Positions 1 to 64,000 of a DNA stretch of 64,000 nt are shown piece after piece. Origin of the DNA: Crambe crambe (taxonomy: Eukaryota; Porifera; Demospongiae; Poecilosclerida; Crambeidae). Each line of letters begins with the position of its first letter. Positions within the stretch are counted from its first letter, which is position 1. The DNA lies in contig OZ004598.1 in assembly GCA_963924555.1 (NCBI GenBank), forward strand, positions 682,001 to 746,000. The letters run 5' to 3'. The notes beneath the pieces are model-generated. The model did no database searches. It saw only the letters and a list, made by a program, of their open reading frames with translations, and was not told where the DNA came from. Both the position numbers and the translations under genes were made by a program.

Positions 1-3000
1 GTTGGCAAGGAGAGAGAAGAGAGGAGAAAGAACTTCCATGTGAGGATTAGCCATCTTGGCGGAGATGCAACTATGATAACAGGACAGAGAGTGGGCAGTG
101 TGTTTCAGGACGTCCTGTAGCAAGCATGGAGATCCTTTGGTTAAGGAGACACATCCTGATAAAAAAAAGAGCGAGGTGATAAGGGAGAAAGAATCTTGCA
201 AAGTTAGAGCTAAAGTGTGAAGAAATTAACGTTTTCATTTCAATTGGTTTTACCAGTTTTTATGGAAAGTGAATTCTGTAGCAAATTATTTCTTTACCTT
301 GTGCATGCTGTGCAGTGTAGACGATGAGTAAGTCTAGCACAGCTTGAAGGAGTTGCTTGTTCACAGTGCAACATGGCCACAGCTTGTGCAGGACTCCGGT
401 CAGCTGGCTCCTACAGCATGCAGTCTAAAAGAGAGCCAGGAAAAAAAATGGGTCAACATTTGAGCTGAAGGCAGCTATGCATGGGTGGGTGATAGATATG
501 CATTGATTATCTTGTGGGTGCATGGGTTTGTAAATAGTGGTGCTAACTGCATGATAAAGTAGTTGATACAATTCCCACCTCCTCCCAGCTAAGATCTGAC
601 CATTAATTCACACCTCCTTCCAGCTAATCTTGGTAATTCCCACTCCTCCAGTGCAATCGCTATTTCAATGGCTACTCATTATGTTTTTTGAACTGTAGAT
701 AACCATGTATGTTCTGTTAAAGATGTACCTTCACATTGCCTGACTTATATATGAAATTCTTCAAGAGACCAATGATAGCAACTAGTTCTACAATGATTGG
801 CAACTCCTACAGAAAAAGAACATGATCCATCACTCACTCCAATTGATAGCTACACGCAACTCTTACCCTCTTCCGTCGAGAGGAAAATGGCTGCTCCAAG
901 GATTCAATACAAAGCTTAGCATGGAGGTTCTTTATCTGCTCTATTATTGTCTCCAATAGGCCATCTACATATGTACATGCAAAACATACATTCATGAGCT
1001 CTGCATTGGGTACATTGAAGTACACTCCAAAACAAATGCATGGATATTCCATGAAGTACATAACATTAATAACTGATGGGTCACTGCATGGAAAAATTTC
1101 CTGGAAGAGTCACATCTCCTTATACAGCAACTAATGAATGTGGTATTGTGGTTCCTATCCACCCAGAAATCCAAGAAGTCCAGCCATAATTAGTTTTCTG
1201 ATAAGTAATTTCTTATTTTTATGGTGGGACTTGATGGTTATCAGGTGATCTGTAGCCATGCAACTGACTGTCCAGGGCTGTTTTCTTAGCAGAGGTACTG
1301 CAGGCCAGTAGGAGCGAGAGTGTCTCATTGATGAGCTTCTGTTCCTCTATGGATGTTTGGATATCACAGTCTCTTGCCTTCAAGAGAGCTTCACAGAGGA
1401 CACCTCCATAGTTCATGTCAGGCTGGATGTAGAAGTGTAGATATGACAAGCATGCATCCTTTCCATATTATGATATCCATGTAATATCAGTACAGGGTAT
1501 TTGGGGCATTTGCTTTCAGGATTCTTATTAGGCATACTAGGGGCAAGGCTATGATCACCATAAAGGAGAGGGCCCACTAAATATTGTTTTCTTAGATGGC
1601 TCCTGGTGGTGGAGGCTATGCTCTGTACATACTTTTTTATCTGAAGCATTGGGATCTCCATCCAGCAGGAAAGCCAGTGCTTTGGTGAGCATGGTTTGTG
1701 ATGGCTCATCCAATAAGGACCTCTGTTGCTGCTTATTGCCGGACCCTTTGAGAGGCTTGAACCTGTGGATGAGTAGGGATGAAAGCAGTTTGAGGTAACT
1801 GCTACTCAGGGAGGAAGAAGAAACACTCAGACTCCGAAGAAGTAGACCTGAAAATAACAACATATGTACATATAGTATCCAATGTACAGTAAGATGTCGG
1901 TAGAGTTAGTTAATTTAGGTCTGGTGCTTGAAATACAACTATATAGGGTAGTTGATCTTTTGCTATTATCATATGCTGCAACTTTCTCAATTCTTGACAG
2001 AATTTCACATATAAAATGCCAGCAGAGAGCTGATCACCTGATCTATGAGCTGGTTTTAAATTTCGGTTCAAAATTGAGAAAGCTATGGCAGTTAGCTATG
2101 ATGAATAGTCAAGGAATCAATAGAAGGAGACCTGTAAAACTGTCCCAGTGTAGTTGGAGGTTTGAAAAGAGGAGTTCCTGTCCTGCTTGAGACGACGTGG
2201 CTTGAAGCAGGGAGAGGAGGAGCGTGACAATCACAGCTGCCAGAGATAGGGAGCCAGCACTCTCCATGAAGACACTGCACTGTGTCAGCATTCTGTACAA
2301 ACCTTCCACCAACTTCTCCTTCATGAGGAGGGGGAAAATTACATCTGGCTTCAGTGTGGTTACCACGTAGAAAAAGTTGAGGACTTTCCTGCACATTTCA
2401 GTCCAGCTGCCTTGAAGGAAGGAACTGGAATATAAGATTAATTCACTGTAGGGGATGTACTTATGATACAGGTTCTATTACTAAGTGTCAGACCAAGGCC
2501 AAACTTCACTTTTGCTTGGATATTAATTTGTCCTGTGTGTGAAACTGTTCTGAATACCCAAAATTGTGATCTGACTCAGGGAATTCTTTAGAGTGGTCAT
2601 TTCATCTAGATGTGAAAGGGATGCTGAGCACTAACCTTATGATGCCCTTGCTTTCCGCCAGAAAAATTGCTCCAGTTACCACGGGGTCTATCACACTGCA
2701 TGAATATTATGCCATACGTAAATTTTTTCGTGGTTTTGTTAAATATCTCCAAATAAATTTTCAAAATGTAGCCATGGTACTATTTTTTTCATGAGTCAAT
2801 TTTTTCTCTCCTGGAAAGGTTTACCTTGTCAATAGAAGCAAGATGGAGCTGTGGTGACGAAGTGTTGCCATGAAGTCAGGGAAAGCTAAGAAGAGGTTGT
2901 GAAGGAAGGAGGCTGTGCTACCCACCACATGGGGATCATAGCACGAGAAGATATCACCAATGACGCCAACCAGCAAACTTTCAGGTCTGTAAGGACAGCT

Positions 3001-4031
3001 GGAAGAAGCTTTCTTTTCCCGCTCTCCTTCAGAATGTGAATTGGTGTATTGATTCACAGGAATCAAAACAGAAAGAAGCTTGTTGTTCTTGACCAGTCTT
3101 CTGACTAAAGGAGGTATCTGCTCACTGATTTTCGTGAACATCTCATTCTTTATGGAATCTTGAACTGATTTAAAGAACTTGTGAGATTCAAGGAGTAGTT
3201 TTAAAGTGTCTTGTCCAGTCAGTTTCACCTGAAAGTATAAAGTTTGAATCAAAATTTTATGGGACAACTTTAAAACTGGTTAGCAAGTGATCAGCAGGAA
3301 TTTCTTACTTAATCTTCTGCTAAAGCATATGTACAGTACCTCTTCAGTTGAGAAGGTTAAATAGCTGTGCCATCTCTTTTCCTTCATGCACACAGCACTC
3401 AAACAAACAAGCACCAGAAGAGCCTAAGATTCACAAAATAAAATAAACAAACAAACATACAAACAAAATGAAATAAACAAACAAACAAACAAACAAATAA
3501 ATAATAACAGCAGCACAAACTGACACAGGACTTGCAGTGTTCCATACCTACCTGTTTTTTTACTAGTCCACTTTCTTTGGGTTCTGTTGCAATTTTCATG
3601 CACACTCCCCACAAGCTGAGGGGGTGTAAGGTGGCCCATGCTGAAAGAAGCACATCGGCCACCCCTGACTTCAAACAGAGGGACGAGAGCAGGCTCAAAC
3701 CAGCGTATCTGACGTTGGGGTCCCTATCTTCGATCAAATACTGCAGCCAAGTCAGATCTACTTCAGAGGATTGCAGCCACTGACCCCACCACTCCTATCA
3801 AACAGTATTACACAATGTTATTCAACGTTACAGAATATTGCAGCAAGAGTCATGATAATTTCAAAAGCTCCCTGCACCAACTGGCTCTGTGGCTTAGTTG
3901 GTTAAAGTGCCTGTCTAGTAAACAGGAGATCATCGGATGGGTTCAAATATATCTAGTCAGGGCCTTGCATCTTCCCCCTTCTCAAAACTAAAATTTTGGA
4001 CACACACAAGATGAAAAGTTTGGACACATAC

Positions 4032-4062
<31 letters not shown>

Positions 4063-7000
4063 GCGCCACAGGCCCTGACCGGATTCGAACCAGTGATCTC
4101 CTGTTTACTAGACAGGCGCTTTAACCAACTAAGCCACAGAGCCAGCCACATCAATGTGCCCTAGAATTTCCATCCAAGTCTACATCTACTGACCTCAGGA
4201 GGGCGGAGTTCTGTAGCAGTGGTATGTATGATGTGACACATAGCCAGTGACGTACGTGCTATGACCCCCTTCCCCATGAAGGACTCGCTAATCTTCCCCT
4301 GTCCTGACATAAATGACCACAGCACCTATATACAGTCACATGACAAGCAACAGGTCCATAAAAGGGATTATGCATTCAACTGACTTGTCGTAGGGAGCTC
4401 ATCATTTTCATGGAGAGTCCAAGAAGGCCCTTGCTGGATGCCCTTCCAAGAAATTTCCTAGCAAGAGGAAAAACATAGAGTGTGGAACAGCCCCTCTGTA
4501 AGGTATACTGGAAAGAATACTAAAAGTATACTGGAGAGAATACTGAAAGTACACCCAAATACTGAAAGTATACTGGAGAGGATACTGAAAGAATATTGGA
4601 GAGAATACATGAAGTCCCTTGGCCCATGGGGAGTATACTACTGAAGCTACCTGTCTGTGAGCTGAAGCAGACACTCGAGGGAGAGCTCCAGGAGAGGAAT
4701 ATCGTAGTAGCTGGGTGACCCAGCGATATCCAGGCACTGAGTGAGAGCCATTATGAAGGGGGCAGGGTCGAATTTACCCACATCAGGAGAGGAGTCACCA
4801 GCCATACGTCTAAGCAGATTACCAAAAAATTGGAGAATTCTCTTCTGCAAAATCCTATTGAAAGGTAAAGTGTAGTATACAGTCATTTACTGATTCTAGT
4901 ATACTGGGGGCAGTGAATTTACTGATTCTAGCATATTAGGGGCAGTGATTTACTGATTCTAGTATACTAAGGGCAGTGGATTTACTGATTCTAGTATACT
5001 AGGAGTTCAAAATGTCACTCTAAAGATTTGGAAATCCCATGAAAGATTTCTGCCTACAGTTTTTTCGCATAGGAAAAAAAATCTTGTAGGAAGGTGCTGA
5101 CCTTTGAGAGTCATAAGTTTCTTTTCCAGCATCCTCTGTATTGTGGAGGGAAGAGTGGAGGAGGAACATGGGAACAGAGTCCGGCTTAAAACACATTCCC
5201 GTCAGCCACACCAGTTCCTCACGTGTGATCACTTCTTTCGACCCTGAGGCTGAGAGGAGGTCCGAGAGAAAGGAAAGAATGGATGCAAGGAGGGAGTGGT
5301 CCTGTATGGTGCTTGGACTAACCTTCAGAAATCTAAGGGAATTTAGAAAATCAATTTACAGCAGAATTTCTGATAAAGGACGCCCCAAAAGAGATAAACC
5401 TCTCAATCAACCACCTCTGGGCCACGAAAAGGTGATCTTTTAAAGGAGGCAGTCACTTTACAGAGGTCAAAATCAATTGTACAAACACTATTGGGACATA
5501 GCCAAGTGGTCTTTATAGAGAAGTGGTCTTTGAATAGGGTGGTCTCTTAATGGAGGTAGTCTCTTTACAGAGGTCAAAATCAATGGTACAAGCACTATTG
5601 GGAAATGGTCTTTAAAGAGAGGTGGTCTCTGAATATAATACACACTCTTTATTATAAAGAGAACAACCTCTCTATGAAGGACAAAAGGATGGGTCTCAAG
5701 TGGGGGGGTTTACTGTGAACCCAATGTTTCTACCACATCCCCAAGACTTACTTCTCCACTACATTCTTCCACTGCAAGCCAACATGTTTGGGAAGTGAAA
5801 TCTCACACCCTTTCCTTCCGACGTTGAAGGAAGTGTGGAGAAGGACTATCACATGATGAAGAGTCTCCAAGACCTTTCCGTGAGAGCTTGCAGCTAAAAG
5901 CTCATTAAAGTAATCGGCTAGGGACTTCCTCAAATTCAAGGACTGAAGAGAGGTGATATCGCTATTTGAAACTAGCAGCTTTTTGTCAGTCGGTTCTTCT
6001 TTCTGATCCTTAATGATTGCTTCAGTGCTTTTTGATACTGAATAGAGGTAGTGGATTCTGAGCATGCTCAGTAATGGTTCTGACGTGTATAAATTAAGAT
6101 CCAATGGAGAAGGAGTTGAGTGAGCATAGTCAAGACCGTAGGAACCCATTTCAAAGGGAAACTTCAACCTGTATTATTATAGTTAGGGAAAAGTAATTTT
6201 GGTAATTTTTGCCCCATTATGTATGTATAAGGTGTAGTGGTATAAGGTAATATGTTTTTAAGGCTTATTTGTAAGTGGTAGCAGTATAAGGTATATAGGT
6301 TTACATATAACCTGTTTGTAAGTGGGTATAGGGTGTGCATAAGGTGTGTATACTTGGTTTCTAAGATGTGTGTGTACCTGTTTTTAAGTGGTAGTGTAAG
6401 TGGTAGTGGCATAGGGTGTACATAAGGTGTGTACACTTGGTTTCTAAGATGTGTGTGTACCTGTTTTTAAGTGGTAGAGGGAGAAGTATTTGACCCAGGT
6501 CAGTGACTTTCACCTCATTCACAAACAGAAGCAGAGTGAGTAGTTCAGAGACGGAGAGAAGAAGTTCAGCATCTTTGTAACTCCATAAAGCAGCTGGTGT
6601 ATATATATATGGGGTCATTCCATTTCAAATCAACGAAAGATAAAACGTGACCCCTCCAGATTATTGTCAAATTTGGTGAGGTCAGAGTACTTATAGAGTA
6701 TTGTAGCCACACCAAATTTCAGCTCCATCCATCAAGTATTCTTGTACTTGTGGTGGTTTGAAAGTCACCATTTTGACGACATTTTGGGTAAATTAGGTTT
6801 ACTCTAATTCCTGCAACTTCAGTAATTTTTAACATGGAGATTTGGGTCTAGTACCATCTTGAAGCTCTTTTGATGCCCTTTCAGATGATGAATAAATATA
6901 GAACAATTGTGAAACTGAAAGTGAATAATGGTGAGCTGTGACCTTTGACCTTTGTTATTTCAAAAAAAGCTGCTTCAATTTCGAATTTTTTTCAACTGTA

Positions 7001-10000
7001 ACTTAATCTCATGGACTTGTTTAACCTCCTTAAGTTTCAATTTGGGATTGCTTTGGGATCATGAGATATCGGCAAAAAGGTCCTTAAAATGGTGTCGTGT
7101 GTGATCTCTGATATCTAAAGATCTCATGATAATATTTATCTCATTTTGAAGCTCTTTGAGGGATCCGGGAGTATCATGCAGTGTCATTTTGGAGATTAAG
7201 GGTTAATGTACATCATTTGACCTTTAACCTTTGCTGTATAGAAGCATAGCAACCTACTTTCTCACACTTGTTAGTTGCTCTTTAGTCCTTCAATAAACAA
7301 TTCAATCACCTAACTCTTGATTGCCAACAGCCACTACAATAATTGGTGATTTATTGTAAGTTTGAAGAATTGCATGTAGCTAATTACATAACAACAAGAA
7401 AGTACTTGGTGATTTGCTGTAAGCTCTAGCTAAATGAAGCAACTAGAAATTAGGTAGAATGAATATCTGAGGCATAGAGGTAACAAAGGCCAAAATTTTT
7501 TTGTAAGTATGGAATTCCAACAAAGGTCAAAGGTCACACATTGTACTTTAACCTTTTAGTTTTGAAATACTTGTGCAGGGTACCCCACCTATAAGAACAT
7601 TCAAAGAGCTTCAAAATGATACAAAAGTCACATCTATAGCATGACTACCAACAAAGTTAGGGGTCTTTAAATATCAGAGATTATAGAAAAGATACCATTT
7701 TAAGGACATTTTCACCGATATCTCATGATCCCAAAGCAATCCCAAATTGAAACTTGGGGAAGTGAAACAAGTCCATGAGACTAAGTTACACTTGAAAAAA
7801 TTTTGAAATTGAAGCAGCATTTTTTGATATAACAAAGGTCAAAGGGTCAGTCTGCCATAATTTACTTTCAGTTTCATAATTGCTTTTATATTTACTCATC
7901 ATCGGAAAGGGCGTCAAAAGAGCTTCAAGATGGTACTAGACTCAAATCTCCATGATAAAAATTACTGAAGTTGCAGGAAGTAAAGTAAACCTAATTTATC
8001 AAAAATGTCATCAAAATGATAACTTTCAAATTACCACAAGTCCAAGAATACTCGATGGATGGAGCTGAAATTTGGTGTGGCTGCAATACTCTATAAGTAC
8101 TCTGACCTCACCAAATTTTACAAAAATCTGAAGGGGTCACGTTTTATCTTTCGTTGATTTGAAATGGAATGACCCTATAGTCATAATAAATAATATTACC
8201 CCCGGAAATAAGGACACCCATCTCTCTATTAAGGACACCCCTGGCCTCTCTCCTCTGATCAGGACACCACTCTAATCAGGACACCCTTTTCTTATTCTGC
8301 ACTGAGTAGAATACCGTTGTACCTGACCCTCTTACACACATGTATTGGACACACCTTGGAACACAACCATAGTGAACTCGTGACTATTGCTGAGTATCTT
8401 CCTCATTTTGTGGTTGGATGAGGCAAGGGTCAACAGACAATCCACACAGGGCTTCACCATGCTCATCAGCACCCCGTCTTTCCCCTCTTCCCCCACTTCC
8501 TCTTGTCGGTGACCCGGCTGTAATTGCTCCTCCATGTGACGGAGCACTGATTTGAGCAACTCCAGCAGATCACTGGACAACCCTTCCTCCAAAGCTCTTG
8601 CATGTAAGGAGTCATCTGTGTTGATTGATCATGTGAGTTGGATATTCAGAAATTCAGAGTATCCAACACTGAAATTGAACACTGAATTTCAGCACTCTGT
8701 AATGTACAGTATTCAACACTGTTGCAGTATGTACAGTAGCTATGACAACCATGCGCTCTATCTTTTACTGAAGTATGATCCGATAAAAATATTTAGATTC
8801 AGTCTTGTGTACACCTTACCTAGGAGGAGTAGAGCTAACTGCTCCAGTGCAGATCTCTTCAACACCAAGTCCATCGTCTCTGACCTTAGGATGTGAAGCA
8901 ACTTCAAGACATCTTCATGCTACAAGCAGTCAAGGAGATAGTGAGAAAAGATAATGTGTTTCTATGATACCAGTTCAACCAGTATGTCAGTAATTATGGG
9001 TGGAAGTTAGGAGGCACACCCCCTTCCCCCCTCCCCAGTAGTAGTGTGAAGAATGTCTACAGAATGGTCACCTTGAATGCTCCACTTCTTTTAGCCTTAA
9101 ACAGTTCCCCCTGTGATTTCCCTGCTATGAGAGTGTCATGGTATGGAACAGAATTCTGGAATGGAATGGAATTCTTAGTCCATGGCATGGATTGGGATAG
9201 ACTGGTAAAGGACCATATCCGAACTCTGTGGATAAAGAACAAGAGAAAATCATTAGCGGGTGCTATCAGAGTGTGGGCGTGTCATGTGGGCGTGTACTAA
9301 CTGGGTGCTGTCAGAGTAGAGGAGGCGTAGGAGGGAGTAGAATCGGGTGCAAGGGGGAAGTTGGATATTCTTGTCAGGGGAACACAACAGTTCCTTCAAC
9401 TCACGGAACAGCCGATCATTCTCGACCACACCCACCTGGAAGGATAAGAAAAAAATGACATGTAAACAAAATAATTATTGTAAGAGTCAAAATAATGTAG
9501 TGTACATTAATGGGGCAAGCACACATGCTCAGTATACCTAAGGTTGTCATGGAAATAATATGTAATTCTACTTATACTACAAATCCCTCACTCAGCCAAC
9601 TTGCTAGTGTGGGGTTTGCTTCACTCGCCCAATTAGCCTCCAGTATTGTCTAACCTCAATATAGGGGAGCAAAGGAACCAAGATTTCTCTCAACTCAGGC
9701 CAGATCAATTCCTCCCTCAGAGAGAGTACCTCACCAAGGAGACAGAGACAGGCAGAGGAGACTGCCTCACTTCTCGAGATTGCTCCTTGTGTGGCCAAGA
9801 GATGCATCAGGTCCTTATCAAGGAGAACTTGATCAACCTTCCTCTCAATGGAGGTGGGGCATGGAGGAGGAACGGAAGAAGTAGAGGGTGTTGATTGGGA
9901 ATCAGAGGATATAGACAAGGAAGAGTTGAGAGGTTTGCCAGAGGAAAGAGCACTTCTCATGTACTCCTGTAAACACAGATGAAGTACAGACAATGGCCTC

Positions 10001-13000
10001 CTTGGTGACCCAATAAAGTCTCCTAATTAGAGGGGTGACCTCATTTTAAGTGGTGTTAGTAATTTCAAGTGGTGGGTGCATGGCCTCATTTCAAGTGGTG
10101 TCTGTAAGGGGGTGGTCTCATTTCCATGGTCCAGATTAGAGAGCGTTCACTATATCTAACCTCGAACAGCATAATGAACGTACTGTGAAGTGTTTGTAAG
10201 CCATTTCTTGTGTTTGTGGTTCTCCATGACACAATAAACGTAACAGACATTCCTTGGAATATTTCCATCCTTGGTCGGGTATTTCAGGAATAGTCAAGCT
10301 ATGGCAAAATAGAGGTCTAAATAACGCACACCATAGTATATTAGAATGTTCATTAATACACCATAGTATACTAGAATGTTTGTTAATTAATACACACCAT
10401 AGTATACTAGAATGTTCATTAATACACCCTAGTATACTAGAATGTTCGTTAAGAATGTTCGTTAAATAATACACACCATAGTATACTAGAATGTTCATTA
10501 ACACATACCATAATATACGTAACAAACACCATAGTATACTAGAATGTTCATTAATGCACACCATAGTATACTAAATAACACATGCATACCATAATATACT
10601 AGAATGTTCATTAATACACACCATAGTATACTAGAATGTTCATTAACACACACCATAGTATACTAGAATGTTTATTCAAATGAGCAGTTATTCTTAGTTC
10701 TGTTATTGTGTGGATTTCTCACCAGTCCAGGCTGAGATTTACGGCTTTGGCGATGAATCTACCATTACAAGTGAACCACAATCCAGGAAGAGCGCTAAGG
10801 ACCAGGCAGACCTGATCCACTGCACGTGTGCAGTTGGAACCAGTGAGAATGGCTTCAGGAGAGGACAAAAACAGAGACATCTGCTCAAACGCTTCACACA
10901 AGACCCTGACTTTACCAAAGAGCTGCAACATTGAGAAACATGATGAAAAAATGTGTTGAAATTGTTAACATTTCCACCTGATGAGATTATTGGATCTCAC
11001 CCTGCAATTAGGAGAGTCCACTTTAGAGAACACTGGCAGCATACCGTCCTGGAGGTGGGGACAGACCACACCCACCACCCCGTTCATCATGAACCCCTGA
11101 AGCACTCCACTCAGAGCAGGAAGGACACCCTATATAAAATGGACACTCTCAATTTTGCACTATAAGAATTATCTCTACATAATATGTTAGGTCACTCTTA
11201 CCTCTCGACTGTCATCATCTTCATGTTCATCTCCTTCCTCTTTCCAGCTCTTCCTGTAGAGTTGGAGTAATCTGCTGAGGTAGCAGCCAAGGGAAAGGGT
11301 CACACAGCACACCAGCTGCATCTGTGGGGAGGAACTTGTACTCTGGGAGCCCATTCGTCGCCACTTGGACTGGCACTGGGAAATGACGGAGCAGAGACTG
11401 GACACACAACGTCGGAGGGACTATGTAAAATCAACAACAAAAGTACCATGTACCATATAGCGCAATATTTTTGTGGGTAAAAATTTTCGTGGATTTCATG
11501 GTTTTGAAAAAATAATACACGAGAATAAGGGAATGGTTCACACATCAATATTTGCAAAACTTTTTACCCATGAAAATTTTGTGTTATACGGTACACTGAC
11601 TCACAGTAGCTGTCCATATAATTTTAAAAAGACATTATTCTACATATTATGGATAGGCATCAGAAATGTATGCTCTATGGGACATGATAACATACTCTAT
11701 GTCGTATTTCATCCAATTGGTCTGGTTTTAAAGAGGACATAAAATCCAGTTCCATCAACTCGACAGCAGCCCCGAGCAGCTGCAGGCAGACATGTACACA
11801 TGCCGCACTGATCCCAGCAGGGGAAGAACCCTGCTTATTAGGACTCAACATCAGACAGGGGAAGTCCCTATTGAGGTATTTGAGTGTCAGAGGGGCAACC
11901 ACCGTCATCACTGATAAGGAGAACTGAGAAATGGCAAGTTGCTTCGACTGGAGGTGGAGGATGTTCCCCACGATCTGTTCCAATCTCTCCTTTCGAGCAG
12001 CAGTTTGGGGGTGTGGCACTTGATCATGTGGTGAGTTTGACTGGTCTGACAGGGAGCCTGAATCTAACAATGTAAAGTAATTACAGGGTTCCCCTCATAA
12101 AGTAATTACAGGGTTCCCCATAAAGTAATTACAGGGTTCCCCATAAAGTAATTACAGGGTTCCCCCATAAAGTAATTACAGGGTTCACCTCATAAAGTAA
12201 TTACAAGGTTCCCCCATAAACAAAAAAGTGATTCTAGGGTTTCTCCCCGGGGAAAAAAGTTTGGGCCAAAAAAAGTGTCTTGATGAAAGGTGTCCTCAGT
12301 CAGGTGTGATCTTTGGGACCCCTCCCCTTCCCCCTCCCCCTCTCCTTCCCTTCTCTTCCTTTGCTACAAAGATGGCTCACCATTTAAGTGGGTGTGTGTG
12401 TCAGTGATGGTGGAGGAAGGACTGTTGCGAATCTTTACTCTCAACGTCAGCTTGTGAGTGAAGGTCAGCAGACATAATAAGCAGGGATGGTGGGTGGAGC
12501 TAACATCACTAGTTGCAAGCAGTCTCTCAAGACTCTATAAAAACAAAACAAAAAAAACAAAAACAAAAACAATTCTTTCAACAGAAACATGAATAATCAT
12601 TCATGAAACTTTATCTCAATATATCAGTGGTAAACAGTGTATTAACTAGCAGTGAAACTTACAGTTATGAGAGCTGGTCTCTGGAGGAAGAGTTCAGGTG
12701 GGAAATCTTGGAAGAGAACGTCCTGCAGAAACTCGCAGGAACGCAGCAGGGAATCCGGCGATGGGTTCTCAAGACGACTACAGTGTTGAAGGAAATGATG
12801 AGTACTCAGATGGTTCTCAAAATGAATTAAAAGGGATTTTTTTATCACTACACATACTTGATGCAGCAAACATAGTGTTACAACCTAGTTACATTGTATA
12901 CACCCTAGCTACATTGTTACGTAGGCACCTCTGAGTGGTTGTAAGGATGTGCTCATCATTAGCAGACAGCTCCAACCATGGAAAATATCCTCCTTCAAAA

Positions 13001-13046
13001 CAATACATATAAGGTAAAGGGTCATCAAAGCTTAATAAGGAGGTAA

Positions 13047-13094
<48 letters not shown>

Positions 13095-16000
13095 CCTTAC
13101 CACTCTTATAATCACTCTTCCTCTGCACCTCAATGGAGTCACTCTCTCCTCCCCCTGACCCTCGTCCACGGGGGACCTCGGGAATCACAGCACTGGTACT
13201 GTAGAGGAAATTGGATGCCCCCTCAATTTCCTCCACACTATTCCCCTTGGGAACCAGAGTCCAAGACAAGCTATCCTCACTGATAGCTGTGGACTCTGAC
13301 CCCGATGAGGTGGATGGGATTTCTGGAGTGGATTTGATGGGGTGGGCGGTAATGAGAGGTGGAGCTAGTGCTGCTGGGGGTGGCAGAGGGCGAGTGGGGG
13401 GTGTGGTGAGCAAGGTGCTGTCTGTGTTATTGTGACTACTGGAGTCTGACGTGCTAGTGGTGGTGCCATGGGTACTGGCCACACCCACTCCATTCACTGT
13501 AATACAGTCATCTATGCAATTCAGTCAGTCAACGTATACATAGAACTATTGGGGAGGCCCCTGTAATTACATGTATGCTATATGAATCACATTAGAGACT
13601 CAGAGGTGTCCTGATTAAAGAGGTCTCCTGATTAGATAGGTGGAACTTACATCGAGGTTTTTAACTACCATAACTATGGGTGATTTTCTCCCGTACCTTG
13701 AGAGGGAGTGTGGTTGCTGCTGGTGGTACCTGATGTGAAGGGTGAGGTGGTGGAAGAGGTGGTGTGGGGAGAGGACAGAGAAGCTGGGTGGTGTTGGGGG
13801 AGGGTCAGCAGGTGTTCCAGGGTCTCATCAATGAGGGGGTGGAGGGAAGGGTCACAGTATAGGCGGAGTTGGGATAGGAACTCTACACCACCGATATCAA
13901 CCAGAGTGCACGAAGCTGCTTCATGCTGCATGGATTATAGCATACGCATCAATACATGCAGGCTTGAAACACACTCAAACTTAAAGCATTCACCTTGTCC
14001 CTTGATCATTTACTATAACTGCTATAACTTTCAATAGAGAGCTGATTACCCACTCTCTATGCTGGTGTTTGAAATTTGAAATTTGGTTAAGAATTGAGAA
14101 ATAGTGAATGATCAAGGGGAAGGTGAATGCTAAGAGACTTTAATTATGGTCACTGCAATTTTTATAGTAATGGCACTAGTTAGTGATGGACAGAGCCTGT
14201 CACTAGACACAATGATCAATCTCACTTGAGAACCCAACACGACCAAATAAATCTCCAAATGGTCTGTCATTAAGAAATACGTATCAATCAGTGTCTATTC
14301 ATCCTCATGGACTTAACTTTTATAGTGATTGCTGTATTGGAGGGTGGAGAGGGGTGGAGTTATAACACATTATACTAACCATGATATACTGAAGCTCATG
14401 GAGTGATTACACCACCACTTAAAAATGATATAAATATAAACAAGCAAAAATGAGCAAACGACACACAAAAGCTAAAGCTACAATATTATTAAAACACAGT
14501 AATCAAACTATCACAGCACTGAAGTTGAGCATGATAGCAATAAAAGCTAGCACAACTGAAAAGGTGTACCCTGGGCTGCTAATAGGAATACTGATACCTA
14601 AAAACGAGGGACGAAAATCAAATTCGTTTCTTTTTTCAATCTTCTGTAGAGATTTTGCATAATATATATTTTCAGGAGACATAGGTATTCGCATATCTTG
14701 GAAAGTGCTATTTACATAATCTCTAAGCTCATTAGATTCTGGATTTGAATTTTCACTATCTGGATCAATGTTTTGATATCTATTTGTTCTTCCAAGGCAC
14801 TTCACATAGCATTCTTTAAGTTTATTCTTCAAGAAATCATCCCTTATATGGATATTACAAGGGCATTTTTCATACCATTCTTCAAGTTTTTTCTCCCAGA
14901 AATCATTCGTTATATTGGCAGTTTGATATATCTCGAGTAATGTATTATAATAATCACTGTGAGCCTTATTACACAAAACTGCCATTAGATAAGGCAAGAA
15001 AAAGGCAAAGAAATCGAAATTTATATTCAGAGTAGTATAAATTAGGTCAAATATATTTTTACTTGACCTTTCATACAGTGGTCGTATGATGTGAATCAAA
15101 TCCATTACGAGTAATAATAAATACACCAGATATTGCACCATAAACCAAGCTTCCAAAGCATTGCATATCACTCGTACTTTCTCACCAGTATGGATATAAA
15201 TACGAGATAGTATTACACGTCTTCTTTCCAACTCCGAATAAACATGTTCATTATCCGTAACAAGTTCAGATCTCTGTGTGTGTAGTGCTTTTAATGAATC
15301 CTTCCAATATTTTTTTGAAGAACCAAACATCACTATAACAACGATACGAACAATATTTGGAAGAAATAAAGTGATTTCAATCATAGTGGCATATACTATT
15401 GCCAAGTTTTCATACTTACTTGTATCATTCTTACAAGAATTCGTACTATTATAATATTTCTTGTCTCGCAAGTATCCAATGACTGATATCTTCACTGTTA
15501 ACCACATCATTAACACGTACACTGCCACAGACAGTATTTCAACACAGTACCTTCCGATGAATTGTGTGCATTTCGTACGGATCCATTTACGCAGTTCTTG
15601 TGGAAAGGATATGTTATGCTGACAACAGAGTGATGTGAATATCTCATACCAGTTTAAATAATACCCGGCACAACCAATGAAAATAAGAAGCTCGCTACCT
15701 TGAAGGAGTGTTATACAACTATATATAGCATTTTCCAATACTGCATATGTGTTATTCAAAGAATTGCTACATTCACCGTGAATTATCCATAACTCCCGAG
15801 CAATATCAGTAGAAAATAGGGACAGATACAGGGAGATTCCAAACACTCCAATTATGCATAATAAACACAGTTTTTTACCACCTATAAAAGTTATGATCAC
15901 TAATTATATTGTGCATACTTGAGTTGCATGCAGAAATGCTGACAAACTATGCTATCTCTATAACTACCTACCTCTATAGGTTGCTATTACTACTTACTCA

Positions 16001-19000
16001 ATGACATTTTCCTTGAACAGTTCAGACTGAATGCAACGTGAAGTGTCAGTAGCTACTTGTCAGGAAGCTTTATATACTGTAGTTAGTTAATAAGCTGTAC
16101 CCACATAGCTACACACATTGAGTACTATAGTGACTATATAGAGCAAGGCACAGGAGGAAAATGAAAGCGTGAGATCACAATTTCACTATAGCAACTACAC
16201 ACAAAGACTATGAATGCATGGTAAATGAATATACTCAAACTTCATAAGGCAATAGCTACAGTATATCACATGCTCATTGTGGACTTTTATGTGATAGTTC
16301 CATCAAAGACTCTATTCGGTTCAGTTCCAGCTCCTGGGGTTGAAAATATAGTTCAGCCATCAGAAAACACAACATCTGAAACTGAGAAGATGTCAACTAT
16401 GCAAACTACAAATTTAATGTCTATGTCTTGAGCAGCCATATCATAACACAGAAGTAACACTACTGACTAGGATCTAGTTATTACAATATCTGCTGAGGTA
16501 GAATGACAAATACCACATCAACAGTATTATAGCATCAGAATTACTCCAACACAGTAAAGTTAAATAAAATAGCTATAAAAGCCAGCACAACGGAAAAGGT
16601 GTACCCTGGGCTGTTGATAGGAATAGTGATGCCTAAAAAAGAGGGACAAAAGTCAAACTGGTCTCTTTTTTCAATCTTCTTCCATAGAGATCTTGCATGG
16701 TATCGATCTTCAGGAGACATAGGTACACATACATTATCAAAAGTGTTAGATATGTGATCTGCAAGTTCAACAGATTTTTCTAAATTCTCATATCCATTTG
16801 CTCCTCTTCCCAAGTGATGAGAGTTTTGCTCCTCAGATTTTTTCTCTTGTACATTGGCAGTTTGAAATATCTTAAGTAATGCATTATAATAATCACTGTG
16901 AGTCTTGTTACACAAAACTGCCATTAGATAAGGCAAGAAAAAGGCAAAGAAACCGAAAACTATATTCAGAGTAGTATAAATTAGGTCAAATATATTTTTT
17001 CATGGCCTTTCGTAATACAGTGGTCGTATGATATGAATCAAATCTGTTGTCAGTAATAATAAATACACCAGATATTGCACCATAAACCAAGCTTCCAAAG
17101 AATTGCATATCACTCGTACTTTCTCACCAGTATGGGCATAAATACGAGATAATATTACACATCTTTTTTCCAGTTCTAAATCAATATGTTCATTATCAGT
17201 AACAGGTCCAAATGTTTTTGCACGTAGTGCCTTTAATGAATCTTTCCAATATTTTCTTGAAAAACCAAACATCACTATTACAATGATATGAACAGTATTT
17301 GGAAGAAATAAAGTGATTCCAATCAGAATGGCATGTCCTACTGCCAATTTTTCATACTTACTTGTATGATTTGGTCTGCAGAAATTCACAATAGCATAGT
17401 ACTTCTTGTCTCGTATGTATCCACTTGATAATATCTTCACTGCTAACCACATCATTAATAAGAACACTGCCACAAAATAGTATCTCAACACAGTAGCTTC
17501 CCAAAAATGGTAAGTGCTTTTTTGTTAGGAACCATTTATACAGTTTTTTTGGGGAGAAGTGACAACGAAATGATGTGATTATCTTACTCCATTTTAAGTA
17601 ATACCCAGCATAACCAATGAAAATAAGAAGCTCACTACCTTGAAGAAGTGTTATACAACTATATATAGCATTTTCCAATACTGCATATGTGTTATTGTCC
17701 TCACATTCACCTCGAATTATCCACAATCCCCGAAGAATGTCAGTTGAAAATAGCAACAGATACAGGGAGATTCCAAACACTCCAAATATACACAATAAAC
17801 ACAGTTTTTTACCACCTATAAAAGTAGTTGTACACTTGTATTGCATGCAAATACAAAAATATTGTCAAACTATATGGTAGCTATCATAACGTCCATCAAA
17901 ACAAGTCCATGGCAGGATAAAATATAGTTTAACTAGCTAGCTAGCTATACTTACTCAATGACATTTCCTTGAACAGTTCAGACTGAATATTGCAATAGTG
18001 AAATGTTAGTAGCTACTTATATAGGAGCTTTATACTGTAGCTAGTTGTGCCCATACACACGTGTACTATAGTGACTATATATAGAGCAAGGTATCAAAGT
18101 ACAACGGTACAGTTGTAGACCTCTTGTAATATGGCAGAATGCCCAATCAGCAATATATTATGTGTTTACAAGATCATAGTCCTCCTACTTGTGTCTCGAG
18201 TGAATAACTTATTTTCTATGACATAATAATACTCTCAGTGGTCTCACAAAATCAATAAAGAAGGGTGGTAACTACTGAGAAGCAACCTGTACACCTCAGC
18301 TATAAATCACCATGCATACAGATAGATACTTACTATAATGTGGGTTAAAACCCCTCTTTGGGGACAATGTTAAATGTATTGTATAGTGCATCATCTTGAT
18401 GGGTTTTACACTGAAAATGGCCTCGAAAAGTTGTGTACTTTGAACTTAGAGATGAGTTGAGCAATACCACGAGTCCATTGTCAAGGCTAAAGTGACACCA
18501 CGATACTGACAAGCTTTATCGGTTGTCTGACACTAGGGCGTGGCACCATTTAGCTATGCGCACTTCATTTGGCATTTTCCTTTGAAGAAATGGTCAGGAA
18601 AACGAGCAGCAACCAATGGACAAGTAATACCACTCTCTTGAGTAGTCCACTCCAACCACTGACTTACCTCCATGCATATTAAATGCATACATAACCTCCC
18701 ACCCAAAATACTGCTACATGTATCACATTATGTCTATAGGGCATGCAACAACACTCTATCCTTACCTGGACATGATTTCCCAATAGCAAATTGTTTAAAG
18801 GCAGGAAAATGTCCTATGACAGAGTGTTATTGTGACCCTTTGATTATGTATGATATGTACCTTAGAGTTGACTGAACCCTCCAACTATGTGTACTACAGA
18901 GAGTTGACTGAACCCTCTAACTACGTACCTGAGAGACTGATTGAGCCCCTTGACTATGAAAGACTGATTGATCCCTCTTACTATGTACCTAAGAGAGTTG

Positions 19001-19472
19001 ACTGATCCCTCTAACTATGTACCTGAGAGAGTTGACTGAGCCCTCTGACTATGCACCTGAGAGAGCCGACTGAACCCTTTGACTACGCACCTGAGAGAGC
19101 TGAGTGAGTAGAGTGAGTACTTGAGATTCACAGGCCCACTCTTCAAAGTTAAACCATTCCAGCAAGTGGGCGAGGAAGTCCCTCTCATTAGCCAGGTCTG
19201 ACAAGCTCAGCAAACCATTTCTGATTTTGAAGACTATGCTCCTGAGGCTTCGGCTACGAATGTCCAGCAGAGAGTGATCTGATAGTGGTGGTGATGGAGG
19301 AGGAGGAGGAGAGGAGGAGGAGGAGGAAGATGAGGAGGAAGGGAGAGGGGATAAGAGGAGGAGAAAGAAAAGTAAGGGAAGAAAGGGGAACAGCTCATTG
19401 GACTTTTGTGCACTAACTTATCTTGAGGAGCAAGTCTTTGATGGATACCTCCTCTGCCCTTGTCTTGTCCAT
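1..19472 (-). CDS. RTTN: Rotatin (30 exons; 3' end outside window)
   Basis: Rotatin is a large armadillo/HEAT-type protein of centrioles and basal bodies, needed for centriole elongation and ciliary function. Exons in coding order: 19418-19472, 19091-19278, 13697-13925, 13101-13496, 12929-12992, 12663-12777, 12381-12534, 11696-12063, 11202-11420, 11001-11129, 10723-10922, 10184-10298, 9655-9966, 9298-9435, 8820-8919, 8355-8594, 6461-6593, 5752-6168, 5102-5332, 4651-4854, 4385-4457, 4194-4325, 3552-3794, 2825-3228, 2132-2406, 1633-1847, 1269-1422, 867-964, 298-424 and <1-155. All joins keep one open frame, about 1,961 codons (human is about 2,226 aa). Recognisable stretches are HLLEWFNF (exon 2), VDIGGVEFLSQLR (exon 3), FQDFPPELFLQRP (exon 6), EDRDPNVRYAGLSLL (exon 23) and SQLTGVLHKLWP (exon 29). 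Exon 4 is a long Ser/Thr/Pro-rich insert. The donors of exons 12 and 14 were chosen for phase and are the least certain. Identity is firm; single boundaries may shift by a few codons. Confidence 0.93.
3415..3510. repeat. AAAC/AAAT-rich simple repeat in an RTTN intron
   Basis: Low-complexity run of aaac and aaat units between RTTN exons 24 and 23. No gene seen. Confidence 0.7.
3883..3965 (+). pseudogene. tRNA-Thr pseudogene, inverted relative to the intact copy
   Basis: The 5' half (GGCTCTGTGGCTTAGTTGG through the CTAGTAA anticodon loop) is almost identical to the intact tRNA at 4070-4143. The variable/T-arm part carries about nine extra bases and substitutions, so the T stem cannot form; the acceptor 3' strand survives. 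The two copies form an inverted pair separated by about 100 bp that includes a GA-rich run. Confidence 0.8.
4070..4143 (-). tRNA. tRNA-Thr (anticodon AGT)
   Basis: The minus strand folds as a complete cloverleaf. The seven-base acceptor stem pairs GGCTCTG with CAGGGCC. The D arm contains GTTGG, the anticodon loop CTAGTAA carries AGT, and the T arm contains GGTTCGAATCC. The body closely resembles the animal tRNA-Thr-AGT type. No intron is present and CCA is not encoded, as expected for a eukaryotic gene. It lies in an RTTN intron, on the RTTN strand, between exons 22 and 23. A degenerate copy lies about 100 bp away in opposite orientation. Confidence 0.93.
4500..5005. repeat. Short tandem repeats around RTTN exon 20
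   Basis: Two intronic arrays flank exon 20. At about 4500-4612 a unit of about 23 bp (tactggagagaatactgaaag) is repeated four to five times. At about 4883-5005 a unit of about 33 bp (tttactgattctagtatact plus ggggcagtg) is repeated four times with small changes. Confidence 0.75.
6612..8175. repeat. 1.56-kb foldback element (long inverted repeat)
   Basis: The left arm begins GGGTCATTCCATTTCAAATC and the right arm ends with its reverse complement at 8175. The arms stay recognisably complementary for roughly 600 bp each (6612-7230 against 7560-8175) with scattered mismatches, around a central spacer of about 330 bp. No long ORF is present. It sits in the RTTN intron between exons 17 and 16. The pattern fits a non-autonomous foldback transposon or a large MITE. 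No convincing target-site duplication could be read. Confidence 0.85.
8195..8290. repeat. AGGACACC-rich intronic repeat
   Basis: Several copies of a loose unit containing aaggacacc and atcaggacac lie between the foldback element and RTTN exon 16. Similar AGGACACC words recur in INTS2 introns near 34920-35010 and 36660. Confidence 0.5.
10318..10682. repeat. Minisatellite in the RTTN intron between exons 12 and 11
   Basis: About ten imperfect copies of a unit near 33 bp built on caccatagtatactagaatg followed by ttcattaatac. Unit length varies through small indels. The reading frames through it are repeat artefacts. Confidence 0.85.
12077..12222. repeat. Minisatellite in the RTTN intron between exons 8 and 7
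   Basis: Six to seven copies of a 24-25 bp unit (taaagtaattacagggttcc followed by cccca or similar) lie just upstream of the exon 8 acceptor. One unit survives at about 48680 in the decayed RTTN relic, which shows that the array lay inside the duplicated segment. Confidence 0.85.
13049..13091. repeat. (GA)n microsatellite next to RTTN exon 4
   Basis: Uninterrupted GA repeat of about 40 bp, 10 bp downstream of the exon 4 donor. It makes a false extension of the exon 4 reading frame (Leu-Ser repeats). Confidence 0.9.
14503..16007 (-). CDS. Seven-span membrane protein, copy A (intact)
   Basis: I do not recognise this family by name. Two exons: a 10-nt first exon (15998-16007, ATGTCATTGA, then gtaagt) and 14503-15899. 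Splicing gives about 468 aa beginning MSLMIITFIGG. Seven hydrophobic segments are visible: LCLLCIIGVFGISLYLSLF, a segment around LLQGSELLIFIGCAGYYL, VYVLMMWLTVKISVIGYL, LFLPNIVRIVVIVMFG, WFMVQYLVYLLLLVMDL, FDFFAFFLPYLMAVLC and the C-terminal YTFSVVLAFIAIMLNF. A charged amphipathic stretch lies between spans 4 and 5, and a roughly 115-residue polar loop before span 7. The layout resembles the insect gustatory-receptor-like (GRL) fold, but that is inference. The gene is nested in RTTN intron 2 on the same strand, with paralogues at 16541, 22558, 25245 and 62099. Confidence 0.75.
16541..17964 (-). pseudogene. Seven-span membrane protein, copy B (frameshifted)
   Basis: Paralogue of copy A in tandem, also inside RTTN intron 2. 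It has the same 5' module, with an ATG at 17964 and a gtaagt donor. The body is split into three frames: 17358-17846, 17000-17491 and 16541-16936. The breaks fall after YCVEIL and after RPLYYERP, and the residues match copy A on both sides of each break. The loop before the last span is shorter than in copy A. The acceptor phase for exon 1 also fails. Two frameshifts make this a pseudogene unless the assembly is wrong at both points. Confidence 0.75.
18870..19090. repeat. Roughly 35-bp tandem repeat in RTTN intron 2, beside exon 2
   Basis: About six imperfect units containing gagagagttgactgagccct and tgactatgtacct. The array begins with the exon 2 donor sequence itself, and each unit keeps a CTGAGAGAG-like piece, so the repeat seems to have grown from the exon 2 3' end. 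A shorter homologous array lies at 28095-28260 next to the dead copy. Confidence 0.75.
19091..19472 (-). other. RTTN: RTTN exons 1 and 2, the active copy
   Basis: Exon 1 (19418-19472) starts at an ATG on the minus strand at 19472 and reads MDKTRAEEVSIKDLLLKI. Exon 2 (19091-19278) reads on through RSRSLRSIVFKIRNGLL to a gtgcgt donor. Spacing around the junction (KINHSLLDIRSRSLRS) matches the human N-terminus (KLGHPLEEIRERALKS) without gaps, which fixes both the start codon and the exon 1 donor. The first downstream exon is 5.2 kb away at 13925, so intron 2 is unusually long and contains 7TM genes. A second copy of both exons at 28.2-28.85 kb is disabled, so this copy is taken as the functional one. 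Confidence 0.88.
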
Positions 19473-19784
19473 TGGACTCGAATTTTCCCGCCAAATTGCC
19501 GGGAGGTTAAGGTTCACATGGTGAGCATTAATTGGGAAGAACTCACAAGGGACGACTTTCATGACTTTGCTGAAGATTCAACCGTAATCTCACTGGTTCC
19601 GAAGGTAAAGAATAACCTTTATGAGGTACTTTTCTGTAGGCCAAGTTCGTCATTCCTACGGCCTAAGCTTTATAGAATATTGCAGACATTCCAGCTACGA
19701 ATGTCCCCTTTTCATTTTGCAGCCAGCAGAGATAGTATTATTACGGCAGTATTATATTATCTATGCAGCCAGGATTAGGGGAAC
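19473..19784. promoter_or_regulatory. Bidirectional RTTN/INTS2 promoter, left copy (drives RTTN)
   Basis: This stretch lies between the RTTN start codon and the homologue of INTS2 exon 1. TTTTCCCGCCAAA at 19483-19495 is a close match to the E2F consensus and is conserved in the right copy at 28836-28848. A CCAAT sequence on the minus strand overlaps the RTTN start codon. The homologue of the INTS2 5' leader exon and its donor (gaag|gtaaag near 19605) is still visible, but it leads into a dead INTS2 copy. E2F control would suit a centriole gene; that part is inference. Confidence 0.6.
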
Positions 19785-20401
19785 CAGGACACAACAAGCC
19801 CCACCCATCCCTTAGGATTATCATTGCCCTCTTCTCAGGAAATATAAAGGAACTCCTTGCCCTTTCACTTGCCCGGCCGGATGGTTCTGATCACTCCCAT
19901 TCTGGCTCCAGAGTGTATTGGACAAGGAGAAGGGCCATACACACTGCCATTGTTGGCATAAGAGAAGTCAATGTCATCAAGAGTTATCTTGAGGTGGTAT
20001 TCGAGAGATTTACTGTATGGTATTTTATGTCCCATAAAATATTTTATTAACTGAGTTTACTAACGTCTTTGAAATTTGGGGATCAAATTAGGTGATTAGT
20101 AAATATGTATAGTCTAAATCATTAAACATTCGGTTTATGTCTTTGCCCAGTAAGAGGTCAGCCAGAAATGTCTGTTTTCTCCTCTTAACTTTTATAGGTG
20201 GTTCTTTCTGAGCAGGAAGATACTACCATTGAGGAGGTTGAAAGTACTGGTAGCATCACGGCCTCCAGGTCTTCTGAGAGACTTGAGGAGTTGATGGACC
20301 AGATGGACATTGAGTTGAGTGATCATGAAGGAGAGGAGGGTGCAGACAGGGGGGTCAGAGGGGGAAATCAGAGGAACTGGAGAAAGGGAGGGTGTGGGTA
20401 A
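19764..20401 (+). pseudogene. Decayed INTS2 5' fragment (exon 1 plus part of exon 7)
   Basis: 19785-20000 matches INTS2 exon 1 (29121-29408), including [13 protein letters not shown] and IHTAIVGIREVN. However, the start codon region reads ggattagggg where the intact copy reads gaatcatggg, and about 33 bp encoding [13 protein letters not shown] are missing. Soon after, the sequence jumps to the intron before exon 7 and to exon 7 itself (20198-20400: [28 protein letters not shown]), so exons 2-6 are deleted. It cannot encode INTS2. Confidence 0.85.
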
Positions 20402-20639
20402 TAATGTTTGATATTTTGTGCAAGTCATTCATTCTGTGATAATATTGTCATCCTGTGGTTTGTTTTCATATCCTGTTTTGTGCTAATCATTTTTGGCGAG
20501 GCAGACAGCTCTTCAGTGTTTAAATCAAGCCGATTTTTGGAAAAAGGCTTTATTCCAGAAAGAAGGGCAACATTCCAGCTCCGTAGTGCTCCTATCCCTC
20601 TTAGCCTTCAACCCATGCAGTGATCAAAATTTCTAACAC

Positions 20640-21085
20640 TTGAGTTGCATGGTATGTCTACAATGCAGAAATGCTGACAAATTAGCTATGGTACAATGAC
20701 ATTTTCCTCAAACAGTTCAGACTGAATACTGGAATGTGAAGTATACTTAGCTATCAGGAAGCAGTTAGTTGGCTGTACCCACACAGCTACACACATTGAG
20801 TACTATAGTGACTATATAGAGCAAGGCATAGGAGGAAAACGAAAGAGTGAGATCACAACTTCATTATGTAGCTACTATATACACATGAAGACTACAATTG
20901 GTAAAACTCACAAGGCAGTAGCTACAGTATATCACAATGCTCATTGTGGACTTTTTATGTGATATGTAGTTCCAAAGACCATTTCTTCATGGTTTAGTTC
21001 CAGCCCCTGGGATTAAAATAATTATAGTCCAGCTGTTAGAAAACTGAAACTAAGTACACCTGAGAAGATATCATCACTATGCAAA
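20640..21085 (-). pseudogene. Orphan 5' module of the 7TM family
   Basis: This segment matches the sequence upstream of copy A (about 15930-16440) and of the caspase gene (about 52000-52480): gacattttcctcaaacagttc, cacattgagtactatagtg, ctcattgtggactttttatg. It includes the initiator ATG region near 20702, but no coding body follows. It is also the empty site for the small transposon at 52261-52336. From 21086 to 22557 no gene is seen. Confidence 0.75.
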
Positions 21086-22557
21086 AAATGTTAATGATAG
21101 TCACAACTAACTGCATGTTTTCTCATGTTTTCTCAGGAATTCCCCATATCTATGTAGCTATGCTATTAGCAATTCCAGAAGTCATATACATTTCCTGCAA
21201 GTAAAATGTTAATAATATTCATGACCATGGAACTGCAGATATTTACTCAGGAATTCCCCATAGCTGCTATACATGCCACACTCACAGTGTAACAGTTATG
21301 GATGCACACCATTACATTACTACTGCTAAATTAATAACTACATAACACTCTTATAGTTAGTGACTAGCTATAATGATGGTTTTTAGTATATTAGCTAGCT
21401 AACTTAGCTATGCAACATTTGAAATGAATACACATAACATGGCAACAGTGCTACTATACTATCACAGTGGATTGACTGCTACTATAGTAGCTGCATGTTA
21501 GTCTTCCATAATCCTTCGAATTGGTCTTCCATTTATCTCATAAGCTAGCTACAATACATTCTTTACACAATTCTGAGTTAAAGATCTGTGAGGCTAGCTA
21601 GCTACATGCGACATTGCTTGATTGGCCCTGTCCATTTCTCAGACTTAGGAACAACCAGACTTTCCTTTTTTGGGTTGGTAAAAGTGCTCAGAAGAGTGAC
21701 CACAAGCAGCATAAGTACATGCAAGGTTTCTAGTTATAATGTACATGCGCAGGACGAAAGATGAAATAATCTCTTATTAGTTATTACTAGTATCCACATT
21801 GATTTGAAGTCAAGTGATCATATTATGCACACATGGTATCTATGGAAAAGCACTATACATAATTAATAACAATATGCATAGCTAGAAATGTGTCACTGTA
21901 ATGAAGTGTATAACATGACAACAACATCCCATAATGGGTGCAGGAGATAACTATACTCGATCCACCTGGGGCAAATAAAAGCCCACATGGTTTTAACACT
22001 GGTAATAAAAATACTGCATGGGAGTAAATACTTATTGTTTTGTCTCCTAGGTGATAAACTAATACCAATCATGCTAATCAACAGTCTAGCAGTTTGTTAA
22101 CTGCATGCAATTCACATGATTGTCATACACAGTGCTACATGTAGGGAATGCCCATATAAACGTTTTGATGTTGACTTATCATCCTCGTGAATATTTGTTT
22201 TTTTCCCTTTTTCTTATGAATATGGGTAGCTATGAGTAGACAAAGTGCTGAGACATGACCTGTGAACTCCATATTTTGCTTATGGGACATACAGCAAACT
22301 TCTTACCGGTAAGGAATTGGTCCTTATAAAAAGCATCATCATAAATCTCGGATAATTAGCTAGCTGCTGGTGTTTGAAATTTTAAAATTGGTCAAGAATT
22401 GAGCAAGTTATCGCGGATATAAGAATGGCAAGGTGAACGCGCGAATAGACTTTAGCTACATAGATTTCTTCATGCTTAATTTACATTTTAATAGTAGATC
22501 AGACATTGCATTGAAATTCAACAGTTTAGAAATTACTCTATAAGATAACACATATAA

Positions 22558-23796
22558 TTATTTCATTAAACCTGATGTAACACTAAAAAGAGATATTATA
22601 AGAGCATATGTATAAATGGGGCTGTTAATAGGGATGCTAGCACCAAAAAGATTGGGACGAAAATCCAAGTTATCTTTCTTTTCGATCTTCTTCCACAAGG
22701 ATCTTACATAATATTTACTGTGTTGACCATCCACAGGTTCATCATCTAATGAATCATAATCACCCGTTTCGTTTTTTGGGCAACAACACAAATTTTTACG
22801 ACATGCTTTAAAGTAATCCTCTTCTTCACATTTATAGTGACCGTTTTGATATAACTCAAGTAATGCTTCATAGTAATCATTATGAGCTTCATTACACTTA
22901 ACTGCCATCAAATAAGGCAAGAGAAATGTCACCAAGTCAAGAATTACATACAATATAGTACGCCATCTGTCATAATCATTGTTTGGTTTTTGATTCTGTA
23001 CTGGACTTAAGACATGTATCAAATCAGTCGTCAGTTTTACTGAGTAGACAATAAATTGCAGCATGAACCAAGCTTCTAGAGCTTTGTATATCACTTGTAC
23101 TTTCTTACCAATAATTCGATAACCATATGATAATTTTTGACATCTCTCTTCCAGCTCTGAATCAATTTTATCGTCAGTAACATCGATGTATAGCTTCTCA
23201 CTTAATTTTCTCAATGAGTCTTTCAAATGTTTTCTTGCTAAATCCAATAGCACTATAACAAGTATACGAACTACACATGGAACAATGATGGTAAGTCCAC
23301 TCATGACAGCGTGAGTTATTATAAATTTATCATATGCACTTGTGCCAAGCAGACCACAATAATCTGAAGCATTATAATCTTTGTCTCGATTATGTCCCAT
23401 TTTTGATATGGCCACTCCTACTGTAAAGGGCAGAAAGATATATACTACCACAAACAGCGTTGGTATGGAACAACAATGACAGAATGCTTTACAGGTGAAA
23501 GATTGCAGCTTATACTCCTTACATATGGTACTCCAGTAATAGGTGAAAGATTGCAGCTTATACTCCTTACATATGGTACTCCAGTAATAGCCAACATACA
23601 GAGTAAAAACTAACAGCTCAATAACTTGCAGAAGACCAACAAAACCATATAGCACATTTTCTAATGATTCTTTATTTTCTTCATCACATATACCTTGATA
23701 TATATCAATACCCAAGTGTGTCACGTGTAGTAGGAATCCAATAGTTCCAAATAGATAAAGCAACAACTTGGTAGTTAACAGTTTGTTACATGACAT
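22558..23796 (-). CDS. Seven-span membrane protein, copy C
   Basis: Single open frame of 412 aa starting MSCNKLLTTKLLLYLFG. It is the same family as copy A but a different branch (copies C and D are about 90% alike). Shared marks are the EAWFMLQFIVYS span, LLPYLMAVKCNEAHNDYYEALLELYQ-like residues after span 6, a Cys-rich loop (CRKNLCCCPKN) and the C-terminal signature DFRPNLFGASIPINSP before the last span. A 48-bp tandem duplication (23493-23540 and 23541-23588) repeats the 16 residues YYWSTICKEYKLQSFT in frame; copy D lacks it. No intron is needed. Function unknown. Confidence 0.72.
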   Translation of the reverse strand: MSCNKLLTTKLLLYLFGTIGFLLHVTHLGIDIYQGICDEENKESLENVLYGFVGLLQVIELLVFTLYVGYYWSTICKEYKLQSFTYYWSTICKEYKLQSFTCKAFCHCCSIPTLFVVVYIFLPFTVGVAISKMGHNRDKDYNASDYCGLLGTSAYDKFIITHAVMSGLTIIVPCVVRILVIVLLDLARKHLKDSLRKLSEKLYIDVTDDKIDSELEERCQKLSYGYRIIGKKVQVIYKALEAWFMLQFIVYSVKLTTDLIHVLSPVQNQKPNNDYDRWRTILYVILDLVTFLLPYLMAVKCNEAHNDYYEALLELYQNGHYKCEEEDYFKACRKNLCCCPKNETGDYDSLDDEPVDGQHSKYYVRSLWKKIEKKDNLDFRPNLFGASIPINSPIYTYALIISLFSVTSGLMK

Positions 23797-24730
23797 TTAT
23801 GACTCCTCTTGCGCAGCAGTCTTGTAGAAACTCTTTAATTGTCCTTGAAAGCTATGCAAATTCTCTTAGGCACAGCCTCAGACCATAGATTGTAGGGACT
23901 ACGTAACCGGGATTGGAAGAGTAACTCTTCAAGTACTTCCTATATACTCCACCAGGGCAAGTATAGCTAGCTGTCGATGTCATGAGCATGCGCGTGGCGC
24001 TCTTGCGGTATAAACGGCCCAGCCACTCCTTTGTGCATGCCCGCATTAATTAATACAAGAAAAAAGACTGGGTATTAAGTGTGCAGCCATTGATCCTGGT
24101 GATTTCTTTCAGGTTCTTCTTCACCTCTGCACCTTCTTGTGCTCTGAGTAAAGATATTGAAGCCTCCCTATCAGTTGATCATCCCTGAGGAATATAATAT
24201 TAAAAATTAATGTACTCTGAGCTTTTCTTGGCAAGGGAATGCATACATTTGGAAAGCATAGGTGGAGGGCATGAACTTGTTATGAATATAAATTGGGTCA
24301 CTAGAAACAACTTAACTTTTCCAAAAAGGTACGCAAAGACACGCCCAGCTAATGTGAACTATTGGCTGTAACTCTTGAATACATGCAAAGTTCACTACAT
24401 TTTAGGTACGAGGGCATGAAGTAGAGTGTATACTAAACTCTGAAACTGTAAAGCAATTTATTCTTTCATGTAAGGGGATACAGGTAGCTACCTATACACA
24501 AAGCCAAAACAGGCTAAAACAGGCTGGTATAGGTGTCCTAGCAGCAAACATTTGTGAGTAAGGTGGTGAAGTTACGAGCTATGAGCTATATATATGCTAT
24601 GGACTTCTGAACTTCGAGTCCTCCATGTCAAGCTTTTTCAGCTCTTACACTATTTTGTACAACAACGAAAATTAAACACATGAAAATTAATTACCTTGAA
24701 CATGACCTTGAAAATAAATCAACATCGAGT
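23797..24730. other. Intergenic, no gene seen
   Basis: Upstream flank of copy C, AT-rich with no supported ORF. A short stretch near 23890-24040 has moderate GC content but no recognisable product. Confidence 0.4.
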
Positions 24731-24737
24731 ATGTACC

Positions 24738-24790
24738 CATTTTTAGGTTATCTGAGTCGAAAATTGGAACTCAGATAACCTAAAAATGGG
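24738..24790. repeat. Near-perfect hairpin
   Basis: CCCATTTTTAGGTTATCTGA at 24739-24758 is repeated as its reverse complement ending at 24789. The stem is about 22 bp and the loop about 10 bp. It lies between copies C and D. It could be a tiny palindromic MITE or a structured element; no flanking duplication could be read. The rest of 24791-25244 shows nothing. Confidence 0.8.
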
Positions 24791-25244
24791 TTGTTTTTAC
24801 ACATTTTTAAAAAAGGGACTTTTGGTGTCATGTGCCATATGATGTATTACATGTGTGGACTATTCATTCTGGAGCTAGCAGATTTTGTTAGTAGCAGCTA
24901 TAGCTATACTAATCTTTCAAATTCTTGAACATTGCATGCATGGCCACCTCCCTGGCAGAATGAGTAGCCACAAGATCAATGTGTCAATTGCACTACTATT
25001 ATACCATAAAAGAAAAGCCCACATTGGTAGTAAAAATACTGCATGGGAATAAATACAAATTTACTATTTTGTCTCCTAGGTGCATGATCAGCACTACATT
25101 GATTATTATTATTTTTTTTGAGAATTAAGATTCTTCATGCTTAATACAGTAGATCAGAATCCATCAAACAATTGTATTGAAACATAAAAATTCATGAAAA
25201 TTACTCTAAAAAATAGGGATGATATCACCACATAATATGTGTAA

Positions 25245-26444
25245 TTATCTTGTTAAACCAGATATAACACCAAAAAGAGATAGTATAAGAGTACACGTAT
25301 AAATGGGGCTACTAATAGGGATGCTAGCACCAAAAAGATTGGGACAAAAATCTAAGTCATCTTTCTTTTCGATCTTCTTCCACAAGGATCTTACATAATA
25401 TTTACTGTGTTGACCATCCACAGGTTCATCATCTAATGAATCATAATCACCTGTTTCGTTTTTTTGGCAACAACATAAATTTTTACGACATGCTTTAAAG
25501 TAATCCTCTTCTTCACATTTATATTGACCATTTTGATATAACTCAAGTAATGCTTTATAATAATCACTATGAGCTTCATTACATTTTACTGCCATCAAAT
25601 AAGGCAAGAGAAATGTTGCCAAGTCAAAAATTAGATACAATATAGTACGCCATCTGTCATAATCATTGTCGGGTTTTTGAGAATTCACTGGTCGTAAGAC
25701 GTGTATCAAATCAGTCGTCAGTAATACTGAGTAGACTATAAATTGCAGCATGAACCAAGCTTCTAGAGCTTTGTATATCACTTGTACTTTCTTACCAATA
25801 ATTCGATAACCATATGACAATTTTTGACATCTCGCTTCCAGCTCTGAATCAATTTCATCAGTAACATGGCTGTATAGCTTCTCACTTAATTTTTTCAATG
25901 AGTCTTTGAAATATTTTCTTGCTAAACCCAATAGCACTATAACAATTATACGAACTACACATGGAATGATGATGGTAAGTTCAGTCATGATGGCGTGCAT
26001 TGTTATAAAGAAATCATATGTACTTGTGCCACGCAGACCACAATAATTTGAAGCATTATAGTCTTTGTCTCGACCATATCCCATTCCTGATATGGCCGTT
26101 CCTACTGTAAGGGGAAGAAGGCTATATACTACCACAAACAGCATTTGTATGGAACAAAAATGACAGAATGTTTCACAGAATGTTTTATAGGTGAAAGATT
26201 GCAGCTTATATTCCCTACGTATGGTTCTCCAGTAATAGCCAACATATAGAGTAAAAACTAACAGCTCAATACCTTGCAGAAGATTAACAAAACCATATAG
26301 AACATTTTCTAGCAATTCCTTATTTTCTTCATCACATTTACCTTGATATATATCAATACCCAAGTGTGTCACGTGTAGTAGGAATCCAATAGTTCCAAAT
26401 AGAGAAAGCAACAACTTGGTAGTTAACAACTTGTTGCATGACAT
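25245..26444 (-). CDS. Seven-span membrane protein, copy D
   Basis: Open frame of 399 aa. The start is taken at the ATG at 26444 (MSCNKLLTTK) because copy C starts there; the frame upstream (to 26510) lacks another ATG. It has the same membrane-span order and C-terminal signature (DFCPNLFGASIPISSP) as copy C, with the unduplicated YYWRTIRREYKLQSFT segment and a small ETFC insertion. It sits between the two copies of the RTTN/INTS2 promoter block. Function unknown; probably a receptor, channel or transporter at a membrane. Confidence 0.72.
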   Translation of the reverse strand: MSCNKLLTTKLLLSLFGTIGFLLHVTHLGIDIYQGKCDEENKELLENVLYGFVNLLQGIELLVFTLYVGYYWRTIRREYKLQSFTYKTFCETFCHFCSIQMLFVVVYSLLPLTVGTAISGMGYGRDKDYNASNYCGLRGTSTYDFFITMHAIMTELTIIIPCVVRIIVIVLLGLARKYFKDSLKKLSEKLYSHVTDEIDSELEARCQKLSYGYRIIGKKVQVIYKALEAWFMLQFIVYSVLLTTDLIHVLRPVNSQKPDNDYDRWRTILYLIFDLATFLLPYLMAVKCNEAHSDYYKALLELYQNGQYKCEEEDYFKACRKNLCCCQKNETGDYDSLDDEPVDGQHSKYYVRSLWKKIEKKDDLDFCPNLFGASIPISSPIYTCTLILSLFGVISGLTR

Positions 26445-26599
26445 TATGACTCCAGTCGTTGAAAGCAAATTAGTCCTTTCCACATTATGTGGAAGCTGTG
26501 AGGAATTCAATCAATACGCGAGGACACTTCCGGGGCGGGGTACATTTCATCGACCTCACTTTTCTGCACGTTCCTTTTATAAGAAAATCAATGAAAATT

Positions 26600-28085
26600 A
26601 ATTATTGTTGTTTTACTGATGGAGTAGTCGAGTGTGAACGGGCGAGAAGTTACAAGCTGTTAAAAGCGATGCTGGACACTATCTTTGATGTTTACATGTA
26701 GGTTGGGGCTGATATATAATGGCTGGTTCCAGTAGCTTAGAGAATGTATTCCTGGATCCAGTAGCTTAGAGCTTGATGAGAATGATATTCCTGGTGCAGT
26801 TTTGAATGAGCCACTGGAAAATGCTACAGTTCATGCTCTGAAATGGTGGCTCCTCTGCAGCCACCATCATGAAGAAAACCCAAGCTTATAGATCAGTAAG
26901 AAATGAATTGAACACATTAATTTTAGAATATAAATCTTACTTTTAGCATTTGAAAAGCTAAAGAAGGTTTAGAAGTAGTTGCACCGTAAAATTCAGTCAG
27001 CGTCTACTATAGCTGATTCTATCAAGGAAATACCTGCTGGCTGTACTATTTAAAATTTGAGGTGCACTAAATGGAAAAGACCTGCCACTTCATCCAAATA
27101 AAAGCATTAAATTGAACATGTTGATTTAGGTTGCTATATCTCTGTTAGGTATTCTCTATACATACCTTGTGGATTGTGTTGGCCGAAGTGAAGCATTTCG
27201 TTCACTCCAAAGAGGATTCACTTGGTCTTCTGGTTGGCTATCAAAATTGGACTTAAATCCATACTTCTGTCACATTCGTTGTAAGCTCACACCCTCAATG
27301 AAGCAAGGGTTTGTATAATGTGTACTTACTGAAGGTGAATTGGCTATGATTCGTGTGAATGTGCTGCTGTGTATGACTGAGTGATTGATTTAAGTTTGTT
27401 CCCGCAGGAGGACTATACAATTGGTTATGAATATACACATAAGGCACATTGTTATTAATCACAGACTTATATACCATTCTGTAAACAAGACGTCTATATA
27501 CAGCTGTACCATTGTACTCCTCTCGTGACATGAACTAGCTCATCTGGCAACAGCCAGGGTCAAATAATTTTAGACTGAGATATCAATTCAAAATCGAGAC
27601 ACTCGCACCACTTTTGGTTCCAAACAAGATGGATTTCCAGGCTGTCTTGATGGATTTGTCGCCCCAAAATTTGATAGCTAGATGGTTCCTGGTAGCTACA
27701 GATATAGATCATGCATTTGTACAATTGATCCAGGTCAAATTGATGGTGACCACTGTAAAAAATGCTGAAGCTTACTTCCTTGAAGAAGTTTTATGCAACT
27801 GTGTTTGAACTTTATAAGTATGGTTATGAAGAGAAGTGTTACGTTCACCTTGCATTATCCAAAATCCAGGTTCAGATTGCCAATGTTCAATAACCAATGT
27901 AGACTATTCACAGTGGTTAACCAAGTTAGACATTTTACTGAGAAGTAGTCTTGCATGTAGTGCATTACCTACTTAAGTACCTAAAACACTACATATGTAT
28001 CACAATGACATCAGACTAACATTATCTGGTCATGATTACCAATTTAGACTGGACAAAGAAAAAATCCTATGACAGTGTTATTGTG
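26600..28085. other. Intergenic region with two relics
   Basis: No intact gene. At 26775-26870 a short plus-strand frame reads DENDIPGAVLNEPLENATVH followed by ALKWWLLCR, which resembles the SAP-like start of transposon-borne proteins; it is broken soon after. At about 27765-27860 the sequence resembles, on the minus strand, the span-2 region of the 7TM family (cttgaagaagttttatgcaac, ttcaccttgcattatccaaa), heavily decayed. Confidence 0.4.
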
Positions 28086-28094
28086 AGCCACTTT

Positions 28095-28835
28095 TACAAT
28101 TGAACACTCTGACTATGTACCTGAGAGAGTTGACTGAGCCCTCTGACTACATACCTGAGAGTGCTGACTGACTATGTGCCTGAGAGAGCTGCATACCTGA
28201 GAGAACTGACTGAACACTTTGATTATGTGCCTGAGAGAGCTGACTGAGTAGAGTGAGCACTTGAGAGTCACAGGCCCACTCCTCAAAGTTGAACCACTCC
28301 AACAAGCAAGTGGGCAAGGAAGTCCCTCTCGTTAGCCAAGTCTGACAAGCTCAGCAAACCATTTCGGATTTTGAAGACTATGCTCCTGAGGCTTTGGCTA
28401 CGAATGTCCCTGATAGTGGCAGTGATGGAGGAGGGGGGGGGGGGGGAGGGGAGGAATCATCTCCCTTTCTTCAAATAAAATGGCTATCCAAAAAAAATTT
28501 TTTGTAGTGTAGCTAAATTGTAATTATGTTGTTGTTGCTTTTGTTGCTGTTATTTTTCATTGTTTTTGCTTTTAACTCTTCTATCAGCATGTATTATGTA
28601 ATTACCCTTATCTTATCCATTATGTGTAGTTACTACTTTTAATATTGTGCGTTTTGTCATCTGTGTGTGTAGGTTTACGGTCCTGGTGTTGAACACCAAA
28701 TTGTTTACAAAAAAGAGAGAGGAGGAGAAAGCCTTTCAGGAGAGAGAAAAGAAAGGGGCAGCTCATTGGACTTCTGTGCACTAACTTGTCTTGAGGAGCA
28801 AGTCTTTGATGGATACCTAGCACAGCGGACTCGAA
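28095..28835 (-). pseudogene. Dead copy of RTTN exons 1-2
   Basis: Homologous to 18870-19472. Exon 2 lies near 28170-28390 with three lesions. A 4-bp duplication (caagcaag) frameshifts the HLLEWFNF region. About 14 bp covering the exon 2 acceptor side (HSLLD codons) are missing. In exon 1 the block with the start codon and MDKTRAEE is deleted, so that ggatacctagcacagcgg abuts the promoter. A long insertion (about 28440-28720, including a G run) separates the exons. It cannot serve RTTN. Confidence 0.85.
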
Positions 28836-29110
28836 TTTTCCCGCCAAATTGCCGGGAGGGTAAGGTTCACTTGGTGAGCATTAATTGGGAAGAACTCACA
28901 TGGCCGCGACTTTGCGAAGATTCTAGTCTCGCGAAGATTCTAGTCTCGCGGAGATTCATCCGTAATCTCACTTACTCGGAAGGTAAATAGCCTTTAGGAG
29001 GTACTTTTCTGTAGGCCAAGTTCGTCATTCCTACGGCCTAAACATTGCAGACATTCCCATAGCATGCGTAGTTTTTAGACTAAAGGATGATGTCCCCTTT
29101 TCATTTTGCA
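28836..29110 (+). promoter_or_regulatory. INTS2 promoter and 5' leader exon, right copy
   Basis: The E2F-like TTTTCCCGCCAAA is at 28836-28848. A probable noncoding first exon ends at 28985 (ctcggaag|gtaaat), and the 5'-UTR intron ends with tttcattttgcag at 29111, ten bases before the INTS2 ATG. A short direct repeat (gcgaagattctagtctc, twice, 28913-28950) is present here and absent from the left copy. Confidence 0.6.
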
Positions 29111-29120
29111 GCCAGGAATC

Positions 29121-32100
29121 ATGGGAACCAGGACACAACAGGCCCCACCCAGCCCTAGGGTTTTCATTGCCCTCCTCTCAGGAAACATAAAAGAACTCCT
29201 TGCCTCCTCTTCAGATGACCTTCGACCTTTCCTCCCTTCACTTGCCCGGATGGTTCTTGTTCCTCCCATTCCGACCTCTCTTGGGGGCATGGCTCCAGAG
29301 TGTGTTGGACAAGGAGAAGGAGAAGCAAGGAGAAGGGCCATTCATACTGCCATTGCTGGCATAAGAGAAGTCAATGCCATCAAGAGTTATCTTGAACTCA
29401 ACTTTCAGGTATTCTAGAGATTTGGTTTTCTGTATAGTATTTTCTGTCCCTTTGAAAGATCCTCTAAGGTGAGACCTTTGATGTCCTCCCAACCCAATCA
29501 GAGTTCTCTGACCAGTGACACAATTGAATACATATCTGACCAATGACCCATATCTGAATTTTGAACCTGTTGCGTTGGCATACGTACGTATATACCTAGA
29601 GTTATGATGACCCTTTACCTGATGAGCCTGACTTAATGTATATTCACTCGTGTACTGGCATACTCAAAACACACTAGGAACTGAGACAAGATGCCATTAA
29701 AGAGCAGCAGCTGCTGAAGAAACTAGGTCCAGAGGACAGAAGCCAGTCTCAAAGCATTTTAGCCTCTTCTCTTCAATTTGGACTGGCCATAGAGTTTGAG
29801 AGAAGCAACTTTCTTCGTCGTTTTCGTCTGTTTCTGAGTGAGATTCTGAAGGTCATGGGTCAACTGGATAGCCCTGGACAGTTCAAGTTGATTCAGTCTG
29901 ACCTGTTTGAGTGCGAGTGTCACTTGGAGGAGATATGCGATATCATGTGTGTTGCCACAGCAGGTGGGTGGAGTTTGAGGGAGAATCAGAGTCTGTTTGT
30001 TTATTGTTATTGTTTATTTGTTTGTTTATCTCCCCTCCCTACAGAATTATCCTCTCTGCTGCCAGTTGTGCAGTTATCTGAAGCATTGCTACGGTTACGG
30101 AATGGACCACACCTTCTTGCCAGAGTGCTGGCCAACATGCCAGACAGTTTTGACCAAGGTAAAGTACAGCAGACTCAAAGTGTGTAAGTCGACTAAGAGA
30201 GCTATAAAATGTTTGAGATTTGAGCAGGCATTCAGACCATATGATACTGAAAGCATAGCAAATAATAACTGAATGCATAGCAGTTTGATGACATGCACTA
30301 TAGTTATATCAGGGTTTAATTCAGAATTTTATTTAAGGGGGATCAAATGCCTAGTAAGGAGGGGCAAGTACAAACCAGTGCATTTATGTGGAATTCTATG
30401 ATAATCTCATTACGAAAGCTAGCTAATTCCTAGGGGGCAAGCCATCGTTCAGGGGGGGGGGGGGCAGAAGCCCCCCCTCGCCCCCCTTGAAATGAACAAC
30501 CTTATACTTCCAGTGGTGACCTCCCTGGTGCTGAATGGAGAGACATTGGACGAGGTCTCACTGGCTGGGAGGTGTCGGACGGGAGCCATACAGATGCTGT
30601 GTCAGATGCATCCTGCCAAGTCTGCCTACGTCCAGTCCCTGGCCATCAGCAACTGCAAACACCCAACACTGGCCCTCTCTCTCGCACTCGATGCTGAGGA
30701 AAACAGGCTCAGGCAAGCACTTGGGAAAATGACCAGTGATAAGTATAGTTACTCTGTAGTTAAAGTTATTAGTCTCTCTTCTTCTTTGCCTTCTGATGTC
30801 TTACAGATTGCGTTCTTACGGGATGGAATCTGAACGTCACGTCAGTCCAATTCTGGATCCAAATTGGGCTTCGGGACAAGCAGGAGTCATCACTCTTCTG
30901 CACAACATCATCATTGCTGGAGATGATCAGACCAGAGTCTGGTTTGCCCAGTACCTCAAGTGCATGCAGCAAAAGGTAAGCCCCTGTTAATACATCAGCA
31001 GATGTGCAGAAAGTGTGGATTGGGAGAAATATTGAATCAGACTATGCAATACAGTGTGACCTTTGCTTGTTTTCCAGTACCGACGCCACAAATATTCTGC
31101 CGTCACTAAACTCCGCTCCTACATTTTGAGGAAACTTCGTTCCTTCAACTCTCCCTCAACTCCCAAATTGGACCCCCTAAGTTTCTCCCCTCACCATCGA
31201 CCCTCATTACCATCCGGAGTGCAGGAAACCATGGAAACAGAGTCATCACTGATATCCACTCAGGAAGCCGAGACTAATCAGGTCAGCTCGCTATGTAACC
31301 CCCTCCCCTCCCGCAAGGACCTATTCCCTTTTTCATACATCATCCCAATCTTCAAAGCTTAAATTCACTATCAGTACTGATTCGTGTTTTTGATCATTCC
31401 TTGTCAACTCTTAACCAGTTCACACAGCTCTCTGCAATGTGAAATTTATGAGAAAGTTAGAGCAGATAATATAGTGAATGATAAGGAATAAAGTATTTTA
31501 CGAACTGAGTTTATAAATGCTGATTCAAGGATAAAGTTATGACAAAATTAATGCTCTAAATGAATATATCATTAATTAAACATTCAGTTACATCTTTGCC
31601 TAATCAGAAATGACTGTTTTCTCCTCTAACTTTTACAGGTGATTCTTTCTGAGGAGGAAGACACTACTACCATTGAGGAGGTTGAAAGCACTGCTAGCAT
31701 CACGGCCTCCAGCTCTTCCGAGACACTTGAGGAGTTGATGGACCAGATGGACATTGAGTTGAGTGACCATGAAGGAGAGGAGGGTGCAGACGAGGGCAAG
31801 GGGGAGGGGTCAGAGGGGGAGGTGGAGGAAATCGGAGGAATTGGAGAAAGAGAGGGTGTGGGGATGAGTGAGAAGATAGAGTCTTCGACGCACATCCATG
31901 TGGGACTGAGTGGGGAGGTGGGGGAGAAGGAGAGGATGGGGGCGGGGCCTGTAAGAACCGTCGAGAAGGAGGGAGGGAGTGGCGTAGTAGGGGGAAGGAG
32001 GAGGAAACACTCGTCCACTTACGAGAAAGCGAACTTTGTGGTTATTTCAATGGAGAAACAACTTCCTAATGAGGACATAGTGGAGCTGATGAACCTTTTA

Positions 32101-35100
32101 CAGGTACGTACATGCACTTAGTTAATGAAATGGTACTTTGGGTTCACTAGTCCTTGAGGTCAAACACAATACAATAGTATACACAGTTTCAGAGTATTTG
32201 GTTTCTTAAGTCCATATAAGGAAGGCAGTGAGCTTTATGCAATCTCCTGTATGGTAACTTGCTTGATTCTTGACCAAATTCCGAATCTCAAACACCAGTG
32301 AGTTAATGACCCACAGCGTTTTCTGATATCCACAAGAATTCGGTCAAGAATTGAGAAAGACATTGTAGGGTAATGGAAAGCAGTTAGTGTTGGTAATTCA
32401 AGTAACAAGGTGGTCACACATTCTGTAGGTTTGCTGTGCCCTGAAGACGCAGACTCAGATGTACTTGAAGGAGGAAGAAGCAGCTGCCATTCTCAGTCAT
32501 ATTGTGTGCACTTGTCCCCCCTTCTCCCCCGCGGGGGTCCGCTTCATTGAAGTCACCCTGTGTGTCATGCTGGCCTGCCCCTTCCTTATAAGGTAATATA
32601 AGGGGATTTCACAAGAAAAGGTTCACACGTTGAGTATTATTGACCTTTTGCCTGCTATATTTAATTTTTAAAAACTTTTTTTTGCCTGTACTTAATTAAA
32701 GTCTTTATTTGTTCCTTGCCTGTAGCATTGATGGTTGTGAGGGTGCTGTGGTGAGGTGGTTCCAGTGGCTGTTAGAGAAGTTGCCTGACTTTGACAGGTA
32801 AGATAATTTGGAGAAAGAGAGAGAGAGAGAGAGAATGCAATTATTGTGGTGAAGATTTTGTGCAGGGCATGTGGTGGTCACTGCAGCTATGGTGAGCTTC
32901 TCCTCCTCATCTCCATTCACCTACGGGAGAAGCAGCTGGAGCAAATAGAGGAACTCATAGCCAACACCCTCAACATGAGAGTTTCGGTAAGTGCTGAGAC
33001 AGCAAAGAATAGCCCTACCCTGACCATAGGACAATCATGTGATTTATTTACCGAATACTGAGTCAGCAAAGTGCTAAGTCCCCCCCCCCCCCCAAAAAAA
33101 AAAGTGTGTTCCCATAGAGTACCTTAGTATCTACCACTATCCTCTCTCTATCTTATAGAGTTCTCTCAGGAGTGGTCACTTTACGACTCTGAGCAAACTA
33201 TTTCTAAAGGTCTTTACTGAAGAGGTGAGGGAGGACCTTGTGATGGCAGGATCACATGCATACCAGTGACATCAGGGTCTTTTACATCTGTGTCTCTCTC
33301 CAGGTGGTGTGTGCCCATGCAGTGAGCGTCCCTCCCACTTCCCACTTGAGTGCAGAGGTCAAAGGCTACCTCCCTGTCCACTGCATTCATCAGCTCATCA
33401 AGATGAGAAACTTCCGCAAGTACAGCATCTCCATCAAGGTGCATACATACATACATACATACATACATACATACATACATACATACATACATGCATCATG
33501 CTGAGTCAGCATTGTGTGCCTACTTTGGAGTGTATCATACTGCAGTTTTGACATCCATTCAGGATTGGATCTACCAGCAGCTGCTTGTGGTTTCGGAGCC
33601 ACTGCACCCCACCTTCCCTCCCCTCCTCCAGGAGTTTGTCAACTCAGTGCTGGTCTCTGCCATCACTTCTCCTCCGAGATCCTCTTCCTACACCTCCACA
33701 AACATGGCAGCTGCCACCACCAAGAATCACACCCCTTTCTCTGCAGAAGAGGCAAGGTTTTAGGTTGCCATGGGGCACACGATTATCTAATAGCAGGGGC
33801 AGAGTGAGTGGTCATGTAATTACAGAAGAATTGGGGGGGGGGGGGGGGGGGGGGGCATAAAAATTGGTTTTTATACAAGATTGAATCGAATAGAAGCTGG
33901 TGCCATTTAGGGAGACTTTTTGGTTATTCCTTATTGTTTGAAGTTTTAAGGAGAAAAAGCATTCAGAGTAGTAAAAGTGGTTAATTCTTATGTATTCAAC
34001 TTTTTGCAGGTTCTCTCTGTCTTTAAGAGGGACCCAGACACTTACCAGTCACACTTTCCTCTTCCTGCGCAACTCTTAATGCTCTACTATGTTCTCCTCT
34101 ACCAGGACTGCTACCTCTTGAACCTCAAGGCTTTGCGTGAGTGACCTTTTAACTTTTTCTCTTAATCCACAAGGCCCTATATGATCAAGTGACTTTTTAA
34201 CCTTCATAGTTTTCTTGTTAATGAAGTAGTGTAATGCATTCCCTTCTGACCTTTTAACCTTTCATACTTTTCTTGGTTAATGAAATAGTCTTAAGTCGGT
34301 AATACAATCCTGTGTGAGTAACCTTTTAATCTCAATCCTCAGTTGAATGAGTGACCTTTTTTCTTCATTAATAAAGTAGTATAATACTTTCCTCTTCTTT
34401 TTCTTGACTGACTGATTACTTGCAGTGATGTTGCCTGGCAGAGAAGCTCCTAGTGCTTACAGTCCGAGGGTCCTGACTCAGATACCCATGAAGTACCTGC
34501 TGGATCATGCCCGGCGCTTCCAGGGACAGTACTCCACGCTTTACCCAACCCTTCTTAAGCTAACAGCCATGCAGTTTCCTCAACTCTGTCTGGTGTGTGA
34601 GTACATGACAGAAAAAAGGGACATCTCAAATCTTCAATGCCATGGTATGCTGTTGTGGGTATATTCAGTCAATTGTGCTATCAACCAAATAGACCCTTTA
34701 CCAGAGAAATGCTTTGTTCTCTTGCAGCCAGTGAATATAGTCAGGTCATCAAAGTATCCAGCAAGAAGATAACTCCAGAGTCAGCCATGAAAGGTGATGT
34801 ATATAAGGGTTAATAGGCAGTCCAAGGCTTCATGCTTTGCAGTTAAACTATGGACTGTCCTTCAGTCAATATATACACTTCCTGAAATGTATTCCATCCT
34901 GTCCCATCTGTTCAAATCAGGACACCGTCCTAGTACCAGGATACCATCACTAGTACCAGGACACCTCTCTAATAATTATCGGGACACTTCCTCTCTAATA
35001 TCAGGACATTTTTTCTTATCCCATTGCAGTAACTATGGAAAGTTCTAAGATCTCTCTGTTCCTTTTGCAGTGTTTGAACGTGTTCACACCAATCCTTCCC

Positions 35101-37094
35101 AGGCTGTGCTGGTCCTCAACCATCTCTCCTCCCTGCCACCTACGTCTCTGGTCCCCTACTCTCACCCCATCACCTCAACCCTCTCACTCCTCCTCCACTC
35201 TCCTTCCATCTCACGAGTCATACAGGGTCTTTACGTCACCCTCTGGACTAAACTTAACACCATCATGCCCAGAAAGTAATTATGTCCCTACTGTGGTTAC
35301 TATGTTGATTTCTCTCCCTCCCTCCCTCCAAGGTTGTGGCTGGACACAATTAATGCCCTGAGGCCAGCGGAGATGCAGCAGCTACGACCATACACTCACC
35401 AGGACTTGTCCGAGGACCCTCTCATTGTCCTGCGCTGTGACACCAGAGCATTAAGGTACGTACAAACATCACTGTCCAGCCTATTTTCCCCATAATTGTC
35501 CCAGTACATTTCCCCCCTAGCCCAGTCCAATTCTTATTGGCAGCTATGGCATTAGACTACGTCCAGACAATATTACAGGCCATTTTATCTATGCCTGTAT
35601 TTATAATGAACTTAAAGTACAAAGGTCAGGGTATCTTCACTGCACCTGTACAATACATGCATGTATGAATTGACGGACCTGCCACATGCATAACAGGTGT
35701 CCTCCCATTTTTGATCTGATCCTTCGCTGCCTTGCTGCGTATACCTCCACTTCCAAGACCTGGCTCCACGAACAGTCCCACATCCAAAGCTCTGTCACTA
35801 CAGCTATGCCTGACTCATCCACTGGTGGTCACATGACCAAACTGGAGCGGGAAGAGCTATGCATTGCTCTCAATGCTACTCAAGAGAGTGCTATCATTCA
35901 GCTGCTGTTGGAAGTATGCCTGACCACTGAAGAAGATAAAAAGGTGGGCTATAATTAGGGTATTTTGAAAAGAAGTGCACTTTAATTATAGAAAGGTGGG
36001 CTATAATTAGAGTACCATGTATATAATGGACTAATAAAGTGGATGGTTTCTGGGTAGGATATTTCTCTATTAATCAATTAGTATAACTCGTCCCCTCATC
36101 CTTATACTTAGCTGGAGTCTTCACTTGGACCTCAGTTGTCCCCTCGTCGAGAGATCCAGTGTCTCATCTGCTCATACCTCCACCACACCTTCATAGACGA
36201 ACCAAGTCTTGCCAAGCTGGTCCATTTCCAGGTGCTACTATTATGCTAATAATTATTTGCTGCATACTCTGATTAGCAGGGTCACCCCATCATGCAATAG
36301 TTTCATAATGTGCTGCTACCCTAATTTGCAGGGTTATTATCAATGTGATAATTGTCAGGGTTCTCCCCCTTCCTCTAAGGCTCTCCCATTTAAACATGAT
36401 ACTATTACTAATTGCAGGGTTATCCCACTGAGCTGATTCCCATGATGGTGGCTGGCATTCCCTCCATGCACATTTGTCTGGATTTCATCCCTGAGCTCCT
36501 CAATCAACCTCGCACCGAAAAACAGGTGAGGTACATTACACAGCATGCAAGGAGGGATCGGCAGGAAATGGCTTCTAAACTAACTTCTGACTTCTCCTTC
36601 ACTTCCTTTACAAACAATATAATTGCCATTGATAAGATTTGTATCTAACATTCTTGATAAAGGACACCATTGCTTGACTCGATTAACAGACACATATGAA
36701 CTACTATCTTGATTGACAGGTATTTGGAGTGCAGCTGGCAGCTCATGTGATCCACCAGTATCCAGTGCCGGAGACCATGGGTGTGGCTAAAGGCATTTTT
36801 AAGAGACTGACGCTCCTTGCTGGAGAGATACCCAGCGATATGAGGGAAGGATACTTCCTGGCCATTCTTCCCTCAGTGCTGTTACTCTGTCAGACCTTCC
36901 CTCCCCTCTGCTCCGATGCCACTGAACTCCTGGTCCATCTGATGAAGATGTACCAGCCGGCTGATGGATCTCTGAGCTCCGTACTGCTCACCAGAAGAGA
37001 TGAAAGTAGTGGAAAGAGAGAAAGCACAGACTTGCCTCTTGTCAAGGCCATTAAGAATACTTTCAATGAAATTGTAACTTTCATCACTGCATGA
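29121..37094 (+). CDS. INTS2: Integrator complex subunit 2 (22 coding exons, complete)
   Basis: INTS2 is a helical-repeat scaffold subunit of the nuclear Integrator complex (snRNA 3' cleavage, early termination by RNA polymerase II). Exons: 29121-29408, 29678-29963, 30045-30158, 30514-30742, 30807-30975, 31078-31281, 31639-32103, 32429-32592, 32726-32797, 32866-32986, 33159-33224, 33304-33438, 33563-33751, 34010-34136, 34426-34596, 34728-34793, 35071-35275, 35333-35455, 35697-35943, 36112-36231, 36418-36525, 36720-37094. Phases agree throughout, giving about 1,347 aa (human 1,204). Diagnostic stretches are [59 protein letters not shown] and HQYPVPETM. The extra length is mostly exon 7, a Glu/Ser-rich insert. 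Exon 13 must use a GC donor (gaagag|gcaagg); exon 4 may use gcaagc at 30716 or gtatag at 30743. Convergent with the death-domain gene downstream. Confidence 0.95.
33439..33492. repeat. (CATA)n microsatellite in an INTS2 intron
   Basis: Twelve or so CATA units start 3 bp after the exon 12 donor, so the repeat abuts the splice site. Confidence 0.9.
33833..33855. repeat. Poly-G run in an INTS2 intron
   Basis: Uninterrupted G run of about 23 bases between exons 13 and 14. The length is likely uncertain in the assembly. Confidence 0.85.
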
Positions 37095-37472
37095 TAATGC
37101 TATAAGAAAGACTTCATACAGTGTGTATAGTGAGGGGAATAGCAAATTTTATATTATTACTTGGCTCCTCCATGAAAGAGGTGCAGAGATTAGATGCAGA
37201 GATTTTCATTTCTTGGTAAGACGTGCCGTGCCCTCTTGTGGATGTAAGAACTTTTCCTTGCAAAGATGAGGGAGAGTTTTGAGTGCATCCATGGGGGAGT
37301 AGTGATACTCCACAATAGGATTACCCAGACCAGAAGACAGGATGAAGCATCTGAATCCTTCCTACATAATTATAGCTTCAGGGTACGGCTACATATTGCA
37401 GAATATCAAAGGGATGTAGTGCCTCTGGAAGAGTTGTGAGCATTGTTTTTGGTAGCATATGGAGGTGCTTCA

Positions 37473-37478
37473 TTTATT
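37473..37478 (-). terminator. Possible polyadenylation signal of the DD-ROCO gene
   Basis: AATAAA on the minus strand, about 160 bp past the stop codon at 37636. Position and sequence fit, but nothing else supports it. Confidence 0.4.
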
Positions 37479-37635
37479 TAATTAATATTATGATTTTGGG
37501 ATATTCACAATACATTATTATATGCAAAAGACAGTGTAATGTTAATGGAAAGTGAAAGCAATTATAATTATACTCCTGTTTATTTGAACATACTTGGATT
37601 TCACAGTAGCTATACAACTAGCCATGGTAGCTAGC

Positions 37636-38101
37636 TCATTTTAAATGTGATCTTTCAATTGTCGATGCAATGTCTTCACGGTTGACCAAAGGGTCTCTGA
37701 GGGCTGTGCAGAGGTTGGTCCATGATAGTGGCACACTCCCTTTCCCTTGGAACCAGCATTTAATGACTTCCTTCACACGCTTCCTCACATCTGAGGAATG
37801 GTTACTTGCAATGGTGTCAATGTCTGACTCTGGCAATCCAAGAACCTCTGCAAGGTCATCCCATTCAGTAGTTATGCCTTTTAGTGCAACCTTCACATCA
37901 CGACAACCTTAATTAGCAAAGAGAATTCATAATGACAACTATGCTAGACCGACTGACTGACTGTTCAAAGGTCAATTGCTACATATGTACATGTGTGTCA
38001 CTCATTGCATGGGAATGTGTATGACCAAGGCAAGTCTGGCATAGTTGGTATGGGTCTGCCAAGTGAGGAGAGAGAGAGACCAATAATAAGAATAGTCTGG
38101 C

Positions 38102-38161
<60 letters not shown>

Positions 38162-41100
38162 AAAGTATGGTTCAAAGGTCAGTTGCTATGTAGAGCAAGG
38201 CACCAGTAAGCATAGTCCATGGCCAGTGAAGAGAGCAAGCCAAAGACTGCAGTAAGCCTATAAGTGGCCTCACTAGAAGAGCACAGTCAGCCCAATAGCA
38301 TGGATGCAATATCAAATGCAAATGTGATTGCCACAGATTGTGCGGACTAGTCATTATAATTCTTAGTTTGATAAAAATTGATAATACTCACTGATATTAT
38401 CTTCTATCCTAGGTCTTTTGGGTGGGGGGATTTGGCCAGGGTCTTGATCCTACATGTATGATAGAGATTGCAGAATGATTTTCTGAGGTAAAATAATAGC
38501 TATACTTATACCTTTGAAAACCAAGCCATTTGAGGACCTTTAAGATAAACTACATACTTCTTATCGAATTTACATCTCATGAAATTATCGCTTCCCTCTC
38601 CCAGACACAAGTGGTCTTTCACTGGAGAACTGTCATGCTTGCACTTGAAGCCAAACTTGTACTGCACATCAGACTTGTAGTTCAAAAGTGAGGTTACTCT
38701 CTTTAAAGAGGACTTGATCTCTTTAAGTATGGCAGGACATACTTGTTCATTTGATGCACTAGATTGAGGATTACGTGAAAGTGCTACTGCAATATATGTG
38801 GGACGTGATACAAGAATGACTTGATTATCCTTCACGAAGAAGTTGACCATATTCTTCCAGATTTCATCTTCATTCAGTATCCAGTAGGAAGTGATGTCAG
38901 CAATCATGTGGGAAAATATACCCACAGGCACGAAACCATAATCGTAGTGTATCATCAAAGGAGCTGGGTTTTTATTAGTGGCCTCAATTTCCTCCAATGC
39001 AGCCTTCAATTGATCAGCTGTAGCATTTTTCAGGATGCATGGCATGAAATAGGTAGAACTGGAGATCACTGTCAATATCTTGAGGTGTTCAAGAAGCTTA
39101 ACTAATTTATCCAAAGGGAGGTGATTGGATTCATTGCTGCTGGTTTCCATGGCACGAAAAAGATCCCTTTTTGAAAACATTCCTTTTCTGCTGAATTTTT
39201 CAATTATACCTGGACCAACTTTTCTTGCATTTTTGAACGTGTGGACAACCAGCTGTGTGATGCTGTCATAAATGACCTGCACATCACAAAAAATTTTGTT
39301 TTCAATTTCTTTCACTTCAGGGTAATAGCTACAAGACTAGTCCCATGCAGTGATGCAGGAACCAGAGAGCATCTTTTAATTCCTTTGGATCAATTCCAAG
39401 TTTCAGTGCTTGCTTTTCACAATCATTTAGAGACATTATGCGTCTACTGTTGATGTCCTTGCGCATGTAGAGACTCAATATTAGCCAGGCAGCTGGGATG
39501 GAGATCCTTTTGAAGTTAGATTCAATTACTTCCTCCAAGATCTTGCGAGTATTTTTTCTGTCATCATCAGTACCTTTGTAATTATCCACTGCCAAAATAG
39601 GTTCTTTTTTATTTGGAAACAGTAGGGTACCATCCTTATAAAAACTCATGTTCTCAACTCTTTCTTTAAGAGATGTTTGCTTTCCTGGTAGTTCTTCACT
39701 TTTTATCAAATCTAAGTGTGTCCCAACAAAAAGGGCCCTGGAACAAATGGGATATTTCTTAGACATATTTTTATCAGATTCCTCTGAACTTTCAATAGGA
39801 TCTTTGATGTCACAGGGGTTACTGCAGCAAGCAATGCTTGAAAGAACTTGGAACAGAGTTTCTTCTGTGGTAATGGTTGATTCATTTTCATCAGTAGATT
39901 CACCATTAGGATAGGTGTAACTGATTTTGAATGGTTCATCAAGCTGATCGATAAGTCGGTGATAAAGAAGATAGAGGGAAGGACCCATTATGAGGGCAGA
40001 CAACATATCAAGGAACTCAGGCTGGCCACCAGTGTCGGTATTGATCAAGAGGATAAGGAGATCATTAAGCAAGATCTTGATATCATTTTCAAGATCCGTA
40101 TCTGGTGATGAAAACATTTTGTCATGTGTTTGTTCTAGATCCTTGCTTGTCCCAGTATTGAGAGGAGGGGACATCATTTCAACGATATCTTCCCTTTTTA
40201 TATCTTTCCTATTTAAATCATTATCTCTTGCTTGTGAAGAATCCCTTTGGGTTAATTGATGCAATAATTCACTAAGCATTTTATCTTCTTTGATGAAGCC
40301 TTTTAGTTTGGACCATTCTGATGAACCTGAATCACCTGATGAGATTGTTGCCATATCACAACTTATATCCCTTGTGTCATTGGGCATGATGACAATCTGC
40401 CCTGCATATTCAGCAGCTCCTGTGCTAATTGAAACTTTTCCTTCCTTAAAAAGATTATAAATTTCTCCCATCAAGCGCTTTATTGTGGATGATTTTCCTG
40501 ATCGTGGAAGGCCAGCATGAATAAGCCTAGCCAACTTTATTTTCAATACTATCTTTTTTCGGATGGCTTCATAGTAAGCTTCCTTATGCTGAGCATAGTT
40601 TTCACCTATAGTAAACAATAAAGATAGACTTTAAATGCTTAAGTAATAGCCTCGTTCCCAGGCCTTCCTCTCTCATGTACCGCATGGGAGGAAGAGAAGA
40701 AGAAGAAGAAAAATAAGCGAGAGGAAGGCCTGGTACAAGGGTAGAGAGGAGGTAGAGAGGACTTTAATTGCGCATGGGCTCTGCAGCATGACCATGCCTA
40801 CGCCTTCTGACAGGACCATCAAACAGATCAGACCGTCCTCGCAATCGTAAGTTTGAATGCTTCAGTTTGATGTCACAGACTGCTCCAGTAGGCCTAGGAC
40901 AAACTGAAGCATTAGGATGGTGAAGATCAGGAGTAAACCCAAGAGTATTAGAGCTAACTATCTAGCTATACTACTAGTTAGCTACGTAACAAAAAAGCTA
41001 GCTAGCTAGCTACATTGCATGCTAGACTATGTACTTAAATCAGCTATCTATTTCGTGTAGAAGTCTAAAGTCTGCTCCATCTAAGTCGCTTTAGTCCTTC

Positions 41101-41904
41101 CAGTGCAGAAGAGATCGCGTGGGTGCTTGTTTTCTGACGTCATGAGTTAGCTTGCATATCAGCCCACGCTCATTAAATATCACGCTGTTTGTGACGTCAC
41201 TCACGTGATAAGTTGTACCAGGCCTTCCTCTTGCTTATTTTTCTTCTTCTTCTTCTCTTCCTCCCGTGCAGTACGTGAGAGAAGAAGGCCTGGGAACAAG
41301 GCTACTTAAGTAATATTTAGTTCAGCTCTGCGCTTGCACGAGAATGATGTTAATAATGCTAGATCAGAGTGATCTAAACAATTTAGTACTGATCACATGA
41401 CTTGGATCCAATCAGATCCTTACTGAACCTATAGCCCTAGCCGTAGCCTAGCCCTAGTACCTAGCAAACTCTGACACACTTAGAACCCTGCATTGTATTA
41501 CACTTCAGCTAATTAGAATAATCATCTAGGCAGTGCCTGAAGGTAAGAAATTAAGGAGGAAATACTTAGCTCACTGTTATCAGAAGCCCATCCTATTCAA
41601 TACACACAGCCTAAGAATCAGTGCAGTCATAACTGTGGCAGCAGCAGGCCTACCAGATTGGCTCATACAGGTTCTAAGCAGGTGGTCCAGCAATGCCTAC
41701 AATTGAATACTAGATTACATGTCAGCGTCATAGCTAGATAGGTTATGCTATACACACGTATAGCATAACCCGCAAGAAAAGAACTTGATCTAAACCGATA
41801 ACACGTGGCTTGCCTCCAATTACCCGCGCATACCTCTAGCCATAACTATGTGGCTAATTGGATAACACGCGTTCTTACGTAAGCTTACTATACCACAGCT
41901 ACTT

Positions 41905-41937
<33 letters not shown>

Positions 41938-44900
41938 AGGTGAACGCGAATAGACTTTAGACTCACCCACTGTACTTTGTCCTGATTCAGTTGGTCCCTT
42001 CAATGCCACATCTACAATATTATCAATAATAATAATTTATTATTATTATCAGGGTTTCATTTAGGATTATAAAATTTTTTTGGCCTAACCATGACCACAC
42101 CCATTTGGATAAACTGCACCCACTTGATATTAACAATGTCAATGGACATTACATATCACCTATCAATATGTGTGCAGAGGAAGCTATATATCAGCTCTAA
42201 GGATAAAGAGCTGGTACCCATTCCCAGAAATTCTTTGATCCATTCTTTGTAATGGCTCTTAGCCTTGGGAGACTCAGCCATGCTTATCTAACAAAGAATA
42301 GTACTATAAATATATGGAATAGAAGGCTTGTTGTATTAACTATGTCATTTTAATATTACTGAATCCCCCCTCGCCCCCCTAAATGAACCCCTGATTATTG
42401 AAACAGCATGTTGTATGCTATAACAATACTGACTAAGAAACTAGTTTATTAGCTACCTGGTTCATGTCCAGTTACAAGATACTTGTTATCAATGACCTCT
42501 GAGAGGGCAGGAAAATCAACGGATGGTGCCTTGAGAGCTGTGGCAAGGTTTTTCCACGTACATGCAGAGCCTTGACCTATCAACCAATCCAGAAGGACTT
42601 GATTGAAACACTCGGCTGGGTCATTGTTGAACTTGGTCCTAATGGCTTCAAGGTCTGAAGGATCTAGTTCCAACTCCACTCCTAAGTGGTACCACTTAGT
42701 GTAGGCAGCCCAAATAAAGTTCCTCACTACCTTCAGGTCCTTAGGAACCAACAGAGCTACAACAGAAAAAGATCAGTTGCTATATGAATTAACAATTCCT
42801 TCAATACCTATTAATACTACAGCCAGCAGTTATATCAGTGGAGGAAATGGAAGACCTTCAGGGTAAAAATTGAATAATGAATTTTGGATCAATTATTACT
42901 GATTCAACATTCTCAGTGCTATAGACCTTTTCCACGTGAAAAATTACACACACAATAAAATCTGCAATAACCTAGCAGGAAGTGAATCTACCATGCCCCT
43001 TGGTAGGAAAAAATCCTAACCACAGTGTGAACCACAGTGTACACCATAGGCATGCACAGTAGTAAGCCAACTAGACAGTTGCTAAGGAGAAACTATCCAG
43101 TGCACTGCACTGAGCAAATGAAGGTGCCCTGAAGCATCATCACTAAGGCCTGAACGGTTGGAAGTGGCGATCCAATTTTATCTGGCAGGGATGTTTTTTG
43201 CTGTGCTCCCAACTGGATTTGGGAAGAGTTTGTGTTTTGCTGTCCTCCCTTTAGCTTTTGATAAACTTAGTTACTTCTTTTCTATATCTGAGCCAACCAT
43301 AGGCTAGCAGATATACATCTTTGCACTGCAGCTGCTGCATAACCACGTGTTGTTTTTATTACTTACCGCAATTACGCAGCATGACACAAGCTGACCATAA
43401 TGGAAATTCCAATCTGACAACTCTGCAGTATACCAGACTCTCCCCTCGCGCTTCGTGCTCGGGGTGTGGCAGACTAGTGCATGACACACTCATGTGTGGT
43501 GCTACGCCCCTTTCATCATATGGCATCTCCAAGATGGTAGATTTTCATGGACACTAGCACAAGTAGAAATAGCAAACAACTAGCTTCTGCCTATGCTGAG
43601 ATATTCCAAATAATGCACACCTACAATCAAGCTTGCCCCACCCCTTGAACAGTGGTGCCACGCCCCTTTCATCTTACAATAAAGTTTAAACATGCTTAGA
43701 CTTGCATGCATATTACATATTCTCTGCATTGTACTGTAGCACGGAGGGTTTGCAGTTTAGTGCTTTCATTAGGTGTATCTCCATAGGAAGCAAACCACTG
43801 CCAAACATGTGCCTAACAGCAAGATGCCGTTTGGGTGGATATATTTAGACCACTTGATAAGGCCATGCAGAAATACAAGCTAGAAGCTGAAATAAAGTTT
43901 ATAAGCAAGGTGAGCTTAACAAAGGGTTGTTAGAGAAGCAAGAAAACCAACGTCTAATGTTTATAAGCTAGTGAGGTGTGCCAAATCTTTTCCCCTCCAA
44001 GTGGTCCCTTTTCCAAGTAAATTGCTATTGTTAGGGTGTGTATTATATATACCTCTGTCTCTTTCTTCAGTCACACTACTTGGAGAGGGAGGAATTAGTC
44101 TTGGTTCTGGACTGGAATTTCTTGTTTGTGTAGGCATATCTGCTGAACCTATATTATTAGAATCAAAAGGTGAAGACAATTAGAAGGTGAGACTGAATGC
44201 TTTGCAAAGAAACAGGTGTGCTTTGAAAGTGCAATATCATGCATTATGTTGCTGTTTTAGTTTTAGTTGTTTTTTTCCTTGCATAAAAAGCTGATAATAG
44301 ACTTTCTGCTTAAAGGTCCAGGGAATGAAACTCAAACAATTGGAGGTCCCAGCCCCATCAATGTCTCTTAGAGACCCTTCAAATCAACATGTAGCTAAAC
44401 CTATTGAATTATACAATAAGCAAACAAAGATTGAATGGGAAATAGGGTGGGGCACTTAAATCAGAGACATCAGTGCCTAATCAGGAGGTCATCAAGCTAG
44501 TGGGTGTAACTCCCATACACTCTGTACAGACATCCACGACTGGGGGTCAAGGGTTAAATGGTCAATATGTCATCTTTCAGACATGATATGGCTGCAAAGA
44601 TGGCCAGCATACCCTAGTCATAACTTAGCTGAGGTAGTAAGTTCAATAAACTTGCACCAACTTTTACCAGATCTGCAGAGTATACTGCATTAGTGCATGC
44701 TATTAGTCTGCTGTGCCACACCCCTTTATCAGCTATGGCACCAAGGCGAGTTTCGCTAATGGCTCTCTGCATTGGACCAATCTTACTCTCACCCACCTAT
44801 TTTTTATCAGCTATTACACATGCACAATAATTGGTCAATCAGTCAACAAAATTTTTTTAGGATGGTCAAAAACTCATAGACATATGTATTTGTTCCTGCA

Positions 44901-45990
44901 TGAGTTAGCTATGCTGTGTATCAGAGAGAGAGGTAGCTCTCTCTATGTAGGGATGACGCAGACGGCGTCACGCACCGCCTATAGACTAGTTAATACAAAA
45001 GTGAAATTCTAGTTCCACCACTTAGACTTAACAAAAGCTACTGTGAATGATTATCCAGCCTACTAGAGCCTATTACAATGTGCAGACCAAGTTTCAGGAC
45101 CAGGGAGCTTACCGTTTCAGAAATACGGCAAGCAGGTAAATCGCTGGATTCTTCTTCTTCTCTTTCTTCTTCTTCTTCTTCTTAGACGACCATATCTCTC
45201 AAACCACTCAAGCTACAGCTATGATTTCTGGATAAATCCACTCTAAATTCTAACAACTACGATCTTTTGTACTCATCAATCCTCGAAAGAGTCGATGTAA
45301 AAAGGAGACACTACACTACAGAGCACAGTACTCGACTAATTTTATTGGAAGCCATTTTTTTATAACACGCATGTGCATGCAATTATTTGAAATTACTCAG
45401 CTAACTAAGCTCGATGTATATGTAGGGATTGTTGGCTGGATATACAAAACAAAGATTGATCCCATTTCCACTCCCTACCCTTGTTTCCTTACTTTTTTGA
45501 GCTTTTCACTTCATAGAAATGTTTTCCCTTATATAATTATGGACAAGTTTGAACACTGTCAATACTCCAAAGTGTTATTCCCTATATCATATGCACATAT
45601 CATGCACTCTCATATGTTCATCCCAGACTGACTAGATGTGGAGTAGCTATTGATTCATTCACCTTTAAAAAGCTCACAAATCTTCAAGGCATCACCTGTT
45701 CTCTTTATTTTCAAGAGAGCTTCAATCAGTCTTCTATAAGTTGCCCGCATACTCAATTTTTGCGTCCATTTTGCCAAAAAGCCACTTCTCTTTCTCTCCT
45801 CCTTATTATAGTCCCTTTCAATGTCCTCCACAGCTAATTCAGCATCATCGATCAAGATTGGAGCCAACCTTCTCCACTCAGAGAGCGAGTGAGACACCTC
45901 ATGAAAGCGATCACTAGTCACTATTAAGTCCAGAACGTGCTCATCCGGTAACTGGCAATGTTGAACTAGTTCATCCAGAGTAGTCGACAT
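37636..45990 (-). CDS. Death domain - death domain - Roc/COR GTPase - death domain protein (frame broken once)
   Basis: Seven exons: 45663-45990, 44053-44148, 42457-42756, 41967-42011, 38512-40605, 38392-38449, 37636-37907. Exon 1 (ATG at 45990, context gcgaccATGT) is a helical death-type domain (WRRLAPILIDDAELAVEDIE). Exon 3 is a second one (HLGVELELDPSDLEAI). Exon 5 starts the GTPase with the P-loop GLPRSGKSS, switch II DTGGQPEF and a guanine-specificity-like GTHLD, then a COR-like region. Exon 6 is a PPPKRPR linker, possibly a nuclear localisation signal. Exon 7 is a third death domain (EWDDLAEVLGLPESDIDTI) ending the protein. Four extra bases at 39328-39331 (TAGC on the coding strand) add a stop and shift the frame between GLVL and YYPEV. 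Without them all exons join into about 1,062 aa. Pseudogene, allele or assembly error are all possible. Likely role: GTP-regulated death or innate signalling, by family. Confidence 0.8.
38107..38157. repeat. (GA)n microsatellite
   Basis: About 50 bp of GA repeat in the intron before the last death-domain exon. Confidence 0.9.
40647..41304. mobile_element. 658-bp inverted-repeat transposon (MULE-like MITE)
   Basis: Termini TAGCCTCGTTCCCAGGCCTT and its near-reverse complement ending GGGAACAAGGCTA. The arms extend over about 90 bp and include a (GAA)n/(TTC)n pair. The 9-bp duplication cttaagtaa flanks it exactly (40638-40646 and 41305-41313). No transposase ORF. A 9-bp duplication with long inverted ends fits Mutator-like elements. 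It lies in an intron of the DD-ROCO gene. A 48-bp member of the family is at 55814-55861. Confidence 0.85.
41907..41935. repeat. Poly-G run
   Basis: About 29 consecutive G in an intron of the DD-ROCO gene. The length is probably unreliable. Confidence 0.85.
42048..42395. repeat. Probable MITE with C-rich end
   Basis: Begins cagggtttcatttaggatta and ends cccctaaatgaacccctg, which are roughly inverted. A related segment with the same C-rich end (cccccctcgcccccctt) lies at about 30310-30495 in an INTS2 intron. Between 42757 and 45100, apart from exon 2 of the DD-ROCO gene, only AT-rich intron is seen. Confidence 0.45.
45105..45365. repeat. Dispersed repeat, also at 59604-59900
   Basis: Begins taccgtttcagaaatacggc, then a TTC-rich run, then gaccatatctctcaaaccac and a tail with tcctcgaaagagtcgatg. 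The copy at 59604-59900 is collinear with about 85-90% identity by eye. No coding capacity. It lies in the first intron of the DD-ROCO gene. Confidence 0.75.
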
Positions 45991-46558
45991 GGTCGCATAG
46001 TTCCCAACTTTGAGAAATTAACTTCAGGGACACTAAATTCTACCACAAGTCACACCTACTTTGAAGTCCCGCCCCTGTACCACGCCCATATTCTGGCCAC
46101 TGACTGAAGACAGAAGGACTCAAGAACTGTGGAGAAGAACAGTTTTCATGAACTGGATATTGGACCTTGTGCACTGTTGATTGATACATGCAGCTGTCTT
46201 AGCTTACTGCATTGTCTGAATGCTGTGCAGTCGGTGTGGTGCATTCATTAGTGACTGGTTATGCTGTTAAGTAAACAAACTACTGTAGTCTGTAGCTAGT
46301 AAAAACGAGCTTCCGGGACAAACAATAGGCAGTTTACACTTCCGTGGCGGGACGGGACAGAGCTGATAAATCCGGGGCTGTCCCGGACGTTTCGGGACAG
46401 TTGGGAAGTATGTGGTCGCCAGTTGCTCAGTTTGCAATTTGGGAGCCGGAGTCAAAGGAGAATTGGTAAGGGGTCATCACGTAGTAATTCCCCGCGCGCG
46501 CTCTAATAATTATAATAGCAAAAGTGATGAAAGGATGATTATGCAGCAGTGTCTGGTG

Positions 46559-47593
46559 TCATTCTACTCTGTCCATTAACAACAAACTTTGACTACCATT
46601 ACTATGTGAGAGGTTACGAGTCCTCACATCCTCCATCACTTCCTCTTGATCCTTCCGTCTACAGATACATCGACAGATCCACTTCTTCGTCTCCTTGACA
46701 TTGACCACATAAATGAAATTGACCAATGGGAAGAGCTCTAAGAGCATGTAGCCAATCAGACTTATCCCTGGGTTCTGTAACCCTTCCAGCTGGGACCTGT
46801 CGCAGGGAGACGCCGGATTGTACCCTTGGCTCTCGCAGGCAAAGTACCATTTGAGAACTGTTCTGAAGTTGGTGGCACCCTTCCAGAGGTAAAAAAACAA
46901 CAAAAAACTACAAAATATTAAGTGATATTAATAAGAGAATCAAGACCCGAGGGTTCTAGCTTTTCATGTATCTGTTTACTTGTACCGACAATATATTTTT
47001 ATAACCATGATCAATGGTTACCAGGAAAAAAGCATTCAAGGTTATTAAAGGGGGTGTCCTCATTTCAGGAATACAATATGGAATGGAATGTGTCTTGCAG
47101 AAAGTGGTGGGTTCTGCAATGCTCATGGGGAGACTGCGTGAAGTGCAGAACAGTCCTTTGCAATCCACAAAGTTGATCAAGAAGAATATTAGCTCTATCA
47201 GGTACAACATGAACAACAACAACAATAACAACAAAAAACACTTCAAAGCTATACTGTATGTATCTTGCACCCTGTACCAACATCCCGACCATTTAAGAAA
47301 TGATTATGAGGTTGTGTGCATATCATATAGGTCATACTGAGGCTGACTTAGTCACTATCTAATAGGGTAGAGTGCAAGGGTACAGTGCATATCCTGAGAA
47401 GAATACTGACCATACAGTGCATATCCTGAGAAGATCAAGAATATGTACTGGCTAAAGTGTATTGGATTAGAGAGGACTTGCATTTTGGGGAGTTGCTATG
47501 ACTACTCTATTTAAAATCCCCACACATACACACAAGACTCACCAAGTATCAGAAGATCAAAAGTCGAGTAGATGATGAAGACAGAAGGGAAAC
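46559..47593 (-). CDS. 3' exons of an unidentified membrane protein (5' end not found)
   Basis: Three minus-strand exons join in frame: 47543-47593, 47022-47194 and 46559-46879 (stop at 46559). The first gives FPSVFIIYSTFDLLIL, a hydrophobic span that continues into LIFFLINFVDCKGLFC; the last contains ISLIGYMLLELFPLVNFIYV, then a basic, Cys-rich tail (CRCICRRKDQEE). Extracellular-type cysteines (CESQGYNPASPCDRS) lie before the final span. It looks like the end of a receptor or other multi-span protein. I cannot name it, and no upstream exons are convincing before the RTTN relic at 47830. Confidence 0.5.
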
Positions 47594-47829
47594 CTGGATC
47601 AATGTAAGGAAGTATGGTATATGAAAGGGCAAGGAACCTAGCAACATGTTGGAAAACTTATATGATTTCATGACATGAAATGATCTTCCAATGATTGATA
47701 GAATGACAGTTCAGGAGGAATGAGATGACAAGAGATCAAATTAGTCTGGCCAGAGGTTGGTTACATTACAGTGGAACTGAATTGGCATTTTGTTCCAGTT
47801 CCACTGTACTGGGTCACAGTATGGGCATG

Positions 47830-49705
47830 TCATGTGGGTGTGTACTAACTTGGGTGCTGTCAGAGTAGAGGAGGTGTAGGAGGGGTGCAAGGGGGAAGTT
47901 GGACATTCCTGTTAGCAGTTCCTTCGACTCACGGAACAGCCGATCATTCTCGACCACACCCACCTGGAAGGACAAGAAACAAATGACACAAACAAAATAA
48001 TTATAAAATATGTAGTGGAAAAGCTAATGGGGCCAGCACACATGCTCAGTTTAAAAGTTGTCATGGAAATAATAACTAGGGCAATGTGCAACATTAGCAA
48101 GTGAGCGAACAAACTAGTTTTCTATAGGCTTTTGAGTTGATATTCATTTTGTGCTTCAACTCCTTGTAAGATTCTTGCTGTGAGTTATGCGAGTGGCTAC
48201 TGGATGCATACATATATATAATGCAAAGCACTTAGATAAGCCTAGAGCCTTTTTAACAGTGAGCAATGATAGGCTCCAGTGCTTGATATTGCTGTCAGAG
48301 AAAAGAGTCATGTTAGTGGTGGTTCCAACCAGGAAGCTCCATGCATAGAAAGCTGTAAATGCTTACCACAAGCACTTAGATAAGCCAAGCGCCTACTCTA
48401 TGTCATATTTCATCCAGTTTGTCACAGTCTGGTTCTAAAGAGGATATAAAATCCATCAACTCAACAGCAGCCCCAAACAGCTGCAGGCAGACATGTACAC
48501 ATTCCGCAGTGATCTCAGCACTTGAGTATCATCACTGATAAGGAGAACTTAGAAATGGCAAGTTGCTTTGACTGGAGGTGGAGGATGTTCCCCACGATCT
48601 GTTCCAATCTCTCCTTTCAAGCAGCAGTTGGGGGTGTGGCACTTGATCATGACTGGTCTGACAGGGAGCCTGAATCTAACAATGTAAAGTAATCACAGGG
48701 TTCCGTCATAGACAAAGAGTGATTCTAGCATTTCTCCCCCAGAAATTGGGCCAAAAGTGTCCTGACGAGAGGTGTCCTCAGTCAAGTGTGATCTTTGGGA
48801 CCCTCGTGTGCGTGTCAGTGATGGTGGAGGAAGGAGTGTTGCGAATCTTCACTTTCAACATCAGCTTGCAAGTGAAGGTGAGCAGACATAATAAGCAGGG
48901 ATGGTGGGTGGAGCTTGCATCACTAGTTGCAAGTAGTCTCTCAAGACTCTACAAAAGAATAGGAACTAGGGCTAGCTAGGGCTAGCTAGGGCTGGGCTAG
49001 GAACTTCAACAGGAAATGTGTTATTGTGTTCCTAAGGACACAATTATTCAGTGCAAGTGTATACAATAGGTAACATGATAACAACACTCAATACTTTCCA
49101 GGGGGAAAAGTATTGACATTTATAGTATGTGCATCCCATAATGGGTGCATGCAGGAGCCTCATAACAGTATAATAATTGGAATAATAACACAATGAATGT
49201 CATATGAAGAGGAGGAGGGGCAAGGGTTGCATGCATTTCTCTTATGGAAATGAATATGATTTCCCACCCATATATCTATCACATTCATATCAGTGTTAGT
49301 AAGTGCAGGCCTAAAAATGCTTAGGGCAATGTGGAATAATGGATGAACGAAGAATATCATATTGTAGCACAACTATACATGCATACTTTGGTTCCCATAA
49401 CTGGTAGCTAGCATTGTGGCTGAAATTTGCTGCAGAGATGGTCTAATCATTGAAACACATGACAGAAGTTTGGGAATATATCTGTGTGATGTAGATGGAG
49501 GGATTGTTTTCATACGAGGCTGCAGTAGCTACATCATACAGCCCAGCTACATTTAGGACCATTATGATAGAAGAAGAAAATTAAATTTCTTGCGCTCCAC
49601 AGACGATGGGGAATCTGTGAGGGGCTGGAGGGAGAGATCACAGTACAGGCAAACTTATATGAACTTGCATGATAGCTACCACTGATATCTACCAGAGTGC
49701 CATGT
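47830..49705 (-). pseudogene. Decayed, condensed copy of an RTTN segment
   Basis: Four RTTN pieces occur in the original order and strand: exon 14 (about 47838-47966, with lesions), exon 8 (about 48395-48680, internal deletion), exon 7 (about 48815-48955) and a faint exon 3 (about 49600-49705, ending gatatctaccagagtgccatg). Intron sequence next to the exons is kept, including one unit of the 12.1-kb minisatellite, so this is a DNA duplication and not a retrocopy. DNA corresponding to exons 9-13 and 4-6 is gone. A small gctagctagg repeat is at 48965-49000. Confidence 0.85.
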
Positions 49706-50069
49706 TATTGATACAACGAAAAATATGATAAAGACGCAGGAGTGGCACGACGAGCAGTAATTTGAAGATTGCGGCATGATTCTTGTGGCAAAGTTTGTAC
49801 CGATTATTCAGTAGTACTGTGCAAGGGTGTGGTCCAAAAGTGAGGCAAACTCCTCCCCTACTAGAGTGAGCCAACCAAAAGTTGCAGAAACTACTGTCTC
49901 TTGAGGGTATAAGGGCTAGTTTGGGAGGAAGGGTAATTTGTTGCCAAAAACTCAACACAATAATTATAGCTATCATGGGATAGAAATTATTAGTAAAAAT
50001 TAATAATAGTATTGACAACAATTAAATGCTTTTTACAAAGAAATACAAGATCATAAATCTCTCTACAGT

Positions 50070-52012
50070 TTAATTCTTTTCATCAGTAGTTTTTTTACTA
50101 CACAAGTAGCCTATCGCTAATGCAAAAAAAGATGTAATTAATGCACATAAAGAAATTACAATTTTCACTATGGTATATTTTTCCCTACCAGCTGGCTCTA
50201 GATCTGTGTCATTATGCTTAAAATGACAGATTAATGGCTGGTTATTGTCTTTAAGCATATAGAACAGAAAGCTAAACGTTATAAAAATGAAAACAGGATA
50301 AAATACAATATTTTCTACACGAATTTTAATTTTACCCTTCCATAATTCTTCTAGATCCTCTGACTTCGTTCTTTTTTTAATATCTTCATACCATATTTTC
50401 ATTGTACTAAAGAGTAACGATAAAACTCCAAATAGGAATATAACTGTATAAAAGACAGTCGTTATAGATTGGTTATTTGATCCACAAAAGGTGCCTACTT
50501 TATTATCACGTGCATGTTCAATAGCACTGTATAAAACATCGATTTTAACAAACATACACAGAAATTTATCAATACTTTCAAACCTATCATTCAGAAAGTT
50601 ACCAATAGTTTCAAAATTATCATTAACCACAATATCCTTTGTTGTGTGAACCACCCTATTCCTTCACTAATGAGAATACTGCATCTGATAGTAGCTAGTA
50701 GCTATTTAGTTAAAGAAATACAAACTCATGATCACAACTAAGGCAAGTGAAATAGAGTAATTGTTTACTAAAACAACATTAGGTTACTAGCTATAAACAG
50801 GCACATTACTAACACTAGACTAGTCACTACAAACAAGCTGTATAAAGACTTCATACTACAAGTTTTACTTTATATACCGTTTGACCTCTTCAGTATAGTG
50901 GCTGCATAAAAAAATAGTAAAATGAAATAATGTGAGTCACTGATTGGTCACTTTACCTGAAGGGTCCAAGTTAACAATTTGGTTGATTCGCCATGTGAAT
51001 GATGGCTGCACAAAATTACTTTTATCCATTTTTTTTTGCATTACTTCATTCACATGTGTCAGCAGATCTGCCAATGAATACAAATATCTTCCTTGTTCGA
51101 TTAGCTCAGCCAATGTACGAAGCCAAGTCGAACCTTTATAAGAATCATTATATGTCACATGCTCAGGCAATGTTGGATAGGCTACAGTATAACCTCCCTC
51201 TGCTGCAACTTGTATAGCTTCTCCACCTCCTCCTATTGCAGCATGCTTTGGTTGCTTCTGGAATGGGGGTAGTGTTATGGTCATTGTTTTCTTACTTCCA
51301 CGACAAGCATCAATCAGGAAGACCTTTGGAATAGTGGCTATAGCTTTTTCTTTTTTGGGCAACAATGGAGTAATTATGTCATCATAAATGTGAATTTTTT
51401 TTGAATCATTTGCAACGATGTGATCAAAAAAGCCATGACCAGAGAAAATGAATATCATACAGCGATAGTGGTTATTCATTTCCTTTGCTCTATTCATTTT
51501 CCTTATACATTGCTCCAATAATTCAGCTCGGCTAATATTGTGCTTCCGTAAAACACTAAAATTTATTCCTTTGAATGCACGTTCGAGGTTCCTGCCATCA
51601 ATTTCCGTTCCTTTAAGAGTGTTTTTATAATCATTAGTCACAATGACAGCAAGGCCATTCTTCATTCGATCCTCTTTAATATCTAAAGGATGGACAAAAT
51701 GTGATCAAGGCTTCTAGTATTATGATATTGATTCAATATTGATGAGGTACACGAGATGGAACTGAAATCTAGGGGGAAAACACATTTTTGAAGGGGATGG
51801 TTTACTGTTTCTCAATGATCAGGTAGCTAGATAGTCTAGTGACTCTAGTACTGCATGAAACCACAATAATAATTCAGTACGTGTTATATGTGTCAATGAT
51901 GACATTGATGACAATGTGGACTCATTAATTCATAAAGGTAAGGACAATACTCACGATTAGACCACTTCAATTTCAGCCTTAACGATGTGAAGATACTCTT
52001 CAGCAATGACAT
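50070..52012 (-). CDS. Caspase-family protease with C-terminal membrane spans
   Basis: Proposed exons: 51955-52012 (MSLLKSIFTSLRLKLKWSN), 50957-51673 (protease), 50886-50901 (16-nt microexon, from pyrimidine-rich acceptor and phase) and 50070-50655; together 458 aa in one frame. The protease part has the C14 fold order: NGLAVIVTNDY, IFIFSGHGFF with catalytic His near residue 99, FLIDACRG with catalytic Cys near 143, then a p10-like part (YKGSTWLRTLAELIEQ, LLTHVNEVM). The S1-pocket Arg of caspases (YRxxxxGSW) appears as Asn near 195 (YNDSYKGSTW), so Asp specificity is doubtful. The last exon carries three spans (TVFYTVIFLFGVLSLLF, NIVFYPVFIFITFSFLFYML, KIVISLCALITSFFALAIG). If the microexon is wrong, the protease ends at 50937 and 50070-50655 belongs to another gene. 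No death-fold prodomain is seen. Confidence 0.65.
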
Positions 52013-52480
52013 TTTCCTCAAACAGTTCAGACTGAATACCAGTATACTTATCAGGAAGCAGTTAGTTGGCTGTACTCACACAGCTACACACATTGACTAT
52101 ATAGAGCAAGATATAAGAGGAAAAGAAAGAGTGAGATCACAACTTCACTAGCTACTACACATGAAGACTATGAGTGGTAAATGAATATATTCATAAACTC
52201 ATAAGGCAGTAGCTACAGTATATCCCATGCTCATTGTGGACTTTTATGTGATAGTTCCAACATAGATACTGTACATACATGAGTAGGGATAGGAAACGCG
52301 CAAAAATTTTGCGGGCAATGATGTACAGTATCTATGGTTCCAAAGACCATTTCTTCATGGTTTAGTTCAAGCCACTGGGGTTGAAAATATATAGTCCAGC
52401 TGTTAGAAAACACAACATCTGAAACTATATATGCCTGAGAAGATGTCAACTATGCAAACTACAAATTTAATGTTAATGAT
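52013..52480 (-). promoter_or_regulatory. 5' module of the caspase gene, shared with the 7TM genes
   Basis: About 470 bp upstream of the caspase ATG match the region upstream of 7TM copy A (16008-16440), including tcctcaaacagttcagactg, atagagcaaggcacaggagg-like sequence, gatcacaacttcac and tcattgtggacttttatgtg. The homology runs through the ATG: both genes start ATGTCATTG. The module is interrupted only by the 76-bp transposon at 52261-52336. Confidence 0.75.
52261..52336. mobile_element. 76-bp MITE with P-type element ends
   Basis: Ends CATAGATACTGTACAT and ATGTACAGTATCTATG. The flanking direct repeat gttccaa is at 52254-52260 and 52337-52343. The homologous empty site at about 20960-20975 has a single gttccaaagacc, which proves insertion with a 7-bp duplication. 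The interior (gggataggaaacgcgcaaaa) matches the end of the larger element at 56498-57801. Confidence 0.9.
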
Positions 52481-52739
52481 AGTCACGACTAACTGCATAT
52501 GTTTACTCGGGAATTCCCCTAGCTACTATTAGTGATTCTGCATTTTCCTGAAATTTTGCAAACTGCTAATAATATTTATGACCAACTGTCACTCAGGAAT
52601 TCCCCTAGCTACTATATGCCACACCCACAGGTAACAGTTATGGATGCACACCATTATTTGATGGTATTACTATACAACAACTGCATGAAATTCTAATACC
52701 TAGGGCATGGTATAGGGAACAGTGTGTTGAATTAAATTT

Positions 52740-53245
52740 CCCATAACCATGTTAGATGGTTATGATGAATAATTAAAACTACAGTATTTATCTTATATGG
52801 ATGAAATATTAGTATGGTTATATCCATGGAGAATCATACACTGTAGCACATGGATGAATAATTTATTTTTGTATGGTTATATAATTGTACACTGTGGTGA
52901 TGGTTATGAAAAATTGTACATCATGGTTATTGATGACATATTCAGGTTAAGGATTTCATGTATGGTTATTGATAGTACGTTAGTAGCTTATAGCTAATGG
53001 TTATTGACGTTAAGTTAGTTGTTTATACATGGTTATTATGGTTATTATGGTTATACATGGTTACTATGGTTATAATGGTTATACATGGTTATTATGGTTA
53101 TACATGGTTATACATAGTTATTGATGGTTTATGCACAATGTCATGTAGTATGTAAAATTTAATTAGCTATTGCTTATACATGGTTACTATGGTTTTTGAT
53201 GGTTATTACTGGTTAAGGATTTATACATGCATGGTTATTGGTTAT
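52740..53245. repeat. Degenerate TGGTTAT-rich satellite
   Basis: About 500 bp dominated by atggttat and tacatggttat units, most regular at 53025-53130. No gene seen from here to 53750. Confidence 0.75.
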
Positions 53246-53750
53246 CTATTATTACCGACATCGTTAAGACTGAAGTTGAAGTGTGGTAAGCCCCGCATCC
53301 ATCACTATAGCTAAATGTGTGAGGTTTCTCCCACATGGAGTCAAAGGAATGAAGTATGAAATTATAATCACTTGAGTAAGTTATGCATGTGGCATTTGAT
53401 ACCTCTCCCTCATGTGTGTAGGAATAACTTTCTGATTGGGAGGCCTGTGTGCTCCATTTCCTCATCAAATGAATTTTGTTAAGTCTAAGATTAGTTTACA
53501 TAGGCAGTGTGCACAGCTGTCCGTGTCATCCCTACATAGAGAGAGCTACCGCTCTCTCTGATTCATAGCATGTTACACAAAGTCTGATTCCCATTCCTAT
53601 TACTCTGTATAGCTAGTAAGTATCAAGACTACAGACTGCTCTGTATCCAATGATGTAGCTAATCAGTCCTCAGCTTTTTGGAAATAGCTACAATAATACT
53701 TTTTCTACTGCTGAAACAAATAAAATAGCTAAGGAAATGATAGCTAATGG

Positions 53751-54999
53751 GGGTGTATCCATTCACTGGAATGGAACACTGGACTGGAACGCTGGACTGG
53801 AATACTGGAATGACCTCTGACCTCAACTATTCCTAGCTTTCAGTACCTCAACCGCCTACATGAGCAGCCTAGGGCAGAGTATAACTAGCTGTTCTTCCCA
53901 TAGCATAGGTTTGGTCATAGTGTGCTTAGGCCACCAAAAGATTATCAATGATGTATTCGGTAGCAGAGTTGGTAGTTGATGCTACAGATGATGATGACTT
54001 CCAGATGAAGTTTGATGCTCTAATTATTTCTTGGCGTAATCACTGAGTATCAAGTTCTGCTGATCTGGAAGGATTTATTGAGTGGTTTACAAAAAAAACA
54101 AGCGCAGTGTAATATGTGACACAAGTACAACAGTGCAGCCAGTTTTCCTTTTTGTGAGACCCAGCAGACATACCAGTCTTACTATCCAGGGTGGGGGATG
54201 GGTTACAATTCCCCTTATAGACCCCTTCAGCCTCAGTATCAGCCTATGTCACAGTATCCTTCCCCAATGGTTTAAACTCCACATCAGCCTTTCTCCCTTT
54301 GCTTTATCAGCTCTTGCTTTGGTTGTAAGGACAAGGTCATCACAGCCACCTACAGACTTGTGTATAAAGTATAAAGACTGGCGTGAGTTTATATCTCCGA
54401 GTGGACAGTCTCAGGCAAAGTATGGTAACTACCACTGTAAACCAATGAAAGACTTACTTCTGTTAACAAGAACTATTTGTCTACTCTGTTTGGACTTCAA
54501 CTTTAATCAATTTTTGTTAGCTTTTTGTGCATAAATAACAGCAGTTCTATATTTGTCTAGCTACTTCAACTTCTAGACTTTGTGCATTGAATTTCCTCTA
54601 AAATAAAGCAATTCCTCACAAAGCTAGCAGTTGCTGATTTAGCAAATCTTGGGTCAAAGTGCAAGGATTTCTTGGAAATGCAAGTCAGCATAGCATTTCT
54701 GCTATGCATTGCATGGCATTGAGTATGGGTTTTGAGACCAGCTGTGTAGCTAGCTACTTTCACTCCAAACAAGAACAACAAAGCAAAAAAGGTACTATTA
54801 CTAAAGCTTGCTACTTTGCAAGGCTGCTCATGTAGGTGGTTGCACAGTATATATTGAAGCTTCTCTACAAAACAGATGATTTTAACTGCAAGAGATGACT
54901 TTTGAGCTTCTCTGCAAGAATAGTTGAGGTCAGAGGTCATTCCAGTATTCCAGTCCAGTGTTCCAGTCCAGTGTTCCATTCCAGTGAATGGATACACCC
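53751..54999. mobile_element. 1.25-kb inverted-repeat transposon, family GGGTG
   Basis: Left end GGGTGTATCCATTCACTGGA, right end its reverse complement at 54999. The arms of about 80 bp consist of repeated ctggaatactggactgg-like units. The 10-bp target duplication tagctaatgg flanks it exactly (53741-53750 and 55000-55009). The interior frame at 54082-54534 resembles nothing known to me. Confidence 0.9.
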
Positions 55000-55052
55000 T
55001 AGCTAATGGTGCAAATTTATAACTGGAGCAGTCTAGCATGCAGCCTTTTATC

Positions 55053-56062
55053 GGGTGTCTGAATTCACTGGACTGGACTACTGGACTGGATCACTGGAAT
55101 GGACTACAGGACTGACCTTTCACCTTAAACTTGATACATTATTGCCACTTAAATTACTGGGCAGTAATTATTACTGGTAGCTACACTAGTATATTTTGTT
55201 TAACATGCACTAGAAGTCAGACCCAGGTACATGTAAGACGATAGAAATTTACACCAAAGCACTAGCTGTGGGAAACTAATTACTACTAGCTAGTAATTAG
55301 TAATTGTAGTAATTACTGGTAGCTACACTAGTAATTTGTGCATATCATCTTTCATACCTCTGAATGACACTTGTTGTCTTGCACAAAAAATGGTAAGGCC
55401 CAGTCAGACACCCAGATCATGAGGGGTAGATTTAGCATATTCGAAAGGGACCAATTCTGATAACGTAGCCTATCCTATGGCCATGGATGAAGGGAGTTGT
55501 GTCCCTAGGGAGTCCTGACGCCGTCCAACTAGTAGCAAATTTGGCTAGCTCTTAGGTACAAGCAGTAAACATATCTTGATCTAGTAGATTCCATGGACCA
55601 ATGAATATTGACTTTGAGCATGCACAACTTAGTAAGATCATTCTTTTGAAGTTATGAAGTTCCCTATACATCAGCCACTGGTGACTGGACTACTGGGGAG
55701 GGAGGGAAGTGGAATGGAGGGGAGTGACTAAAATTTCCTTTATTTTATGCTTCTAGCTCCATTTTTTGTGCAGGATAACAAGTGTCATCCAGAGGTGTGC
55801 ACAATTCTAGTGGTAGCCTCGTTCCCAGGCCTATTTAAAAATAGGCCTGGGAACGAGGCTATTCTAGTGGTAGACAAATTACTAGTGTAGCTGAAGCAAT
55901 TACTAGCTAGTGACCCCTTAGTGTAGACGCTTATCTCTTCTATAATCTCCCATGTACCAGGGTCTGTACATTAAAAACATGTAGGGTCTGTGGCATGTAC
56001 AAGACTATCACTTCTAGTGTTTAAGTCAGTCCAGTAGTCCAGTCCAGTGAATTCAGACACCC
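55053..56062. mobile_element. 1.0-kb inverted-repeat transposon, family GGGTG
   Basis: Left end GGGTGTCTGAATTCACTGGA, right end its reverse complement at 56062. The 10-bp duplication gccttttatc is at 55043-55052 and 56063-56072. The element contains the nested 48-bp palindrome at 55814-55861. No transposase. A lone end of the same family is at about 59580-59602. Confidence 0.9.
55814..55861. mobile_element. 48-bp palindromic MITE nested in the GGGTG element
   Basis: TAGCCTCGTTCCCAGGCCTA followed, after four bases, by its reverse complement; the palindrome has one central mismatch. The 9-bp duplication ttctagtgg is at 55805-55813 and 55862-55870. It has the same ends and duplication size as the 658-bp element at 40647-41304. 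Confidence 0.9.
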
Positions 56063-56497
56063 GCCTTTTATCAGTAGCTACTACTGCTAGTACAAAGATT
56101 TCCTTTAGTTGATTGTTTTACTCTACATTGACCATATTCAGAGCATTGTTTTTATTCATCAATTAGCTATAGTGTGGACCTTCTCTAGATGTACACCAGT
56201 CTTTTTTTGCATCTTAAAAATTAATATCAAAAGAAATTCAGCAGCTGCTACACAACTGCATGCTCAAGCATCTGCAGCTACAACTTATATTAATATTATT
56301 GTGATCGCTGCTTACCTTTGGATCGAGGTGAAACTGTGGGGCGAGCCCCGCCCTCCAAGAATGACCACAAGTAAGCTGGCCCTACTTGAACGAGGGCAGC
56401 TAGTTAGAATGGAAACTACTAGCACTAGTTTAGGCACTATCTATCAGCAAACTGACTCCAACACTCACGCAAATCAAACTTATCAGATCAGTCGAAT

Positions 56498-57801
56498 CAT
56501 AGATACTGTACATTAGGGATAGGAAACGCGCAAAAATTTTTTCGGGCAATGACGTCACAGCGATGGAATTAGCTCGTTACGGTACCTGCATAGTAACGGT
56601 TATTTATGCGAGTAGGGAAGTTTTCGGTGGTCTAAGCTGTCTCCTCCGAAATTGATAACTGGAGGATTATCAATGTAAAAAGGTTCTAAATTGAAAACAG
56701 TTTATGGATAACACTACTTCGCTGAGATTGCAGTACATTATTATTGTTGGGAAATTTTCAGTTTGGAAAATTTCAAGGTAGCCTGAAATAACTGCTTACC
56801 TTTGTTTATGTAACTAATCTATTTTGAAGTCAGTAGCTAGGGTACACATGATGTAGTCATAGAACTGCCATCCTACTTTAGCAATCAATATTGCTTTTAT
56901 ACATAAAACAGCGCATAACTCTCCCTAGTGTAGAATGGAAGGATGTCTCACCACTCACGAATGAATGCATTACTTTCTGTAAAATGTCTGCTGAATGTAC
57001 TATGATGAAATACTGCCTTACCATCAAAAGTGATAGCTCTTGGACTGTTCATGTGTATGGACTGCTTTCTGGGATATCTTGAGGAGTGGCAGAATAGTGT
57101 TGATACAAGAACCATTTCACAAAAGGACAGAAGAAAATGATGTGCCTCTCTAGGGAGACTCTGGATGGCCTAAAGATAACTGGTATAGAGGATAAAACAG
57201 CTATATTCAGTGCATGCAATAACCTCATCAACTTTTAAAGTACCCCATGCAGCATGTTGCAGTGAACTCCTTTGTAGATATGGCAAAGTACCTCTTGAGA
57301 CAACATGGGGTGAAGTACTTATTCAGTGAAAGATTCTGTCAAGATCCTGTGGAAGAATTCTTTGGCAAGCAACGTGCCTGTGGTGGCCGGAATGACAATC
57401 CTACTGTAAAACAGTTTATGGATAACACTACTTCGCTGAGATTGCAGGGTTCAGTGGCACTTGACCCTGTCAGAGGAAATTGCAGAAAGAGAAGAAGACA
57501 AAAAGAAATAGTCATTGATGAAACCCCCCTCCCAAAAAGAAAGAGGAGAATGGACAAGTAATGACAATGTGATGGTGTTCCTTGGTGTATCCAGAAGGTA
57601 CTCTGGGCTTTCAAGAATTAAAGAAATTACTTTCTTGACCTTATTCATTATTTTGCGAGCATATAATTCCGGGAGTAGACAATTTCTCTTAGCAACAACA
57701 TTAATTATTATTATCACGTGAGCATAACGCGGATGATCAAAAATAGAATCAATTAATTGCGCGCGTTTCCTATCCCTACTCATGTATGTACAGTATCTAT
57801 G
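56498..57801. mobile_element. Deleted P-type (THAP9-like) transposon
   Basis: Ends CATAGATACTGTACATTAGG and CATGTATGTACAGTATCTATG, flanked by gtcgaat (56491-56497 and 57802-57808). It carries the 3' part of a transposase gene. A stretch of about 40 bp (acagtttatggataacacta plus cttcgctgagattgcag) occurs twice, at about 56699 and 57412, so an internal deletion probably formed at short repeats. Confidence 0.85.
57100..57561 (+). pseudogene. P-type transposase, C-terminal fragment
   Basis: 57127-57235 reads KMMCLSRETLDGLKITG, then drifts to a stop. 57247-57561 reads VNSFVDMAKYLLRQHGVKYL, FSERFCQDPVEEFFGKQRA, GGRNDNPTVKQFMDNT and ends in a basic tail (KRRRQKE, PKRKRRMDK). The pattern (F/C)QDP(V/L)EEFFGxQR and GGRxDNP is typical of the C-terminal region of P-element/THAP9-type transposases as I know them. 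The N-terminal THAP zinc finger and most of the RNase H-like core are absent, so the copy is non-autonomous. Confidence 0.75.
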
Positions 57802-57808
57802 GTCGAAT

Positions 57809-59302
57809 CATAGATATATTACACGGAACAGGATTGGAAACTCCCCAAATTCGCGCGCGCGGCCTGCTATGCTCACAATATGCGGCCTAGTTAATAAGCA
57901 TCTTTCAGCACAGGTGGTGGCTCTGTTATAAGTCAAACAGGCTTCTTTATAATCTAGCTACGTAGCTATCTGAAAGATAGTCTTCTTATAGAGAAAAACA
58001 CAAACAGGACTGATGTTTTTTGGAGTTGCTGTTTGCTGACTTGGATGATGATAAGAAGAGGTGGATGCACAAAATGTGGGGTTATTCTGTGACTTGTAAA
58101 CTATTTATAATACGAGTACACATTTTAAATGCTCACCCTTATATCATTCTCTGATATCCCACTGAAATTTAAACATTCCCTTCTTGCTCTTCTGATCTTT
58201 AAGCTGATCATGGTGCACGACCCAGCAATGGCCCAGTAATCTGCCTCTGACTTTGCAGGCAGAAATTGCTTCCACTCTCTTCTTTCACTGGTTATATCTC
58301 ACATTTTGTAAGGTGAGGCAATTATTAGTTGTAATGAACTGCACTGCCCACTCCCTAGGTATACTGGACTATGATCTTGTCAGCATGGTGTATAAACTCT
58401 TGGCAGAGGAGCTCAGTAGATGGAATGTGGGATTTGGATAATCAGAGATGTGTCATCTTCTCTTTTTCTCTTCCTCTCGTGGTTCTTCCTTGTATCAAAT
58501 ATCAATTTTCTTCTAGCTACTCATCCTTGTCTAATGATAATATGCCTAGCTAGCTAGCTATTTTCATGACAATTTTATAGTGCACAACATTGTACTTCGA
58601 AGTTCTACTCGTTTCATTCCAATAGTAATGCTGTTACTGCTTCCATACATATTCAAATGAACATACATTTCTCTTATTTTCATAGTGTTTTTGTTACACA
58701 AAGTAATGTACCAAATTTATATAAAATATGACCATTAAACAAGTTATAACAGAATTCATACATAAGAAAGTCATTTAATCCAGTAGTTCATACCTCAATG
58801 CATGCAATTTATACTTGCTAAAACTTTAATGCTATCTCCTAACTAGAGAAAATGTGACACAAAACATTTCAGCCATGAAGTAAGGTCACTAAACAGTCCT
58901 CCAACTCTCGTATGGTTACTGCTTTCTCACCTGCAATAAGAAAAGATGACCGTGGTAAGTTCCGTGCATGTTTCACGGACAGTCCTGGCCTAGCAAACTG
59001 TAGCACGCTTTGCAAAAACCACAAAACCACAAGACAGAGCGTCTACAATATCGCCTAAAACCATGGCAACGGAGCGAAAATGCTATGGCAAGGATTGTCC
59101 GTTTACAATTATATTAGGCCTATGGGCGCACGTGACGAGTTTCCAATCCTGTTCCGTGTAATATACAGAAGATTTCACGATCTTTGCAACTGCAAAAGCC
59201 AGTCACGTGATCAATATGAGGAATCTGACCAATCAGTAGGGTTCAATTACTTCCGCTTTTGGCTTTCCCGTTGCAAAGATCGTGAAATCCTCTGTATCTA
59301 TG
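57809..59302. mobile_element. CATAGATA-type MITE split by a nested TA-inserting element
   Basis: The outer element begins CATAGATA and ends CTCTGTATCTATG, followed by gtcgaat (59303-59309), the same 7-bp repeat that separates it from the P-type element on the left. Removing 57817-59163 and one TA leaves a short palindromic element of about 145 bp with arms CATAGATACAGAAGATTTCA and its complement (arms around 59164-59302, containing cacgatctttgcaac). The two CATAGATA elements therefore sit side by side. Confidence 0.75.
57817..59163. mobile_element. 1.35-kb TA-flanked inverted-repeat element
   Basis: Ends TATTACACGGAACAGGATTG and its reverse complement; inverted repeat of 27 bp. The flanking TA (57815-57816 and 59164-59165) and the restored outer element when it is removed support a TA target duplication (mariner-like or similar). 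The interior lacks a recognisable transposase; the ORFs at 58253-58553 show no known motif. Confidence 0.75.
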
Positions 59303-59603
59303 GTCGAATCGCCACCGTCAATTTTTAATAATAAACCGGAAGTGACGTAATGGGCATAATTTTAATGGAAAAAAAGAAGGTGTGTTGGTGTGCTGGTTAC
59401 TCTCCACTTATGGCTATCATGACTTCTGAAAACTTCTTAATGAAATTTTAATGACTTCTTCACCCTCCTCTTGATAAATAATACCTTTTTAAATAAATTC
59501 TCAGTGCATGAAATCATGGCTGATAAAAATACTAATTGCGGTCAAAAACCATTTCTCCTCTTCAGTATAAGACATGCATTGGGTGTCTGAATTCACTGGA
59601 CTG

Positions 59604-59900
59604 TGTTACCGTTTCAGAAATACGGCAAGCAGGTAAATCGCTGGATTCTTCTTCTTATTATTATTCTTCTTAGACAACCATATCTCTCGAACCACTCAAG
59701 CTACAGCTATGATTTCTGGATAAATCCACTCCAAATTCTACGAACTACGATCTTTTCTACTCGTTGATCCTCGAAAGAGTCGATGAAAAAGGAGACACTA
59801 CGGAGCACAGCACTCGACTAATTCAATTACTGTTGCTAGCTAGTCTAGCTTTTGTGATAAATTGAATTGATTATAAAAAAATTAGGAAGCCATCTTTTCT
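59604..59900. repeat. Dispersed repeat, second copy
   Basis: Collinear copy of the repeat at 45105-45365 (taccgtttcagaaatacggc start, gatttctggataaatccact middle). Its left boundary cuts into a lone GGGTG-family end. Confidence 0.75.
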
Positions 59901-60206
59901 ATAATACGCATGCGCATATCCAATTATTCGAAATTATAATATTACTCAGCTGTCTCTAGCTAGCTAGTTCTAGTTAGCTCTAGATGATGGTAGACTACTG
60001 TATCGACTCGGGGATTTAGATTCATCACGGTAGACCATCTTCGACCTCCAAGTACACAACACCTTGACTCGTTGATAATGATGGCTGGTATGCTGGAGAA
60101 CTATTCTTTCATCTGTCCCTGCATAGCTACACATAGAAGAATGAACTCTATACATAGCTAAAACCATAAAAGAGAGGAAAAAAGACCAGGAACAAGTAAG
60201 GGAAAA

Positions 60207-60515
60207 AGCAGAAAGATGTAGGGATGACCACTGCTCAAAAAAGTAAGGAAACAAGAAGGATGGAAATGGGATCAATCTTTGTTCTGTATATCCAGCCAAC
60301 AATCCCTACATATACGTACATTACTACACTATAATTTGAAGCTACCCGATGTATATCCAGCCAACAATCCCTACATATACGTACATTACTACACTATAAT
60401 CTGACGTATATGTAGGGATTGTTGGCTGGATATACAGAACAAAGATTGATCCCATTTCCATCCTTCTTGTTTCCTTACTTTTTTGAGCAGTGGTCATCCC
60501 TACATCTTTTTTCTC
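60207..60515. repeat. Foldback repeat
   Basis: The left arm (about 60210-60316: gggatgaccactgctcaaaa to atccctacatatacgtac) is the reverse complement of the right arm (60408-60512). The spacer contains a second partial left arm (60350-60397). A single arm also occurs at 45415-45520. No ORF. Confidence 0.85.
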
Positions 60516-61029
60516 ATTTCACGAAATGCTTTTTCCCTTATTTTAGAAGTAGCATGCTAATGAATTTATAAGTGCTGAAGAAATACGCTCCCTTGCCATA
60601 CCATCTGTTCAAGTGCTATCTAGAGGTAAGTTTCTACTTTGCAAATCAGTGACATGTGGAACACTAGCTTGTACTTTTCTGCCATTTTGAAGCCTGCGCA
60701 TGTGTACAGGGGGCATGGCCACTATGGCCTGGCTGGCTGGCACCTAGGATACTGGTCACTCCTCAGGACTGTTATACTGCAGATACTCATCCAGATAGAA
60801 ACGTGTTTTAACCCTGAAATTTGGTTCAAGGGTGGATTGTCTTGACTGTGCACTTATCTATGAATTTTTGCGATGGAAACAAGTGAGCTGCAATTTATTT
60901 CATGTAAGGATGGCCCCAAAATCTAGCTGGAGTATGTACTATGACTGCAGCATCATATTAAGCCAAGCCCACCTATTTTGGGGCCATGCATCCCTACATG
61001 AGATTTTTTTGTGCTCATGAATATAATAG

Positions 61030-61260
61030 GTATCGTAGAGATATGTGACCCATAAATATAGGTATAGTAGACACAATGCCGAGATATGCCTATAAATATA
61101 GGTATGGTAGACCCAGTGCTGAGATATGTGGCCTGAATAGAAAAGTGATGGGTAGACCCAGTTCTGAGATATGTGACCTGTGAATATAGATAATGGTAGA
61201 CACTGACCTATGGATACAGGTAGCTATATGGGTCTCATGAGTCATAGGGATATTGCACTC
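61030..61260. repeat. Loose tandem repeat
   Basis: Four degenerate units built on gagatatgtgacctgtgaata and aggtatagtagacccagt. Followed at about 61288-61312 by a poly-T run. No gene. Confidence 0.55.
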
Positions 61261-61674
61261 TCTGAAAATACACATTATAGTGGACTCCTTTTTTTTTTTT
61301 TTTTTTTTTTTTGAGAAGAAGAGTAAATATTATGAAAGTAGTAGACATTATAGTAGACATGAATTACTAGGCTGTGCAATGTCTTGCACACAATTGACAA
61401 TCATATGTATCTGAGCATGAGGTAGCTAGTATATGTGTCAAATACTATTAAAGGCTATAACTAGCTATACTTATAACAAGTTAGTCTTTTAAAAAGACTA
61501 GGAATGCCTCGGCACGACTTTAGTGCAACCTTTATTATTATTAAACTTTCTAAATAATGTGCACTGAGCAACATGGCTTATTGTAGTAAGGTTGGTATTT
61601 ACACAGCTAGTATTCTTTCTGTTCAATGCTTTCAAACTGCCAATAGCTTGATTGAAGTATGTCTGGGATTCTTT

Positions 61675-61940
61675 GCAATCTCTGTTGTTTTTGTTCATTG
61701 CTGTCTTCTCTGCATGGGCTTGATTTGTTGGCAAAGACGGCCAAGAAGCATCACTCTCTTCACGGTGTAGCATTACTGCGTAGTGACTGTGAGCCTGAGC
61801 CTGTCTGTTTGTCTTAGTAACATGGCTCTGTTGTTTTTGTTCGTGGGCTTGATTTGTTGGCAAAGATGGCCAAGAAGCATCAGCACTCTCTTCACTCAGC
61901 TTTACTGCGTAGTGACTGCGAGCCTGAGCTTGAGCCTGTT
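61675..61940. repeat. Tandem duplication of about 125 bp
   Basis: Two adjacent copies share tgttgtttttgttc, gggcttgatttgttggcaaa, ggccaagaagcatca and actgcgtagtgactg. The ORFs across it have no recognisable product. Nothing else is seen in 61310-62098. Confidence 0.75.
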
Positions 61941-62098
61941 TATCTTTTTGTGTTAGCTAAGAATAATGCACGTGCTCGATACGCATCACCGCGCACGCTA
62001 TTAATACGTACCATCATCGATGCATCATAATAAAGATAGTCGCCTTTGCACTGTGCCTCGGCACTCCGGTGCCAAGGCAAAAAAAGCAACAACACAGT

Positions 62099-63535
62099 TC
62101 ACTCCAACGTAGTGAAGTTGAATAGGATGGCAATAAAAGCTAGCACAACTGAAAAGGTGTACCCTGGGCTGCTGATAGGAACACTGATACCTAAAAAAGA
62201 AGGACAAAAGTCAAACTGGTCTCTTTTTTCAATCTTCTTCCATAAGGACCGTGCATAATACTTGTCTTCGGCAGATGGAGAATACTCGGTGGTTTTTTCT
62301 TCTTTTTTAAATTCATTATCATAATCTTCTAAAATTATAAGCGAAGGTTGATCCTGATGTATGGAAACAATAATATATCCATTTCCATTATTAAGCAAAG
62401 GTTCACGTTCGGCTGCAGTGTCAGATAAAGGTATGCCATTGTTTTTTAGTGAATAACAACAACAGCTCCCCTTTTCAGATTTCTTGCACCATTGTTTAAA
62501 TCTTGTACAACACCCCATCAAGGAATCATTTGTATAGTGACACAGTTGATATATATCAAGTAAAGCATTATAATAATCTTTATGTGCTTTATTACATCTA
62601 ACTGCCATCAAATAAGGGAGGAAAAAAGCAAAGAAGTCAAAAATTATATGCAAAGTGGTATTGATTATATCAAACTTATTTTTGTGTGGCCTTTCATAAT
62701 ACAGTGGTCGTATAACATGAATCAAATCTGTCATCAGTAATAATAAATACACCAAATATTGCACCATAAACCAAGCTTCAAAAAAAGAGTTGCATATCAC
62801 TCGTACTTTCTTACCAGCACGTGCATAAATACGAGATAATAGCTATTACGCATCTCCTTTCCAACTCTGAATCAATTTCTGCATGGTTAGTAACAGGTTT
62901 AAATCCATTTTTTGAGCTCAACTTCTCTAACGAATGTTTCCAATACTTTCTTAAAAAACCAAATAACACTAACTATTATACAAACAATATTTGGAATAAA
63001 TAAAGTGATTCCAATCAGAGTAACATATCCTATTGTCAATTTTTCTAGTATCATTCTTACTAACATTTCCAATATTATAGTATTTTTTGTCTTGTAGATA
63101 ACACAGACAGTATTTCAACACAGTAGCTTCCTAAGAGTCTCATGTATTTTGTAAGGAACCATGTAGAGAATGCTTTACAGTTTTCACAGTATTTTTTTTT
63201 AATGTCACATTGACAACAGGGTGATGTGATATTTAAGAAATACCCAGCATAACCGATAAAAATAAGAAGCTCACTACCTTGAAGAAGTGTTATGAAACCA
63301 TATATAGCCTTTTCCAATATTGCATATGAGTTATTCAGGAAAAAGCCATTGCATTCACCTCGAATTATCCATAACTCCCGAGGAATATCAGCATAAACTA
63401 GCGATATATATGGGGAGATTCCAAACGCTCCAATTATACAATTTTTTTTAATACCTATAAAGTTAATAGATTGTCAAACTATGGTAGCTAACATACATTG
63501 GTATTAACTAAAATAGCTACTTACTCCATGACATT
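62099..63535 (-). pseudogene. Seven-span membrane protein, copy E (decayed)
   Basis: The 3' part is open from 62800 to 62099 (SFFEAWFMVQYLVYLLLL, FFAFFLPYLMAVRCNKAH, a long loop, then DFCPSFLGISVPISSPGY and the last span). Upstream the frame is lost at 62810-62860, and the region from span 3 to span 4 is shortened: the frame 63075-63317 holds span 2 only (LLQGSELLIFIGYAGYFL). The initiator region at 63523-63535 (ATGTCATGGA, then gtaagt) and the FIG-KK start at about 63455 are recognisable. Several independent lesions make this a pseudogene. Confidence 0.75.
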
Positions 63536-63589
63536 TTCCTAGACGTGAAGTATGGCAATCCGTTCAAGACAATATTATCAAAGAAATAT

Positions 63590-63890
63590 ATGGGCATATG
63601 ATCCTATATTTGTGTGCATGTAACTACATTTTATATATGCTCAAAATTTCAACATATATATGTTCCTCAAAAGACAAGAAATATATATGGGCAAAATTTC
63701 AACATATATAATAATATTACTCAAATTGTGGCAAAATTTCAACATAGCACTCAAAAGACAAAAATCCATGGGCATATGATCCTATATTTGTGTGCATGTA
63801 ACTTCATGATTATATATGATCAAAAGTTCAATTTGCATTCGACATTGCATGATCTAATTTCAACATATATATTTTTCAAGTGAGGTCAAA
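63590..63890. repeat. Short dispersed repeats at the window end
   Basis: The unit gcaaaatttcaacatata recurs five or six times, and gggcatatgatcctatatttgtg occurs twice (about 63590 and 63769). A GC-rich run (ggcggcgcggcggcgccgg) follows at 63920-63940. No gene seen to 64000. Confidence 0.6.
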
Positions 63891-64000
63891 GTTTAATCAG
63901 GTTAAAGGTTACCTTCCCCCGGCGGCGCGGCGGCGCCGGCACGTACGCCTGTGCTGCGTCGACCTTTTACCTTTCTTCAGACATTGCATGCAATGGATCC

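Follow-up and report, generated by a model that had tools for sequence, protein, structure and literature searches.

What becomes of two genes that share one promoter when the promoter between them is copied? Bidirectional promoters couple two genes, and there are many of them in compact genomes. The question is raised by a window of 64,000 nucleotides from the sponge Crambe crambe (the whole stretch of DNA analysed; contig OZ004598.1, positions 682,001 to 746,000), where RTTN and INTS2 form a head-to-head pair on opposite strands with their 5' ends facing (RTTN on the minus strand, INTS2 on the plus strand, one core between them). This block is found in the window at 18.9-20.4 kb (A) and again at 28.0-31.9 kb (B). 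A sequence-only reading had proposed that the block was duplicated in tandem, that each gene was kept at a different copy, and that this represents a division of function. Why does each copy keep one gene and lose the other? Our preferred answer, to which we give a probability of about 0.65, is a partial tandem copy followed by decay of the stubs that it left.

The features of the window are collected in Table 1. RTTN was identified by its Pfam domain (RTTN_N, E 4e-16); its N-terminal pieces gave no match to solved structures at E 0.01. RTTN exons 1-2 had been described as intact in the left copy, and they are: the ATG is present, both exons have GT donors, and exon 1 continues in phase through exon 2 into exon 3 (starting at 13925). 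The frameshift, lost splice side and deleted start described for RTTN in the right copy were all recovered, as the 4-nt insertion, the GT-to-GC donor and the missing exon-1 start. A complete RTTN here means only that all 30 pieces found are open in copy I and that this copy has five 3' pieces absent from copy II; in the whole-gene splice chain, no accepted splice pair was obtained at pieces r8b and r17 in either I or II. The dN/dS of RTTN between I and II is 0.43 with a dS of 0.021 (piece r8 dropped, wrong frame of r8b).

INTS2 was identified by Pfam INTS2 matches (E 6.6e-30 and 3e-17) to two ORFs of the copy in the window. The chain of copy III matched Pfam INTS2 with E 9e-279 and the Integrator subunit 2 chain 7cun_B, which we take to be human, with E 1.3e-190, both for a provisional chain that contained an incorrect stretch at exon 9. 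Exons were chained with AG acceptors only and with GT or GCAA donors only. INTS2 is complete in the right copy, as had been claimed, and its 21 exons chain without internal stops. Three copies of the gene are present in the genome; copies I and III each have 21 exons and 1333 aa with a dN/dS of 0.083 between them, and copy II is broken (I-II dN/dS 0.117). The left copy has lost the INTS2 start, part of exon 1 and exons 2-6, again in agreement with the sequence-only reading: the ATG is gone, exon 1 is gapped, and exons 2-6 gave no match in block A. Between A2 and B1, dN/dS is about 0.5 for exon 1 (14 synonymous and 21 replacement changes) and 0.75 for exon 7 (5 and 14). The INTS2 pieces in A thus appear to evolve as a dead gene, and the death looks early. 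Each gene survives at a different block type, and in each type the gene that died lacks its 3' body.

Table 1. Features of the RTTN/INTS2 locus in the window (window positions).
Feature	Position	Strand	Remarks
RTTN exon 3	13697..13925	-	beyond 5.2-kb intron 2; RTTN extends left past window edge
7TM-like gene a1, within RTTN intron 2	14506..15870	-	open frame; hydropathy
7TM-like gene a2, within RTTN intron 2, frame broken	16544..17864	-	
RTTN exon 2, block A1	19091..19278	-	donor GTGCGT; Pfam RTTN_N E 4e-16; phase chain
RTTN exon 1, block A1	19418..19472	-	ATG, donor GTTAGT; open, phase 1 end, in-frame join to exon 2
promoter core A1	19473..19550	.	TTTCCCGCCAAA at 19484-19495; INTS2-side donor GTGAGC; 3 substitutions in 77-78 bases vs B copies
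dead INTS2 exon 1, block A1	19781..20005	+	no ATG; gaps of 26, 18, 16, 9 nt; one extra base
dead INTS2 exon 7 piece, block A1	20198..20398	+	frameshifted; INTS2 homology ends at 20398
7TM-like gene b1, between A and B	22561..23796	-	hydropathy
7TM-like gene b2, between A and B	25248..26444	-	hydropathy
dead RTTN exon 2, block B1	28231..28417	-	4-nt insertion, 13-nt deletion, donor GT-to-GC
RTTN exon 1 remainder, block B1	28786..28816	-	31 bases left; start codon deleted
promoter core B1	28827..28900	.	TTTCCCGCCAAA at 28837-28848
INTS2 copy I, complete	29121..37094	+	21 exons, 1333 aa, no internal stop in chain; Pfam INTS2 in ORFs of exons 2 and 19
older RTTN remnant	47814..49700	-	pieces r12, r7, r6, r3

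A comparison of A with B gave three colinear pieces of 69-82% DNA identity (E 6e-105, 3e-102 and 9e-84). That the block occurs twice holds for the window, where A and B are homologous, but not for the genome, which has five such blocks on the chromosome (A1, A2, B1, B2 and B3). All five lie on the + strand of one contig as direct repeats in tandem order, and these colinear repeats of the same orientation bear out tandem copying. The 264 kb around the array contain no N, placing the five blocks on one gapless stretch. Blocks A and B are 9353 bases apart in unit I and 9350 in unit II. The block tree is ((A1,A2),(B2,(B1,B3))), with its two inner branches supported at 100/100 and 99/96. Lesions of the A-type stubs are common to both A copies and those of the B type to all three B copies, the exception being the 13-nt deletion, which is found in B1 and B3 only. 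Identity between copies is mosaic, ranging from 72 to 100% per 500 bases, and long I-II and I-III stretches are 99-100% identical. A and B were the first to split; the copying of segments of about 41 and 16 kb came afterwards and shows this mosaic of identity. Unit II breaks off inside RTTN, leaving a truncated and frameshifted copy, and unit III is without the RTTN body. The net gene state is one RTTN that looks complete, INTS2 complete in I and III, and copy II of both genes broken.

A partial tandem copy would explain this arrangement as follows. The ancestor would have carried RTTN and INTS2 head to head, sharing a single compact promoter. Tandem copying would then have taken in a segment that extends from RTTN exon 3 across intron 2 and the 7TM-like genes inside it, past the promoter and into INTS2 exon 7. 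The left copy of the promoter would still have been joined to the RTTN body and carried an INTS2 stub, and the right copy would still have been joined to the INTS2 body and carried an RTTN stub. Both stubs would then have decayed, with the 78-base core retained in each copy. Later, a further round of copying at the locus, accompanied by exchange between copies, would have produced unit II (with a truncated, frameshifted RTTN and a broken INTS2) and unit III (INTS2 complete, RTTN body absent). The truncated genes were likely dead from birth, with the stubs presumably non-functional at the start. Since the dead gene in each block is the one without an attached 3' body, a single rearrangement explains both losses and no selective choice has to be invoked. 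The complementary loss is most simply the geometry of the duplication break.

None of the 12 INTS2 pieces e8-e19 matched in the A-B gap at E 0.01. Of the 28 pieces of RTTN beginning with r3, a remnant was seen there for r3 alone and r4-r27 were unmatched, although short pieces (16-18 aa) might escape this search. The r3 remnant is seen in unit II only (C21:774233-774307, E 2e-6; the best E in 20 shuffled 264-kb sequences was 0.003). It lies to the left of the 7TM gene b1, parallel to exon 3 at the left of a1. A match to RTTN intron 2 in the gap of unit I was set aside because it overlaps a stretch that matches elsewhere too.

The 7TM-like genes have 7 (a1), 6 (b1) and 7 (b2) hydropathy stretches. 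No Pfam match was obtained for b2 or a1 at E 0.01, and the predicted structure is poor (mean pLDDT 46.4, six sequences). It had been claimed that the duplication placed 7TM genes between the promoters; they are better read as genes of RTTN intron 2 that were probably copied along with the intron. Insertion between the copies is not favoured, as RTTN intron 2 already houses 7TM-like genes in the A units of I and II, and the exon-3 remnant to the left of b1 in II also counts against it. The path between the a and b types is about 0.46 without tips, compared with about 0.2 between A and B blocks; both types may therefore predate the A-B copy.

Could the losses instead be truly reciprocal? As the sequence-only reading proposed, two complete RTTN-INTS2 units would then have stood in tandem with all genes working, and each would later have lost one. 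Long RTTN stretches have been copied repeatedly at the locus (as copy II and as old remnants at 675 kb and 730 kb), and in B, RTTN exon 2 seems to have been under constraint for most of its history, with 3 synonymous changes and 1 replacement on the stem of the B copies. Between A2 and B2 this exon differs at 7 of 187 sites, versus 24 of 87 in the leader intron. Such an exon is too well preserved for a stub that died when A and B split, and this speaks against the partial copy; it could reflect either a late death of RTTN in B, favouring two complete units, or exchange between copies. Reciprocal loss is nevertheless rather unlikely, given a gap without matches to INTS2 e8-e19 or RTTN r4-r27, an INTS2 in A that looks dead early, and a single break that accounts for both gene losses. 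Duplication of a whole unit with one deletion in the gap would yield the same picture as the partial tandem copy.

The proposed division of function by complementary loss of promoter elements finds no clear support: the core is kept in all five blocks and one rearrangement suffices. With regard to the initial completeness that subfunctionalization involves, INTS2 in A looks dead early and RTTN exon 2 in B does not. With regard to regulatory loss, the B blocks lack 24 bases beside the core on the RTTN side, start codon included, which have been replaced, and no matching core loss in A was seen in the A/B alignment. A promoter role for these 24 bases at the start of exon 1 is possible.

In all five blocks the 78-base core holds the E2F-like motif TTTCCCGCCAAA, and about 50 bases separate the RTTN ATG from the leader donor on the INTS2 side. 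Core and exon-1 tail together, minus the 24 bases between them, carry 4 substitutions in 108 bases (A1-B1) and 3 in 109 (A2-B2), compared with 47/182 and 40/141 in the leader stretches (p 4e-7 and 2e-8 by Fisher's test, for stretches picked once the alignment was seen). The motif has 73 sites in the genome versus 2 for the reversed control. We infer that the core still fires, and the motif may act as an E2F site. The claim that a shared promoter was split into two single-gene promoters stands in that there is one core per surviving gene; the locus is, however, an array and not one pair, with two complete INTS2 genes.

The core is not alone in being well kept, as RTTN exon 2 is also alike between A and B, and gene conversion could partly account for the high core identity. 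It has to be considered whether conversion alone explains it, so that the core is free of selection and one direction or block may be silent. The mosaic identity between copies agrees with this, as does the unusual A-B similarity of RTTN exon 2, which is dead in B. However, towards INTS2 the well-kept tract ends at the leader intron, and it contains a 12-mer enriched 73 to 2 genome-wide, and we consider a core without selection unlikely. Two haplotypes of a single locus put in tandem by the assembly, despite the 99-100% identity of long I-II and I-III stretches, are highly improbable given the end of II inside RTTN, the 72 to 100% range of identity, three INTS2 copies and gapless sequence, and for A and B they are ruled out by the leader intron, where 23 of 87 sites differ, too many for two haplotypes, and by the occurrence of the A-B pair in both I and II.

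How does this locus compare with known systems? The compact genome of the sponge Amphimedon queenslandica has bidirectional promoters and head-to-head genes whose start sites are no more than 1 kb apart (PMC4773876). The architecture is alike, but the part of that paper considered here describes pairs and not duplicated and split ones. A study of how divergently paired genes originate discusses tandem duplication, overprinting and rearrangement (PMC2670823); the architecture is again that of RTTN/INTS2, but the question there is how pairs come about, whereas here a pair was dismantled by duplicating its middle. In NPEPPSP1-TBC1D3, a partial segmental duplication carries a promoter without the 3' exons, and the copied promoter is used (preprint PMC12871316). 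The partial gene copy is similar, but there the copied promoter drives a neighbour by fusion and here each copy retains one gene of its own. No paper was found on INTS2 together with RTTN, and the literature on bidirectional promoters and duplication held no matching case among the matches listed.

The split of the shared promoter is a readable example that follows mostly from the position of the duplication breakpoint. The locus presents one route by which promoter-sharing genes are uncoupled, by copying the middle, with remnants readable on both sides. Because a partial tandem copy alone yields the complementary pattern, such loss around a duplicated bidirectional promoter need not imply that selection has divided the work. 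It is doubtful that the split also uncoupled copy number, with INTS2 amplified (I and III on B-type cores, intact and constrained) and RTTN single. The five blocks offer a natural way of testing which features a core requires for firing one way or both ways.

The minus-strand and plus-strand genes of the head-to-head pair were identified as RTTN (Pfam RTTN_N, E 4e-16) and INTS2, respectively. Three colinear alignments of 69-82% identity between 18.9-20.4 kb (left block, A) and 28.0-31.9 kb (right block, B) bear out the block homology proposed from sequence alone, and the shared promoter is indeed duplicated, as a 78-base core between the two genes is present in both blocks. The condition of each gene is also as first described. 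In A, RTTN exons 1-2 are intact and in phase with exon 3, and INTS2 lacks its ATG, has a gapped exon 1 and no exons 2-6, and ends within exon 7. In B, the INTS2 splice chain is complete (21 exons, 1333 aa, no internal stops), and RTTN has lost its start codon; its exon 2 has gained 4 nt, has a 13-nt deletion and no longer has a GT donor. The sequence-only reading took this complementary decay for a division of function. The pattern is real, well preserved and broader than first described, but it is mostly explained by the geometry of the duplication.

The block was also said to occur twice. Both A and B in the window are real, but when the genome (143 Mb, 119 contigs) was searched with a 166-base core-bearing piece, five matches were found, all on contig OZ004598.1 (C21). 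These are A1 and B1 in the window and A2, B2 and B3 beyond it. Joining the flanks C21:622001-682000 and 746001-886000 to the window gave 264 kb without N, in which a larger array of segments I, II and III is seen.

Features of the C21 array (C21 position = window position + 682000)
Feature	Position	Strand	Remark
RTTN exon 1, block A	window 19472-19418	-	phase-consistent join to exon 2
RTTN exon 2, block A	window 19278-19091	-	phase-consistent join to exon 3
RTTN exon 3	window from 13925	-	in phase with exons 1-2
7TM-like pair a1, a2	window 14506-17864	RTTN strand	in RTTN intron 2
7TM-like pair b1, b2	window 22561-26444		matching place in B unit
Segment I	C21 683.6-722.6 kb		
Segment II	C21 749.1-790.0 kb		matches part of I
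Segment III	C21 806.2-822.5 kb		matches right part of I
Block A1	C21 701.4 kb		core-bearing
Block A2	C21 771.4 kb		core-bearing
Block B1	C21 710.8 kb		core-bearing
Block B2	C21 780.7 kb		core-bearing
Block B3	C21 809.9 kb		core-bearing
Older RTTN remnant	C21 675 kb		piece r3 and 7TM-like remnant
Older RTTN remnant	window 47814-49700 (C21 730-732 kb)	-	pieces r12, r7, r6, r3; between INTS2 I and RTTN II

The block tree is ((A1,A2),(B2,(B1,B3))), with branch supports of 100/100 and 99/96. The A lesions are common to A1 and A2 and the B lesions to all three B blocks, save that only B1 and B3 have the 13-nt deletion of RTTN exon 2. Tree and shared lesions together indicate that the A-B split predates the copying of the larger segments.

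In each block, it is the gene lacking its 3' body that is dead. A single tandem copy spanning RTTN exon 3 through INTS2 exon 7 would produce the entire complementary pattern, and such a one-event origin is favored because none of the 12 INTS2 pieces e8-e19 matches the A-B gap (E 0.01) and only one of the 28 RTTN pieces from r3 on has left a remnant there (r3, unit II, 774.2 kb, E 2e-6; the best E among 20 shuffled 264-kb sequences was 0.003). INTS2 in A appears to have evolved as a dead gene: two of its exons give dN/dS of about 0.5 (14+21 changes) and 0.75 (5+14 changes). The few changes in RTTN exon 2 of B count against a single-event copy with immediate death: on the A-B stem, 3 changes are synonymous and 1 is a replacement, and A2 and B2 differ at only 7/187 sites (24/87 in the leader intron). 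The numbers are small, and the cause may be late death of RTTN in B, conversion, or an RTTN that was once complete in B.

Could the array be two haplotypes assembled side by side? Two haplotypes would not be expected to give what the dS values imply, which is that parts of one segment differ in age (RTTN I-II 0.021, INTS2 I-II 0.105, INTS2 I-III 0.036). Compared in 500-base windows, I and II are 98-100% identical in 16 of the 23 windows that align over the RTTN body and 87-97% identical in the others. Identity is 73-88% over most of RTTN intron 2, where the 7TM-like genes lie, 88-100% from the A-B gap through block B, and 92-98% in INTS2, with one window at 72%. INTS2 I and III are 99-100% identical over the first 4 kb and 92-99% beyond. 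These mosaic ages point to exchange between copies. RTTN exon 2 of A1 differs from that of A2 (C21:771082-771267) at 8/188 sites, and the RTTN pieces pooled give a dS of 0.02; local exchange is likely here.

Searched against the genome, INTS2 exons 1-6 and 19 match at 24 places; each lies on C21, in one of the three copies or in an A remnant. INTS2 I and III are complete, with 21 exons each, and differ by 9 replacement and 34 synonymous changes in 1315 codons (dN/dS 0.083). INTS2 II is broken: its exon 1 is frameshifted, exon 13 contains a stop, exon 16 is split, and no exon 8 match was found. A DNA piece across RTTN r20 and r21 matches the genome twice, in I and II. Five pieces of RTTN I, r23-r27, were not found in RTTN II, where an extra A in a run shifts the frame of exon 5; this is possibly a homopolymer sequencing error. 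The RTTN I-II dN/dS of 0.43 fits one live and one dead copy.

The 7TM-like genes were thought to have been placed between the copies. The pair b1/b2 does lie between A and B, but a1/a2 already sits in RTTN intron 2, across which exons 1-2 join exon 3 in phase. It is most likely that these genes were carried along with the duplication. Among the matches found (at least 27), the near family is almost confined to the array, with one relative at C16:2374592 (49-54%); distant relatives occur on contigs C1 and C16 and at other places on C21. The structure model of the protein was too poor for use. Left of the window, at C21:672041-681235, a gene of roughly 300 aa, presumably papain-like, is present four times, and between these copies lie other pieces that we take to be helicase-like. 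An ORF with a caspase domain (Pfam Peptidase_C14, E 3.5e-26) lies at window 50937-51704, a 3.3-kb repeat pair (98%) at C21:827222-833492, and a 147-base-period array near 836 kb (C21:835842-836846).

Among the papers listed on bidirectional promoters and duplication, no bidirectional promoter split in such a way was found. PMC2670823 discusses the origin of divergent gene pairs, and PMC12871316 describes a partial duplication carrying its promoter.

The core and the 31-base RTTN exon 1 tail show 3-4 A-B differences in 108-109 sites (omitting the 24 bases between them, which include the RTTN start codon, replaced in B). Across the leader intron and the stretch that follows it, 40-47 of 141-182 sites differ (p 4e-7 and 2e-8 versus core plus tail, for stretches picked after inspection of the alignment). 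The INTS2-side donor GTGAGC persists in A, where INTS2 is dead; in B, where RTTN is dead, RTTN exon 1 still has 31 bases and its donor. All five cores hold the 12-mer TTTCCCGCCAAA, which we assume to be an E2F site. With 73 occurrences in the genome, versus 2 for the reversed control, the 12-mer probably represents a genuine regulatory site and is possibly a common promoter motif of the genome. In A1 and A2, an 86-aa open frame begins on the INTS2 side of the core (window 19518-19778 and C21:771500); it differs by one residue between A1 and A2, its ATG is TTG in B, and it may be due to chance. The persistence of the core in all five blocks and the uncoupling of RTTN and INTS2 copy numbers merit follow-up.
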